DNA from: Planctomycetota bacterium
GTDB taxonomy: Bacteria > Planctomycetota > Planctomycetia > Gemmatales > Gemmataceae
Reading direction: 5' to 3'
Length of the DNA: 52,454 nucleotides
NCBI GenBank assembly: GCA_016873095.1
Contig: VGYC01000025.1
Coordinates: forward strand, 1-52,454
The notes under the pieces are model-generated. The model was given only the letters and a program-made list of their open reading frames with translations. It searched no databases and was not told where the DNA came from. Below, piece by piece: positions 1-52,454 of the stretch. Position numbers and translations under genes: made by a program. Position 1 is the stretch's first letter. Each line of letters starts with the position of its first letter.

Positions 1-19
1 CGCCGCGAGCGGAACCTGA

Positions 20-226
20 ACTTGGAGCAAGGAACCTTACCCTACGCCGCGGCCGGAACTGTCGCTACAACCTGACCGGTTTTGTGCCATTGTGGCTGAA
101 ACAAATCACTACCTGATGTCGCATTCCGACTTGACCTTCAGTCATGGCATCTGTCCGGAGTGTCTGCCGAAGGCCATTGAAGCCGCCCGGAGGGAGGTGG
201 ATTTTCAGGCGAGGCCGACCGAATAA
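20..226 (+). pseudogene. C-terminal remnant of a PAS/response-regulator-type sensor protein
   Basis: The frame ending in TAA at 224-226 encodes a tail with HSDLTFSHGICPECL, the closing motif seen in many PAS-domain sensors and response regulators, where it forms the second half of a Cys-rich module (an upstream C-x2-C pair, an aromatic spacer, then CPEC). The preceding residues (AETNHYLMSHSDL) fit the usual spacer. An in-frame TGA at 17-19 interrupts the frame, and the upstream Cys pair is not visible, so this is a decayed remnant, a frameshifted gene, or a gene whose body lies left of the window in another frame. The sensory or output domains cannot be seen. The family assignment rests only on the short tail. 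Confidence 0.5.
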
Positions 227-257
227 GACGACGCTTGCATCCCGCAACAGAAAATGA

Positions 258-281
258 CTTCGCGACAAAGGCCTCGCGAAG
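258..281. other. Short inverted repeat downstream of the sensor tail
   Basis: CTTCGCGA (258-265) and TCGCGAAG (274-281) form an 8-bp perfect stem with an 8-nt loop, 32 bases after the stop of the sensor remnant. There is no T-run, so it would be a weak or factor-dependent terminator at best. The rest of 227-509 shows no convincing gene. Confidence 0.3.
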
Positions 282-509
282 AAACCAGCCTCATGCGCGA
301 GGTCGCTTCTTTGCTCAAAGTCGGTACACCTCGGACAAAAAACACATCCCTGACAATCGAACCAACGGTCTTGTTCCTTGCAATCAGGTGTTTGACCAGT
401 AAAGTGCTCGGTTTCTTCGCAAATCTCTTTTTTGCAGGGTTCGTTCGCTCGATTAGGATGTAGGGACAAGGACGCTGTTGAGGGGACGTGGCCCAGAAAA
501 AGGCATTTC

Positions 510-626
510 ATGAAAAGAACCATCTTGCTGGCGACAGGATTGTTGAGTTCACTGGCGACCGCCGCGACGGTACGCTGCCAGCCCCCGGCAGCACCATTCG
601 GCGGCGCGGCACGGCCGGAATTCCGG
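510..626 (+). pseudogene. 5' end of a secreted protein, cut off at a junction
   Basis: ATG at 510 (AAGG about 6 bases upstream) starts a typical Sec signal peptide: basic MKR, then the hydrophobic stretch ILLATGLLSSLATAAT, a possible cleavage site, and QPPAAPFGG. After about 39 residues the frame enters the antisense strand of the giant protein's FG-GAP tail. It stays open to 1148 only as an antisense shadow with no protein-like character. So the real gene appears truncated at the palindrome at 615-626. The function is unknown, because only the leader and a few mature residues survive. Signal-peptide character is clear; that it was once a functional gene is inference. Confidence 0.5.
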
Positions 627-3600
627 ACCACTCAAAACACCAGCGCCGCTGAAGACCTTGAGCGTCGTCACCATTCCCGGACCCGGGACCACGATGATGT
701 CCGGCAGTCCGTCGGCATTGACATCCGCCACGGCCACGCGCACGCCGCCGCGAAACCGGTTCTGATAGGCCATGATCTGGCCCTGCAACTGGTTGGTCTC
801 ATCGTTGTACACGCGCACCAGCGGCAGGCTGCGACGGTTCGCGCCCGTGCCCGTGACGACGATGCCGACGTGATTGAAGCGCTCGATGCTCTCGAACTGT
901 ACTTCCCTGGCATACTCGGTAGCACCGGGCGGGCCGACGAATGTCCAGAAACCAGCGCCCAGTCCCGTGATGTGCAGCCGGCGAAAACCGGTACCGTTGA
1001 TGAGCTGCGACGTGTCAAGCTGCAAGAAATCGCCTCCGTCGAGGCGGAACAGCCCGGGCTCGGGCAGGGTGCCGTTGACGAAGAACTTGGTGATCGTGCT
1101 CGGCTGCACGGTGATGCGATTGGTGCGGTCGGTGCAATCGAGACGTAAATATGTGACCGTGTCCAGGGCCGCATTGCCGGTGGCATTGAAGGTGATGCCC
1201 GCGAAGGTCCTGGGGAACAGCGGCGGCTGCGGCGTGAAATTCACCGGCGTACCATCGTTGCTGACACTCGTCGGTGTGATCAGATAGTTGGAGCCGAACG
1301 CCGGATCGTTGCCCGGAACGGCAGGCGGACCATCGGCATTGGCGTGATCGTTTACCTCGACGCTGTCGCTGCCGCCGTTGCCGATGATGGTCAGGGCGCC
1401 CTGGATATCATTTAGATTGCCGTTGTCGGCAGCGAGGCTGGAGCCGACGTTGATGTTGTCGTTGCCGGCGCCGCCGCGCACCAGCGTGGGCGTGCCGAGG
1501 TTGGTGCTGGTGATGTCGAAGAACGTCGTGCCGCCCTGGCTGAGATCGACTTCCAGGTTCTGGATATTGCTGTAGTGCACGCCGCTGCCGCCCATGCCCA
1601 GGCCGGTGACCGTCTCAAAGGTCAAGCCGCCGCTGCGCGTGTTCGCATCGCCGGAATCGTCCACCTTGAGGTTGTTGCTGCCGCCGCCGCCATTCACGTT
1701 CACGATGGCGGTGGTCAGCGCGGCATTGATGCTGTCCGCGTCATTCAGATTGAAGGTATCGTTGTCCGCGTGCCCGGTCATCTGGGTGAGCGGACTGTTA
1801 ATGGCGCCGTTGATGTTCACGATCGAACCGACTCCCGGATCCGGATCGGGACTCACGTAATCGACCAGCAAGGTGCTGCTCGTGCCTGCCGTGAGCGTGC
1901 TGCCGGCCGCCGTCGTGACGTTGTCGCCGACCTGCAGCAGCATGGTGCCCGCCGCGATGATCGCGGTTTGCACATCGAGGTCCTGGCCCGGCGTTGCTTG
2001 ATCGTGATTCGTGAGCTGCACGTTGCCGTTGTTCGACTGCACCGTGCCGATGCGCATGGCGCCGCCGCCGAATTCGGTGTAGGTGATGTCGCCGTTGGTC
2101 AGCGTATCGATCCGTCCCGCGGCGCCGGCAAGCTGGGTGATGCCGGTGATGTCGATGCGCGGATCGCCGGCCAGCGGGTGAGCAGCCACGACGCGGATGT
2201 CACCGCCGGCGACGAGGCCCGGATTGCCCGTGAGCGCTCCGGCCTGGTTGCGCTGGCGGATGTCATAAGCGCTGGCGATGGGCACGGCGTTGCCGGTATC
2301 CGCGAACACGCCCGGATCCAGATTCGCCGGCGGCAGCGGATTCGGGTCCGGATGAAAATGTGCGTGGTAAAGGCCATCGAGGGAAGGATCCGCTATGTCG
2401 ATCACTTCAACCCCGGCCGCCGAACCGCCGGAGGGCGGGTCGTAAACGCTGGTCTGCAACAACACATCGACTTCGCCGGCGGCGCGGATCTCATTGATCA
2501 AGACGTTGAACGTTCCACCGGTCGTGTCGCGGCGACGGCCGGTGATGTTCAGGAAAACATCTCCCGCTGTCGCGACTGCCGAGAACTCGGTCGCCCGCAG
2601 TTCGTTGTTGACGCTGTCGAAGCTCTGCACCAGGTCCACGTTCACCCGGCCACTCGTGCTCGTGCCGATATTGCCACTGGCGGACAGATCGAGAGCGTTG
2701 CTGCGGACGACCTGCTGGCTGCCTTGCGCGACGATGTCGCCGCGCACGTTGCTGATGGTCGTTTGCCCGATCGGGTTGTTGATCAGGTTCGTGAGGATGA
2801 TGTTGGAATCGCTGACGGCGGTATTCTGGTTCTGGATATCCACCACGGCGGGGCTCGAGCTGTCGTCGATATCGAACATGAAGTTCACAACAGCGCTGTC
2901 AAGCGTGACCTGGCCGGCGCCGCCATCGGCAACGTTGATCTCCTGGATCTCCAGGTCCTTGGAAGATTGATTGATGATGGTGACCGCGGCCACGTTCTGC
3001 AGGAAATCGAAGAGCGGATACGGATTGCTGGCGGCGTTGCTGACGCTCTCCTCGGCGGTGAACAGCACCTGTCCGCCGCCCAGCCCCACGATGGGATTGA
3101 CGACGATGGTGGGGCTGTCGATGTGGCCGGAGGTGCGATTGGGATTGGCCGGCCCGTCGTTGACACTGACATTGATGGCCGTGACGATGGCTCCGTTGGC
3201 ATCCACGATCCAGGTCGGGTCGGGACCGCCGAAGATCGACACATTGGCGTCCCAGTAGATGGTGCGATCCTGGGAGGTATGCAGGATCGAGCCGAAATCG
3301 CTGCCGTCCACAAGCAGGGCCAGGGCGTTGTAACCGGACACGACTTCCAGCGGAGTGCCTGGCGTGCGCACGCCGGCGACGACCGTGGCACCGGCGCCGG
3401 CGGTGATGTGATCATTCAAATGATTGTCATAGTTTTCGTCACTATGGCCTGAGCCGATGCCGTCGAAGTGGCCGTCGGCGTCGGCGTCTGGCTCGAAATC
3501 CTCGTGGTACGCCCGCACATCGACGCCCTGGAAGCCGGTGATCCGCGTGGCGCCGCCGCCGATGACCACGCTGGCTGTCGATGTCACGTCCACGGTGCTG

Positions 3601-6600
3601 TCCGCGGTTGCCGATCCGAACAGGCCGCCGGAATGCGAGCGCGTCCTGGCCTCCGGCGTCATGTGCGTGCCGCTGGCCAGGATGGCAACCGTGTTGGCCG
3701 TGATGAGCGCATTGCTTCCCACCGTCGTGGAACTGGTGCTGGTGCCGCTCGACGTGCCGTCGGCGTGGGTAGTGGCGACGAAGCCGCCGCCGTCCGACTT
3801 GGTGTACACGTTAGTGTGGAGCTGCGTGTCGGCCCAGACCGTGAAGGAGCCCTGGGCGGTGATCTGCACGCCGCTGCCATTGATGCTCGAGCCATTGCTC
3901 ATGCCGACGTAGGCGTTGCTCGAATTGTTGAACGAGCTGGAAGAATCTGCGTCGCCGACCTCGACAAAGCCGCCGCCGGAGTTATCGGCGTTGGTGGCGG
4001 TGTTTCCCTTGGATACCGAGTTGATGACCACGTTGCCGCCGGCGTTGACCATCTGGGCGGCAATATAAGCAGTCACGGTAGGCGTGACGAAGACGCGGGC
4101 CGTGGGCTCGTCGACCTCGACAAAACCGCCCGAACCACCGGTGGCAACGGCAGACGAGATGCCCGTGCCGGCAGGGGGATTGAGCTGCCGCAGCGACACG
4201 CCGCCGGGACCAAATAGCTTGTCACCCGTCGGCGATGAGGTCGATGCCGACGTGAAGTCGATCCGGAATTGCTGGAAGCCGACCGACGGCGTGAGCGCGA
4301 TGCCATCGCGGCCGATCTGGTGCTGTCCCGAAATGCCCGTCAGCGGACCGGCATTCAAGGGGATCGGCGTTCCGCCCGGGGTCGCGGCGAGCTGGAACGA
4401 AGTCGCGCTGGCGTTGACAACATGATAGGTGATGGCGTTGCTCAGGCCGCCGATGGCCGGGCGTACCAGCAGCAGGTTGACGGCCGCGGCGGCCGGCGAC
4501 GTGTCCGGCGTGAGCGTCAGCACGGTCGGCGTCGACGCCACCGCGTCGGCATGGCTAGCCGCCAGCTGAATCGAGAAGTTGTCGCGGAACACCGCGTAGT
4601 AGGTGACACCTGGCGTCAGACCGGTGATCGGCGAGGAACCGTCCGCCTCGTAAACCACGGCGTCTCCCGATTGATAGCCGTGGTTCTGCCCGACGTAGAT
4701 GTAGTTCGTTCCCGACGGGTTGCCGGAGTACGACGCATTGACCGCCGTACTCTGGAACAGTGTCGGCGCCGGCGTCAGGTAACTCGCCCGGTCGCCGTCC
4801 TGGAAGTTGAGAGTGTTGAAGGTGACGGTGTTGCCGCTGACGCTGGTGGCAGGATCAAAGCTGGCGAAGGCGGCCATTGCTTCCGCGAGCGTCGCATAAA
4901 GCTTGATCGTGTTGGCGTCGATCGCGCGGACGAAGTAGACCACGCCCGACGTGAGCCCGCCTATGTCGGCGTTGCCGTTATTCTCATAGACGACGGCATC
5001 GCCGGTCTGGAGGAAGTGCGGCGCAAAGAAGCGGATAACGTTGCGCGCCGGATCGACACCCTCGACCCGAACGAAGCCGGCGCCGGTGCTCTGCGGATCG
5101 CCGGCGTTGACGGCGCCGGCGGCAAAAAGGTCGCCAAGCTGCAGCGTGTTGGCATCGACAACGATCACCTTGTAGATGCGCTCGGGACCGGACAGGCCGT
5201 TCTGCAGCGGGCCGCTCGGCGTCTGAATTGGAGTTGGCCCCGGATCATACGCCACCTGATCGCCCGACTGCAAGCCGTGGCTCGGAAAGACAATCTCGCC
5301 CCGCGGCACGTTCACGCTCTGAATGTCATCATTGAAGGTCGTTCCGGAAGGATCCGACAGGGCGAAGGCGTTCACCGACACATTGCCGCCGGCGTTGACG
5401 GTTGCCTGGCTGCCCAGGTAAGCGGAAACGTTGGTCGTGGAGTAGGCCTTCGAGTTGGGCACGCCAACATCGACCACGCCGCCGCCGTAGCTCTTCGCCG
5501 TTGCGTGCGACTCGGCTCGCGTGGACTCAGCCTGCACCGTGACATCGTCGCTCGCATTGACCGACACGCCCGTGTCGCGGTAGGCCTGCACGTTGGCGGT
5601 GACGTGCGACTGGGTATCGGTGCCGCGGCCGGCGGCGCCGCCGCCGGAGCCAATCGTCACCGTGTCCGTCGCCAGGTCGACAGCCGTGGCCGTCACTGCG
5701 AGACTGGTAATGGGCTGGGTGGTCGAGCCGATCATGGCGTTGGGCGCGACATAGGCGCGCGTGGTCTGATCCACGATCGCATCGGACGTCGCTGCGCCGA
5801 CGGCGATGAGACCGCCCGCTCCCACCGTCACGCTGATATTCGAGTTCGACGTTGAATCCGCCTGGACGACGACGGCGCCGTCGATCGTCAGGACCGGCGC
5901 GCTGTTGCCCGTGGAGCCAGCCTGGGCGCCGACGAACGCTTCCACCGTGCCGCTCACCGTGGTCGTGGTATGGGAACCATCGCCGCCGGCGATGCCGACG
6001 CCGACCACATAGGCCCCGCCGCTGGCGTCCCGGCTGGCGGCACTGGCACGGATCGTCAAATTGTCGGCGGTGATCGACACGCCGTCGCCGGCGTAGGCGC
6101 GAGTGTCGCCCGTGATATCAGTCGTGGAATTGAGGACTTCCACTTCGACGGCGCCGCCGTCGCCGCCATCGCTGTTGGCCGTGGCGGAGGCGTTTGACTC
6201 TGCCTGAATGGTGACATCGCCCGCTACGCTCAGCATGGTGGCCGTGGTGCTTGCCGTGCCGGCCTCCGGGCCGGCGTAAGCTGCAACCGTGCCCGTCACC
6301 GCGGCGCTGGTATGGCAGCCGCCGCCGCTGGCGAAACTGATGGCGACCAGGATGGAAGTCGCTGTCGCGCTCTGTGACGCGGCACTGGCGGCGACGTTGA
6401 GCGCGCCGGCGGCCACTTGTGCTCCCTCCGCCACGTAGGCAGCCGTGTCGCCCGAGATGGTCGCTGAGGTGATCATGACCGCGATGACGCCGAAGACGCT
6501 GCCCTGGCCGCCGTCATGCTTCGCCGTCGCCGTGGCGTTCGTCGTGGCCGTCACGTTGACCGCGCCGCCGGTCACCGTGAACTGTCCGCTGGAAATGTAC

Positions 6601-9600
6601 GCCGACGTGTCGTGCGAATCGTTGGCCTGCACGTTGGCCCCGCCGCCGCCGATGGTCGCGCTGATGCCGACCAGCACCGCGGTGGCCGTGCTCGTGGTCG
6701 TCATGCTCGAGGCGATGTCCACCGAGGTCGCGTGCATGGTGGTGTTGCCGCCGGCATAGGCGCTGGTCGAGCCGCCCAGGTTGGTGGTCACCAGCAGCAC
6801 GCCGACGTCGATGAGGCCGCCGCCCGATCCGCCATCGGCATTGGCGGTCGCGGCATGGGTGGCCGTGGCCTCCACCTTTACCTGGCCCGAAGTTGCCGTG
6901 ATCGACGTGGCTGCACCGCTCGCCGTGCTGCCCGCTTCCGGTCCGATGAACGCCTCGGCCACGTGCGCAATGGTCGAAGTGGCGTTTGCTCCCAGCGCGC
7001 CGATGCCGCCCACCGAGACGACGACAATCGTGGCCGTGACGTCGGAGCTGTCCACCATGCAGGAGATGCTGACCGTGGCGGCCTCGATGGTTGGACCTTC
7101 GCCGATGTAGGCCTGCGTCTTGCCTTCGAGATCGGCAGTTGCGAACATGGCGCCGATCCCGACCAACCCGGCATCGCCGCCCGGCGCCGAGGCCGTGAGG
7201 GTGGGCTTGGACGTGGCACTGACATTGACGGCGCCGGCGCCGGCCGTCACGTGCGCTGCGCCGATGACGTAGGCAGCGGTGACGGTCCTGTCCGTGGCCG
7301 TCGCCCGCGAACCGACGGCGGCGGCGCCGATGCTGATCGCCAGCGCCGTGGACACCGCCAGCATTGTGATGTTGGTGGTGGTCGCCGCCGTGACGTCCAC
7401 GTCGTTAGTCGTGGACGTGACCATGCCGCCGTCGATGTACGCGCTCACGGTGTCGCCGATGTCGCATTCGCCGAGCGAGACGCCGATGGAGGCGCCCGCG
7501 ATGGCGAACGACAACGCTCCGCTGCCCACCCTCGAGGTGTACGTGGCGTTGTTCATCGCCGAGATCGTCACCAGTCCATCGGCGGCAATGGTGGCGCCGT
7601 TCTGCACGTAGGCAGACAGCGTGGAGCCGGTGGTGATGTTGCCATGTCCGCCGACGCCGACAAGCGCGCCGCCGATGCTGATCGACCCCGTGACCGACGC
7701 CGCCACGGCCAGCGAGTTCACCGTCGTGGTCGTCGTCGGGGCATTGACGTTGACGGTAGTGGCGCCGCTGGAAGTCAGCGTGGTCGCATCGCCGCCGCTG
7801 CCGGACTTGCCGACATGGGCCAGAACGCTGTCGGTGATGGTGTTGTTCGCGAGCCCGACGGCGATGCCGACCGACAGGCCCAGCAGTCCGCCGCTGACAG
7901 TGACATTGCCGCCGACAGCCCACGAATTGATCGTCGGACTGTCGGTCGCCGACACCGTGATCGTGCTGCCGCCGATCATGGCGTCGTTCTGGATATACGC
8001 ATGGACGTTGTTGGTGATGGTGTTGGTGGCGGTGGCGCCCACGCCGCCGAAGGCGGCGGCTATGCTGATCTCGTCGGTCGCAACCGAGACCGCAGCCGAG
8101 GCGCCGATGGATACCGCCTTGATGTTGGCGGTTTCCGTGGCCGTGACGTTGACGGCGGCCGCCGAGGTGACGGTGGCATTGTCGATGAAGGCGCTGGTCG
8201 TGTTGCCGATGTCGTTGACCACGATGGACGCCGCCACCGCGAGCGTCGCGGCGCCCACTTGCCCGCCCGCGATGGAGACGCCCAGGGCGCCCGCCCCGGC
8301 GACGATCGTCGAGTTGTCGGTGGCGGACAGGGTCACTTCCAAACCGTTGTTGCTGGTCACGCTGGCGCCGCCAGACACCGAGGCCTCGATGGTATTGGTG
8401 ATCCGGTTGCCCGAACCGGAACCCGAGCCGGCGAACGAGAAGTTGCCCTGGCCGCCGATGCCCAGCGCACCCTGCACGCCCACGGTCACGGCGAAGATGC
8501 GGGCCGTGTCCGAACTTGCGGTCGCGTTGACGGCGCCATCGGAGATAACCGTGGCGCCGTGGCTCGAAGCGGTCGTGATGTTGCTGACGTTGTTGACGAC
8601 TGCCGCGGCGCCCAGGGCGCCGGCCACGCCGCCATCCTGGCCGCCATTGAAGCCAAGCGAGAGTCCGCCGGCGTCGCCGTTGATCGTGGAACTGTCCGTG
8701 GCCGTCAGTGTGACGGCTTGCGCGTGGCCGCTCCTGATGGTTCCACTCCCCTTGAGAAGCGCTTGCACGGTGTTGTTCACCGTGTCCTGGGAGCCGGCCC
8801 CCGCGCCCACGAACACGATGCTGCCGCCGCCGATACCCACGCCGCCGGCCACGGTGATCGCCTGGATCGTGGCGGTGGACGTCGCCGACAGGTTGACGGC
8901 GCCGTCGGCAGTCACATCGGAACTGTCGATGATTGCCGATACGTGGTTGGTGATCTTGTTGACCGAGACGGACACGCCGATGGCCGCGGATGCGCCGGTC
9001 GCCGATGGCGTGACGAAGGCGATGGCCGCGGCCCCGGAGTAAGCATCCACCGTCGAGTGATCGTTGGCTTGCACGGTCACGGCGCTACTGTTGCCGGTGG
9101 TCACGGCGTGGCTGCCGTTGGAATTCACGATCGACGCTTCGACGGAATTGTTCATCGTGTTGCCGGAGCCGGAACCGGCGCCGGTGAGCGCCAGACCGCC
9201 GCCGTCGCCGGCGGAGATGGCCCCGGCGAAGCCGATGGCCAGCGCGAAAATCCTCTCGGTGGATGTCGCCTCGACATCCACCGCGCCCGCCGAGTCCACC
9301 GTGGAAGCATTGATGGAAGCGGTGATGTTGTTGGTGACGCTGTTGATGGCCGCCGCAGCACCGATGGTGACATCGGTGCCGCCGCTGGTGGTGAGGCCGA
9401 GCGTGACGCCACCGCCGTCCGCCGTGATGTGCGTGTCGTCGCTGGCCACGACCTCAACGGCGAAGGCGCTGCCATTGTTCGTGACGCTGCTGCCTCCGCT
9501 GATGAGGGCGTTCATCGTGTTGTTGATGGTATTGCCGGAGCCGGCGCCCGCGCCGGCCACGGCAATGCCACCTCCCTGGCTGGTCCCCGAGCCGGCGCCG

Positions 9601-12600
9601 GCCACCGTGATGGCCAGAATCGTCGGCGCCGTGGTCGTCGCCACGCTGACGCCCGCAGCGGCTGTCGCCGTCGAAGCATCGATCTGGGCCGTGTTGTCGT
9701 TGCTGATGTTGTTGACCGCAACCGAGATGCCGACGGACACGGCCCGGCCGCTCTGCCCGCCGCGAATGGCCAGTCCCACCGCCCCGGCGATCGACGTGAT
9801 CTTCGTCGTGTCGCCGGAATCAACGATGATCGCCTTGGCGGCATTGACGATGGCCCCGCCGCTGATGCCTGCCGTGACCGTGTTGCGCGAGTAGTTGAGC
9901 GACAGCGCGCCGCCGAAGCCAAAGTTCTGCGCCCCGGCACCGCCGATCGACAGATTGAAAATCTGCGTCGTCATGTCGGCCGGCAGCACGACCGGCAGCG
10001 GCTGGTTCCCGCTGGCGCCCATGCCGTTGGCGATGGTGATCGGCGACGAAGGCAGGCTCGACGGATCGTCGAACCCAGCCGAGACGACCACTTTGTCGCC
10101 GGTCGAGGTCACCGTGGAGGCATCGATGTAGGCCTTGATGATGTTGCGACCGTTGCCGGTGATATCGCCGATGGCATTGGCGGCCAGTCCGGCCCCGCCG
10201 GCGGCGATCGAGGCCCCGTCCACGCCGATCGCCACCACGTACAGGGCCGAGCTATCGCTGGCGCTGACCGTGACAGCGTCGGCGGCCGTGACGGTGGCCC
10301 CGCCCGAGATATGCGCGTCCGTGGTGTTCGTGATGCGGTTCACAGTGATGGCGCCGCCGGCGGCGTAGTTCTCCGCGCCATCGCCGCTGAGCGCGATCGC
10401 GACCAGCAGCGGCGACGAGGTTGCCGTGACCGCAAGCGTGCTGCCCGTCTGCACCGACTCGCCGTCGATGTAAGAAACAATGTCGTTGTCGATCAGGTTA
10501 TAGCTGAAAGCCGCCCCGAAGGCGGCCTGGCTGGTGCCGGCCGCGCCGCTGCCGGACACGGACACGAGCGTGGAATTATCCCTGGCCTCGACGACGATGG
10601 CGCCCGTGACGTCGATGCGCGGCAACAACCCTGTCACGGGGTTGTTGCTGATGTGGGCGTCGGTGGTTGTATTGATGATGTTGACCGACGCGTTGCCGGC
10701 CAGCGACAGCGACCTGGCGACGTCGCCGGACAACGAACCGGTGCCGATTAGGAACGTGCTCACCGCCTTGACCGTGAGCTTTCCGCCCGAATTGATGCTC
10801 GAATTGCTGACGTAGGCCGTGACGGTCGCCACATCGTTGTTATCGTCGTCCTTCTGGCGCTTGAACTCGTTGTAACCGAAGGCGACGCCGATCCCAAGAT
10901 TTGTGCCCACGGCGACTGCGAAGCCGACGGAGATGATCCAGGACGTGTCCTCCGCGTGAACCGTGACATCGCCGCTGCCCAGGTTGATGGTCGAATCGGC
11001 AATATACGCCTGCGTTGTGTTGGCGATGATGTTCACGGACACCATGCCCGCGCCGGCGCCGCCGTTGTTCTGGCTGTTGATGCCGACCGTGCCGGTGAGG
11101 GCGATGATGCGCGCATCGGTGTTCGGGTTCTCGTTGCGGGCGTTGATGTTGACGGCGCCGTTCGTGGAGTTGACCGTGGAGCCTTCAATGTATGCCCTGG
11201 TGGTGTTGGTCACCACGTTGACCGCGGCCGCCGCCCCGACGCCGGCCTTGCCGCCGTAGCCGACCCCGCCGGCAACCGTTATCAGCAATGACCTGTCCGT
11301 GGCGGTCAAGTCCGTGTCATCGGCCACGGTTGTTTTTGAGTCCTTGATGTAAGCGGCGATGGTGTGCGTGACAAAGCTCAAGGATACCGACCCGGCCACG
11401 CCGACGGCGCTCGTGCCCGTCGCAGCGGCAACGCCCGCAGTGATGGAGATGAGATTTGCGGAACGCGTTGCTTCCAGCGTGATCGAATTTGCCTGGAGGA
11501 TCGTGTTGGCAATGTAGGCTTGCGTGTCGCTGTGAATCGTGTTCCAGGTGAACGACCCGGCGATGGCCACGTTGTTGTTGGCATTGGCGATCGTGGCGGC
11601 CGCCACCGACCCGGCGAACGACCCGACCGCTGTCGTGTTCTCGGCCGTCAGCTTTACATTGTTGGCCACGATGTTGTTGCCGCTGGCCGCTTGCTGGTCG
11701 TTGATGAAGGCATGGGCGTTGTCCTTGGAAATGAGCGTGACGGCGGCATCGCCGGAGACGGCGACGCCGGAATTGCCGGGATTGTTGTTGCCGACGCCGC
11801 CGTTCGCGCCGCCGTTCATGTTGGGAATCGGATTGACCGCCACGTTGGCGTTGGCCTGGTTCATGGCGCCGTTGCCGGCGCCGTTGGCCGCCGCGGCCTG
11901 CTGATTGGGATCGCCGGACTCGATGGCGGCCGCGAAGGAAGCGGACACCAGCGCGCCGGAGTTCTTGGCCGTCAGTTCCAGGTCGCCGCTCAGGTTGATG
12001 CTGGAGGGGGCCGGCGTGTCGCCGCTGCCGGCGCCGACAATGGCCTGGGAATCGCGGCTGAGCTTGTTGGTCGTGGCCGTGAAGCCGAAGCCGATGTGCT
12101 CGCCCTTTTCGATGCTGCCGGCCACGTTCACCATGGTCGTGCTGTCCGTGGCGGTGGTTTTCAGCGTGCCGCCCGTGATCGTCACGCCCGGCCCGACCTG
12201 CGCCGTGGTCGTATTGTTGATATCGAGGACCGCCACCGTGCCGGCGAAGCCGAAGTTGTCGGCCTCGGCGCCGGACTGGGCCAGCGCGACTTCGACCAGG
12301 TAGGTATTGGCGGTGACGGTGATGCCGCCGGCCGCGGCAATCCTGGCGCCGCCGCCGATGCTCGCCACGGTCGTGTTGCTGGCCACGATCACGTCGATCG
12401 CGCCGCCGATTCCTCCCTTGGCATTCTCCGATCCAAATGGATTGAAGAAGGCCAGTTTGTTGCCGTCACGCACAAGCTCGGTGAGCGCCTCGGGAGCGAT
12501 GAACAGATCGAAGACGCCGACCAGGCGGACGAACTCCATCGACGTCTCTGCCGACCTCTCGACGGTTTGCGAGGCGCTGGTGTAGGCCGCATCCTGGTTG

Positions 12601-14702
12601 AGATTCACGTCGCCCACGGTGGCCTGGCAGACATTCGTGTAGGTCATCACGCCCACGGCGCCGCCGATGGACCAGGTGTTGTTGTTGCCGGAGGCCACGG
12701 CCCGCGCCCAGGTGTTGAACAGCAACGTATCCAGGCCAAGATCGCCGTCGAGAAACGCGTCGAAGTTCTGGATCGGATTCTCTGCGAAATAAGTCTCCGC
12801 GCCGGCGCCGGTGAGCAGCGGGCACACGAACGGATACGTCAGGTTGGCCGTGGCCGTGAACTGCTGCGCCGCGTCAAGAGTGGCGCCGTCGTCGATGGTC
12901 GTCTCCACGGTGTTCAGGTAGATGCCGATGACCACGGCGGCCGCAAAGGAACTCGCGTTGCTGGCGCTGTCGGGCTGATAGATCGACGCTTCGGAAGCAT
13001 TCTGCGCATCCTGCGTCGTGCTGCTGGTGACGCTGATGTTCTGATTAGACTTGAGCACGGCGCTGCCGCCGACGCGGGCCTGCACGGTGTTGGTGACGTA
13101 CTGCACGCCGAATGAGCCAGCGACGTTGAAGCTGGGGCCATCCGTCACCGGCTGACCGGCATTGTCCCTGGGAAGATTGTTGACGATGGCGTCCTCGGCC
13201 GGATCGGCCGAATTCGGCGAGAAGTCCTTGAACGTGCCCAGGATGCCCTGATAGGCGGGCAACACTTCGCCTGCGTTCAGCAAATCGTAAAGCGTGGGCG
13301 TGAAGCCGAGCATGGCCGAGGTGTCGCCGGTGTCCGTGGCCCGCAGGTTTGCCGTGATGTTGATGCCGTTGCTCAACGGCGTCAGCGTGTGCGACGTGCC
13401 CGACATGAGCGGCGCGCCGATTCCCAGGTTCACCAGCAGGGGTGCCGTTCCGTTCAGGCCGGTCAACTCGATCCCCTGGACGGTGTTGTCCATCACGCCT
13501 TGCGTGTTGTTGCTGGCCAGCGCGATGGCGGCCGCGGCAGCATCCGCGGCACTCCGCGACAACAGGATCGTGCCGGCCGTCGGCGTCAGGACGACAAAGT
13601 AGCTGTTGCCGTCCGTCAGGCCGGTGTAGACGCCGCCGGAGCCGTCGTCCTCCGCCGCGTTCACAGACAGAAACGCTTGCTGATAGGTGAGCTGCTCGCC
13701 ATTGGCGAGATTGCCGGGAGGATTGGCGATGACGATCTCGCCGCTGGCGTTCACGGAGAAATCCAGGGCGTCGCCGTTGCCGCGGATCAGCTTCGGATTG
13801 GTGTCCAGCGTGATCGGCTGATCGCTCAGGTCGGTCAATGACAATGTCATGTCATTGTTGCTCAGCACCGCCTTGTACTGCGTGCCATCGGCCAGCCCGC
13901 CGATATTCAGGCCGGCGACGGCGTGGTACGTGAGCATGTCGCCGCTGGCGACCGTCCCGGTCAGCGGCACGGCGAAGTTGATGGTGCTGGTGGTCGGATC
14001 GACCTGCGTGATGGCGACCGGCGTGCCGGCTGCCGTGCTGAAGTACGGATAGTTGCGCGCGGAGCCGGTGCCGGCGCTGAACCAGTCCTGCGCCTCGACG
14101 GCGCCGTTGGTGGCCGCTTCCACCGCCTGGTTGCCCGCGACCTGGGCGCCGAAGATGTCACCCGGATGGTTCGTCAGCCAGGCCTGGTAGGCGGGATCAT
14201 AGATCGCGGCATAAAACCGCGTCGCCTGGTAGTAGGCGTTCAGCCCTTCCTGGAAGGCGAGGGCGGCGTCGAGCGCGCTGGTCGTAAGCCGAACCACGCT
14301 CGCATCGAACGGGTTGACGACCGCATAATAGGTTTGCCCGTCGGTCAAGCCCTCGATCGTGCGGCCCAGTGCGGACTGGTAGACCATCGGTGTTCCGTTC
14401 GCCAGGCCCGCGGGCGGATTCGGAAACGTGATGGTGGCGTCCCACGGGTAGGTGTTGAAGTCGTAGGCCGTGCCGCCGATGAGCATCTGCGGACTCAGAT
14501 TGAAATCGACGCGGTTGCCGCCATCATCCAGCCCGAAGGCGAAGGGGTTGTTCGGATCGGCGCTGGCAACGACGGTGTAGGTCTGACCGTCCACCAATCC
14601 GCCGATGTGCTGTCCCGGCGCCGCATGGTAGGTCGCCAAACGAAATCGGCGTGCCCGAGAGAGCGTCTGCGCGCGTGGCAGCCAGCTGAACGTGCTGGCC
14701 AT
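549..14702 (-). CDS. Giant beta-repeat surface protein, main body (third frame segment)
   Basis: This is the largest piece (4,717 codons open) of a protein whose N-terminus lies in the next two entries. In protein order: a block of GLxDGxxYxVV modules (to about 13.5 kb); a very long array of Gly/Ala/Thr/Val-rich units of about 60-90 residues following the pattern N-T-T-x-A-x-I-x-x-S/G-x-V, then V-x-V-x-A (about 12.4-5.7 kb), as expected of stacked beta-strand or beta-helix adhesins; a second GLxxG module block (about 5.3-4.4 kb); a beta-rich tail; a GGAGNDNINVG segment resembling RTX-type calcium sites (about 1.45 kb); and an FG-GAP-like unit (VADVNADGLPD) near 0.7 kb. The FG-GAP unit is cut short at the junction near 626, and the last ~25 residues before the stop at 549 are out-of-context sequence. 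It is probably secreted and cell-surface. Adhesion or matrix function is inferred only from architecture. Confidence 0.8.
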   Translation of the reverse strand: MASTFSWLPRAQTLSRARRFRLATYHAAPGQHIGGLVDGQTYTVVASADPNNPFAFGLDDGGNRVDFNLSPQMLIGGTAYDFNTYPWDATITFPNPPAGLANGTPMVYQSALGRTIEGLTDGQTYYAVVNPFDASVVRLTTSALDAALAFQEGLNAYYQATRFYAAIYDPAYQAWLTNHPGDIFGAQVAGNQAVEAATNGAVEAQDWFSAGTGSARNYPYFSTAAGTPVAITQVDPTTSTINFAVPLTGTVASGDMLTYHAVAGLNIGGLADGTQYKAVLSNNDMTLSLTDLSDQPITLDTNPKLIRGNGDALDFSVNASGEIVIANPPGNLANGEQLTYQQAFLSVNAAEDDGSGGVYTGLTDGNSYFVVLTPTAGTILLSRSAADAAAAAIALASNNTQGVMDNTVQGIELTGLNGTAPLLVNLGIGAPLMSGTSHTLTPLSNGINITANLRATDTGDTSAMLGFTPTLYDLLNAGEVLPAYQGILGTFKDFSPNSADPAEDAIVNNLPRDNAGQPVTDGPSFNVAGSFGVQYVTNTVQARVGGSAVLKSNQNISVTSSTTQDAQNASEASIYQPDSASNASSFAAAVVIGIYLNTVETTIDDGATLDAAQQFTATANLTYPFVCPLLTGAGAETYFAENPIQNFDAFLDGDLGLDTLLFNTWARAVASGNNNTWSIGGAVGVMTYTNVCQATVGDVNLNQDAAYTSASQTVERSAETSMEFVRLVGVFDLFIAPEALTELVRDGNKLAFFNPFGSENAKGGIGGAIDVIVASNTTVASIGGGARIAAAGGITVTANTYLVEVALAQSGAEADNFGFAGTVAVLDINNTTTAQVGPGVTITGGTLKTTATDSTTMVNVAGSIEKGEHIGFGFTATTNKLSRDSQAIVGAGSGDTPAPSSINLSGDLELTAKNSGALVSASFAAAIESGDPNQQAAAANGAGNGAMNQANANVAVNPIPNMNGGANGGVGNNNPGNSGVAVSGDAAVTLISKDNAHAFINDQQAASGNNIVANNVKLTAENTTAVGSFAGSVAAATIANANNNVAIAGSFTWNTIHSDTQAYIANTILQANSITLEATRSANLISITAGVAAATGTSAVGVAGSVSLSFVTHTIAAYIKDSKTTVADDTDLTATDRSLLITVAGGVGYGGKAGVGAAAAVNVVTNTTRAYIEGSTVNSTNGAVNINARNENPNTDARIIALTGTVGINSQNNGGAGAGMVSVNIIANTTQAYIADSTINLGSGDVTVHAEDTSWIISVGFAVAVGTNLGIGVAFGYNEFKRQKDDDNNDVATVTAYVSNSSINSGGKLTVKAVSTFLIGTGSLSGDVARSLSLAGNASVNIINTTTDAHISNNPVTGLLPRIDVTGAIVVEARDNSTLVSVSGSGAAGTSQAAFGAAFSYNLIDNDIVSYIDGESVQTGSTLAVTATSSPLLVAIALSGDGAENYAAGGAITVNRITNTTDAHISGGATVTAADAVTVSASDSSALYVVAIGVDGASIAAGGAGLAANAIGDITGNGRNIIKAYIDASTVTSTGDKVVVSAGFDDPSSLPSSPITIANGMGASGNQPLPVVLPADMTTQIFNLSIGGAGAQNFGFGGALSLNYSRNTVTAGISGGAIVNAAKAIIVDSGDTTKITSIAGAVGLAIRGGQSGRAVSVGISVAVNNISNDNTAQIDASTATAAAGVSVATTTAPTILAITVAGAGSGTSQGGGIAVAGAGAGSGNTINNTMNALISGGSSVTNNGSAFAVEVVASDDTHITADGGGVTLGLTTSGGTDVTIGAAAAINSVTNNITASINASTVDSAGAVDVEATSTERIFALAIGFAGAISAGDGGGLALTGAGSGSGNTMNNSVEASIVNSNGSHAVTTGNSSAVTVQANDHSTVDAYSGAAAIAFVTPSATGASAAIGVSVSVNKITNHVSAIIDSSDVTADGAVNLSATSTATIQAITVAGGVGIGGGSIVFVGAGAGSQDTVNNTVQALLKGSGTIRSGHAQAVTLTATDSSTINGDAGGLSLGFNGGQDGGVAGALGAAAVVNNVSNITTASSHGATVISDGAVNATASSDTARIFAVTVGVQGALGIGGQGNFSFAGSGSGSGNRITNTIEASVSGGASVTSNNGLEVTLSATDNSTIVAGAGALGVSIAGGQVGAATLAVAASIVVNDIGNTTSAFIDNATVTSAAAVNVTATETANIKAVSIGASAAVSVATDEISIAAAFGGVGATATNTITNNVHAYIQNDAMIGGSTITVSATDSPTINSWAVGGNVTVSGGLLGLSVGIAVGLANNTITDSVLAHVGKSGSGGDATTLTSSGATTVNVNAPTTTTTVNSLAVAASVTGSISIGGALVGVGGHGNITTGSTLSAYVQNGATIAADGLVTISAMNNATYTSRVGSGALSFAIAGASIGVSLGECDIGDTVSAYIDGGMVTSTTNDVDVTAATTTNITMLAVSTALAISIGAAAVGSRATATDRTVTAAYVIGAAHVTAGAGAVNVSATSKPTLTASAPGGDAGLVGIGAMFATADLEGKTQAYIGEGPTIEAATVSISCMVDSSDVTATIVVVSVGGIGALGANATSTIAHVAEAFIGPEAGSTASGAATSITATSGQVKVEATATHAATANADGGSGGGLIDVGVLLVTTNLGGSTSAYAGGNTTMHATSVDIASSMTTTSTATAVLVGISATIGGGGANVQANDSHDTSAYISSGQFTVTGGAVNVTATTNATATAKHDGGQGSVFGVIAVMITSATISGDTAAYVAEGAQVAAGALNVAASAASQSATATSILVAISFASGGGCHTSAAVTGTVAAYAGPEAGTASTTATMLSVAGDVTIQAESNASATANSDGGDGGAVEVEVLNSTTDITGDTRAYAGDGVSITADNLTIRASAASRDASGGAYVVGVGIAGGDGSHTTTTVSGTVEAFVGAQAGSTGNSAPVLTIDGAVVVQADSTSNSNISVTVGAGGLIAVGAATSDAIVDQTTRAYVAPNAMIGSTTQPITSLAVTATAVDLATDTVTIGSGGGAAGRGTDTQSHVTANVQAYRDTGVSVNASDDVTVQAESTRAESHATAKSYGGGVVDVGVPNSKAYSTTNVSAYLGSQATVNAGGNVSVNAFALSDPSGTTFNDDIQSVNVPRGEIVFPSHGLQSGDQVAYDPGPTPIQTPSGPLQNGLSGPERIYKVIVVDANTLQLGDLFAAGAVNAGDPQSTGAGFVRVEGVDPARNVIRFFAPHFLQTGDAVVYENNGNADIGGLTSGVVYFVRAIDANTIKLYATLAEAMAAFASFDPATSVSGNTVTFNTLNFQDGDRASYLTPAPTLFQSTAVNASYSGNPSGTNYIYVGQNHGYQSGDAVVYEADGSSPITGLTPGVTYYAVFRDNFSIQLAASHADAVASTPTVLTLTPDTSPAAAAVNLLLVRPAIGGLSNAITYHVVNASATSFQLAATPGGTPIPLNAGPLTGISGQHQIGRDGIALTPSVGFQQFRIDFTSASTSSPTGDKLFGPGGVSLRQLNPPAGTGISSAVATGGSGGFVEVDEPTARVFVTPTVTAYIAAQMVNAGGNVVINSVSKGNTATNADNSGGGFVEVGDADSSSSFNNSSNAYVGMSNGSSINGSGVQITAQGSFTVWADTQLHTNVYTKSDGGGFVATTHADGTSSGTSTSSTTVGSNALITANTVAILASGTHMTPEARTRSHSGGLFGSATADSTVDVTSTASVVIGGGATRITGFQGVDVRAYHEDFEPDADADGHFDGIGSGHSDENYDNHLNDHITAGAGATVVAGVRTPGTPLEVVSGYNALALLVDGSDFGSILHTSQDRTIYWDANVSIFGGPDPTWIVDANGAIVTAINVSVNDGPANPNRTSGHIDSPTIVVNPIVGLGGGQVLFTAEESVSNAASNPYPLFDFLQNVAAVTIINQSSKDLEIQEINVADGGAGQVTLDSAVVNFMFDIDDSSSPAVVDIQNQNTAVSDSNIILTNLINNPIGQTTISNVRGDIVAQGSQQVVRSNALDLSASGNIGTSTSGRVNVDLVQSFDSVNNELRATEFSAVATAGDVFLNITGRRRDTTGGTFNVLINEIRAAGEVDVLLQTSVYDPPSGGSAAGVEVIDIADPSLDGLYHAHFHPDPNPLPPANLDPGVFADTGNAVPIASAYDIRQRNQAGALTGNPGLVAGGDIRVVAAHPLAGDPRIDITGITQLAGAAGRIDTLTNGDITYTEFGGGAMRIGTVQSNNGNVQLTNHDQATPGQDLDVQTAIIAAGTMLLQVGDNVTTAAGSTLTAGTSSTLLVDYVSPDPDPGVGSIVNINGAINSPLTQMTGHADNDTFNLNDADSINAALTTAIVNVNGGGGSNNLKVDDSGDANTRSGGLTFETVTGLGMGGSGVHYSNIQNLEVDLSQGGTTFFDITSTNLGTPTLVRGGAGNDNINVGSSLAADNGNLNDIQGALTIIGNGGSDSVEVNDHANADGPPAVPGNDPAFGSNYLITPTSVSNDGTPVNFTPQPPLFPRTFAGITFNATGNAALDTVTYLRLDCTDRTNRITVQPSTITKFFVNGTLPEPGLFRLDGGDFLQLDTSQLINGTGFRRLHITGLGAGFWTFVGPPGATEYAREVQFESIERFNHVGIVVTGTGANRRSLPLVRVYNDETNQLQGQIMAYQNRFRGGVRVAVADVNADGLPDIIVVPGPGMVTTLKVFSGAGVLSGPEFRPCRAAEWCCRGLAAYRRGGRQ
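615..626. other. 12-bp palindrome marking a probable chimeric or inversion junction
   Basis: CCGGAATTCCGG is a perfect palindrome containing GAATTC. To its left, plus-strand sequence reads as a secreted-protein start. To its right, minus-strand sequence reads as the FG-GAP end of the giant protein. Both coding signals stop at this site, which suggests DNA joined here by rearrangement, cloning or assembly. Confidence 0.45.
4370..5300 (-). repeat. Second block of GLxxGxxYxV modules in the giant protein
   Basis: The module type of 13.5-14.8 kb recurs here, with GLTSGVVYFVRAIDANTIKL, GLTPGVTYYAVFRDNFSIQL and GLSNAITYHVVNASATSFQL plus matching GD-A-V-V-Y-E lead-ins. It lies between the main repeat array and the C-terminal tail, about 2,900 residues from the first block. 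Confidence 0.65.
5700..12400 (-). repeat. Array of degenerate beta-strand repeats within the giant protein
   Basis: Several dozen related units follow one another. Each has an N-x-(T/I)-T-A-x-(I/V)-(D/S)-x-(S/G) turn, a V-x-V-x-A-T strand and a long Gly/Ala-rich hydrophobic stretch. At DNA level the recurring GTTGACGGCGCC-like and GCCGTGAC-like words are visible on the plus strand. Copies have diverged, which argues against recent tandem amplification. Boundaries are approximate. Confidence 0.7.
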
Positions 14703-14780
14703 CGACGACGATCACATAGTAGGCCATGTCGTCTTGCAAGCCGGGGATGGCGGCGCCGATGCCGGTGGTGTACGTCAGCC
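13500..14780 (-). repeat. First block of GLxDGxxYxVV modules in the giant protein
   Basis: At least four modules of about 60-90 residues share a G-D-x-L-T-Y start, GL-(T/V/A)-DG-x-x-Y-x-V-V, and a N/D-x-x-x-L/V-x-L-(A/S)-x-(T/S) end (GLVDGQTYTVVASADPNN, GLTDGQTYYAVVNPFDAS, GLADGTQYKAVLSNNDMT, GLTDGNSYFVVLTPTAGT). The frameshift near 14,640 falls between two of them. Confidence 0.65.
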
Positions 14781-15180
14781 GGTCGCCCGTCGAAAGTCCC
14801 GCCGTCGTGCCCACCCTGATGGTGCTGGTGGCGAAGTCCACATCCGTGAACGGGTTGAAGGTAGCCGGCGCGGCACTGGCCGCGGCGCCGGTGACGGTGA
14901 TGTTGCCGTTCACCTCCGCCTTGACATCCGAAGTCGTGTAGCCGACGAAGAAGGTGATGCCCACCTGGCCGCTGTAGTACGAGGCCGACTGCACCATGAG
15001 TTCATTGACATAGGTTCCCTCGGCATCGACGGTGACACCTTTGGCGGCCGTGATGGCCGCGTTCTGGGCCACGGTGGCGTGCGAGGTCAGCAACGAGGCG
15101 CCCACGCTTCCCGAAACCTCGATGTTGCTTGTATTCGTCGATGGATTGACAGTGGCGCCGCTGCCGATGTTCTGCGTCAC
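14524..15180 (-). CDS. Giant beta-repeat surface protein, linking segment (second frame)
   Basis: This segment continues the N-terminal piece after a frameshift near 15,180 (…NNTINGA to VTQNIGSGATVN) and passes to the main body by a second frameshift near 14,640 (…SGTPISFGD to TYHAAPGQHIGGL). Its real coding part is about 15,180-14,640. It contains a beta-repeat stretch and one GLQDDMAYYVIVVDGQHVQL module of the same type as those in the main body. The first shift lies in the dinucleotide run GCGCGC, a likely place for a missing base. Residues encoded below about 14,640 in this frame are shadow. Whether the shifts are real mutations or sequencing errors cannot be decided here, but the perfect continuation of repeat logic across both favours errors or very recent mutations. 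Confidence 0.7.
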   Translation of the reverse strand: MTQNIGSGATVNPSTNTSNIEVSGSVGASLLTSHATVAQNAAITAAKGVTVDAEGTYVNELMVQSASYYSGQVGITFFVGYTTSDVKAEVNGNITVTGAAASAAPATFNPFTDVDFATSTIRVGTTAGLSTGDRLTYTTGIGAAIPGLQDDMAYYVIVVDGQHVQLAATRADALSGTPISFGDLPCGAGTAHRRIGGRSDLHRRCQRRSEQPLRLRAG

Positions 15181-16345
15181 GCGCGCCGTTGATGGTGTTG
15201 TTGGCGTTCGAGGTGATCGACACGCTGCCCTGCGAGATGATCGAGGCGTTCTCGGCGATGGCGGTGACGGCCGAGGTTTCCGCCCAGTTGAAGCCGAAAC
15301 TGGCGCCCACGCGCGTGCTCTTGTAATAGATGGCTTCGCCGGTGGCGTCGGCGCTGGCCGCCGATGCCAGCGTCACGTCGCTGCTGGCCGTGATCTGGGC
15401 GCCGGCGCCGAGCGAAACCTCCGCGGTGCCCTTCTTGTACATGAACGACACCGGCAACGCCAGATAATCGGTGGCATAGCGCGTGACCGTGGTGATCAGC
15501 CCTTCCACCCAGCTGCCGGCCTGATTGCCGATCGACTGGTTGAGCTGATTGGCCAGCGCGATGTCGCCGCCCGTGGCCTCGATGTCCACGGCGCCGCCCT
15601 GGATCGTCACGTTCTGGTCGATCATGATCCTGGCATCGCGCACCACCACGCCGATGTCCGCGTAAACGAGCAGATCGAGCGAAAGATTCGTGTTCGTCAC
15701 CGTGAGGGAGACATCGCCGTCCGTGAAGCTGGTCGCATTGTTGATGGCCTGGGCCAGCAGATCGGCGCCGCTGTTGATCGTGATGTGCGGCGAGGTATTG
15801 ATGGCAAATGGAATCGGATCGAACGGATCGGAGTTTTTAACATCGAACGTCAGAGTGCCCGAATTTCCCGTCGAGGCATCGGTGAAATGATTGCCGGTGA
15901 AGACATTGGCCAGATCGCGAGTGGAGACGATGATGTTCGTCTGCACCGCGATTCCGGTGTCGGAGTGGACGGTCCGGCTCTGTCCATCGGTGTACAGGTT
16001 GCCGGCGATGACAATGTTGTTGCTGCTCTCGATGGTCTTGCTGCCGCCGCTGGTAAGGTTGAAGCCACCCACCTGCGTGAAGGTGATGCCGTCGTCGGAG
16101 TATTCCAGAATGCCCGTGTTGCTGCTCGCCAGAAAGACGGTCTCGTTGGCGTCGCAGACGAAGTCAACGGTTGTGCCGGAGACGACGGGAATGATGGCTG
16201 GGAGGGTGCGATCCTCGAGCTGCTCAAGCCAGAGTCGCTGGCGAGGTCGCCGACGCTGTCTTGTACCCTGTGATTCGCCCCTGAGACGACCGGCCAGCTC
16301 GGTTACCAAACTCCTTCGAAAGAGCTTCCCGAACAACGATGTCAT
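15002..16345 (-). CDS. Giant beta-repeat surface protein, N-terminal piece with LEDRTLPA motif
   Basis: This is the true N-terminus of the giant protein. ATG at 16345-16343 is preceded by GGGAG with suitable spacing. I chose it over an upstream in-frame start at 16558, whose extra 71 residues look non-coding. Residues 1-42 are very basic (RRRPRQR), and LEDRTLPA at residues 43-50 is the N-terminal motif found on many large exported planctomycete proteins, where it stands in place of an ordinary signal peptide. After it come beta-rich segments (TFDVKNSDPF, ITINSGADLL, VTIQGGAVDIEATGGDIAL). The frame fails near 15,180, and the last ~60 residues to 15002 are shadow. Together with the two downstream pieces the protein would be about 5,250 residues. 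Divergent from the DUF1501 gene. Confidence 0.75.
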   Translation of the reverse strand: MTSLFGKLFRRSLVTELAGRLRGESQGTRQRRRPRQRLWLEQLEDRTLPAIIPVVSGTTVDFVCDANETVFLASSNTGILEYSDDGITFTQVGGFNLTSGGSKTIESSNNIVIAGNLYTDGQSRTVHSDTGIAVQTNIIVSTRDLANVFTGNHFTDASTGNSGTLTFDVKNSDPFDPIPFAINTSPHITINSGADLLAQAINNATSFTDGDVSLTVTNTNLSLDLLVYADIGVVVRDARIMIDQNVTIQGGAVDIEATGGDIALANQLNQSIGNQAGSWVEGLITTVTRYATDYLALPVSFMYKKGTAEVSLGAGAQITASSDVTLASAASADATGEAIYYKSTRVGASFGFNWAETSAVTAIAENASIISQGSVSITSNANNTINGARDAEHRQRRHCQSIDEYKQHRGFGKRGRLVADLARHRGPERGHHGRQRCHRRCRGNLCQ

Positions 16346-16739
16346 GAACGGCTCCCGCGGCGATAAACTGTTCCGTAGAAAGGGGATTTGCCGAGAAGGA
16401 CGGTGCCGATGCAAGGCAACACGTCCCGCCAAGGCCCGCAAGACTACGCATCGCGGATGCGTAGCTTGTTGCAGAAACGGCTTGCCAGCTATCGGCAAGT
16501 GGCGCAGGGGCTGTCTGGCATTGTACCCGCGCTGCACGGGGCTGGTCAAGAATCGCAAACGAACCTTTGACCCCTTGAACCTCAGGGCGACTCAGCCACC
16601 GAACGGCGTTTCGTTCAAGATTGATGAAGCGAACGAGCCGCTAAACTGGTAGTATTGGCAAAGGAAACCGAGGCGTTCGCGCGACACGGTTCGACTGGCT
16701 GATCGTCGGCGAATGCACGCAAGCGAGGTAACGGCATCC
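16346..16739. promoter_or_regulatory. Divergent intergenic region with a 9-bp-arm palindrome
   Basis: These 394 bases separate the giant-protein gene (minus) from the DUF1501 gene (plus) and contain no convincing gene. A perfect inverted repeat lies at 16444-16464: CTACGCATC, loop GCG, GATGCGTAG, about 100 bases upstream of the giant protein's start. It could be an operator or a small hairpin repeat. I could not pick clear -35/-10 pairs. Confidence 0.4.
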
Positions 16740-18116
16740 ATGCAACCACGTGTCAACTGTCCGGGGCCGGTTGGAATCACCCGGAGGAACATGCTGCAGA
16801 TCGGGACCATCGGGGCCCTGAACCTGGCATTGCCTCAGGTGCTGGCGGCCGGCGAACGTCGCGCGCGGACTGCCAGGCCGGCCAGTGCGGATTCCTGCAT
16901 TCTCGTTTTTCTCAATGGCGGGCCCAGCCATCTCGACACTTGGGACATGAAGCCGAATCTGCCGCGCGAGATGCGCAGCGAGTTTCAGCCCATCGCGACT
17001 TCCGTGCCCGGCATCCAGGTCTGTGAGCATCTGCCCCGGCTGGCGCGGCTGATGTCGCACTGCTCTCTCGTGCGCTCCGTCCATCACGACCAGGTGGCGC
17101 ATGCCCCCGCCGTGTACACCGCGCTCACCGGAGTCAAGAGCTCCGTTCGCGCCGGCATTCTTGGTGCCAAGGCCACCGACCATCCCGCGATCGGCTCGGT
17201 GATCGGGCGATATCGTCCGCCGGCTTCCCAGGTGACACCCTACGTGCTGATGCCGTTCCTGACGGCGGAGGGCGCCGGCGGACCGCCGCAACCCGGTTTT
17301 CTGGGTGGCTGGCTGGGCAAGAACCATGATCCCTTTCTCGTGCTTCGCGGCGGCAACAGCCCGGACGGCTTCAACCTGCCGGCGCTCACGCCTGGGATGG
17401 GAGTGACCACGGAGCGTGTGCGCGATCGCCGGCAGTTGCTGGCCGGTTTGAATCAGACAGGCGTCTCGGTTCGTGCCGGCCACGCCCACGAGATGGAGCG
17501 ACTTCAGGCCAGGGCCTGCGACTTGCTCACTTCCTCGGCGGCGCAGCGCGCTTTTCAGCTGGGCCTGGAGCCGGCGCGGGTTCGCGACGCCTATGGCCGA
17601 AACATCTACGGCCAGAGCTTGCTTCTGGCCCGCCGGCTGGTCGAGGCCGGCACGCGGCTCGCCTGCATCTCCTGGGCGCCGGATGCCAACGCGACCTGGG
17701 ACACACACGGCAACAACTTCGTGAAGCTCAAGAACGAGTTGCTGCCGCCGTTCGATGTCGGCTTTGCGGCCCTGCTCACCGACCTGGTGGACCGCGGACT
17801 GCTGGAGCGCACGCTGGTGGTCGTCATGGGCGAGATCGGCCGCACGCCCAAGATCAACAACGGCGCTGGCCGCGATCACTGGGAGTTCTGTTACACCGTG
17901 CTGTTCGCCGGCGGCGGAGTCAAGGGCGGGTTCACCTACGGCGCCAGCGACAAGCGCGGCGCCTATCCCAGCCAGTGTCCCGTCACGGCGAGCGACATCG
18001 TCGCCACCATCTACCACGGCCTGGGGATCCCGTCGGACCTCGAGATCCGTGATCGACTCAACCGACCCCTCCCACTGGTTCCCGAAGGCGAGCCGATTCG
18101 AAGCATCTTCTCATGA
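16740..18116 (+). CDS. DUF1501 secreted protein (first copy)
   Basis: A 458-residue protein of the DUF1501 family, which is related to the alkaline phosphatase/sulfatase superfamily and strongly expanded in planctomycetes; its biochemical activity is not established. The N-terminus has a twin-arginine-like leader (TRRNMLQIG, then a hydrophobic stretch ending in VLAAGE), so export by Tat is likely. Family signatures are GGPSHLDTWD, HAPAVYTALTG, WDTHGNN, GEIGRTPKIN and GRDHWEFCYTVLFAGGG, in the usual order, and the length is normal. ATG at 16740 is preferred over 16713 because GAGG lies 11 bases upstream of it and the leader then starts close to the RR motif. There is no DUF1549/DUF1553 partner beside it, unlike the copy at 23539-24987. 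Confidence 0.9.
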   Translation: MQPRVNCPGPVGITRRNMLQIGTIGALNLALPQVLAAGERRARTARPASADSCILVFLNGGPSHLDTWDMKPNLPREMRSEFQPIATSVPGIQVCEHLPRLARLMSHCSLVRSVHHDQVAHAPAVYTALTGVKSSVRAGILGAKATDHPAIGSVIGRYRPPASQVTPYVLMPFLTAEGAGGPPQPGFLGGWLGKNHDPFLVLRGGNSPDGFNLPALTPGMGVTTERVRDRRQLLAGLNQTGVSVRAGHAHEMERLQARACDLLTSSAAQRAFQLGLEPARVRDAYGRNIYGQSLLLARRLVEAGTRLACISWAPDANATWDTHGNNFVKLKNELLPPFDVGFAALLTDLVDRGLLERTLVVVMGEIGRTPKINNGAGRDHWEFCYTVLFAGGGVKGGFTYGASDKRGAYPSQCPVTASDIVATIYHGLGIPSDLEIRDRLNRPLPLVPEGEPIRSIFS

Positions 18117-18163
18117 CGCATGGAACGACCGATGTCGCGCGTCGAGGATGAAGTGACTCTTTG

Positions 18164-18241
18164 AGAGGCTGTCCGAGAAGGGGTCAGACCCATCGCTGAA
18201 CCAAAACGCAGGGGGGTCTGACCCCTTCTTGGACAGCCTCT
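18164..18241. repeat. Long-stem hairpin repeat (28-nt arms) with GGGGTCAGACCC core
   Basis: The left arm (18164-18191) and right arm (18214-18241) are reverse complements over 28 positions with one mismatch (G/A), separated by a 22-nt loop. The arm contains AGAGGCTGTCC and AAGGGGTCAGACCC. The GGGTCAGACCC word recurs in palindromic repeats of many bacteria, often linked to REP-associated Y1 transposases. It sits 47 bases after the DUF1501 stop and 18 before the selO start, so it may also act as a terminator or a leader structure. Confidence 0.8.
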
Positions 18242-18259
18242 GAATAGTGGAGAATCGGG

Positions 18260-19753
18260 ATGGTCACTTCAAATCCATCGCTCGCCGAGAACATTGCCAA
18301 GAACATTGTGGGCTGGCGGTTCGACAACAGCTACTCGCGGTTGCCAGACGCCTTTTACGCTTTGGCCCAGCCGGCCAGGGTGCAGTCGCCGCGAGTGTGG
18401 ATTCTGAACTACCGGCTGGCTGACGAGCTCGGCCTCAGCCTCCGTGCGCTGCCACTGGAAGACGCCGCGAACCTGTTCGCGGGCCAGGACCTGCCGGGCA
18501 GTTGCCGACCGATCGCCCAGGCGTACGCCGGCCATCAGTTCGGCGGCTTCACGATGCTGGGTGACGGCCGCGCCATCCTGCTGGGCGAACACCGCACGCC
18601 GTGTGGCCGGCTCGTTGACATCCAGTTGAAGGGGGCCGGGCCGACGCGATTCTCGCGTGGTGGCGACGGCCGCGCCGCACTTGGGCCAATGCTGCGCGAG
18701 TATATCATCAGCGAGGCCATGTCCGCCCTCGGCATCCCCACCACGCGAAGTCTCGCCGTTGTCACCACAGGCGAACCCGTCTTCCGTTCGTCCGCGCTCA
18801 GAGGAGCGATCCTGACCCGCGTCGCCGCCAGTCATATTCGCGTCGGGACGTTTGAGTACCTGGCGGCCCGTCATGACGTGGCGAACCTGCGGGCGCTCGC
18901 CGACTACGCGATCGTCCGTCACTTCCCCGAACTGGTCGATGCTTCACAGAAGTACCTGGAGTTCTTCCGCGCGGTCATGGATCGCCAGGCGTCGCTCATA
19001 GCCCGCTGGCAGCTTGTCGGGTTCATCCACGGGGTCATGAACACCGACAACATGGCGATTTCCGGGGAGACCATCGACTACGGTCCTTGTGCCTTCATGA
19101 ACGCCTACCGCCCGGACACGGTATTCAGTTCGATCGACCACGGAGGCCGCTATGCCTATGGCAATCAACCCGCGATCGCGCACTGGAATCTGGCCCGCTT
19201 CGCCGAGACCCTGCTGCCGCTCCTCGATCCTGATCAGGAGAAAACAATTGCACTTGCCTCGGGCGTTCTCGCCGAATTTCCGAAACAGTTCGAGGCGTAC
19301 TGGCTTGCCGGAATGCGGAAGAAGCTGGGGCTCGAGACGGCGGCGGCCGGCGACGCCGAATTGATCCGCGTGCTGCTCGACTGGATGCAGAATACAGCGG
19401 CCGATTTCACCAACACGTTTCGCGACCTGTCGTCGGCGGAACTGCCGGCCGACGACAGGTACCGGCATCCGGACTTTCGGGCCTGGTACTCACGATGGCT
19501 GGATCGACTTCAGTGCCATGGTCGGGCAAGCGCGTCCATCCAATCCAGGATGCGAGCTGTCAACCCGACTGTCATCCCGCGAAACCATCGAGTGGAGGAA
19601 GCACTTGCCGCGGCCGAGGATCACGACGATCCGTCGGTGCTGCATCGACTGCTGGCAGCGTTGGCGTCGCCATATGAAGCGACGGCTGACTTGTCCTATT
19701 ATCAGGAGCCACAAGCCGACGATTGCAACTACCGAACATTCTGCGGAACATAG
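18260..19753 (+). CDS. selO: Protein adenylyltransferase SelO (YdiU/UPF0061 family)
   Basis: A 497-residue pseudokinase-fold enzyme that transfers AMP from ATP to Ser/Thr/Tyr of target proteins and in E. coli links to oxidative stress. Visible family motifs: GHQFGGF and GDGRAILLGE (residues 91-110), VDIQLKGAGPTRFSRGGDGRA with the ATP-binding Lys124 and basic loop, the catalytic HGVMNTDN (Asp263, Asn264), and metal-binding IDYGPC (Asp273). Cys277 and the C-terminal CGT (Cys495) correspond to the redox-regulatory cysteine pair of the family; Cys replaces the selenocysteine of eukaryotic SelO. GGAG lies seven bases upstream of the ATG. It is preceded closely by the 18164-18241 hairpin and followed after 84 bases by the GDPD gene. 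Confidence 0.95.
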   Translation: MVTSNPSLAENIAKNIVGWRFDNSYSRLPDAFYALAQPARVQSPRVWILNYRLADELGLSLRALPLEDAANLFAGQDLPGSCRPIAQAYAGHQFGGFTMLGDGRAILLGEHRTPCGRLVDIQLKGAGPTRFSRGGDGRAALGPMLREYIISEAMSALGIPTTRSLAVVTTGEPVFRSSALRGAILTRVAASHIRVGTFEYLAARHDVANLRALADYAIVRHFPELVDASQKYLEFFRAVMDRQASLIARWQLVGFIHGVMNTDNMAISGETIDYGPCAFMNAYRPDTVFSSIDHGGRYAYGNQPAIAHWNLARFAETLLPLLDPDQEKTIALASGVLAEFPKQFEAYWLAGMRKKLGLETAAAGDAELIRVLLDWMQNTAADFTNTFRDLSSAELPADDRYRHPDFRAWYSRWLDRLQCHGRASASIQSRMRAVNPTVIPRNHRVEEALAAAEDHDDPSVLHRLLAALASPYEATADLSYYQEPQADDCNYRTFCGT

Positions 19754-19837
19754 TCGCGCTGCCACGAGTTCACATGCCGCGCGTCGCGCGGTCGCGCCCG
19801 CCCGCTGTGCAAACAATCCACCACGAAAGGATCAGCG

Positions 19838-22117
19838 ATGCGCCGACAAGGCTGGTTGGTATTGTGTCTGGCGTTTTCTTGGACATCGGTCACACCAGTG
19901 GCCGTGCCATCAGTCAGTGCGACTGGACCGGACGACTCAACATCACTGGCCCAGGCCGCCAAGAATGTCCGCCAGATAATCGCCCATCGTGGTTCAAGCA
20001 GTGATCGGCCCGAGAATACCCTGGCCAGTTATCGCCGAGCCATCGAGGTCGGTGCCGGTGTCATCGAATGCGACGTCCGCACGACCAGGGATGGCATCCT
20101 GGTCAGCCTGCACGATGCGGACGTCAGCCGCACTTCGAATGGCAAGGGACTCGTCCGGGACATGACACTGGCGGCATTGCGACGGCTGGATTTCGGAAGC
20201 TGGTTCGACGCCCGGTTTCAGAACGAACGCATCCCGACCCTTCACGAAATCTTGACGCTGTGTCGCGGGAAGATCGATGTCATGCTCGATCTGAAGGAGT
20301 CCGGACAGGCCTATGCCGAGAATGTCGCCGACCTGGTTCGCAAGCATGGCGAACCCAAACGAATCATCCTTGGCGTACGCAGCGTCGGGCAGGCCCGGCA
20401 TTTCCGCAAGCTGCTGCCCGTATCCAGGCAGATGGGCCTGATTGCCGCCACGGGCGACATCTCTGCATTCGCCGACGCCGGCGTGGATATGATCCGCCTC
20501 TGGCCGAACTGGTTGTCCGACAGGTCGCTGATCGCCCAGGTTCGCAACCACAAGAAGCATCTTCACCTGAGCGCCCCGAAAGGAACGAAGGAACAAGTCT
20601 TGCCCCTCTTGATACATGAGCCGGAGTCACTATCCAGCGACGACCCTGCTCGATTGGCGCAGACGCTGCGTGCGATCGCCGTCCAGCAAGCAAGCAACAA
20701 GGTTCACCGCCCGCCGTCTCCGGCTGCGCAAGGGGTCCACGCGAAACAGGCAAGGATCGCTCGAGGCCGCCGGCAACTTTTCGTGGACGATCACATCATC
20801 TCGGAAAAGTCTGGCGTGACGCGCGAGCTGGGCCGGGTCACCAAGGCCAACGACGGCAAGCCGATCTTCACCGATGGCTGGTTCTACGGCACAGTGCTTC
20901 GTGATCAGGACAAGTTTCAGCTCTGGTATCGCAAGCCCGGCGATCAGGGTTACGGTTATGCTGAGTCGACCGACGGCTTGAAGTTCCTGAAGAAAGCAGA
21001 TGTGAAAGGCATTCCATTCGCCGGCGATTACAACCTCGCTGTCGAGATCGACACGCGCCATTCCGGAAAGAAACGACGCTACCTGGGCAGCTTCGATGCC
21101 AGGGGAATGGCGGCCGGCCTGGCTTACTCGGCCGACGGAATCACCTGGATCCCGTCTAATGGGGGCAAGGCAATCACCTACCGCGCCGCTGACAGCTACA
21201 ACCAGGTTCTGTGGGACGGTGAGGCCAAGGTCTATCGCCTGTTCACGCGTACCGACCTTGGCACCGGCGGAGGGCCCCTGGCCGGCAGCGTCGCCAAGGA
21301 CTTTGAAGTGCGCGGCACGCGGAGCATGACCAACCCAGACATCAACATGAACCCCGCCGGCTGGAAGCTCGTTCGCCACTGGCACTTCAATCGCGAGGGT
21401 CCGAAAGAGTACTTGCGTCGCCAGCTGACCTGCTGGATTCACGAGGGTGTTTACTTCGCCTTGATGTCGGTCTATGAGTATCCGGGGGATGTGAGCGAGG
21501 GAAAGAAAACCGATCACAGGACGCGTCACGAACGCGACGTCATGAATTTCTACATGGCGACGAGCCGGGATGGTGACTCATGGGATCTGCACTGGGTTTA
21601 CGCCGGGAAACCGCTGGTGCCCCGCGGCCCGGCCGGCTCGTTCGACATGGATATGGTCTTTCCCAGCTCCACGGTCGTGACGCACCAGGATGAACACTGG
21701 CTGTACTACGCGGGCGCCAATGAACGCCACGGCACCTACGAGACAAAGCCACCTGTTCTGTTCGAGCGACAAGAAGCCATCGGCCTTGCCAAGCTGCGTC
21801 TGGATCGTTTCGTCTGCCTTGATGCGACAGACAAGCCCGGGTCGGTGACCACGAGGCCGTTTGTTCTCGAAGGGAAGCAGCTACAACTCAATGTGGAAGC
21901 TCCACGTGGCGAGGTCACCGTCGAAGTCCTCGACCAGCAGGGCCAGCCGATCCGGGGGTTTTCCAAGGGTGATGCACGCAAGGCGGCCGGCATCGACGAG
22001 CTACGCTGGCAGCCGCGCTGGACAGGCCATACCGACCTCTCGTCCTTGCGGGAGACGACAATCCGGCTGAGAATCACGTTGCGTAACGCGAGGTTGTACG
22101 CGCTCCAGATTCAGTAG
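19838..22117 (+). CDS. Secreted glycerophosphodiester phosphodiesterase fused to a beta-propeller domain
   Basis: A 759-residue protein in two parts. After a signal peptide (residues 1 to about 28), residues ~46-275 form a GDPD domain: HRG (50-52), EN (59-60), ECDVRTTRDG (Glu77, Asp79) and HD (92-93) supply the catalytic and metal ligands for cleaving glycerophosphodiesters to glycerol-3-phosphate and alcohol. From about residue 308 (RQLFVDDHII) comes a second domain with repeated W/Y-rich blades (KFQLWYRKPGDQGYGYAEST, MTNPDINMNP, WLYYAGANERHGTY). It resembles the five-bladed propeller proteins, often annotated as GH32/GH43-like, that begin with an LFVDD motif in planctomycetes. The substrate of the second part is unknown. 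GAAAGGA six bases upstream supports the start. The fusion suggests processing of extracellular glycerophosphoryl compounds linked to sugars, which is inference. Confidence 0.85.
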   Translation: MRRQGWLVLCLAFSWTSVTPVAVPSVSATGPDDSTSLAQAAKNVRQIIAHRGSSSDRPENTLASYRRAIEVGAGVIECDVRTTRDGILVSLHDADVSRTSNGKGLVRDMTLAALRRLDFGSWFDARFQNERIPTLHEILTLCRGKIDVMLDLKESGQAYAENVADLVRKHGEPKRIILGVRSVGQARHFRKLLPVSRQMGLIAATGDISAFADAGVDMIRLWPNWLSDRSLIAQVRNHKKHLHLSAPKGTKEQVLPLLIHEPESLSSDDPARLAQTLRAIAVQQASNKVHRPPSPAAQGVHAKQARIARGRRQLFVDDHIISEKSGVTRELGRVTKANDGKPIFTDGWFYGTVLRDQDKFQLWYRKPGDQGYGYAESTDGLKFLKKADVKGIPFAGDYNLAVEIDTRHSGKKRRYLGSFDARGMAAGLAYSADGITWIPSNGGKAITYRAADSYNQVLWDGEAKVYRLFTRTDLGTGGGPLAGSVAKDFEVRGTRSMTNPDINMNPAGWKLVRHWHFNREGPKEYLRRQLTCWIHEGVYFALMSVYEYPGDVSEGKKTDHRTRHERDVMNFYMATSRDGDSWDLHWVYAGKPLVPRGPAGSFDMDMVFPSSTVVTHQDEHWLYYAGANERHGTYETKPPVLFERQEAIGLAKLRLDRFVCLDATDKPGSVTTRPFVLEGKQLQLNVEAPRGEVTVEVLDQQGQPIRGFSKGDARKAAGIDELRWQPRWTGHTDLSSLRETTIRLRITLRNARLYALQIQ

Positions 22118-22166
22118 GCACAGCAGGTATGCCGGCGCGGCGGCTTGTCGCCTGTCGCCGGTACGC

Positions 22167-23462
22167 TCAGCCAGTGGCAACGTCCCAGGGTTTGCGATAT
22201 TCCTTGGAGAGCAGACCATTGGCTTCCCGTTCGCCGACAAACGATTCCGTCTTGGGGTCGAACCGAAGCACCTTGCCGGTGCGGTAGGCGATTTCACCCA
22301 GGTGAACCAGCGACGAGGACAGGTGCGCCACCTCGGCGGAGGCGTTGGGTTCCCGGCCGTTGCGAATGCAAGTGAGGAAGTTCTCCATGTGCGCCGGCGC
22401 GGGTTGACCCACGCGGCCGCGCTCGCCCATTCCCGGGCCTCTTTCCTCCTTCTCGCCGAGATAGACCTGAAAGTAGCCGCGGCGCGAGAAGATCATGTAG
22501 CCCCGCGTGCCGTAAAACGCATTGCCGCTGTCAAAGCCGTGTAGTCCGTAGGGCGTGAACTGCCGATCCTCGTAAATCAGCACCTTGCCGCTGGCATACT
22601 CGTAGGTGACGATCATGTTATCTGGATATTCGCGCGGCCCGAGGTCGGGATCGGTTCGGTTGCCATGGGCAGTGATCTTGACGGGATGGCTGGTTTCGCC
22701 GAGCCCCCAGCGAGCCATGTCAATGTCGTGGATGCCGTCATCGCCGATATCGCCGTTGCCGTAGTCGCGAAACAATCGCCAGCTGCCGTGAAACCGATGG
22801 CGATTGAACGGTCGACGCGGCGCGGGCCCGAGCCAGAGGTCGTAGTTGACGCCTTTGGGCACATCGCTATCGGCTATGGGCTTGGCTGACGCCGTTCGTT
22901 GAACATTCCAGGCCTTGGTGATCTTGATCGTGCCCAGCACTCCCGAGGCGAGCACCTCGCCTGCGCGAAACGTGACGGGACTGGAACGCATCTGGGTTCC
23001 ATGCTGCACCACGCGTCGATGTTTCTGTGCTGCCTCGATCAGCAATCGGCCCTCGCGAAAAACGTGCGAGGCCGGCTTCTCGACGTAGACATGTTTCTCC
23101 GCCGCCAGGGCGCGCAGGGCAATCGGACAGTGCCAGTGGTGTGGCGTGGCGATGACCACCGCCTGGACTTCCTTGTTGTCCAGCACACGTCGGAAATGCT
23201 CAACCGCGGCTGGGGCGGGGACGTTCGCATTTTGGACGGTCTTGACAGCGCGCGCCAGAGGCGCCGCGTCCACATCACACAGGGCCACGATGCGGACGTC
23301 CTTGCGTGCGGCCAGCGTCCGCACATGAAAATGCCCCATGCCGTTGACGCCTATGACTGCGACGCCCACACGTTCGTTGGCGCCCAGCACCTGGCCAACG
23401 TTCCCGAGCGCGGCAGCCGAGGCGGCCGAAGCCGCGAGGAAGCTTCTTCGCGAAGTGTCCAT
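22167..23462 (-). CDS. Gfo/Idh/MocA-family oxidoreductase with Tat leader
   Basis: A 431-residue NAD(P)-dependent oxidoreductase of the Gfo/Idh/MocA family, which acts on sugars and inositols. ATG at 23462 follows AAGGAG with seven-base spacing. The upstream in-frame start at 23513 is rejected because it would bury the leader. MDTSRRSFLAASAAS is a twin-arginine leader, so the folded, cofactor-loaded enzyme is probably exported, as is common for planctomycete members. The Rossmann loop GVNGMG (38-43), acidic CDVD, ATPHHWH and the family motif EKP (128-130) are present. It lies 76 bases downstream of the DUF1501 gene on the same strand, so it is probably the last gene of a three-gene operon. 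Substrate is not predictable from the sequence. Confidence 0.92.
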   Translation of the reverse strand: MDTSRRSFLAASAASAAALGNVGQVLGANERVGVAVIGVNGMGHFHVRTLAARKDVRIVALCDVDAAPLARAVKTVQNANVPAPAAVEHFRRVLDNKEVQAVVIATPHHWHCPIALRALAAEKHVYVEKPASHVFREGRLLIEAAQKHRRVVQHGTQMRSSPVTFRAGEVLASGVLGTIKITKAWNVQRTASAKPIADSDVPKGVNYDLWLGPAPRRPFNRHRFHGSWRLFRDYGNGDIGDDGIHDIDMARWGLGETSHPVKITAHGNRTDPDLGPREYPDNMIVTYEYASGKVLIYEDRQFTPYGLHGFDSGNAFYGTRGYMIFSRRGYFQVYLGEKEERGPGMGERGRVGQPAPAHMENFLTCIRNGREPNASAEVAHLSSSLVHLGEIAYRTGKVLRFDPKTESFVGEREANGLLSKEYRKPWDVATG

Positions 23463-23538
23463 GATGGTCTCCTTCCACGCAATCCGGTCCGAAACTGCAC
23501 GCCACCACGCCACATGCAGGATCGTCGCGGATTCGCGT

Positions 23539-24987
23539 TTACGTCATGATTTCCCGGATAGGTTCCCCGTGGTCGATTTCCAGGCGCCGCCGACCCGGGA
23601 TCTCGAGGCGACGCGGGTCGAGGCCGAGAAGGTGGAACACCGTGGCATGCAGGTCGGTAACATAATGGGCTGGTTCCAGAGCGTGAAAGCCCAGCTCATC
23701 CGTTTCGCCATGGACGATGCCGCCCTTGATGCCAGCGCCGGCGAACCACACCGAGAAGCCGTGCGGATGGTGATCGCGCCCCTGGGAAACTCCGCCGCGT
23801 GTTTCCTGCCCGGGCGTACGGCCGAATTCGGTGCAAAAGACGAGCAGCACGTCGTCCCACAAGCCTCGTTGTTTCAAATCCTTCAGGAGAGCGGCCACGG
23901 GCTGATCTATCTGTGGACAAAGCGCGCCATGGTTCACGCGGAGATTGGCATGCGAATCCCACACTCCGTACGGTGACGGATAAAGTTGTACAAAGCGCAC
24001 GCCCAGTTCGACCAGGCGTCGTGCCGCCAGACAGCGGCGCGCGGCCACCCGTGTGGTTGGGCGGTCCAGACCGTAGAGACGATGGGTTGCCGGCGTCTCT
24101 CGTGCCAGGTCCAGCGCTTCGGGAACTGCCACCTGCATGCGATAGGCGAGTTCGTAGGCGCGAATCCGGGCGCGCAGAGCATTGTCAACCGGATATTCGA
24201 CGCCCGCCAAGGTATTGAGCCGGCCGATCAGCTCATACTCATTGCGTTGCTCTTCCGGGAGGAGATGGGCCGGTCGGCGGGCGAATGGCAATGGCTCGCC
24301 GTCGAGGTTGAGAGGGATGCCATCGTGCCGGGGTCCAAGGTAGTGCCCCTGGATCGATTCCCTGGTATCAGCGCGAGTCGGCCCGCCCAGAACCACGAAC
24401 TGCGGCAAGTTCGCATTCAGGGTCCCCAGCCCATAACTGGTCCAGCTGCCGATTGCTGGCTGGCGTTCATCGAGCTTGTGCCGACCGGTGTGAATCTGAT
24501 TCTCGGCCGCGTGGTCGTTGTCCGTCGTCCAGACATTGCGCACGATGGCAATGTCATCCACACAAGATGCGAGGTGAGGCAGCCAGTCAGCGATCTCGAT
24601 GCCGCTTTGCCCATGTTTGCGAAAGCCCACCTGGAGCGGATAGATCGTCGCGTAGCGCTCGCGCGTGTTGATCGAATCATTGACAACAGAGCGCGAACGC
24701 TGGTTGTGCAGCGGCAATTGCAACGGGTCCGGATAGGGCGTCTGCTTGAAAGTCTTGCCGGCATGGCGATTGAGCGCCGGTTTGGGGTCGAATGTCTCGA
24801 GGTGACTGTATCCGCCGGAAAGGAAAAGCCAGATCACCGATTTCGCCCTTGGCCGAAAATGTGGCCGGCCATCCGGTAAAGCATGTGCTCCGCCGGCACG
24901 GACGACGCCGTCGCGTTGCAGCATGGCTCCAAGGGCAAGTCCGGAGAAACCCATGCCAAGGTCTGCCAGGAAGACGCGCCGATTCAT
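23539..24987 (-). CDS. DUF1501 secreted protein (second copy)
   Basis: A 482-residue DUF1501 protein. The leader MNRRVFLADLGMGFSGLALGAML is Tat-like (RR followed by hydrophobic residues). Family motifs: WLFLSGGYSHLETFDPKP near residue 55, NDHAAENQIHTG, VWDSHANLRVNHG, FCTEFGRTPGQE and GRDHHPHGFSVWFAGAGIKGG. This is the form usually paired with DUF1549/DUF1553 cytochrome proteins, and here it begins 30 bases after the stop of such a gene. GAGG lies seven bases upstream of the ATG. The pair is presumed to act together in the periplasm, but its chemistry has not been worked out. Confidence 0.92.
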   Translation of the reverse strand: MNRRVFLADLGMGFSGLALGAMLQRDGVVRAGGAHALPDGRPHFRPRAKSVIWLFLSGGYSHLETFDPKPALNRHAGKTFKQTPYPDPLQLPLHNQRSRSVVNDSINTRERYATIYPLQVGFRKHGQSGIEIADWLPHLASCVDDIAIVRNVWTTDNDHAAENQIHTGRHKLDERQPAIGSWTSYGLGTLNANLPQFVVLGGPTRADTRESIQGHYLGPRHDGIPLNLDGEPLPFARRPAHLLPEEQRNEYELIGRLNTLAGVEYPVDNALRARIRAYELAYRMQVAVPEALDLARETPATHRLYGLDRPTTRVAARRCLAARRLVELGVRFVQLYPSPYGVWDSHANLRVNHGALCPQIDQPVAALLKDLKQRGLWDDVLLVFCTEFGRTPGQETRGGVSQGRDHHPHGFSVWFAGAGIKGGIVHGETDELGFHALEPAHYVTDLHATVFHLLGLDPRRLEIPGRRRLEIDHGEPIREIMT

Positions 24988-25017
24988 CGTTGGACCTCGT
25001 TGGACCTCGATGGGCGA

Positions 25018-27636
25018 TCAGCGGATCGTTACAAACTCATGATGATTGAACAGCACCCTTGCCAGGCTCTCCCAGGCGCGCTGCCGTGCGACCTGCGGCG
25101 TCGCGTGCTTCGCCACCAGGACAGACTGGCTTTCGAGAAACTCCATGCAGGCTTTGAGTTCCTCCGCCTTGGGACGACGAGTCAGCGTGTCTTCAAACGC
25201 CCGCACGATCATGGCCTCGGAACTCTCTTGACTCCCGGTGAGCCAGCGGTCGGCAAGTGACCGGCTTCGTGCAATGGTGAATTCACTGTTCGTGAGAGCG
25301 AGGGCCTGTTGCGGCACAAGACTCTCCGCGCGTCGATAGCAGTCACACGGATCCGGCGCATCGAAAAACTCCAGTAGCTTCAACGATCCGCCGCCTTCCG
25401 GATGGGACGCGAAATACAGGCTGCGCCGGCGCGAAGACTTTTCCTGAGCGGGTTCAATCTCCTTGCCGCCGGTTCGGGCATCAAGGTCGCCCGCCGTGAA
25501 CAGCATGGCATCACGCACCGCCTCGGCTTCCAGGCGCCGCGACGGGTAACGCCACAGCCAGCGATCATCTGCGTCCTTGGCCAGGTTGGCATCGTCCTGC
25601 GCGGCGGCGGATTGCAACTGATACGTTTGGCTGGTGACGATGAGCTTGTGCAGACGCTTCATGTTCCAGCCGGACTCCATCAACTCCACGGCGAGCCAGT
25701 CGAGCAATTCGGGATGAGTGGGACTCTTACCGTTGCGTCCAAAATCAAATACCGACTCAACGAGCGGCTTGCCGAAATGCCTCAGCCAGATGTGGTTGAC
25801 GGCGACGCGAGCTGTCAGAGGGTTGTCGCTGGACGTGATCCACAGCGCCAGCGCTTTGCGCCGACCCGTGCTGGTAGCAGGATACGTCGGCGACAAGGGG
25901 ACATAGGTTGCCTGCGGCACTGCAACCTGGCTTTCCGCGGCAGCGCACTGCTTCTTGGCTGTTGCCAGGGCATCCTCGGCCTTCTTGATCGCCGCTGCGA
26001 CCTGCTTGCCTTTGGCAAGAGCCAGTTCGCGTTCCACTTGATCGACCCGGCGCCGGGCCTCCGAGAGTCGAAGCAATGCCTGAGCCCTGGCGGCAATCCG
26101 GGCCAGGTCCACTGCATCGCCTGGACCCAGTTTGTATTTCGCTCGGTCGGCCGCGATGACGGCATGCACGGCCTTGAGACGTGCTTCAGCCACGGACAGG
26201 CGCGACGGGTCAGCTGGCTGGACAGTCCGCGCCGCAGCCAGTTCCTTCTCGGCTGCTGCGATCTCCTCGTCCTGGATGAACTTCTTCGCACCGGGATAGA
26301 CCGCTGTTGACGGCAGCATCACGGGCGAAATCTGCAATCGATCTCCGCCGATCATCGCCGGAGCGCCGGGCGTCACGGGAAGTCGATCCGCCATGAAGTC
26401 TCGGTCATTACCGAGACGATACATGCGCGTCTTGGCGTCAAAGCGTTCGTCCATGACCCGCACCAGACCGCTGGTCACGACCTTGCCGCTACCTCCGTAG
26501 CCATATTTCTGAAATGGGCCCGGATCCGGTTCGCCGGGCACGCGGTCTTGCCGTAATCCAAGTGGCTCGAAGAAGGCTCGAAAGCGAAAGTACTCCTCCT
26601 GGGAAATCGGGTCGTACTTGTGATCATGGCAGTGACAGCAATTCAAGGTCAGTCCCAGAAACGCCTTGGCCGTGTGCTCAACCTGGTCTTTCATCCAGCT
26701 ATCGTGATTCAAGCTGTAATAGTTTCGCACCAGGAATCCAGTCGCCGCCTGGGCTGCGTCGTTGTCCGGGACGATCTCGTCGGCCGCAAGCATCTCCTGA
26801 ATCATCCGGTCGTATCCCCTGCCTGCATTGAGCGAGCCAACGATCCAATCTCGCCAGCGCCACAAGGTCGGGCTACTGTTGCGCCAGTCGTTTTCGGAGC
26901 GGCGACCGTACCAGTCTGAATAGCGCCAGACGTCCATCCAGTGCCGCGCCCAGCGTTCGCCGTAATCCGGAGATGCGAGCAATCGCTCGACGACTCTGTC
27001 GAAGGCAGCTGGTGAAGCATCGGCAAGGAACGCGTGCAATTGCTCCCGCGTCGGCGGCAAGCCGGTCAGATCCAGGGTCACGCGTCGAAGGAGCGTGGCC
27101 CGGTCGGCTGGCGGAAGAGCTTTCAACCCGAGCCGGTCGTGCTGAACCCTGATGAACGAATCGATGGGATGGCGTTGCCAGGCCAGGTCGTCAGTACGTG
27201 GAATCGCGGGACGAACGGGCTTCTGAAAGGCCCAGTGCTTGCGCGGATCGCTTGGAACAACCTCGTTTTTCGGCGCTGGCGCGCCGGCGTCGATCCACCT
27301 TTTCAAGACGGCAATCTCCGCCGGCGCAAGAGCTTTGCCCTCATCCCGGGGAGGCATTCGGGGACGGTCACGGCCAAGTATGGCATGGATCATCAACGAT
27401 TCATCACTCTTGCCGGCGATAATCGCCGGTCCGCTTCGACCCCCTCCCTTGATGAATGCGGCAGTATCCAGGCGGAGCTTGGCCTTCTGCGCCAGCGGCC
27501 CATGGCAGGAACCGCAGCGCGACGTCAGCAGCGGTTTCACTTGCTTCAGGTAGTCCACGTCATCCGCGCCAAGCCTCGCGGAGGACATGGCAAGAACGGC
27601 CAGTGCCACTGACAAGTGCATCATGGAAATGTGCAT
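25018..27636 (-). CDS. Planctomycete cytochrome c / DUF1549 / DUF1553 protein (first copy)
   Basis: An 872-residue exported protein. A signal peptide (residues 1 to about 23) precedes a c-type heme domain with CGSCH (Cys41, Cys44, His45) and a likely axial Met in RPRMPP. Next comes DUF1549 (HPIDSFIRVQHDRLG, LTGLPPTREQL, YGERWARHWMDVWRYSD, then CCHCHDHKYDPIS), and at the C-terminus DUF1553 (NPLTARVAVNHIWLRHFGKPLV, FDFGRNGKSPTHPELLDWLA). Between them is a Lys/Ala/Glu-rich stretch (about residues 450-580) that looks coiled-coil. First gene of the run with DUF1501 (30-base gap) and Gfo/Idh/MocA. The combination points to periplasmic redox chemistry on polymers or sugars, which remains inference. 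Start codons at residues 5 and 6 are possible alternatives. Confidence 0.92.
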   Translation of the reverse strand: MHISMMHLSVALAVLAMSSARLGADDVDYLKQVKPLLTSRCGSCHGPLAQKAKLRLDTAAFIKGGGRSGPAIIAGKSDESLMIHAILGRDRPRMPPRDEGKALAPAEIAVLKRWIDAGAPAPKNEVVPSDPRKHWAFQKPVRPAIPRTDDLAWQRHPIDSFIRVQHDRLGLKALPPADRATLLRRVTLDLTGLPPTREQLHAFLADASPAAFDRVVERLLASPDYGERWARHWMDVWRYSDWYGRRSENDWRNSSPTLWRWRDWIVGSLNAGRGYDRMIQEMLAADEIVPDNDAAQAATGFLVRNYYSLNHDSWMKDQVEHTAKAFLGLTLNCCHCHDHKYDPISQEEYFRFRAFFEPLGLRQDRVPGEPDPGPFQKYGYGGSGKVVTSGLVRVMDERFDAKTRMYRLGNDRDFMADRLPVTPGAPAMIGGDRLQISPVMLPSTAVYPGAKKFIQDEEIAAAEKELAAARTVQPADPSRLSVAEARLKAVHAVIAADRAKYKLGPGDAVDLARIAARAQALLRLSEARRRVDQVERELALAKGKQVAAAIKKAEDALATAKKQCAAAESQVAVPQATYVPLSPTYPATSTGRRKALALWITSSDNPLTARVAVNHIWLRHFGKPLVESVFDFGRNGKSPTHPELLDWLAVELMESGWNMKRLHKLIVTSQTYQLQSAAAQDDANLAKDADDRWLWRYPSRRLEAEAVRDAMLFTAGDLDARTGGKEIEPAQEKSSRRRSLYFASHPEGGGSLKLLEFFDAPDPCDCYRRAESLVPQQALALTNSEFTIARSRSLADRWLTGSQESSEAMIVRAFEDTLTRRPKAEELKACMEFLESQSVLVAKHATPQVARQRAWESLARVLFNHHEFVTIR

Positions 27637-27888
27637 CTTGAATTCTCAGTTGCCGCTGTGGAGACTTTCGATCAGCTAATGGCAGGGACTGACACCTATC
27701 TTACCCCGCACAACCTGGAATTGGAGGTTCAAATGAGATATTTTCCAGGCCGGCGCTGCTGAACGGCGCAGCCGCATTGACATGACCTGGATAGTTGTTG
27801 CACACAAGACCAAGCTGGCGGAGCGGGACACAATCGCCTAAGATTAAGAGACGCCCCCCGCCGACTTTCTCCTCCTGGAAGCCGTGTT

Positions 27889-30279
27889 ATGCATAATCAC
27901 GCCTTAACAGCTGGACTGGTCGCGGCATGCTGTGCTATCGACGCACTTGCCTTCGAGCCAGCGCGAATCGACATCGACAAGCTGCCGCCGGCCTTCAAGG
28001 GCGTCATCGATTTTCGCCGCGACATCGAGCCGATTTTCAAGACGGCGTGCATCTCTTGCCACAACTCTGACAAGCAGCGCGGTGGAATGCGACTGGACCA
28101 CGCCGAGGCGGCTCTGCGAGGCGGAAATACCGGGCCTGTGATCCTTCCAAGGAACGCCGGCGAGAGCCGACTGCTGCACCTGGTCGCAGGCCTCGATCCC
28201 GAGCTTGTCATGCCGCCCAAGGGCAAGAAACGGCTCACCGCCGTCGAGGTAAGCAAGCTGCGCGCCTGGATCGATCAGGGCGCCATCTGGCCAAAGCAGG
28301 CTGTCGCCCAGAAGTCAACCACCTCCAGGCACTGGGCGTTTCAGCCCATCAAGACGCCTGGCTTGCCGCGCGTGCAACGTCACGCCTGGGTCAAGAACCC
28401 GATTGATGCCTTCGTCCTGAGCCGTCTGGAAATGGAGAGGATCGAGCCCTCGCCGGAAGCGGATCGGTCCACGCTCGTGCGCCGGCTCAGCTTCGATCTG
28501 CGCGGCTTACCACCCACCCCAGAGGAGGTCGATGCGTTTCTGAAAGACGCCAGCGCCAACGCTTATGACGCGCTGGTGGATCGTTTCTTGCAATCGCCCG
28601 CCTACGGCGAGCGCTGGGGCCGGCACTGGCTCGACCTCGCCCGCTACGCTGACAGTGACGGCTACGAGCAGGATCGACCTCGACCATTCGCCTGGCGCTA
28701 CCGCGAATGGGTCATTCATGCCATGAACCAGGACATGCCGTTCGACCGCTTCGCGATCGAACAGCTGGCGGGCGATCTGCTGCCTGGTGCGACCATCGAA
28801 CAAAAGACCGCGACCGGTTTTCATCGCAATACCTTGACCAATCGTGAAGGCGGTACGGACAAGGAGCAGTTCCGCGTCGAGGCGTGCTTCGACCGCGTGG
28901 CCACCACAGCCAAGGCCTTCCTTGGATTGACGCTGGGTTGCGCTCAGTGCCACGACCACAAGTACGATCCATTCAGCCAGCGCGAGTTCTACGAGTTCTT
29001 CGCCTTTTTCAATAGCGACGAGGAAGTGGACGTCCCTGCTCCACTCCCTGGCGACCAGGCGGCCTACGACCAGGCCAGGGCCGCCTTTGACAGGAAGAAG
29101 AAGGAACTGGAATCAGCCATCGCAGCGCGCATGAAGTCGCTCAAGAAACAAGACCTCAAGGACGACAAGAAGCTGACCGAGCTAAGCAAGGCCCTGAAGG
29201 CCCACGAGAAAACAGCGCCGACGGTGGCGCAGGTGTCGACGCTGGCGCTGGGCAAAGGCCGCACGACACAGGTGATGATTCGCGGTGATTTCCTGAGGCC
29301 CGGCATAGAGGTTCAGCCCAGCACCCCTGCAGTGCTGCATACGCTGCAAGCGAAAGCCAGGCCCACGCGCATGGATCTGGCAAGCTGGATTGTGGATCCG
29401 GCCAACCCGCTGACGCCGCGCGTCATCGTCAACTGGGCCTGGCATCGCTACTTCGGCCGCGGCCTGGTCGTCACTCTCGAGGACTTCGGCACGCAGGGTG
29501 AGAAACCGTCCCATCCCGATCTACTTGATTTCCTGGCAAAAGAATTCATGCGTGGCTGGAGCCTCAAGAAGCTGCACCGGCTGATCGTCACGTCGGCGAC
29601 CTACAAGCAAAGCTCGCGATATCGACCGGTACTGCTGGCACGCGATCCGGCGAACGTGCTGCTGGCGCGACAGAACCGCCTGCGCCTCGAAGCCGAAATC
29701 CTGCGCGATAACGCCCTGGCCGTCAGCGGCGTCCTGCAGCTGCGCCTTGGCGGCCCAAGCGTCCGCCCGCCGCAACCCACTGGCGTCTCCGATCTCACCT
29801 ATGCGGGCACTGCCAGGTGGGTTGAGAGCAAGGGGCCCGACCGCTACCGCCGCGGCATGTACACCTGGTTCCAGCGCACCAGCCCATATCCAATGCTCAT
29901 GACTTTCGACGCCCCCGACGGCGTAGTATGCTGCGTCCGCCGCGAAAAATCGAACACGCCGTTGCAGGCGCTGACTCTCATGAACGACACAGCCTTTGTG
30001 GAATGTGCCCAGGCGCTGGCGCGGCGCGTCCTGGCAAGCAAGGGAGACCGCATCGACACGCTTTTTCATCTTGGCCTCGCGCGCTCGCCAAGTGCCGCCG
30101 AGCACGAAGAGCTAACACGCCTCCATCAAGAATTGACCGTGACCGCTCGGGCCAACCCCAGGGAAGCTGCCCGTTTGCTAGGCAGTCATCCAGAGTCGGC
30201 TGCAGCTGCCGAGGCCGCCGTCTGGGTGGCGCTGGCAAGGGCCATCATGAATCTCGACGAGTTCGTGACTCGGGAATGA
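27889..30279 (+). CDS. Planctomycete cytochrome c / DUF1549 / DUF1553 protein (second copy)
   Basis: A 796-residue exported protein with the same domain order as the divergent neighbour but clearly different in sequence. After the signal peptide is the heme motif CISCH (Cys54, Cys57, His58) with ELVMPPKGKKRLT as probable Met ligand region. DUF1549 follows (NPIDAFVLSRLEMERI, RGLPPTPEEVDAFL, YGERWGRHWLDLARYADSDGYEQD, CAQCHDHKYDPFSQREFYEFFAFF), then a short Lys-rich coiled-coil (about residues 400-440), and DUF1553 (NPLTPRVIVNWAWHRYFGRGLV, CVRREKSNTPLQALTLMND). There is no DUF1501 gene after it; ispE follows after 234 bases. The 252-base divergent gap (27637-27888) presumably holds promoters for both directions, but none is clear. 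Confidence 0.92.
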   Translation: MHNHALTAGLVAACCAIDALAFEPARIDIDKLPPAFKGVIDFRRDIEPIFKTACISCHNSDKQRGGMRLDHAEAALRGGNTGPVILPRNAGESRLLHLVAGLDPELVMPPKGKKRLTAVEVSKLRAWIDQGAIWPKQAVAQKSTTSRHWAFQPIKTPGLPRVQRHAWVKNPIDAFVLSRLEMERIEPSPEADRSTLVRRLSFDLRGLPPTPEEVDAFLKDASANAYDALVDRFLQSPAYGERWGRHWLDLARYADSDGYEQDRPRPFAWRYREWVIHAMNQDMPFDRFAIEQLAGDLLPGATIEQKTATGFHRNTLTNREGGTDKEQFRVEACFDRVATTAKAFLGLTLGCAQCHDHKYDPFSQREFYEFFAFFNSDEEVDVPAPLPGDQAAYDQARAAFDRKKKELESAIAARMKSLKKQDLKDDKKLTELSKALKAHEKTAPTVAQVSTLALGKGRTTQVMIRGDFLRPGIEVQPSTPAVLHTLQAKARPTRMDLASWIVDPANPLTPRVIVNWAWHRYFGRGLVVTLEDFGTQGEKPSHPDLLDFLAKEFMRGWSLKKLHRLIVTSATYKQSSRYRPVLLARDPANVLLARQNRLRLEAEILRDNALAVSGVLQLRLGGPSVRPPQPTGVSDLTYAGTARWVESKGPDRYRRGMYTWFQRTSPYPMLMTFDAPDGVVCCVRREKSNTPLQALTLMNDTAFVECAQALARRVLASKGDRIDTLFHLGLARSPSAAEHEELTRLHQELTVTARANPREAARLLGSHPESAAAAEAAVWVALARAIMNLDEFVTRE

Positions 30280-30513
30280 GGCAACTGAGTCTTTCAAGAC
30301 GCGTTTTGTCCGCCTGGTCGTTCAGTTTTTTCCTTCTCCACTTGACGCCATCCCGGCGTGTTGGGTAAACTCCTCCCAGCGCTTCTAGATTTTGCACCCA
30401 GGGTAGGGGAATTGGGTTTCCCAGCCTGCTTCCCCCCGCAGAAAAAAGGAATTTTCACGGGTCTGTGATTTTGCCCAGGGACGGGGTCATCCCCTCTCTG
30501 CCCAGTTTCATCC

Positions 30514-31473
30514 ATGCTCATTTATCGGTATGCCGATGACGTGGTGGCTTGGGCGCCGGCCAAGGTCAATCTGCACCTGGAGGTCTTGGGCAAAAGGCCC
30601 GACGGTTATCACGAAATAGCCACGCTCATGGTGGCAATCCGGCTCTTTGACACCTTGGTTTTCCGGGACGCGTCCGGCGGCGACATCCGGCTGGCGTGTA
30701 CGCAGGCCGGGCTGTCCCTCGGTCCTGACAACTTGATCGTGCGAGCTGCAAGACTTCTTCAAGATCACACCGGCTGCACGCGCGGGGCCACCATTCGCCT
30801 GGTGAAACGCATCCCCATGGCGGCGGGACTCGCCGGCGGTTCGACGGATGCGGCCGCGACTCTGGTAGGCCTCAACAAGCTATGGCGTCTCGGACTGGGA
30901 AGTACTGACCTCGCTCGTCTGGCAGCAAGGCTGGGCAGCGACATCCCGTTCTTTCTGGGAGGTCCCGCGGCATGGTGTACCGGCCGCGGCGAGATTGTTG
31001 AGCCATTGCCGCTCGGCGCGGTGCTGCATCTGGTCTTGTTGTGCCCGCGCTTTGGCTGTGCCACGGCGGAAGGGTATCGAAGAGTCGTCGTCCCGGAAAA
31101 GCCTCAGAGCGGCGAGGCGATTCGCAAGGCGGTTGCGGCGGGAGACGTCGCCGGCATCGCGGCAAGCCTGCACAATCGCCTCCAGCCGGCAGCGGAGCGG
31201 CTGGCGCCACGGCTCGCGGAATATGCAACAAGGCTGCGACGCCTTGGGCCCGCTGGCGTCCTGATGAGTGGCAGCGGCAGCACGCTTTTCGCCCTGTGCC
31301 GCGACCGTGATGAAGCCAAGCGAATCGCCCGACTTCTCAAGCACGGGTTGGAAAGAGAGGCAGCAGACGACGAGATAGCAGACGAAGAGGATGCACGAGT
31401 GTTCCTGGTACGGAGCCCCCTGGCCACAGAACAAAAGGAGAACAGCTGTGGTGATCACCGAGGTTCGCATTAA
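30514..31473 (+). CDS. ispE: 4-diphosphocytidyl-2-C-methyl-D-erythritol kinase
   Basis: A 319-residue GHMP kinase that phosphorylates the 2-hydroxyl of CDP-ME with ATP in the MEP isoprenoid pathway, in the cytoplasm. Residues 13-35 (WAPAKVNLHLEVLGKRPDGYHEI) carry the conserved Lys17. The ATP loop is PMAAGLAGGSTDAAATL (101-117), and Asp143 in LGSDIPFFLGG matches the catalytic Asp. The GHMP C-terminal motif MSGSGSTLFAL is near residue 255. The last ~30 residues are not family-like and overlap the spoVG start. No clear Shine-Dalgarno precedes the ATG at 30514, so a slightly later GTG is possible. The ispE-spoVG order recurs in planctomycetes, and in Bacillus the two genes are also close. Confidence 0.95.
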   Translation: MLIYRYADDVVAWAPAKVNLHLEVLGKRPDGYHEIATLMVAIRLFDTLVFRDASGGDIRLACTQAGLSLGPDNLIVRAARLLQDHTGCTRGATIRLVKRIPMAAGLAGGSTDAAATLVGLNKLWRLGLGSTDLARLAARLGSDIPFFLGGPAAWCTGRGEIVEPLPLGAVLHLVLLCPRFGCATAEGYRRVVVPEKPQSGEAIRKAVAAGDVAGIAASLHNRLQPAAERLAPRLAEYATRLRRLGPAGVLMSGSGSTLFALCRDRDEAKRIARLLKHGLEREAADDEIADEEDARVFLVRSPLATEQKENSCGDHRGSH

Positions 31474-32050
31474 ACTCATGGAAGACAACAACGAGCGACT
31501 CCAGGCCTTCTGCTCGGTCACGTTCGACGATGCCTTCGTCGTCCGCGACCTGAAGATCATCGAAGGGACCAAGGGACCGTTCGTGGCCATGCCAAGCCGC
31601 AAGCTCACCGACCGCTGCCCGCAGTGCGGCTGCAAGAACCATCTTCGTGCCCGCTGCTGCAATCAGTGCGGCGGCCGGCTCGACGAGGATCGCGCCACCC
31701 GCGACGCCAACGGCCGGGCCAAGCTGCACGCCGACATCGCTCACCCCATCAATTCCAGCTGCCGCGAGGTCATCCAGAACGCTGTCATCAAGGCCTTCCA
31801 GGAAGAGAAGGAACGCTCCAAGCAGCCCGGCTATGTCTCCAACTATGAGGACTACGACGCCGGCGAGTACGAGGACAGCTTCAGCACCCTCGTCAGCGAG
31901 CTGAACACGACGCGCGGAATGCCGCAAGATGGTTACCGCACGCACGGACCGCATGGCCAGCGTGGCACTCACGCACCCAATCATGAGTCGCGAACCTCCG
32001 TCGCCAGCCGCGACAACGACTGTGGCGGCTTCGGCGAAGGCATCCTTTGA
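31448..32050 (+). CDS. spoVG: SpoVG-family RNA/DNA-binding regulator with zinc-ribbon insertion
   Basis: A 200-residue protein. Residues 1-53 (VVITEVRIKLMEDNNERLQAF, FVVRDLKIIEG, FVAMPSRKL) and ~95-118 (HPINSSCREVIQNAVIKAF) are the two halves of the SpoVG fold, known elsewhere as a site-specific nucleic-acid-binding regulator. Between them is a zinc ribbon, CPQC…CNQC (Cys57, 60, 71, 74), absent from Firmicutes SpoVG. The C-terminal ~75 residues are acidic, then Gly/His/Asn-rich and probably disordered. The start is GTG at 31448, with AAGGAG seven bases upstream, inside the end of ispE (26-base overlap), which indicates translational coupling. A GTG at 31451 is also possible. The transcript ends at the hairpin at 32091. 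Confidence 0.93.
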   Translation: MVITEVRIKLMEDNNERLQAFCSVTFDDAFVVRDLKIIEGTKGPFVAMPSRKLTDRCPQCGCKNHLRARCCNQCGGRLDEDRATRDANGRAKLHADIAHPINSSCREVIQNAVIKAFQEEKERSKQPGYVSNYEDYDAGEYEDSFSTLVSELNTTRGMPQDGYRTHGPHGQRGTHAPNHESRTSVASRDNDCGGFGEGIL

Positions 32051-32090
32051 TGCCATTGCCGCAAGATTTGCGATTGCAGTTGAAACGAGG

Positions 32091-32118
32091 AGCCGAGGGC
32101 AGTGCCCCTCGGCTTTTT
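32091..32118 (+). terminator. Intrinsic terminator after spoVG
   Basis: A perfect 9-bp GC-rich stem, AGCCGAGGG (32091-32099) and CCCTCGGCT (32106-32114), with a 6-nt loop is followed directly by T's (the run TTTTT counting the last stem base). It lies 41 bases after the spoVG stop and separates it from the convergent lipoprotein gene. The opposite strand has no T-run, so it works in one direction only. Confidence 0.9.
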
Positions 32119-32136
32119 CGCGCGCGTCGTGCTTGC

Positions 32137-32952
32137 TCACTTGATGAGCGGCCGAGGCGTCGAAACTACCGGATCGGCCTTCTCGTTGTTCATCGCTGTC
32201 GTGCGGATGGGCATGCGATTCTCGAACGGGTCGGGCAAGTTGAAGCGAATGAAGGGCAGCGGCGCAGTGCGGGCCGGCATTGCCCCAGCCAGGGCAGCAT
32301 CCCGGCTTGACTCGCCACTCGGGCCGACCAGCGACGCGCGATCCGGCACATACTGTGCCATGATCGGCAGCGGTACCGGCTCGCCTGAGTCCGGCGACGG
32401 CCAGCGTTCCAGCGCCTGCACGGCGAAGAGAATCTCCTCCGGTCCCTTCGGCGTTTCGCGGATGCTTGCCAGCGGCGTCCCCTCGGACGGGTCGCGCGGC
32501 GTCGTCTTGCCTGCAGGCTTTGCCGCAAAGCGCGCCGGCAAGCCACGAAACTGCGGCAGCGGCGGCGCGGGCTTCTCGATTGACGCCGGCCGCGCCAGCT
32601 GCTTCGGCCCCTGGCTCAGCCTCGTGGCGGCGGCATCGCTGGGCCGCAGCAACTCGTCCAGCAGCTTCGCGCCTTTGTCTGCCGGCGCGGACGCCTTCGC
32701 GGCCGGTTCTTCCTTGCCCTGAGCTCGCGCCACCTGGATGTCCACGGGCGGCGGCTTGGTCGCGGGTGCGGCTTTCACCACAACTGGGTTCACGACGGCG
32801 GGCTTGTTGGACACCGGCTGCGCTTGCTTCTTCTCTTCTTGCCCGAGTGAAGGCGTGGCATCGACGATCGGGACTGCCTCGGTCTTCTTGCAGCCCACGA
32901 TAACCGTGAACGCGCCGATTAGCACAGTCGTCAGCCAGCGATTGCTTCTCAT
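32137..32952 (-). CDS. Proline/lysine-rich lipoprotein, last gene of the export operon
   Basis: A 271-residue protein of unknown function. MRSNRWLTTVLIGAFTVIVGC is a lipoprotein signal peptide, with Cys21 as the lipid-attachment site (VIVGC followed by KK). The mature part is rich in Pro, Ala and Lys with no predicted fold until about residue 150, where short motifs such as PLPQFRGLPARFAAKP and GPEEILFAVQALERWP appear. ATG at 32952 is chosen because GAGG lies seven bases upstream and the leader is then of normal length; an adjacent ATG is at 32955. It starts 50 bases after the YdjY-domain gene, so co-transcription is likely. Confidence 0.8.
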   Translation of the reverse strand: MRSNRWLTTVLIGAFTVIVGCKKTEAVPIVDATPSLGQEEKKQAQPVSNKPAVVNPVVVKAAPATKPPPVDIQVARAQGKEEPAAKASAPADKGAKLLDELLRPSDAAATRLSQGPKQLARPASIEKPAPPLPQFRGLPARFAAKPAGKTTPRDPSEGTPLASIRETPKGPEEILFAVQALERWPSPDSGEPVPLPIMAQYVPDRASLVGPSGESSRDAALAGAMPARTAPLPFIRFNLPDPFENRMPIRTTAMNNEKADPVVSTPRPLIK

Positions 32953-33002
32953 CATCAATCCTCGGTGCTTGTCTTCACTTGAGCGTTGCCGACTCAATCG
33001 TG

Positions 33003-33695
33003 TCATTTTCTCGCCTTGGCCACCTCGATTACCAGTTTCACGGGCGTGCCTTCCTTGGGCAGGTTCTTGGTGTTGGTCTCCAACTTCAAGTATTTTTCCT
33101 CTTCCATCGTCAGGTTCGTCTGAAAGACGGTCTGGTTGGTGACCGGGAAGATGGAGACGAGCGTGCCGGTGAGGTCGGCCCCGTAGACGGTCTCGTCCTT
33201 GGCCGGGTCGGGCTTGCTCATGACCGAGCCGGTGAACCGCCAGCGGACCGACTTGGGGAACGGCTTGCCGTTGCGCGAATCGACCAGCGACTTGTCGATG
33301 GTGATCTTGCGGGCCGCCCCACCACCCTCAGCGACCTCGAGATAAAGCAGTACTTCGGGGCCCTGTGGCTGGTCCTTGCCGCCCATGACGGGCGTGCCCG
33401 GTTTGAGGCCGAGACTCTCGACTGCCTTGTGGATGGCGCTCGGCTTGGCCTCAAAGGTGATCACGGTTTCATGGGCCTTCTTTCCCTTGGGATACGGCCA
33501 GCAGGCGATGACCTCGATGGGATAGGTCTTGCCCTTCAGGTATTCCAGCTTGCGCGGCGCGATCTGCGCGTCGATCTTGACCAGCTTTTTGACCTTGTCG
33601 ACGGTGATGCCTGAGTCATCCTTGCCGGCGCAGACGGGGTCGCCGAGAGATGCCAGGACGCACAGAAAACAACCAAGAATACATCGCGTTGTCAT
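33003..33695 (-). CDS. Secreted YdjY-domain protein
   Basis: A 230-residue protein beginning with a Sec signal peptide (TRCILGCFLCVLASLGDPVCAG). The mature region matches the YdjY-type domain widespread in planctomycetes: KVKKLVKIDAQIAPRKLEYLKG near residue 35, HETVITFEAKPSAIHKAVESLGLKPG near 75, and GKPFPKSVRWRFTGS and YGADLTGTLVSIFPVTNQTVF later. No enzymatic role is known, and no catalytic residues stand out. ATG at 33695 (GGAG six to seven bases upstream) is preferred over 33707. Gaps are 53 bases after the PQQ gene and 50 bases before the lipoprotein gene. Confidence 0.85.
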   Translation of the reverse strand: MTTRCILGCFLCVLASLGDPVCAGKDDSGITVDKVKKLVKIDAQIAPRKLEYLKGKTYPIEVIACWPYPKGKKAHETVITFEAKPSAIHKAVESLGLKPGTPVMGGKDQPQGPEVLLYLEVAEGGGAARKITIDKSLVDSRNGKPFPKSVRWRFTGSVMSKPDPAKDETVYGADLTGTLVSIFPVTNQTVFQTNLTMEEEKYLKLETNTKNLPKEGTPVKLVIEVAKARK

Positions 33696-33748
33696 GACTC
33701 GCTCCAATTCCGCCGGCGATTATTGTCACACGGAGCCTGATGACCGAA

Positions 33749-35260
33749 TTATTTCTCGCCGATGCACACAACCACCGTTGCCTCGCGGGCAAAAGGGCCC
33801 TCGAGGTTGCAGGTGGCAACGTAGAGGCGGCCGGCGTGGACGATGGGGCCGCCATAGACCATGCCGGGGGCCTTCACGTCGCCGTGGCTGCCGAGGTTCA
33901 ACGTCCACTGCGGCTGGCCGGTCTTGAGGTCGATGGCGTGGATGACGCCTTTCAGGTCGCCGGCGTAGACCGTGTTGCCGGCCACGGCGACCGGCGCGAA
34001 TAGCGGCGCCTTGGCCTCGTAGATCCAGCGGCGGTCGCCCCTCGCCACTTCGAAGGCGCGGACCTTGCCATCCGTGGCAGCCACGATGGCGGCGCCGTCC
34101 GCGATGGCGGCGCAGGCCACGATGCCGCCCGGAACATCCTTCTTCCATTTCTCCTTGCCGGTTGCCAGGTCGATGGCCGCCATCTGTCCCTTCGCACCCT
34201 TGAGCAGGTGCGTGTCGTAGCCGATGCTGCTCCCGGAGACGATGGCGACATTATCCTTGATGGAAGCGCCGCCCCACGGATTGAACTTCAGCGGGGCCCG
34301 CCAGCGGATCGTTCCCTTGGCGGCGTCGAGGCAGAACAGGGCGCGGTCGCCTACTTTTTCCTTGTCGAGATACGCCGAGCCGACCAGCACACGGTCGCCG
34401 TCAACATTGACCGGGGCGTCCACGTGCCATTTTTCCTGCCCCTGCTGCCACGTCCGCAACGGCGCAGCGCGCGGCAACTGGTCCTCGCTCGGCGGGATCG
34501 CAAAATCGGGGTCTTTCTTCTTCTGTTCCAGATACTTCGCTTGCAACTTCTTCCAATGCTGGTCGAGAAGCTTGCGGATGGCGGCCACCTCCATCTGTTT
34601 GCCCTCGAACGTGACCTTGTCGAGTTCGACACAGACGACGCCGGCCGCTCCGCCGCCGATGTACACCTTGCCGTTCGCGATCGTCGGCGAACCTTCCAGG
34701 TGCACGAGCTTGCCGGGGATTGGCAGTTGCCACAGCGGCGAACCGCTGGCCACGCTCACGCAGTACAGGCTGGCCCCGTCGGTCTGATGCATGCCGTCGC
34801 CGAACACGAGCCGGTCCTTGTCGATGCCCGGCGAGCTGACGGTGGGCAGCTTCAGAAACGGCGCCGATTTGCTCCACACGACGCGATTGCTCGCCTTGGG
34901 CTCCGTGCTCAGGCACAAAAACGACGCGACGTTGAAAGCGCCGAGGCCGGAGACGAACAGGCGATCGCCGGCCGGGACCGGCGATGCCAGGAAATGCTCC
35001 TTCGTCTTGTAGGCCCACAGGACCTTGGGCGTGGCGGGCCCGGCCTTGCCGTCGGTGTTGCCGGTGCGCTGCGGATTGCCGCGGTAAGTGCCCCAGGGCT
35101 CGACGGCGTGAACCGAAGAGACGAAAGCGAGCAGCAGCACCGGGAGGGCGAGGCTCCTGCCGAGCCGTTTGACCGTTGCGATTGTGGAGGGTTCGCGGCT
35201 CGGCAGGAGCCTTGCCCTCCCGGAAGCGTTCGTCCTCGGCACATCTGAATGCAAACTCAT
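33749..35260 (-). CDS. Secreted PQQ-like beta-propeller protein
   Basis: A 503-residue protein. Residues 34-51 (GRSLALPVLLLAFVSSVHA) make the signal peptide, preceded by an unusually long basic stretch. The rest is a PQQ-type propeller with repeated blade motifs: GDRLFVSGLGAF, GKVYIGGGAAGVVCVE, ATGKEKWKKDVPGG, ATDGKVRAFEVARGDRRWIYEA, AGDLKGVIHAIDLKTGQPQW. Such propellers mostly act in assembly or ligand binding, and residues for a quinone enzyme are not evident. AAGGA lies eight bases upstream of ATG 35260, and the gap to the upstream FG-GAP gene is only 11 bases. Residues 13-40 are encoded by the palindromic repeat at 35141-35222, so a mobile repeat has entered the leader without breaking the frame. 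Confidence 0.9.
   Translation of the reverse strand: MSLHSDVPRTNASGRARLLPSREPSTIATVKRLGRSLALPVLLLAFVSSVHAVEPWGTYRGNPQRTGNTDGKAGPATPKVLWAYKTKEHFLASPVPAGDRLFVSGLGAFNVASFLCLSTEPKASNRVVWSKSAPFLKLPTVSSPGIDKDRLVFGDGMHQTDGASLYCVSVASGSPLWQLPIPGKLVHLEGSPTIANGKVYIGGGAAGVVCVELDKVTFEGKQMEVAAIRKLLDQHWKKLQAKYLEQKKKDPDFAIPPSEDQLPRAAPLRTWQQGQEKWHVDAPVNVDGDRVLVGSAYLDKEKVGDRALFCLDAAKGTIRWRAPLKFNPWGGASIKDNVAIVSGSSIGYDTHLLKGAKGQMAAIDLATGKEKWKKDVPGGIVACAAIADGAAIVAATDGKVRAFEVARGDRRWIYEAKAPLFAPVAVAGNTVYAGDLKGVIHAIDLKTGQPQWTLNLGSHGDVKAPGMVYGGPIVHAGRLYVATCNLEGPFAREATVVVCIGEK
35141..35222. repeat. MITE-like palindromic repeat inside the PQQ gene's leader
   Basis: The arms at 35141-35167 and 35196-35222 (27 nt each) are reverse complements with one mismatch (G/A), around a 28-nt loop. 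One frame of the arm reads GEAPAEP, a peptide shadow I recall from many planctomycete translations, which suggests a high-copy repeat family. Its geometry matches the hairpin at 18164-18241. Confidence 0.8.
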
Positions 35261-35271
35261 TGGAAGTCCTT

Positions 35272-37284
35272 TTAATCGACCAGCGGTGTCTTCTCATCCA
35301 CGCGCACGCGCACCGGCGATGACGCCACCGTGATCTCCTGGGCGCGCGTCACGCCGGAGCTGTAGCGGACCATGAGGCGGTAGCTGCCTGGCTCGAACGC
35401 GAAGCGTGCCAGCGGGGCCTGCTGGCCGCCGCGGCCGTCGCCGCCGGAAATCTCCTGCACGCCGCGGAGCTTGCCTTGCTTGTCCATGATCTGCACCTTG
35501 CTGCCGGTCGCGCCTCCCTTGCCTGCCACGGTGATCGTCACAGGCTGACGCTTGCCATCGGCCGGCGGCGCCCCCAGCAGTACTGCCGATTCTTGTCCTT
35601 CGTTGTTGAGCACCAGGTCGAGGGCGCCGTCATTGTTGAGGTCCACCAGACAAACGGCCTGCGAATTGAAGATCTTCTGCTCGAGGCCGATGCTGGTCGT
35701 GGCGTCCTCGAATGCGCCGTCGCCCTTGTTGCGGAAGAAGCGGTTGGGCCCGCGCAGGCAGCCGACTATCAAGTCCGGCTTGCCGTCGTTATCGAAGTCG
35801 CCATGGGCCGCGCTCGTCGCCCAGCCCGTGAAGGTGGCCAGAGCGCCGGCCTTGGCGGTGACGTCGCTGAAACGACCCTTGCCGTCGTTCTTGAAGAGCT
35901 TGCAGCCATCCTTGAGCGGGACAAACAGGTCAGGCACGCCGTCGCCGTCGAAGTCGCGGAAGACCGGGCTGGCTTTGCCTGTCTTGTAGGCGATGCCGCT
36001 GTCGCGTGCCTCCGCGAACGTGCCCTTGTTGTTGAGAACGAGAATGCCATCGCCGCCGCCGTACAGGAAATCGGGCCGGCCGTCGCCGTTGACGTCGCAC
36101 ACGGTCAGCGTGTCGCCCTTCATGCCGGCGCCGACGCCGTCAACTCCCAGGCCAACCTCGGTGGAAACATCCTCGAACGGCTTGCGGCCAGGTGCTGGAT
36201 TCCCGGTACGGTTGCGGTAGAGCCGCAGGCCATGGTAGCCGTTGGCCAGCAGAATGTCCGGCACGCCGTCGCCGTCGTGGTCGATCCACACGGCTGCCGT
36301 CAGAGTGTAGGTCTTTTCCAGCGGCAACATGGCGGAATCGTCGCGGAAGCTGCCGCCCAGGTTGGTGAGCAACTTCGGACCCGAGGGAGTCGCCAGCAAC
36401 AGGTCCGGCTTGCCGTCGCCGTTGTAGTCGGCCCAGACGGCGGAGCGAGCGCCGCCCGTGATGGGCAAGCCGGCCTCGTTGAGCGATTCGCCGCCGTTCA
36501 TGAGCAGCGTTACCTTGCCGCCGCCGACGAGACACAGGTCCATCTTGCCGTCGCCATCGATGTCGGCACAGGAGATGGCCTGGGCTTCCGGATCGACGCG
36601 GCCCAGAGCGGAAAAGTGCGTGAAGCCGGCCATGCCGTTGAGCCGGCGAAAATCCTCACCGCCCCAGCCGACGAAATCGCGCTTCGGGTTGTAGTCCAGA
36701 AGTTTCAGGCTCACGCGCAGCCGCTGAATCTTGGCGCGACGATTATGCAAGTCCTCCAGGTTGCCGTTGATCATGCACGGGGCGACGGTCTCGCGGCCTG
36801 CGACCATCTCGGCAACGATGCCGGCGAGCTTTTCCGGCTGGCCGGCAAAACTACGGAGCAGAAACGGCTCGGCGTGGCTATGGTTCCACCACTCGCCGCC
36901 GCCGTAGGCCTGGTACCACCAGGTGCCGCAGCAGGTCTCGCTGGCGCCGCCGTTGTGGAAGAAGATGGCCGCCTTGCCCGGCTCGGCCCAGTCCATCTGC
37001 GGCTTCCACTCGTTGGGTCGCAAGCCGCCTCGCCCGATGTTGTGCTTGATGAGGTCCTGCGGATGCTTGCCCTTGATGTCGCGTTCCTTGCGATAGATGA
37101 TCAGGTTTTTCTCGCGATCCACCGACACCACGCGCATGAGCATGATGTGCGTGGACTGGGAAACGACAGCGCCCAGGCTCATCGGCGCCTCGACATAGGC
37201 TGCCGAGCGCTGCACGAAACAGGCCGCGCACAGGCCGCTCCCCGCAATGGCCAGGATCAGCAGACGTCCGTGATTGAGCTTCAT
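35272..37284 (-). CDS. Secreted FG-GAP/VCBS-repeat protein with a conserved N-terminal domain
   Basis: A 670-residue protein. A signal peptide (residues 1 to about 30, LLILAIAGSGLCAACFVQRSAA) is followed by an N-terminal domain of about 190 residues containing VVSQSTHIMLMRVVSVDREKN, GKAAIFFHNGG and the striking ETCCGTWWYQAYGGGEWW. From about residue 235, seven or more FG-GAP repeats carry calcium-binding D-x-D-G-D-G-x-x-D loops (ADIDGDGKMD, ADYNGDGKPD, IDHDGDGVPD, CDVNGDGRPD, RDFDGDGVPD, DFDNDGKPD, VDLNNDGALD), giving an integrin-like propeller. A beta domain closes the protein (GSYRLMVRYSSGVTRAQEITV). GGAGG five bases upstream supports ATG 37284 over 37296. It sits in the operon between the TPR and PQQ genes. 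Confidence 0.88.
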   Translation of the reverse strand: MKLNHGRLLILAIAGSGLCAACFVQRSAAYVEAPMSLGAVVSQSTHIMLMRVVSVDREKNLIIYRKERDIKGKHPQDLIKHNIGRGGLRPNEWKPQMDWAEPGKAAIFFHNGGASETCCGTWWYQAYGGGEWWNHSHAEPFLLRSFAGQPEKLAGIVAEMVAGRETVAPCMINGNLEDLHNRRAKIQRLRVSLKLLDYNPKRDFVGWGGEDFRRLNGMAGFTHFSALGRVDPEAQAISCADIDGDGKMDLCLVGGGKVTLLMNGGESLNEAGLPITGGARSAVWADYNGDGKPDLLLATPSGPKLLTNLGGSFRDDSAMLPLEKTYTLTAAVWIDHDGDGVPDILLANGYHGLRLYRNRTGNPAPGRKPFEDVSTEVGLGVDGVGAGMKGDTLTVCDVNGDGRPDFLYGGGDGILVLNNKGTFAEARDSGIAYKTGKASPVFRDFDGDGVPDLFVPLKDGCKLFKNDGKGRFSDVTAKAGALATFTGWATSAAHGDFDNDGKPDLIVGCLRGPNRFFRNKGDGAFEDATTSIGLEQKIFNSQAVCLVDLNNDGALDLVLNNEGQESAVLLGAPPADGKRQPVTITVAGKGGATGSKVQIMDKQGKLRGVQEISGGDGRGGQQAPLARFAFEPGSYRLMVRYSSGVTRAQEITVASSPVRVRVDEKTPLVD

Positions 37285-37405
37285 TCCGACCTCCAATTTG
37301 CGATTCGTCGATTCTCAGTTCCTGGGATTCGTTGCGTTGCCACCCCCCTCTCAGCACCCCGGCAACGAATCCTGGCGGCGGGCGTATCGCCGTAACGGTC
37401 CCAAA

Positions 37406-40400
37406 CTAACCGGCCCGCAGCGTCTTCAGTCGTTCCCGGGCGGGTTCCGCCCAGCGGCTGGAGGCGTAGTCGCGAATCAGGCGTTCCAGCAAGCGGATGG
37501 CCTGGTCGTTCTGCTTCATCTCCGAGAAGGCGCGGGCGGCTTCCAGCAGGGCAGGGGCGCTCAGGTCCGGATAATCATAGGTAAACGGCACGGCCAGGAG
37601 CGCGGCGGCGGCCTCGGCGTACTTCTTCTGCTCCATGCGGCACATGCCGATCTCGAGCTGCGCCTTGGCCGCGGTTTCGGTCGCGGCCCGGTTCACGATC
37701 TGCGCGTAGACGTTGACCGCCTGGTCGTACTGCTTCTGCTGCTGCAGCGCGTATCCCATGCCGTAGCGGGCCTCGTCCACCAGCGGACTATTCGGAAAGG
37801 CGGCGACACAGCGTTCATGGCTTCGCCGGCTTTCCTCCCAGTTCTTCAACTGTGCAAACGCGAAACCGAGCCGGACGAGAGCGACGTCGCTCACGCCAGC
37901 GATGTTTTGCAACGGCGGCTGGTCGCGGAAACCAATGAGCTTCTTGATGGCCTCGGCCCAGTCCTTGTCGTTGATCAAACATTCGCCGGCGCGATATTGC
38001 GCCTGGCCGATGAGGTTGCTCTTGGGATTGGCGGCAACCGCGTTGAATTGCGCCAGGGCGGCCTTGCGATCCCCCTTGGCCGCGTACACGGCGCCGAGGC
38101 GCAGCCGGACCTTTTCCGTAAGCTCGGCAGGCGGCTCCTTGTCGAGCGCCTCGTTCAGGAGCTTTTCCGCCTCGTCGAACAGCGTGCGCTGCGTGAGCAT
38201 CTCGGCCAGCTCGAAGCGTGCCTCGATGGCCAGCGGCTGATCGGCGAAGTCGGCGATCAGGCTTCTGTAATGGCCCCAGGCTTTCTTCTCGGCGAGCTGA
38301 ACCGGGACGGCCTTGAGCGGCACGACCGGCGGCGGCAGGTTGGCTTCCTGCGGCTTGCGCTTGTTCAGTTCCTCGCGCACCTTGGCGGCGTGGGCAGCCT
38401 CAAGCTCACGGGCGCCCAGCAAACGATTTCCCCACGCCGCCTCGTAAAGCATCCGCGCCCGCGGACCGACGGCGTCGGCGTTCTTCTTGATCGCTTCGGC
38501 CTGGCCTTCGAGGAATTGCACGGCGTCGGCGATCGACTTGAAGCCCTCGCCTTGCAGCGTCTGCAGGAGCTGGACTTCCTGTGGGTTCTTGGTGCCGGCG
38601 GGTATCTTGCGGGCCGCTTCGAGTTTCTTCTCGCCTTCCTCCTTGAGGCATTGCGCGAAGCGCAGCGCCGCCTCCATGGCCTCGGGGGTGTTGGCGCTTT
38701 GCTTGATCACCATGTCGAACAGCGATCGCGCTTCGGGCAGCTTGCCGGCCTCGCGCAAGGCCAATCCCTGATGATAGCGCAGCAGTCCGACCCAGTTGCT
38801 GCGCTTGGGATCCTTGGCCAGCTCCGGCTCGAGCTCGGGCCGCGACTTGGCCAGCATGTCGGCGGCCTCGGCGGCGCGATTTTGACTCCGCAGCAGCGTG
38901 GCCAGCTCCATCAGACCCATCGCTGCCGCCTCCGTCCGCTTCCACGGGTCGCCGGTGAACTTGCGCAGCTCGTTGATGGCGCCGTTGGCATCGCCGCCAG
39001 CTGCCTGCGCCTTCGAACGCTCCAGCAACGCCTGACCGATCAGCGGATCCTTCGGGAACTGCGTGATGATCCGGTCGTAAGCCGCGCGCGCGGCATTGTA
39101 GGCTTGCGTCCGCTCGGCGGGCTGACCCTGCAGGCCGGCCTGTCGCTGCCGGCACAGGCCCAGCTTCAACAGGGCATCCGCCGCGAGCGGGCCCTTCGGC
39201 TGGCTGTCGATGAAGCCTTCGAGCAGCTCGGCAGCGGCCTTCATCTGCTCTTCAAGCTTGCCGGCTTCGAGCGCATCCTCCGGCGTGCCCCTGGGCGCCA
39301 GGCGAATGATGCAGTCAGCAATGATGTATGGCGTCGCCGCCTGATCGCCGTTGCGCTCGGCCACGGGAATGCTCGCGAACACCTGCTTGGCCTGTTCGAG
39401 ATCGCCCTTGTTGTAGTAGGTCAGCCCCAGGCTGTAACGAGCCGTGTTGATCTGCGGGGCTTCCGGAAACTTGGCGATGACGGCCTGATAGCGCTTGATC
39501 GTGTCGTCCTGCCAGCGGGCCATCTCCTTGGCGCGCTCCGCAGCATTGGGGTTCTTCTCGGCCGCCAGGATGCGGAAATAGCTGTTCTCCGCTTGCCGGA
39601 ACATCACCGCCGGCAGCAGCGGACTTTGCGGATACTTCTCCAGGAAGCGAGCGCAGGCCTTGTCCGATTCGTTGAAATCGCCCGCCAGGTGCAGAGCGCT
39701 GATGAGCCGCTGGGCAATCTCCTCCTCGCGCCGCGGCAAGAACTTGTCGTTGAGGAGCTGGTTGTAGGTGCCGGCGGCCTCCTTGTGCTGATTGAGCTGC
39801 TGCTGCGTGTCGGCGATCTCGAGCAGGATCTCGCCGCGCCGCTCGCGGGCCTCGGGGTCCGTGCCCATCTGACCGGCACGGTCGGCCGCCTGGCGATAGG
39901 TCGTCAGCGCTATGGTCAGCGCCTTCTGAAAACCAGCCTGGTTTGCTTGCGCGTCGGGCGCCATGCCTGCCTGCGCCTTGCCGAGCCACAGCAACACCTG
40001 GTCGCTCACATGCTTCTCGCGCTCGACCAGCGGCGTCAGCGTCTTGATGGCCTCGGCGAAATCCTTGAGCTGCACCTGGCAGAAACCGATGCGCAGCTCC
40101 GCTTCGCCGCGCAATGGCGACTGCGGATCAAGCTTGATGAACTCGACGAAGCGATCCTTGGCGTCGCCGAATTTGCCCCCCTCATAGAGAAGCACGCCGA
40201 GATAGAAGCGTGCACGCTGCACGTGGTCCGGCAGCGGCCCACGCACCAGCTCTTCGAGCCGCAGCTTCTCGACCGGGTCGTTCTGGAACTTCGCCGGATT
40301 CTGCAGGAGCAACGCGGCGTCCTTCTGGCTCTTGGCAAAATCGGCAAGCACGCCGTCGTAATGCGTCTGGGCCTCGGCACGTTCATCGGCGGCGTGATGC

Positions 40401-41194
40401 GTGCGGGCCAGCAGGTAGCGGGCGTGATTGCCGTATGCGGGATCGGCGAAGGGAGCCAGCAGGCTCAGCGTCTTCTCCGCCGCTGCATGGTCCTTCATCA
40501 GGAAGCAAGCGAAACCGTGCAAGTAACGACCCAGATCGCGATAGCGGCTCTTGGCCAGAACCGGATCCTGCAAGAAGTCGGCGGTGGTCTGCCGTGCTTC
40601 CTTGACCTTCATGCCGCGCAGTTCCATCTCGGCCTGGTCGCAGCGGGCGCGGGCGGACCATTCCTGATCAGCAGCCGCCTCCTTGTTGTCCGCATTCTTG
40701 GCGCGGGCGGTGAAGGCCGCGGTTGCCAGCGCGAATTGCTGCCGGGCCTCGTCGAAACGCTGCCGGGCAGCGTCGCGGCGCTGGTTCGCCTCCTGCGGCT
40801 TGGCGTCGGCGATGGCCAGTTCCTGCACGCCCTGGCCGCGCTGCGCGAGACCAAGATGATAGAGCACTTGCGGATGCTCGGGCAGGTTCTTCTGCCCGGC
40901 CAGCCCTTGCAGCAGGTCGCGTGCCTCCTGGTAATTGACAGGCGGATTCGCGAGCAAGGCCAGCGCAAGCCCGTAGCGGGCGCTCGGCGCCTCCTTGTGC
41001 CCACCGAACTTCGCCAGGAATTCCTTGTAGCGAGCCACGGCAAACGGATAGCTCTTCTCGTTGAACGCCTTGCGGGCGCTGTTGAGCATCATGGCCGCTT
41101 GATCGGGGGCCTGGGCGCGGGCGTTTTCACTCAGCATGACGAATGCAGCGGTGAACAGTGCAAGACCAATGGTGCCATGGTTGATCGCTTTCAT
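37406..41194 (-). CDS. Large secreted tetratricopeptide-repeat protein
   Basis: A 1,262-residue protein with a Sec signal peptide (HGTIGLALFTAAFVMLSENARA, cleavage near residue 27), then TPR-type helical repeats over nearly its whole length: ARKAFNEKSYPFAVARYKEFLAKFGG, AARQRFDEARQQFALATAAF, AKDRFVEFIKLDPQSPLRGEAELRIG, ARAAYDRIITQFPKDPLIGQALLE, YDQAVNVYAQIVNRAATETAAKAQLEIG. These resemble the YbgF/BamD-like outer-membrane-associated TPR class. ATG 41194 is favoured (AGGAG ten bases upstream) over 41212. The protein could be the scaffold of the complex encoded by this operon, which is inference from context. Confidence 0.9.
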   Translation of the reverse strand: MKAINHGTIGLALFTAAFVMLSENARAQAPDQAAMMLNSARKAFNEKSYPFAVARYKEFLAKFGGHKEAPSARYGLALALLANPPVNYQEARDLLQGLAGQKNLPEHPQVLYHLGLAQRGQGVQELAIADAKPQEANQRRDAARQRFDEARQQFALATAAFTARAKNADNKEAAADQEWSARARCDQAEMELRGMKVKEARQTTADFLQDPVLAKSRYRDLGRYLHGFACFLMKDHAAAEKTLSLLAPFADPAYGNHARYLLARTHHAADERAEAQTHYDGVLADFAKSQKDAALLLQNPAKFQNDPVEKLRLEELVRGPLPDHVQRARFYLGVLLYEGGKFGDAKDRFVEFIKLDPQSPLRGEAELRIGFCQVQLKDFAEAIKTLTPLVEREKHVSDQVLLWLGKAQAGMAPDAQANQAGFQKALTIALTTYRQAADRAGQMGTDPEARERRGEILLEIADTQQQLNQHKEAAGTYNQLLNDKFLPRREEEIAQRLISALHLAGDFNESDKACARFLEKYPQSPLLPAVMFRQAENSYFRILAAEKNPNAAERAKEMARWQDDTIKRYQAVIAKFPEAPQINTARYSLGLTYYNKGDLEQAKQVFASIPVAERNGDQAATPYIIADCIIRLAPRGTPEDALEAGKLEEQMKAAAELLEGFIDSQPKGPLAADALLKLGLCRQRQAGLQGQPAERTQAYNAARAAYDRIITQFPKDPLIGQALLERSKAQAAGGDANGAINELRKFTGDPWKRTEAAAMGLMELATLLRSQNRAAEAADMLAKSRPELEPELAKDPKRSNWVGLLRYHQGLALREAGKLPEARSLFDMVIKQSANTPEAMEAALRFAQCLKEEGEKKLEAARKIPAGTKNPQEVQLLQTLQGEGFKSIADAVQFLEGQAEAIKKNADAVGPRARMLYEAAWGNRLLGARELEAAHAAKVREELNKRKPQEANLPPPVVPLKAVPVQLAEKKAWGHYRSLIADFADQPLAIEARFELAEMLTQRTLFDEAEKLLNEALDKEPPAELTEKVRLRLGAVYAAKGDRKAALAQFNAVAANPKSNLIGQAQYRAGECLINDKDWAEAIKKLIGFRDQPPLQNIAGVSDVALVRLGFAFAQLKNWEESRRSHERCVAAFPNSPLVDEARYGMGYALQQQKQYDQAVNVYAQIVNRAATETAAKAQLEIGMCRMEQKKYAEAAAALLAVPFTYDYPDLSAPALLEAARAFSEMKQNDQAIRLLERLIRDYASSRWAEPARERLKTLRAG

Positions 41195-41267
41195 CCTTCG
41201 CGGTCTCCTCATGCAGGCGCGGGTTCAAGTTGCGAGTGAATGCGAGGCTGGTCAGGGGCTCATGGGC

Positions 41268-41537
41268 TCATGAGTTCGTGGGCGGCTTGAAGCCGATCTT
41301 CTCTCGGATAGTGTCCGGCAGCGCTTGCAGCATGCGCAAAACTTCAGCGAGCACACGGCCGTGCTCAGCGAGCACGTGGCTGTGCTCGATCAACGTGGAC
41401 TCGATTCGGCCAAAGCGCTCCGCGTTGATGCGATCCATTTCGGAAAGCCTCCCTATGAACGCCGCCTGGTTCTGGATCAGCATGGCCATCGCTTCCTCCA
41501 GCTTGCCGTTGCCGTCGGCTTTCGATTTCGATTTCAT
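41268..41537 (-). CDS. Small coiled-coil protein
   Basis: An 89-residue protein with charged MKSKSKADGNGKLEE, then amphipathic helix with heptad-like spacing (MLIQNQAAFIGRLSEMDRINAERFGRIESTLIEHSHVLAEHGRVLAEVLRML), ending DTIREKIGFKPP. It has no signal peptide or membrane segment, so it is cytoplasmic. AGGAG with six-base spacing precedes the ATG. It lies 73 bases upstream of the TPR gene on the same strand and may be the first gene of that operon. No function is known, though short helical proteins of this kind recur in planctomycetes. Confidence 0.75.
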   Translation of the reverse strand: MKSKSKADGNGKLEEAMAMLIQNQAAFIGRLSEMDRINAERFGRIESTLIEHSHVLAEHGRVLAEVLRMLQALPDTIREKIGFKPPTNS

Positions 41538-41855
41538 CGCGAACTCCTGGAGGGATCGCTGGCGTCAAGTTGCGGGCGCTTCCGGATGGGGCTGGGAGGA
41601 ACGGCATTCTGCCGGGCACTGCGCTGCCGGGCATTGCATTGCCGCCGGACGCCCCTGGCAACGGGGAGGACATGGGGGATGGTTGCGCCCCGCCCGCAGG
41701 CCATTCACAACATTGTTGCAGGCGGTCTTTCGAGCGTCAATAGGCGGGAAACTGAATTCGGGAACTTGCAGAATGCGGCGTCGCCTGTCACAATACTGAC
41801 GGCACCCCCAGCCTCCCGCCGAAACCGCCATCAGGGATTCTTTCTCGGAGCGACC
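41538..41855. promoter_or_regulatory. Divergent intergenic region with a short direct repeat
   Basis: These 318 bases lie between the coiled-coil gene (minus) and the DUF5684 gene (plus). I see no gene. The words GCCGGGCACTGCGCT and GCCGGGCATTGCATT stand in tandem near 41611-41640. Promoters for both directions must lie here, but no strong -35/-10 pair was identified. Confidence 0.35.
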
Positions 41856-42596
41856 ATGGCCGCAGCAGCGTTAGTTGCCGTTGCATTCTACTTTGCGATC
41901 GTTGTCTTGATGATTGCTTCGATGTGGCGTGTCTTCACCAAGGCAGGTCAGCCCGGCTGGGCGGCGCTCATCCCGATCTACAACACAATCGTCTTGCTGG
42001 AGATCGTCGGCAAGCCCGTGTGGTGGATCCTGTTGCTGCTGATCCCGGTCGTGAATCTCGTGTTTGTGGTCATCTTGTTCGTCGAGCTGGCCAAGTGCTT
42101 CGGCAAGGGCGCGGGCTTTGCCGTCGGCCTCATACTTCTTGGCTTCGTCTTCTTCCCGATGCTGGCCTTCGGCGACGCCGAATACCTGGGCCCCGATGGC
42201 GGCGGGGCGCCACGGCGGAGAAAGGTGCGACGTGACCGCGACGGCTACGAAGACGACTATGATGATGACGACTTCGACGACCGGCCACGCAAGAAGATCA
42301 GCGCCCGCGGCGGCCGGGACGATGATTTCGACGATGACGATGATCGCGACGAGCGCCCGCGCAAGCGACTGCCTCCACCTGATGATGACTTCGACGACGA
42401 GGCGCCGCGCTCGGCCCGAATCAAGGCTGCGGCCCCCAAACCGCCGCCGTTGCCCATTCCCGCTCCCAAGGCACCGGCTGCCGGCGATTCCTCCGTGGTC
42501 GAGTGCTCGAGTTGTGGCCGCAAGCTGAAGATCCCCGCCACTGCCGTCGGCAAGAAGGTGAAATGCCCAAGCTGCGGCAACGCGTTTGTCGCGTGA
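41856..42596 (+). CDS. DUF5684-type membrane protein with acidic linker and zinc ribbon
   Basis: A 246-residue protein. Residues ~5-105 match the DUF5684 pattern: a first membrane helix, MWRVFTKAGQPGWAALIPIYN, GKPVWWILLLLIPVVNLV, LAKCFGKGAGFAVGLILLGF, FFPMLAFGDAEYLGP. That is three to four membrane helices in all. Residues ~115-195 are a disordered linker alternating Arg-rich and Asp-rich patches (DDYDDDDFDDRPRKK and similar). The last ~35 residues form a zinc ribbon, CSSCGRKLKIPATAVGKKVKCPSCGNAF, which probably faces the cytoplasm. ATG 41856 follows GGAG at about six bases and fits the family start; the longer upstream frame is non-coding. It is convergent with the ABC permease gene, 15 bases away. 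The role is unknown. Confidence 0.85.
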   Translation: MAAAALVAVAFYFAIVVLMIASMWRVFTKAGQPGWAALIPIYNTIVLLEIVGKPVWWILLLLIPVVNLVFVVILFVELAKCFGKGAGFAVGLILLGFVFFPMLAFGDAEYLGPDGGGAPRRRKVRRDRDGYEDDYDDDDFDDRPRKKISARGGRDDDFDDDDDRDERPRKRLPPPDDDFDDEAPRSARIKAAAPKPPPLPIPAPKAPAAGDSSVVECSSCGRKLKIPATAVGKKVKCPSCGNAFVA

Positions 42597-42611
42597 GCAC
42601 TTAAGCGGCTC

Positions 42612-43934
42612 TCAATTGCGCGCCTTCAGGCGATCGACCAGGACTGCGGCAACGATGATGCTGCCCAGGACGATTTTCTGCCAGGAACTTTCCACGCCGG
42701 TGAGGTTCATGCCATTGCGGATGACGGCGATGACGAGGGCGCCGATGAGCGTGCCCATGACGCGGCCCTCGCCTCCGGACAGGCTCGTGCCGCCCACCAC
42801 CACGGCGGCGATGACGTACAGCTCGTACATCTGACCGTAGGTGGGCGCGCCGCTCTTGAGCTGCGACGCCATGATGACGCCCCCGACCCCGGCCAGCGCC
42901 GCGCACAGCGCGTAGACGAAGAGGCGGACACGTTCGACGCGGACACCGGACAGACGGGCTGCCTCGGCATTGCCCCCCACGGCGTAGATGTATCGTCCAA
43001 GCGTGGTCCGCGTCATGAGGACGTGTGCGGTCACGTACAGCAGGCCCATCAGCACGACGGCGTTCGGAATGCCGGCGAGGTCGGCGCCGCGGCCCAACCA
43101 CACGAACGACTCCGGCAGGTGATAGATCGATTGATTCGCCGACAGCTTCTCGGCCAGCCCGCCGGCCACGAGCATCATGCCCAGCGTGACGATGAACGGC
43201 GGCACCGCGAAGTACGTCACGATGGCGCCCGTGAACAGGCCGACTCCAGCACACACAAGGATCGCCGCCAGACAGCACAGCACCATGGCGCCCGGGGCGG
43301 CCTCCTCGGCGTTCGCGGCATCTCGAATCAACAAAGTTGCCAGCACCGCCGACAGCGCGATCAAGCTGCCCACCGACAGGTCGATGCCTCCCGACACGAT
43401 CACCAGTGTCATGCCGATGGCAATGATCGCGATGACAGCGATCTGATTGGCGATGTTCAGGAGATTGTCGGTACGCAGGAAGTTGGGCCAGACATAACTT
43501 GGCAAGCGCACGACCGGAATACCGGCCAGCTTCGGCAGCAGCTTGTCGAGATGAGCCAGCAGCGACCAGCGGCTGGCGGAATAACTGGCGGCGATGACGT
43601 CGGGCCCAGCCGTCGTCGAATCGAGTTTTGTCAGTGCCAGCCTGGCGGCGCGCGGCGGGCCCTTGACGGCCAGCACGACCTGGACGCCCGCCTCGACAAG
43701 CTTGTCCTGCAGCACCTGGGCAAAGACGCCGTCGTCGGCGCCGCTGCCGGCGACAATGGCCACGCGTACGCCGCTGCCGCGCTCGTGAATGATTTTCTCG
43801 GCAAGTGCTTCGCCTCCGGCCGCCCCGCCGATGTTCTGTTCCGCCAGCGTGGCCGCGCTGTAGAACGCGCACAGCAGCACGAGCACCGCCACCATGCCGT
43901 GATTGGAGAACAGCCGCAACCAGCGTGGCATCAT
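42612..43934 (-). CDS. Ribose-type ABC transporter permease with an extra N-terminal domain
   Basis: A 440-residue permease of the BPD_transp_2 (RbsC) family. The core runs from about residue 148 (FLRTDNLLNIANQIAVIAIIAIGMTLVIVSGGIDLSVGSL) through family motifs PPFIVTLGMML, GRYIYAVGGNAEAARLSGV, VVVGGTSLSGGEGRVMGTLIGAL and WQKIVLGSIIVAAVL. Between the first membrane helix (~13-32) and the core is an insertion of about 110 residues with alternating strands and helices (GVRVAIVAGSGADDGVFAQVL, EAGVQVVLAVKG, TAGPDVIAASYSASRW), absent from E. coli RbsC and expected outside the membrane. It starts just after the ATPase stop (43939), so the two are translationally coupled. No periplasmic binding protein gene is adjacent, so the substrate is unknown. 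Confidence 0.9.
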   Translation of the reverse strand: MMPRWLRLFSNHGMVAVLVLLCAFYSAATLAEQNIGGAAGGEALAEKIIHERGSGVRVAIVAGSGADDGVFAQVLQDKLVEAGVQVVLAVKGPPRAARLALTKLDSTTAGPDVIAASYSASRWSLLAHLDKLLPKLAGIPVVRLPSYVWPNFLRTDNLLNIANQIAVIAIIAIGMTLVIVSGGIDLSVGSLIALSAVLATLLIRDAANAEEAAPGAMVLCCLAAILVCAGVGLFTGAIVTYFAVPPFIVTLGMMLVAGGLAEKLSANQSIYHLPESFVWLGRGADLAGIPNAVVLMGLLYVTAHVLMTRTTLGRYIYAVGGNAEAARLSGVRVERVRLFVYALCAALAGVGGVIMASQLKSGAPTYGQMYELYVIAAVVVGGTSLSGGEGRVMGTLIGALVIAVIRNGMNLTGVESSWQKIVLGSIIVAAVLVDRLKARN

Positions 43935-43938
43935 TATT

Positions 43939-45411
43939 TCACCCCACCGCCAGTTTCATGATCTGTTCCTGGGTCGCACGGGCAACGTCCTGAACTTCTC
44001 CGGTGATACGGCCCCGGTGCATCACCAGGATTCGATCGGCCATGCCGAGCACCTCTGGCAACTCGGAGCTGATCATCAAGATGGCCTTGCCCTGCGCCGC
44101 CAGGTCATTGATGAGTAGATAGATCTCCAGCTTGGCGGCCACGTCGATGCCGCGCGTCGGTTCATCGAAGATCACCACCGCGCATTGCCGCTGCAGCCAT
44201 TTCGCCAGCACGACCTTCTGTTGATTGCCGCCCGACAGGTTGCGCACGGCCTGCTCCGGATTGCCCGCCTTGATGCGCAGGTCCGCGACGTACCGATCCA
44301 GCGCCATGCGCTCGTCCCGGCGATTGATGAAACCGAATCGCGACCAGAAGGACAGGTTCGGCAAGGCGAAATTGTCCTGCACGGAGTGGGACAGGACGAG
44401 TCCCTGTCCCTTGCGATCTTCCGTTAACAGCGCGATGCCGGCACGAATGGCGTCGCGCGGGCAGTCGACTCGCAGTTCCTTGCCGTCCAGCGCGATGGTG
44501 CCGGCGTCGCGCTGGTCGGCGCCGAAGATGAGCCGGGCCGTCTCGGTGCGCCCCGAGCCAATCAGGCCCGTCAACGCCAGGACTTCGCCGCGGCGAATGT
44601 GGAACGACACGTCGCAAACCTTGTCGGCACGGCACAGGCCGCGCACCACGAACCGCTGATTCCCGGGCACGACATGCCGCGCTGGAAACTCCTGGTCGAG
44701 GCGCCGGCCCACCATCATCTCGATGAGTGAATCACGATCGACCGCGCCGATGTCCCGCGTGCCGACATGTTCGCCGTCGCGCAACACCATCACCCGATCG
44801 GCGATGGCGAAGATCTCCTCCAGCCGATGGCTGATGTAAATGATGCCGAGGCCTTGCTTCTTGAGCTCGCGAATGACGCCGAACAGCCGCTCGACTTCTT
44901 GCAACGTCAAGGTCGCGCTTGGCTCATCCATGACGATGATGCGCGCGCGGGCGGCGAGCGCCTTGGCAATCTCGACGACCTGTTGTTGCGCAATGTTCAG
45001 GTCGCGGCACAGGGCATCAGGATCGACCTCGACGCCCAGCCTGCGGAACAGGCGCGCGGCGGCCTCGCGTTCATCGGCCTGCTGCAGCCAGACACCAGCT
45101 TCCTGACCGAGGAAAATGTTCTCGGCCGCGGTCAGCGCCGGCGCCAGGTTGAATTCTTGATAGATCACGGCCACGCCCGCGCGCCGCGCCTCGTGCGGCG
45201 AACCGGTGCGCAACGACGTTCCGGAAATGTGGATGGTGCCCGAGTCCGGATTCACCGCCCCCGCGAGCGCCTTGATGAGCGTGCTCTTGCCAGCGCCGTT
45301 TTCCCCCAGCACCGCCAGCACCTCGCCGGCGCGCAACTCCATGCCCACGCCGCGCAGGGCCTGCACCCCGGGATAAGACTTGTCGATGCCGGCCATTTGC
45401 AAGAGCGTCAT
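43939..45411 (-). CDS. Ribose-type ABC transporter ATP-binding protein (two ATPase domains)
   Basis: A 490-residue RbsA/MglA-like protein with tandem nucleotide-binding domains. Domain 1 has Walker A GENGAGKST (36-44), a degenerate signature LNIAQQQVVEIAKAL and Walker B IIVMDEPSATLT. Domain 2 begins near residue 255 with the altered P-loop GLIGSGRTETARL, then the canonical LSGGNQQKVVLAKWL and VVIFDEPTRGIDV. This asymmetry is typical of monosaccharide importers. AGGA five bases before ATG 45411 supports the start. It lies 42 bases downstream of the acyl-CoA dehydrogenase gene and directly upstream of the permease gene. The specificity (ribose, galactose or another small molecule) cannot be told. 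Confidence 0.93.
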   Translation of the reverse strand: MTLLQMAGIDKSYPGVQALRGVGMELRAGEVLAVLGENGAGKSTLIKALAGAVNPDSGTIHISGTSLRTGSPHEARRAGVAVIYQEFNLAPALTAAENIFLGQEAGVWLQQADEREAAARLFRRLGVEVDPDALCRDLNIAQQQVVEIAKALAARARIIVMDEPSATLTLQEVERLFGVIRELKKQGLGIIYISHRLEEIFAIADRVMVLRDGEHVGTRDIGAVDRDSLIEMMVGRRLDQEFPARHVVPGNQRFVVRGLCRADKVCDVSFHIRRGEVLALTGLIGSGRTETARLIFGADQRDAGTIALDGKELRVDCPRDAIRAGIALLTEDRKGQGLVLSHSVQDNFALPNLSFWSRFGFINRRDERMALDRYVADLRIKAGNPEQAVRNLSGGNQQKVVLAKWLQRQCAVVIFDEPTRGIDVAAKLEIYLLINDLAAQGKAILMISSELPEVLGMADRILVMHRGRITGEVQDVARATQEQIMKLAVG

Positions 45412-45453
45412 GTGATTCCTGCATTGATGAATAGCCCGGCAGCTACTTGTCGG

Positions 45454-46629
45454 CTACTTGAAAGCCACGAATTCCTTGCCGCCCAGCACGGCGGCGGCGA
45501 TCTTGAGCTTCAGAATCTCGTCGGTGCCCTCGTAGATGCGGCAGACGCGGACGTCCTGAAGATGGCGGCCGGGGCGATAGAGCGTGGACCAGCCGCGGCC
45601 ACCGAACACCTGGACCGCACGGTCGGCGGCGTCCCACGCCGCCTGCGAGGTGAACAGCTTCGCCTGGGCGCAGAGCAACTCCGCCCGTGAAGCCAGGACG
45701 CCGTCGCCCGGATTCTGGGCGCTGGTTTCCTTTGCCTCCGCCGCCTTGGAAACCAGGGCTTCGCTCGACAAGCGATGCATCTCGATGGCGGCGATGTGCT
45801 CCTGCACAAGCTGATGCTTGGCGATGGCCTTGCCGTGCTGCTGCCGTTCCTTGGCGTAGGTCACCGCTTCGCACAGACAGTCCTCGATGACGCCAAGACA
45901 GCCGGCGGCCACGCTGAGCCGGCCACTCACCAGGGTCCCCATGGCGATGCGAAAGCCTTGCCCCTCCTCGCCAAGCAAGTTCGCCGCCGGCGCCACATAA
46001 TTGCTCAGCTCGAACATGCCCGTGTTCGCCGTCGGCATGCCCATCTTGGCGACCAGGTCCTCGCAGGAAAAGCCCGCGCCGTCCGTGTCGATGATGAAGG
46101 CGCTGATCAGTCGCGGCCCTTCCACCGGATAGGCGAAGGTGACTATGGTATTGGCGATGCCGGCGTTGGAGATCAGGTACTTGACACCGTTGAGGATGAA
46201 GCGGTCGCCTTGCCGCTCATAGGTCATCTGCATCTCCAGGGGATTGCTGCCCGCTTCCGGCTCCGTGAGGCCGAAGGCCAGTACCTTGTCCCCCTTGCAC
46301 GATGGCGGGAGATAGCGGCGTTTCTGTTCCTCGTTGCCCCAGGTCAAGATCGGATACTGGCCGATTGAGGAATGACCGGAGAAGAAGGTGCGGACGCCGG
46401 TTCCTTCGCGGCCGATGCGGGCCAGGGCTCTGGCGTACGTGACCACATCCGCGCCGCGGCCGCCGTACTCCGCCGGCACCAGCATCCCCAGGATGTTGAA
46501 CTTCTGCGCCAGCGGGATCAGGTGATGATTGAAGCGATGTTCGACGTAGCACAGTTCCTCGTGTTCGCGAATCTCTTGGCAAAAATCGTCGACGTCGCTC
46601 AATAAACGCCGTTGATCGTTGGGATTCAT
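45454..46629 (-). CDS. Acyl-CoA dehydrogenase
   Basis: A 391-residue FAD enzyme of the acyl-CoA dehydrogenase superfamily, which oxidises acyl-CoA to 2-enoyl-CoA and passes electrons to ETF. Motifs: MLVPAEYGGRGADVVTYARALARIG (N-terminal helical domain), AFGLTEPEAGSNPLEM (FAD/substrate-binding beta domain), NGVKYLISNAG, GQGFRIAMGTLVSGRLSVAAGCLG, YAKERQQHGKAIAKHQLVQ, QVFGGRGW and the C-terminal CRIYEGTDEILKLKIA, whose Glu is in the catalytic position of medium-chain enzymes. ATG at 46629 with GGAG seven bases upstream is the start; the TTG just before it at 46632 is not used. Same strand and 42 bases from the ABC genes, so a shared transcript is possible. Confidence 0.92.
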   Translation of the reverse strand: MNPNDQRRLLSDVDDFCQEIREHEELCYVEHRFNHHLIPLAQKFNILGMLVPAEYGGRGADVVTYARALARIGREGTGVRTFFSGHSSIGQYPILTWGNEEQKRRYLPPSCKGDKVLAFGLTEPEAGSNPLEMQMTYERQGDRFILNGVKYLISNAGIANTIVTFAYPVEGPRLISAFIIDTDGAGFSCEDLVAKMGMPTANTGMFELSNYVAPAANLLGEEGQGFRIAMGTLVSGRLSVAAGCLGVIEDCLCEAVTYAKERQQHGKAIAKHQLVQEHIAAIEMHRLSSEALVSKAAEAKETSAQNPGDGVLASRAELLCAQAKLFTSQAAWDAADRAVQVFGGRGWSTLYRPGRHLQDVRVCRIYEGTDEILKLKIAAAVLGGKEFVAFK

Positions 46630-46828
46630 CAATTGTCTCCGTGCGGTCCAGAGCGGGCGAAGGCCGAGTTCTACCTCATATCATATGCCGGCCAGCAACG
46701 GCCGCTGCCGTCGCCAGAAGCCATTGGTCGAGTCGCGTGGCTGGTCGCGGAGAAGTGGAACTGGAGCACGATCGCGGAGAACTGGTCAAGGCAGCAATGA
46801 ACATCCGAGATCGCTGGCGCCGGGCGAG

Positions 46829-48547
46829 TTACGCGCCTGCTCCCACCATGGTCGGCTCACTCCTCGACTCGTCCTCGATCCGTTTCCACCAGTCGGCGGC
46901 CCGATCACCGTCCCACTGGTCGGCGCAGTCGCAGTCGGCGAGGGCGCGGTCGAGGCTTTCCACGTCCGGGAAGCGCTTGTCGGGTTCCTTGCTCAAGCAG
47001 CGCAAGACGACATCTTGCAAGTCGAGCGGCAACTCTGGCCGAAGATCCGTCATGGGCGCCACCTTTTCATGCACATGGGCCATGAGCGTTTCCATGGCGG
47101 TCTCACGGGCAAACGGCGCCTGTCCCGTGAGCAGGTAGTAGGCCAGGCCGCCCAGGCTGTACACGTCCGTGCGCGCATCAACGCTGCTCTTGCCCAGGGC
47201 TTGCTCCGGAGACATGTACGGCGGCGAACCCAGGATCGAGCCTTGCACCGTCAGCTTGCCCGCGTCAGGCCCAAGGGCTTTCGCTAGTCCATGGCTGGCG
47301 ACCAGTCCGAAGTCGAGCAGCTTGGCGACGTCATGCACGCCGCCGCGCTGGCAAGCGATGATGTTGCCCGGCTTGATGTCGCGATGGATCAGGCCAATGG
47401 CATGCGCCTCGCGAAGGGCAGCGCAAATCTGCCGAAGGAAGAAAACGGCGCGTCCCGGGCTCAGCGGCCCATGTCGTTCCACCATGTCCTGCAAGGTCAG
47501 GCCCGGCAGATACTCCATCACGTAATAAAAGGTCCCATCGTCGGCGTGGCCGTAGTCATAGACCTCGACGGTGTTCCAGTGCGTGAGCGTGGCCATCGAT
47601 TGCACTTCGCGCTCGAAACGGCCGAGCGTGGTTGGATCGCCGGCATGCTCCGGATGAATGAGCTTGATGGCGCAGGGCCTGCGCAGCAGGACGTGCTCGC
47701 CGAGATGAACCTCGCCCATGCCGCCGCTGCCGAGTTTGCGAAGCAGTCGATACTGGCCAAGCTGTCGGGCAGTGAAGGCCTCGTGATGGAGTACGTTGAT
47801 CTTGTAGGAGCCAAAGAGAGCAATTGCCGCTCCCATGCCCAGCGCCACGGACATCTCGAACAGGGCCTGGCCGGCGTGAACACCCATGATGGGACATTTC
47901 CAGCACGTCGCGAAATTGAGCAGCACCGGGAAAGCGGTCAGCATGCCGACGACGATGGCACAGCGCCGCCAGGTGTTTGGGATGAAGGTGCCATAGAGGA
48001 CGATGAGGACGAACCAGCGCAGGCTGTTGCCTGCCGTGGCCAGGCTGAGCATGCGATCGTGCTGGTCTTCTTGCACGCCGTACAGGACATTGCCATGGTG
48101 AAACATCCAGTATTGCAGATAGCCGAAGAACAGGGCCATTGAGCCGAAAAGCGCCGCTTCAAGGGCGCGCAGGGCACGCACTCCGAGACGAAGGTGACTC
48201 CACAACATTGCCGATACCAGAGTCAGCACTCCGACCACGGCGCAATGCAGTCCCAGGATGATCGGCGTCGAGCGGACATCAGGACTGATGAAATTGCGGA
48301 TGAGGAACACGCCGAAACCGGCCAAGGCGATGAGAGCGGCCACACGCAGGCGGTGCCGAAGCAGACAGGAGATTTCCTCGGTGAAGTGCTGCCCGGTGCC
48401 GGCAACCAGCGCGACTCTGCAGCGCGGCTTCAGCGCAGGCGGCACCGGCGGCGCGGCGTTCGCTTGAAATGCCGTGGTTGCCTGCCGCACATCGCGCTGG
48501 CCATCGGGTGTTAATCGATTCTGCCAGTCCACGTCACCTTGTCTCAT
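46829..48547 (-). CDS. Membrane-anchored serine/threonine protein kinase
   Basis: A 572-residue kinase with unusual order. The N-terminal ~65 residues are soluble and Pro/Ala-rich, then about six hydrophobic helices span residues ~70-255 (LRVAALIALAGFGVFLI, IILGLHCAVVGVLTLVSAML, ALFGSMALFFGYLQYW and others), and the Hanks-type kinase domain follows at ~265-545. Kinase motifs: LGSGGMGEVHLG (P-loop), CAIKLI (ATP-binding Lys), HRDIKPGN (catalytic loop), LLDFGLV (DFG), GSPPYMSPEQALG (P+1 loop) and DVYSLGGLAYYLLTG. All catalytic residues are present. The start is ATG 48547, with GTG two codons upstream as an alternative; no clear ribosome site. The membrane part lacks a recognised sensor domain. 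Confidence 0.9.
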   Translation of the reverse strand: MRQGDVDWQNRLTPDGQRDVRQATTAFQANAAPPVPPALKPRCRVALVAGTGQHFTEEISCLLRHRLRVAALIALAGFGVFLIRNFISPDVRSTPIILGLHCAVVGVLTLVSAMLWSHLRLGVRALRALEAALFGSMALFFGYLQYWMFHHGNVLYGVQEDQHDRMLSLATAGNSLRWFVLIVLYGTFIPNTWRRCAIVVGMLTAFPVLLNFATCWKCPIMGVHAGQALFEMSVALGMGAAIALFGSYKINVLHHEAFTARQLGQYRLLRKLGSGGMGEVHLGEHVLLRRPCAIKLIHPEHAGDPTTLGRFEREVQSMATLTHWNTVEVYDYGHADDGTFYYVMEYLPGLTLQDMVERHGPLSPGRAVFFLRQICAALREAHAIGLIHRDIKPGNIIACQRGGVHDVAKLLDFGLVASHGLAKALGPDAGKLTVQGSILGSPPYMSPEQALGKSSVDARTDVYSLGGLAYYLLTGQAPFARETAMETLMAHVHEKVAPMTDLRPELPLDLQDVVLRCLSKEPDKRFPDVESLDRALADCDCADQWDGDRAADWWKRIEDESRSEPTMVGAGA

Positions 48548-48614
48548 ATGCACGATGTAGAATGGGCGATTCGATCACGCTGCCCCCATTTTAGGCGAAG
48601 GCTACGACCGGAGC

Positions 48615-48675
48615 AAACTGGACTTGTCCAAACTGGACTTGTCCTGGCTGCCCACTTGTCCTTGGCTACTTGTCC
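48615..48675. repeat. Tandem ACTTGTCC array upstream of a small gene
   Basis: Four exact copies of ACTTGTCC occur at 48622-48629, 48637-48644, 48654-48661 and 48668-48675, with start-to-start spacings of 15, 17 and 14. The first two lie in a perfect 15-bp tandem repeat, AAACTGGACTTGTCC (48615-48644). The array lies in the divergent region between the kinase (minus) and the small hypothetical gene (plus), so it could bind a regulator, or it may be a slippage-expanded repeat. Confidence 0.7.
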
Positions 48676-48714
48676 TTGACGACAGCTGGCGGATCAGCGA
48701 AGATATTAAAGGGC

Positions 48715-48720
48715 TATAAT
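48715..48720 (+). promoter_or_regulatory. Possible -10 element TATAAT for the small hypothetical gene
   Basis: A consensus TATAAT in an A/T-rich patch lies 53 bases before the ATG at 48773 and 40 bases after the ACTTGTCC array. No matching -35 is seen at 16-18 bases upstream, so activation by a factor bound at the array would fit. Confidence 0.35.
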
Positions 48721-48772
48721 AATTCCAAATGAGACCTTCCCTGGCGGGGACGGCCGGTGTGGGGCTGTTGCC

Positions 48773-49075
48773 ATGTCCGAGGAAAAACCGCTGCGGCGCA
48801 TGACGCTGAGCCAATTATTGACCCACTCGGAAAAGTGCTCGCGCGATCTGATCGAGCACTTGACGGCGTCGTTGTTGCCACGCACCTCCGAGTTTCGCGA
48901 TTTGACACGCCCGGTCCGGCGCCGCAGCCATTACCCAAGCCTGCTTGCAGTCCAAAACGCCCTCAAGCGACTACGCCAGATGGCGGACGAGATTCAAGCT
49001 CTTTCTGAATACCTGGATGAACACCTTCAGGCCATCCGCGAGCATGCCAGCCGCGAACGCGTCAATCGGCTGTGA
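48773..49075 (+). CDS. Small helical hypothetical protein
   Basis: A 100-residue protein that I do not recognise. It is charged and mostly helical (LSQLLTHSEKCSRDLIEHLTASLL, then ALKRLRQMADEIQALSEYLDEHLQAIREHASRERVNRL with heptad-like leucines), with no signal peptide or membrane segment. Codon use and composition resemble its neighbours. It stands alone on the plus strand: divergent from the kinase gene and convergent with the GT87 gene 45 bases downstream. The ribosome site is weak (GGGG about nine bases upstream). The reading frame could be real on length and amino-acid pattern, but there is no homology evidence. Confidence 0.6.
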   Translation: MSEEKPLRRMTLSQLLTHSEKCSRDLIEHLTASLLPRTSEFRDLTRPVRRRSHYPSLLAVQNALKRLRQMADEIQALSEYLDEHLQAIREHASRERVNRL

Positions 49076-49120
49076 TGCGGTGCGGCACACCCGCTGGACA
49101 GCAATTCGCTGAACGGTTCC

Positions 49121-50482
49121 TCACGCAGCCCGCAGCGCGGACTCAGCGCTGGCGACCATCACAGTCGGTTCCGCCGTGCGCCACAGCTGCACAACCCCCA
49201 GCACCCACAGCGACAGCGAAGCATAGAATGCCAGGCCGCCGTCGCGCAGCACTTCCAGTCCGGGGAAATGCGCCGGCAGGTTGGCGAACGGGTACAGCCA
49301 CAGCAAGATGGTCGCCACCTTTCCTGGTGAGCCGGCAGGGCTTTCCCACGCTGCCAGCAGCAATCCCATCACCAGCGGCAGCGACAGGCAGAAGTAGTGC
49401 AGGTGACACACCGGGCTCCAGTACAGCATGTTCAAGATCAGCAGTCCAAGAAAGATCACCGTGTGCGCCCCGTCAGGTCTTCCTCTCTCTTTGGCAATGT
49501 GCCGTCGACGTCGCCAGGCGACGATGGCCACACACGTCATGATTCCGCCGATGATGTGACTGAACAGGCGCACGCCGGCAGACGCGAAGTCTGGACGACC
49601 CTGTCGCTGCGGATGCAGCGTGTTGTGCAGCACCGCCAGGATCGACTGACTATCGGTACCAGTTACCGTGATCAACTCCTTGGCACGCGATTGATCTGTG
49701 CCCATGCCCAGGCCAGGCAGCAGCAGCACCTCCGCCAGTTTCCAGTTGTCGAGCCAGGCGCGCTCGGGGCCGAATGTCGCTGCCGGGATGACGAGCAGGC
49801 CGATCACCAGGCCAACGCCACACGCAACCATGAACCGGAAGTCGCGGCGCACCAGCGGGAACAGGAGCAAGAACGCCGGGATGATCTTGACGACGATCGA
49901 CCAGGAGAGCCAGAGGCCGGCACGAAAACGATGCCCATGGAGCACCGCCGCCAGCGCCGCGCAGAAGATGGCCAGCACCAGCAGGTTGACCTGGCCACGC
50001 ATCAGTGTGTGGCCGATGGGCGGCAGGCACACCAGTAACGGCCAAAGGCGCAGCGCCCACCAGCGCCGGCAATAACGCGGCTGCGCGCGGATGCCTCGAT
50101 CCGAACTGCCATGCTCGAGTGCCCGCGCCAGCACGTGCACCCCATAGATCAGGCAAAGAACGCCGAACACGTACCAGATGCCGAGCGAGACGGTGTACGG
50201 AAGCGCCGCCGGCACATCGAAGCCCGGATTGGCAAGAGGCGTCAAGACGATCGCCAGCAAGGCCGGGTAGCAGTAATGGGCAACCTGGTCGGTGACGTCG
50301 TAAATGTCTTCGCCGGCGCGCACCGCCCAGGCGGCGCGGAAAAAGATACGAGCATCTCCCATGCGCCGGTCCATCGCCGAGTTGCGATAGACCGCGTAAG
50401 CTCCAAGTGGAATCACCGAGAAGATGAGCAAGATCAAGCCGCGCCGTTCCCAGCGCGACAGACTTCCGGTCGCGTTCTCCAT
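49121..50482 (-). CDS. GT87/DUF2029-type membrane glycosyltransferase
   Basis: A 453-residue polytopic protein with about ten membrane helices. It has the features of the GT87 (DUF2029) family, whose actinobacterial members are polyprenyl-phosphate-mannose-dependent mannosyltransferases: an early loop with acidic residues after the first helix (RRMGDARIFFRAAWAVRAGEDIYD), YCYPALLAIVLTPLA, RGQVNLLVLAIFCAAL, and SIVVKIIPAFLLLFPLVRRDFRF. A late extracytoplasmic loop carries HLHYFCLSLPLVMG. ATG 50482 has AAGG nine bases upstream, and 50491 is an alternative; the frame upstream of that is shadow. Divergent from the methyltransferase gene. Acceptor and donor are unknown. Confidence 0.85.
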   Translation of the reverse strand: MENATGSLSRWERRGLILLIFSVIPLGAYAVYRNSAMDRRMGDARIFFRAAWAVRAGEDIYDVTDQVAHYCYPALLAIVLTPLANPGFDVPAALPYTVSLGIWYVFGVLCLIYGVHVLARALEHGSSDRGIRAQPRYCRRWWALRLWPLLVCLPPIGHTLMRGQVNLLVLAIFCAALAAVLHGHRFRAGLWLSWSIVVKIIPAFLLLFPLVRRDFRFMVACGVGLVIGLLVIPAATFGPERAWLDNWKLAEVLLLPGLGMGTDQSRAKELITVTGTDSQSILAVLHNTLHPQRQGRPDFASAGVRLFSHIIGGIMTCVAIVAWRRRRHIAKERGRPDGAHTVIFLGLLILNMLYWSPVCHLHYFCLSLPLVMGLLLAAWESPAGSPGKVATILLWLYPFANLPAHFPGLEVLRDGGLAFYASLSLWVLGVVQLWRTAEPTVMVASAESALRAA

Positions 50483-50635
50483 GTTCGCCATCCTTCCGAC
50501 CTGCCGAAACCCTTGCGCGCAACGTCCGCGCGCCGCGCGACCATAGAAACGGCTAACATTGCGGTCAAGCCCGGCAAGTGTTTGCGCCGAAGAATGGAAC
50601 AGGCGCGCTTCGCGCGTACACAGCAATCTGCACAG

Positions 50636-50715
50636 GGTGGGCCGAGTCTTCGAGGCCTGCTTGACTTGCGCGACGACTTGGACGCTTTGGCTGGGCCGCG
50701 AAGACTCGGCCCGCC
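50636..50715. repeat. Bipartite palindromic (BIME-like) repeat with GGGCCGAGTCTTCG arms
   Basis: The outer arms at 50636-50652 and 50699-50715 (17 nt) are reverse complements with one mismatch. Each half also folds by itself: GGCC…GGCC around AGTCTTCG on the left, and GGGCCG…CGGCCC around CGAAGACT on the right. Two inverted REP-like units facing each other is the BIME layout. It lies in the 255-base divergent region between the GT87 and methyltransferase genes, 22 bases before the latter's ATG. Confidence 0.7.
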
Positions 50716-50737
50716 GGCACGCTTCGGACACGTCGTC

Positions 50738-51733
50738 ATGCCAACACCACGGTCTTGCCCGATCTGCATTGCGGCAGAGTTCATCGACGTCGAGCGCGTC
50801 ATCGCCTCGACCCACACGCTGGATATCGTCGTCTGCACGGGCTGCGGTCTGGTTTATGTCAATCCGATGCTGACCAACGCCGAGAAGGACGCGGTCTGCC
50901 CCGCCGTCCGGCAACTGCACCGCTCCCGGGCATTTGAAAAAACCGACGACAGCGCGCTGGCGCACGCACAACGAAGGTTACAGCGTTGCATCGACCTGAT
51001 CACGCCACATGTGCGCGCCGGAGCCGAGGTGCTGGAGATCGGCAGCGGTGACGGCGCCATGCTGCGCTTCCTCAAGGACATTGGCGCTCGTCCGACCGGC
51101 ATCGACATCGACGCTGCGTCGGCCGCCTCGATGCGAGAGGCGATCGGCGTTCCAATTCTGGCCGGCGCCTTCGAAGACATTGAATTTCACGGCAAGAAGT
51201 TTGACGCTGTCGTGCTCGTGCATCTCATCGAGCACTTTTTTGAGCCGGTGGCGATGCTGCGCAGAATACGCGACTTGCTCAAGCCAGGCGGCTGGGTGTT
51301 CGTCGAGACGCCGAATATCATGCGTCCGAAGGTTGGGCCGCGGCGCGTCTTCAGCCTCGCGCACAACTACCACTTCTCGCCGCGTACACTGGCGCTGGCC
51401 TTCCACAAGGCGGGATTCGCCTGCACGGCGCTGCGCGAATTTCGCCGCGACAGCATCCAGATCGTGGCCCACGCCGCCGCAGATGCCGCGCTGCCGCTGC
51501 CAATGGTCGAGCCCTGGCAAGAAGTGATCGCCGCCATAAAACGCTATCAACGCCGTTACTTGACGACGGGGCAATTCATCTGGCGGAAGCTGCCGTGGTT
51601 CAAGGAGCGCTTGATGTATCAGCCGCGCCGGATGCTCTCCGGTATGCAGCTGCGTGACTGGCTGGTAAACCCGCGCATCCGCTTCAAGCCGGACGGGGCG
51701 CCGGCGCTGGTGCGCGCACAACTCGCATCTTGA
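50738..51733 (+). CDS. Class I SAM methyltransferase with N-terminal zinc ribbon
   Basis: A 331-residue protein. The N-terminus has CPIC (residues 7-10) and CTGCGLVYVNPM near 35, the zinc-binding pair common in methyltransferases that act on sugars or cell-wall components. The SAM domain follows: EVLEIGSGDGAMLRFL (motif I), GIDIDAAS (acidic end of strand 2), FDAVVLVHLIEHFFEP (motif IV with HLIEH), LKPGGWVFVETPN (motif VI), and a C-terminal region with FSLAHNYHFSPRTLALAFHKAGF. ATG at 50738 is the first plausible start; the long frame upstream is the antisense of the GT87 gene. Divergent pairing with a glycosyltransferase suggests a role in surface-glycan modification, which is inference. Confidence 0.88.
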   Translation: MPTPRSCPICIAAEFIDVERVIASTHTLDIVVCTGCGLVYVNPMLTNAEKDAVCPAVRQLHRSRAFEKTDDSALAHAQRRLQRCIDLITPHVRAGAEVLEIGSGDGAMLRFLKDIGARPTGIDIDAASAASMREAIGVPILAGAFEDIEFHGKKFDAVVLVHLIEHFFEPVAMLRRIRDLLKPGGWVFVETPNIMRPKVGPRRVFSLAHNYHFSPRTLALAFHKAGFACTALREFRRDSIQIVAHAAADAALPLPMVEPWQEVIAAIKRYQRRYLTTGQFIWRKLPWFKERLMYQPRRMLSGMQLRDWLVNPRIRFKPDGAPALVRAQLAS

Positions 51734-51911
51734 CGCCATTCATCCCAGCAGTTCTTTCAGCGTGCCAGAGTAGGCGACAGCGCGCGGGCCGCTGGCGACT
51801 CGCGTCTCGCGATTTGCCGGGCGGAAGTCAATTGGCACCTGCTGGTTCGCTGGTTCACGAGTCGATTTCTAAAGGCCAGGCAAGTCATTTCGAAGCATCT
51901 TGATTTCGTGG

Positions 51912-51939
51912 TTTACGACGAACTTTTTTTCTGTATACT
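51912..51939 (+). promoter_or_regulatory. Likely sigma-70-type promoter of the LEDRITP gene
   Basis: TTTACG (51912-51917) and TATACT (51934-51939) with a 16-base spacer in an A/T-rich stretch stand out from the GC-rich surroundings. The -10 ends 75 bases before the ATG at 52014. Nothing else was recognised in 51734-52013. Confidence 0.55.
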
Positions 51940-52013
51940 TTGCTTAGCCATATTGCCCATTGTTCCAGGCGATGGCGGGTCCATTCCAAACCCACATTTT
52001 GAAAGGAGCTCAC

Positions 52014-52454
52014 ATGACCCAGCGAAATCGCGCCAAGGTGGAAGTAGAGACCCTTGAAGACCGGATCACCCCATCCGGGTTCAGCGGCTTCGGTTCCGGT
52101 TGGTGGCAGAGCCAAAGCTACTCGCAGCTGTCGTACCTGAAAGCCAAGATCGGGCCACTACGTGGAGTCTCCAATGGCAGCCTGGGCGCAGGCCAGGCTC
52201 TCCTTGGGCAAGGAGCTCCCTCCCCCTGGGTAGGAGATGGGCTCGTCGTAGGCGGGTCGCCAGTCCGACCCATGACGAGCTCATGCGCCGGTACCCGCTG
52301 CAGCAGCCCAGGAGCTCGCCCGCCCACTGGAGTCTCCAATGGCAGCAGCCACGCGCATTCGACAATTTGCTCGGCCCTCGATCAGGCGTACGCCAAGCTT
52401 GTTGCCATGAAGGCTCCGCAAAGCGTGCTGTCCAAGGTTGCGGCCTTGCAAGCC
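52014..52454 (+). CDS. LEDRITP-motif exported protein, 5' part (runs off the window)
   Basis: 147 codons are visible. AAAGGAG ends six bases before ATG 52014. Residues 14-20, LEDRITP, after a short charged start, are the planctomycete N-terminal motif of exported and surface proteins, the same type as in the giant protein. SGFSGFGSGWWQSQSYSQLSYLKAKIGPL follows. Residues ~51-111 derive from an inserted repeat (52163-52346) and read as low-complexity Gly/Pro/Ser sequence. Helical-looking sequence resumes afterwards (SALDQAYAKLVAMKAPQSVL). The frame stays open through the insert because the copies are 165 bases apart. The function is unknown and the 3' part lies outside the window. Confidence 0.75.
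   Translation, partial: MTQRNRAKVEVETLEDRITPSGFSGFGSGWWQSQSYSQLSYLKAKIGPLRGVSNGSLGAGQALLGQGAPSPWVGDGLVVGGSPVRPMTSSCAGTRCSSPGARPPTGVSNGSSHAHSTICSALDQAYAKLVAMKAPQSVLSKVAALQA
52163..52346. repeat. In-frame 165-bp insertion bounded by 19-bp direct repeats
   Basis: TGGAGTCTCCAATGGCAGC occurs at 52163-52181 and again at 52328-52346, exactly 165 bases (55 codons) apart. Each copy begins with the palindrome TGGAG-T-CTCCA. The interior contains its own stem pieces (GCTCGTC…GACGAGC around GGGTCG…CGACCC, near 52241-52280) and reads TSPSPTQGEG on the minus strand. This is what a small non-autonomous element or a recombined repeat would look like. Confidence 0.65.

What the first reader, a model, noticed from the sequence alone, without database searches (positions are those of the whole stretch)
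32137..41537. Undescribed six-gene export operon: coiled coil, TPR, FG-GAP, PQQ, YdjY, lipoprotein
Gaps are 73, 121, 11, 53 and 50 bases on one strand. Five products carry export signals; one is a lipid anchor, two are beta-propellers and one is a 1,262-residue scaffold. Together they look like a single envelope complex, with the TPR protein as the frame, the propellers as binding units and the lipoprotein as anchor. I know of no described system with this set.
Basis: inference. Interest (0 to 1): 0.7.

Follow-up and report, generated by a model that had tools for sequence, protein, structure and literature searches.

The report
Conserved five-gene secreted-protein operon, planctomycetes
Five neighbouring genes for secreted proteins (a large helical-repeat scaffold, two beta-propellers, a YdjY-domain protein and a small tail protein) recur side by side in Gemmataceae-type planctomycetes and a few related bacteria, and the four larger ones are kept or absent together, so they probably work as one unit at the cell envelope, although what that unit does is unknown.

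Summary
The ORFs and gaps are real. Five genes (TPR, FG-GAP, PQQ, YdjY, small lipoprotein; 32137-41194, minus strand) form a conserved system; the sixth, the 89-aa coiled coil, does not belong. In 59 genomes, own included, TPR, FG-GAP, PQQ and YdjY are all found in 24, none in 28 and some in 7; in four of those seven the cluster runs off a contig end. They co-occur even when unlinked (6 of 24). The order recurs in Phycisphaerae and in MAGs labelled Verrucomicrobiota, where PQQ and YdjY are often one polypeptide. A second fusion joins the FG-GAP protein's N-domain to YdjY. That ~190-aa N-domain has no Pfam, NCBIfam or PDB-sequence match. AlphaFold2 gives a CRTAC1-like fold for the rest of the FG-GAP protein (Z 37.4) and a BamB/YxaL-type propeller for a PQQ homologue. 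The small protein's lipobox is variable; its C-terminal motif is better kept. Most likely this is an exported solenoid-propeller docking assembly. That it functions as a unit is well supported; one physical complex is inferred; its task is unknown. Searches of an open-access library found no description.

The parts
37406..41194 (-). Exported TPR alpha-solenoid protein, 1,262 aa, first conserved gene
   Evidence: matches at E<=1e-60 in 27 of 59 genomes, of which G019 is only a weaker partial match and G030 a 311-aa frame
35272..37284 (-). Exported FG-GAP protein, 670 aa: unnamed N-domain followed by a CRTAC1-like propeller and C-terminal domain
36619..37194 (-). N-domain (FN), residues 31-222 of the FG-GAP protein; conserved, no Pfam/NCBIfam/PDB-sequence match; also fused to YdjY in other proteins
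35281..36633 (-). CRTAC1-like part (residues 218-668)
   Evidence: 9etn_A Z 37.4, rmsd 3.3, 436 aligned; phmmer E 6.8e-10
33749..35260 (-). Exported PQQ/BamB-type beta-propeller, 503 aa; its first codons overlap a palindromic repeat at 35140-35223
   Evidence: fold from a homologous fusion; repeat
33003..33695 (-). Exported YdjY-domain protein, 230 aa
   Evidence: NF040466 118.3 bits (cut-off 50)
32137..32952 (-). Small exported protein with lipobox (Cys 21) and a conserved C-terminal motif; an alternative start at 33006 overlaps the YdjY stop
32206..32379 (-). C-terminal motif region of the small protein (in the window PDRASLVGPS ... PFIRFNLPDPFE)
   Evidence: alignment A2; motif also read downstream of fused PQQ-YdjY genes in L172, L173, L177, L179
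41268..41537 (-). 89-aa coiled-coil ORF: coding-like but NOT part of the conserved system

Best explanation
The five genes 32137-41194 encode one functional system of exported proteins. SHOWN: the order TPR > FG-GAP > PQQ > YdjY > small protein recurs; the first four are largely present or absent together, even when unlinked; YdjY is fused to PQQ in one clade and to the FG-GAP protein's N-domain in a paralogue family; the fifth protein's C-terminal motif recurs. INFERRED: the products meet outside the cytoplasm as a docking assembly. The 1,262-aa TPR solenoid would be the frame. The CRTAC1-type propeller and the BamB-type propeller would sit on it as binding units. YdjY would be a module attached to the PQQ propeller. 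The small protein would dock through its C-terminal motif and, in lineages with a lipobox, tether the assembly to a membrane. The most likely site is the periplasm or outer-membrane face, and the most likely action is holding or positioning other envelope proteins or polymers rather than catalysis.
For: Co-occurrence of TPR, FG-GAP, PQQ and YdjY in 59 genomes: all four in 24, none in 28, some in 7; pairwise Fisher p 2e-10 to 2e-17, and within the family alone (37 genomes) 3e-5 to 1e-9 (from; relatedness not corrected). All present though not adjacent in 6 of the 24 (G004, G011, G025, G031, G032, G033; G004 on short contigs). Taking the best match of each gene per locus, TPR>FG-GAP>PQQ>YdjY in 39 of the 80 named loci and part of that order in most others, many cut by contig ends. 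PQQ-YdjY in one ORF in 8 loci. FN-YdjY in one ORF in 10 ORFs of 9 of 59 genomes, the window's own among them (4 of the 10 read and profiled). Gene-tree distances of the four correlate at 0.83-0.91. No shared flanking genes. Folds. Leaders. Motif of the fifth protein.
Against: No physical contact is shown; pair predictions of the mature proteins could not be run. The linker in the modelled PQQ-YdjY fusion is low confidence. Co-inheritance alone gives high tree correlation, and Fisher tests ignore shared ancestry. TPR and propeller repeats are versatile and say little about partners. By a rough pattern only 16 of 35 well-scoring small proteins show a lipobox, so anchoring is not a fixed function, and 21 of 65 loci with YdjY gave no small-protein match, some for lack of sequence. 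Exceptions to the order: L153 has its TPR on the other strand; in L094 and L095 a second YdjY precedes a second FG-GAP gene; in G035 YdjY is missing from the main cluster (L096) and present only at that second locus. G030 has no FG-GAP orthologue that I found.
Confidence: 0.55

Rival explanations
1. The five proteins form one pathway or programme but not one complex: co-regulated exported proteins that act at separate steps, for example binding and processing an extracellular polymer or protein.
For: Co-occurrence without linkage needs only a shared function. The operon is broken up in 6 of 24 genomes. Fusions directly tie only YdjY to PQQ and YdjY to FN.
Against: Two different fusions, a solenoid plus two propellers and a short conserved motif are typical of contact partners (general knowledge, not tested here).
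Confidence: 0.22
2. It is an outer-membrane assembly accessory, working like the BamB/BamD/lipoprotein part of the BAM machine: PQQ propeller as BamB analogue, TPR as BamD analogue, small lipoprotein as tether.
For: BamB-like fold (BamB rows up to Z 37.1, crystal structures about 36) and sequence hits; TPR scores 115.5 against the BamD model cut-off of 81.4; lipobox in the window protein.
Against: BamB equivalog cut-off not reached (90.3 against 285.2); TPR has no lipobox cysteine, and its BamD score sums stretches of a 1,262-aa repeat protein that also exceeds the YbgF cut-off (222.3 against 90.1); no BamA in the cluster; 28 of 59 genomes have none of the four genes, though such bacteria must also build outer-membrane proteins.
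Confidence: 0.1
3. It is a calcium-dependent surface adhesion or matrix-binding apparatus built round the CRTAC1-type propeller, with the other proteins as its presentation scaffold.
For: CRTAC1 fold Z 37.4; Foldseek rows include fungal GlcNAc-binding lectins; seven DxDxDG-type motifs counted by eye in the sequence; many relatives carry an inserted stretch with a '..VFLNG..'-type motif that I take from memory to be a jelly-roll; it has no Pfam hit.
Against: The window's own copy lacks that insert; no ligand evidence; the lectin matches are fold-level, about 20% identity.
Confidence: 0.12
4. Chance neighbours: unrelated exported genes that merely lie together.
For: True, as far as seen, for the 89-aa coiled-coil ORF.
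Against: For the others, the order in 39 of 80 named loci, joint presence and absence, and fusions.
Confidence: 0.01

Closest known systems
CRTAC1 (cartilage acidic protein 1) family
   Same: Residues 216-668 of the FG-GAP protein superpose on murine CRTAC1 (Z 37.4, 436 aligned); 5 of the 8 distant plasmid-borne relatives listed are annotated 'CRTAC1 family protein'.
   Different: Extra ~190-aa N-domain outside the CRTAC1 match; operon partners; 20% identity.
BamB / YxaL / Rv3035-type PQQ-like propellers
   Same: Fold of a homologue of the PQQ protein (YxaL Z 39.9, Rv3035 Z 37.9, BamB up to Z 37.1).
   Different: Below the BamB equivalog cut-off; in one polypeptide with a YdjY domain in some lineages.
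YdjY-domain proteins (NF040466; E. coli YdjY)
   Same: Domain score over the cut-off.
   Different: E. coli YdjY is listed as a 4Fe-4S ferredoxin-type protein (one table row of PMC9068703 seen); the window protein has a single cysteine after its leader.
Membrane coat-like proteins of PVC bacteria (PMC2799638) and Gemmata pore-membrane propeller proteins (PMC5287468)
   Same: Same groups of bacteria; alpha-solenoid plus beta-propeller parts (found passages only).
   Different: Those coat proteins carry propeller and solenoid in one chain; here they are separate exported proteins. PQQ, TPR and FG-GAP do not occur in the main text of PMC5287468. Identity with the Gemmata proteins listed there was not tested.

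Membership tests
YdjY domain (NF040466) | Score over the curated cut-off of 50 bits | tested here: met
   118.3 bits, residues 30-225, model 1-180 of 181
4Fe-4S ferredoxin-type YdjY of E. coli | Cysteine cluster for an iron-sulphur centre | tested here: not met
   One cysteine after the leader in the window protein (read)
CRTAC1 family | FG-GAP propeller plus C-terminal domain fold | tested here: met
   9etn_A, Z 37.4, rmsd 3.3, 436 aligned, model 216-668
CRTAC1 family | ASPIC/UnbV Pfam domain at the C-terminus (family name recalled) | tested here: inconclusive
   Not listed by Pfam at E<=1, while the fold match covers that part
BamB | TIGR03300 equivalog cut-off of 285.2 bits | tested here: not met
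   90.3 bits
BamD (YfiO) | TIGR03302 cut-off of 81.4 bits | tested here: inconclusive
   115.5 bits, but summed over a repeat protein (7 stretches) that also exceeds the YbgF model
BamD (YfiO) | Lipoprotein leader with lipobox cysteine | tested here: not met
   Leader MKAINHGTIGLALFTAAFVMLSENARAQA has no cysteine
PVC membrane coat-like proteins | N-terminal propeller and C-terminal solenoid in one polypeptide | tested here: not met
   By sequence families the TPR protein shows solenoid-type matches only and the propellers lie on separate genes; the TPR protein was not modelled
PQQ-dependent dehydrogenases | Score over TIGR03075 cut-off of 480 bits | tested here: not met
   47.5 bits
Single envelope complex | Direct binding between members | not testable with these tools
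   No pair prediction or binding data available

The most novel reading that the evidence does not exclude
An undescribed extracytoplasmic machine of Planctomycetota and, if the MAG labels hold, Verrucomicrobiota: a secreted solenoid-plus-two-propeller scaffold with a new ~190-aa domain (FN), a YdjY module that moves between partners by fusion, and a small tail-motif protein as adaptor, in effect an outward-facing counterpart of solenoid-propeller coats and pore scaffolds.
Probability: 0.3. Interest if true: 0.75.

Novelty: new variant of a known kind. Interest (0 to 1): 0.5.

Why it matters
Planctomycetes have unusual envelopes and many repeat proteins of unknown use. This gives a compact set of five genes, four of them largely kept or absent together, with an unnamed domain whose invariant residues (among them E86, Y94, Q95, H107, E109, P110, R114 in alignment A1) could mark a specific site. 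It turns 'TPR protein', 'CRTAC1 protein' and 'PQQ protein' annotations into one hypothesis that deletion, pull-down and localisation can test.

Tried and rejected
Rejected: the downstream ORF 31337-32140 as a seventh gene. It overlaps the lipoprotein stop but is antisense to spoVG, with non-coding-like codon GC.

Rejected: the 89-aa coiled coil as a member. Its neighbours elsewhere were not identified (only an ORF list of L189).

Rejected: a conserved neighbour outside the cluster. Clustering of flanking ORFs in L108-L187 gave no shared flank among the 25 largest groups printed; the largest (18 loci) lies at varying places and strands.

Considered and not followed: a 24,005-aa open frame reported for G038. 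The matching named locus holds a run of N, which such a frame would read through; I take it to be no gene and did not try to read that stretch.

Led nowhere: PDB sequence searches for YdjY at E 1, FN at E 1 and TPR at E 1e-8 gave no match. Paper searches for the gene set returned nothing describing it (listings; YdjY alone), in an open-access library only. The promoter and terminator scan is at chance level. A Verrucomicrobiota survey was not done (one search gave an error). hhalign of FN against the PQQ-YdjY alignment found no relation (probability 1.5%). The first-pass co-occurrence table counted fused paralogues as FG-GAP or YdjY; one search replaces it with those removed (G029, G030 for FG-GAP; G038 for YdjY).
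Full report
OBSERVATION. The last gene has a second possible start that overlaps the YdjY stop by four bases. The cluster lies between a divergent DUF5684 gene and convergent SpoVG and GHMP-kinase genes, so it is bounded on both sides. The ORF after the lipoprotein is antisense to spoVG and lacks coding-like base composition.

PARTS. TPR: 1,262 aa, TPR-type matches. FG-GAP: 670 aa; an AlphaFold2 model from 46 sequences has mean pLDDT 89.5. Its residues 216-668 superpose on murine CRTAC1 (Z 37.4, rmsd 3.3, 436 aligned). Residues 31-222 are a separate conserved domain (FN): 27 sequences, 70% mean column identity, 30 invariant positions, with no match in Pfam at E 0.1, NCBIfam at E 0.01 or PDB sequences at E 1. 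PQQ: a BamB-type repeat protein; a model of the homologous PQQ-YdjY fusion from L173 (mean pLDDT 91.1) matches tetrathionate hydrolase, YxaL, Rv3035 and BamB. The window's own PQQ, YdjY, TPR and small protein were not modelled. YdjY: over the NCBIfam cut-off. Small protein: lipobox in the window, C-terminal motif shared with relatives.

CO-OCCURRENCE. Four whole-genome searches of the same 59 genomes (37 of the family with the own genome counted, 7 same order, 15 same class) were made with YdjY, FG-GAP, PQQ and TPR. Counting only stand-alone YdjY and FG-GAP matches that reach past the N-domain, all four are found in 24, none in 28, and some in 7. Of the seven, G002, G010, G016 and G029 have the cluster running off a contig end; G038 carries masked sequence; G030 lacks FG-GAP; G019 has only a weaker TPR match. 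Pairwise Fisher p-values are 2e-10 to 2e-17 over 59 genomes, 4e-6 to 4e-12 over the order (44), and 3e-5 to 1e-9 within the family (37). They take genomes as independent, so they overstate. Linkage: 15 of the 24 carry the four genes in order on one contig; 6 carry all four but not together: G031 has TPR about 150 kb from the rest, G032 has TPR-FG-GAP, PQQ and YdjY at three places, G033 has FG-GAP-PQQ, TPR and YdjY on three contigs, G025 has TPR-FG-GAP and PQQ-YdjY-small protein on two, G011 and G004 have them on four (short contigs in G004); G014 and G040 are split between contigs; G035 has TPR-FG-GAP-PQQ-small protein together and YdjY elsewhere beside a second FG-GAP gene. Retention of all four when dispersed is the strongest sign of a shared function rather than mere co-transfer.

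WIDER DISTRIBUTION. A scan of one genome per species (84,980 species) with the FN alignment found 98 relatives, of which the best 80 were kept (it reaches only sequences that carry one of two short peptide patterns). By record titles they are Gemmataceae and other planctomycetes, Phycisphaerae/Phycisphaerales (L160, L168, L177, L183, L184), Verrucomicrobiota-labelled records (L172, L173, L179) and one unnamed bacterium (L187). Mis-binning of MAGs cannot be excluded. Taking the best match of each gene per locus: TPR>FG-GAP>PQQ>YdjY in 39 of 80 loci (24 of them with the small protein at the default threshold), shorter stretches of the same order in most of the rest (many cut by contig ends), and one with YdjY missing (L127); L153 has a TPR gene on the other strand; seven loci (L165, L169, L176, L180, L181, L182, L185) hold only the fused paralogue, L174 the fused paralogue plus a weak separate YdjY match, and L178 a 402-aa FN protein. 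Against a fixed order: in the two second loci L094 and L095 a YdjY gene precedes a divergent FG-GAP gene. Some named loci are the same genomes as the unnamed ones, so the two surveys are not independent. In an even draw of 392 genomes of the phylum, FN was found in 8, own included, so across the phylum it is rare.

FUSIONS. In L160, L172, L173, L177, L179, L183, L184 and L187 PQQ and YdjY are one ORF; Phycisphaerales locus L168 has them separate. In a midpoint-rooted concatenated tree the seven of these that have all four genes group together. Separately, FN is joined through a middle stretch to YdjY in ORFs of 608-637 aa: 10 ORFs in 9 of the 59 genomes, the window's own genome among them (C106), by identical open frames; four were checked by profile and read. 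YdjY therefore has two different covalent partners, both products of this operon or their paralogues.

FIFTH GENE. With relaxed thresholds, 44 of 65 loci that carry YdjY show a small-protein match just downstream and 21 show none, some for lack of sequence (9 duplicate rows dropped). Of the 44, 35 score at least 20 bits, and 32 of these 35 carry the tail motif (DP[ST]-like, then PDPF-like) by a pattern test; nine score 6-18 bits, of which five (L151, L154, L175, L177, L179) carry it and four (L129, L136, L144, L183) do not. The motif is also there in L172, L173 and L179 (Verrucomicrobiota-labelled). By a rough lipobox pattern 16 of the 35 have a lipobox; L068, L069, L070, L071, L082, L109, L110 and L112 are among those without. 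Starts of these ORFs are not known, so the lipobox count is approximate. The tail is better kept than the lipid anchor.

THE SIXTH ORF. The 89-aa coiled coil has convincing relatives only in G003 and G029, on contigs other than the cluster's, plus a weak hit in G041. It is probably a real small gene that happens to lie upstream.

COEVOLUTION. For the 39 loci with all four genes plus the window, FastTree distances correlate at 0.83-0.91 between genes, against a maximum of 0.30 in 200 label permutations per pair; 16-21 of 37 splits are shared. This shows joint inheritance, which vertical descent alone would also give.

MECHANISM. The best reading is an exported docking assembly: solenoid frame, two propellers, YdjY module, tail-motif adaptor. 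Shown: conservation, co-occurrence, fusions, folds. Inferred: physical contact, TPR as the frame, location, and the purpose of holding envelope proteins or polymers. Rivals are a shared pathway without one complex, a BAM-like accessory, and a calcium-dependent adhesion apparatus.

KNOWN SYSTEMS. The set resembles BAM accessory proteins and PVC solenoid-propeller coat proteins in kind of parts, but fails defining features of each (membership table). From PMC2799638 and PMC5287468 I saw found passages only; from PMC9068703 and PMC3210124 one table row each; from PMC3733652 found passages. Searches for the gene set in the open-access library gave no description in their listings; most subscription papers are not covered, so 'undescribed' is limited to that.

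REPEAT IN THE PQQ GENE. The first codons of PQQ (35140-35223) are a near-perfect palindrome (28-nt arms, 96%) that belongs to a dispersed repeat family of the genome (96 matches counting both orientations and partial ones). It encodes the start of the leader up to 'RSLALP', ahead of 'VLLLAFVSSVHA'. One arm is also found between YdjY and the small-protein gene in L109.

CHANGES AT CHECKING.

Noticed in passing
window 35140-35223: A palindromic repeat (28-nt arms, 28 nt between) with many copies in the genome lies inside the 5' end of the PQQ gene and encodes part of its apparent signal peptide; several other copies lie at or near the starts of long ORFs. Y1-transposase (RAYT-like) genes exist in the genome (5 matches), but exact arms were not found in the loci fetched round them. 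Palindromic repeats inside genes are known elsewhere (PMC3733652, passages).
   Followed up: partly
L098:7395-9239 (own genome C106): Fused paralogue: FN domain, middle stretch with a '..VHINGQ..' motif, YdjY domain, in one 615-aa ORF.
   Followed up: partly
L102:144-2170 (own genome C196): A second FG-GAP copy whose N-domain lies in another frame and is poorly conserved (31% against 56% for the rest): perhaps a decayed or frameshifted duplicate.
   Followed up: no
L094:2-2530 and L095:7400-10643: Second loci in G035 and G026 with a YdjY gene followed by a divergent FG-GAP gene (about 40% identical to the window's), without TPR or PQQ beside them.
   Followed up: no
L076:9542-11992, L087, L104 and others: Many FG-GAP orthologues carry an insert of about 150 aa near residue 360, absent from the window's copy.
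   Followed up: no
L172:14377-17202, L173:14981-17611, L179:15351-17972: In the Verrucomicrobiota-labelled loci a further large PQQ-repeat protein (874-942 aa) follows the operon on the same strand.
   Followed up: no
window 549-14702 (-): An ORF of 4,717 aa on the minus strand, with long overlapping plus-strand ORFs; not examined.
   Followed up: no
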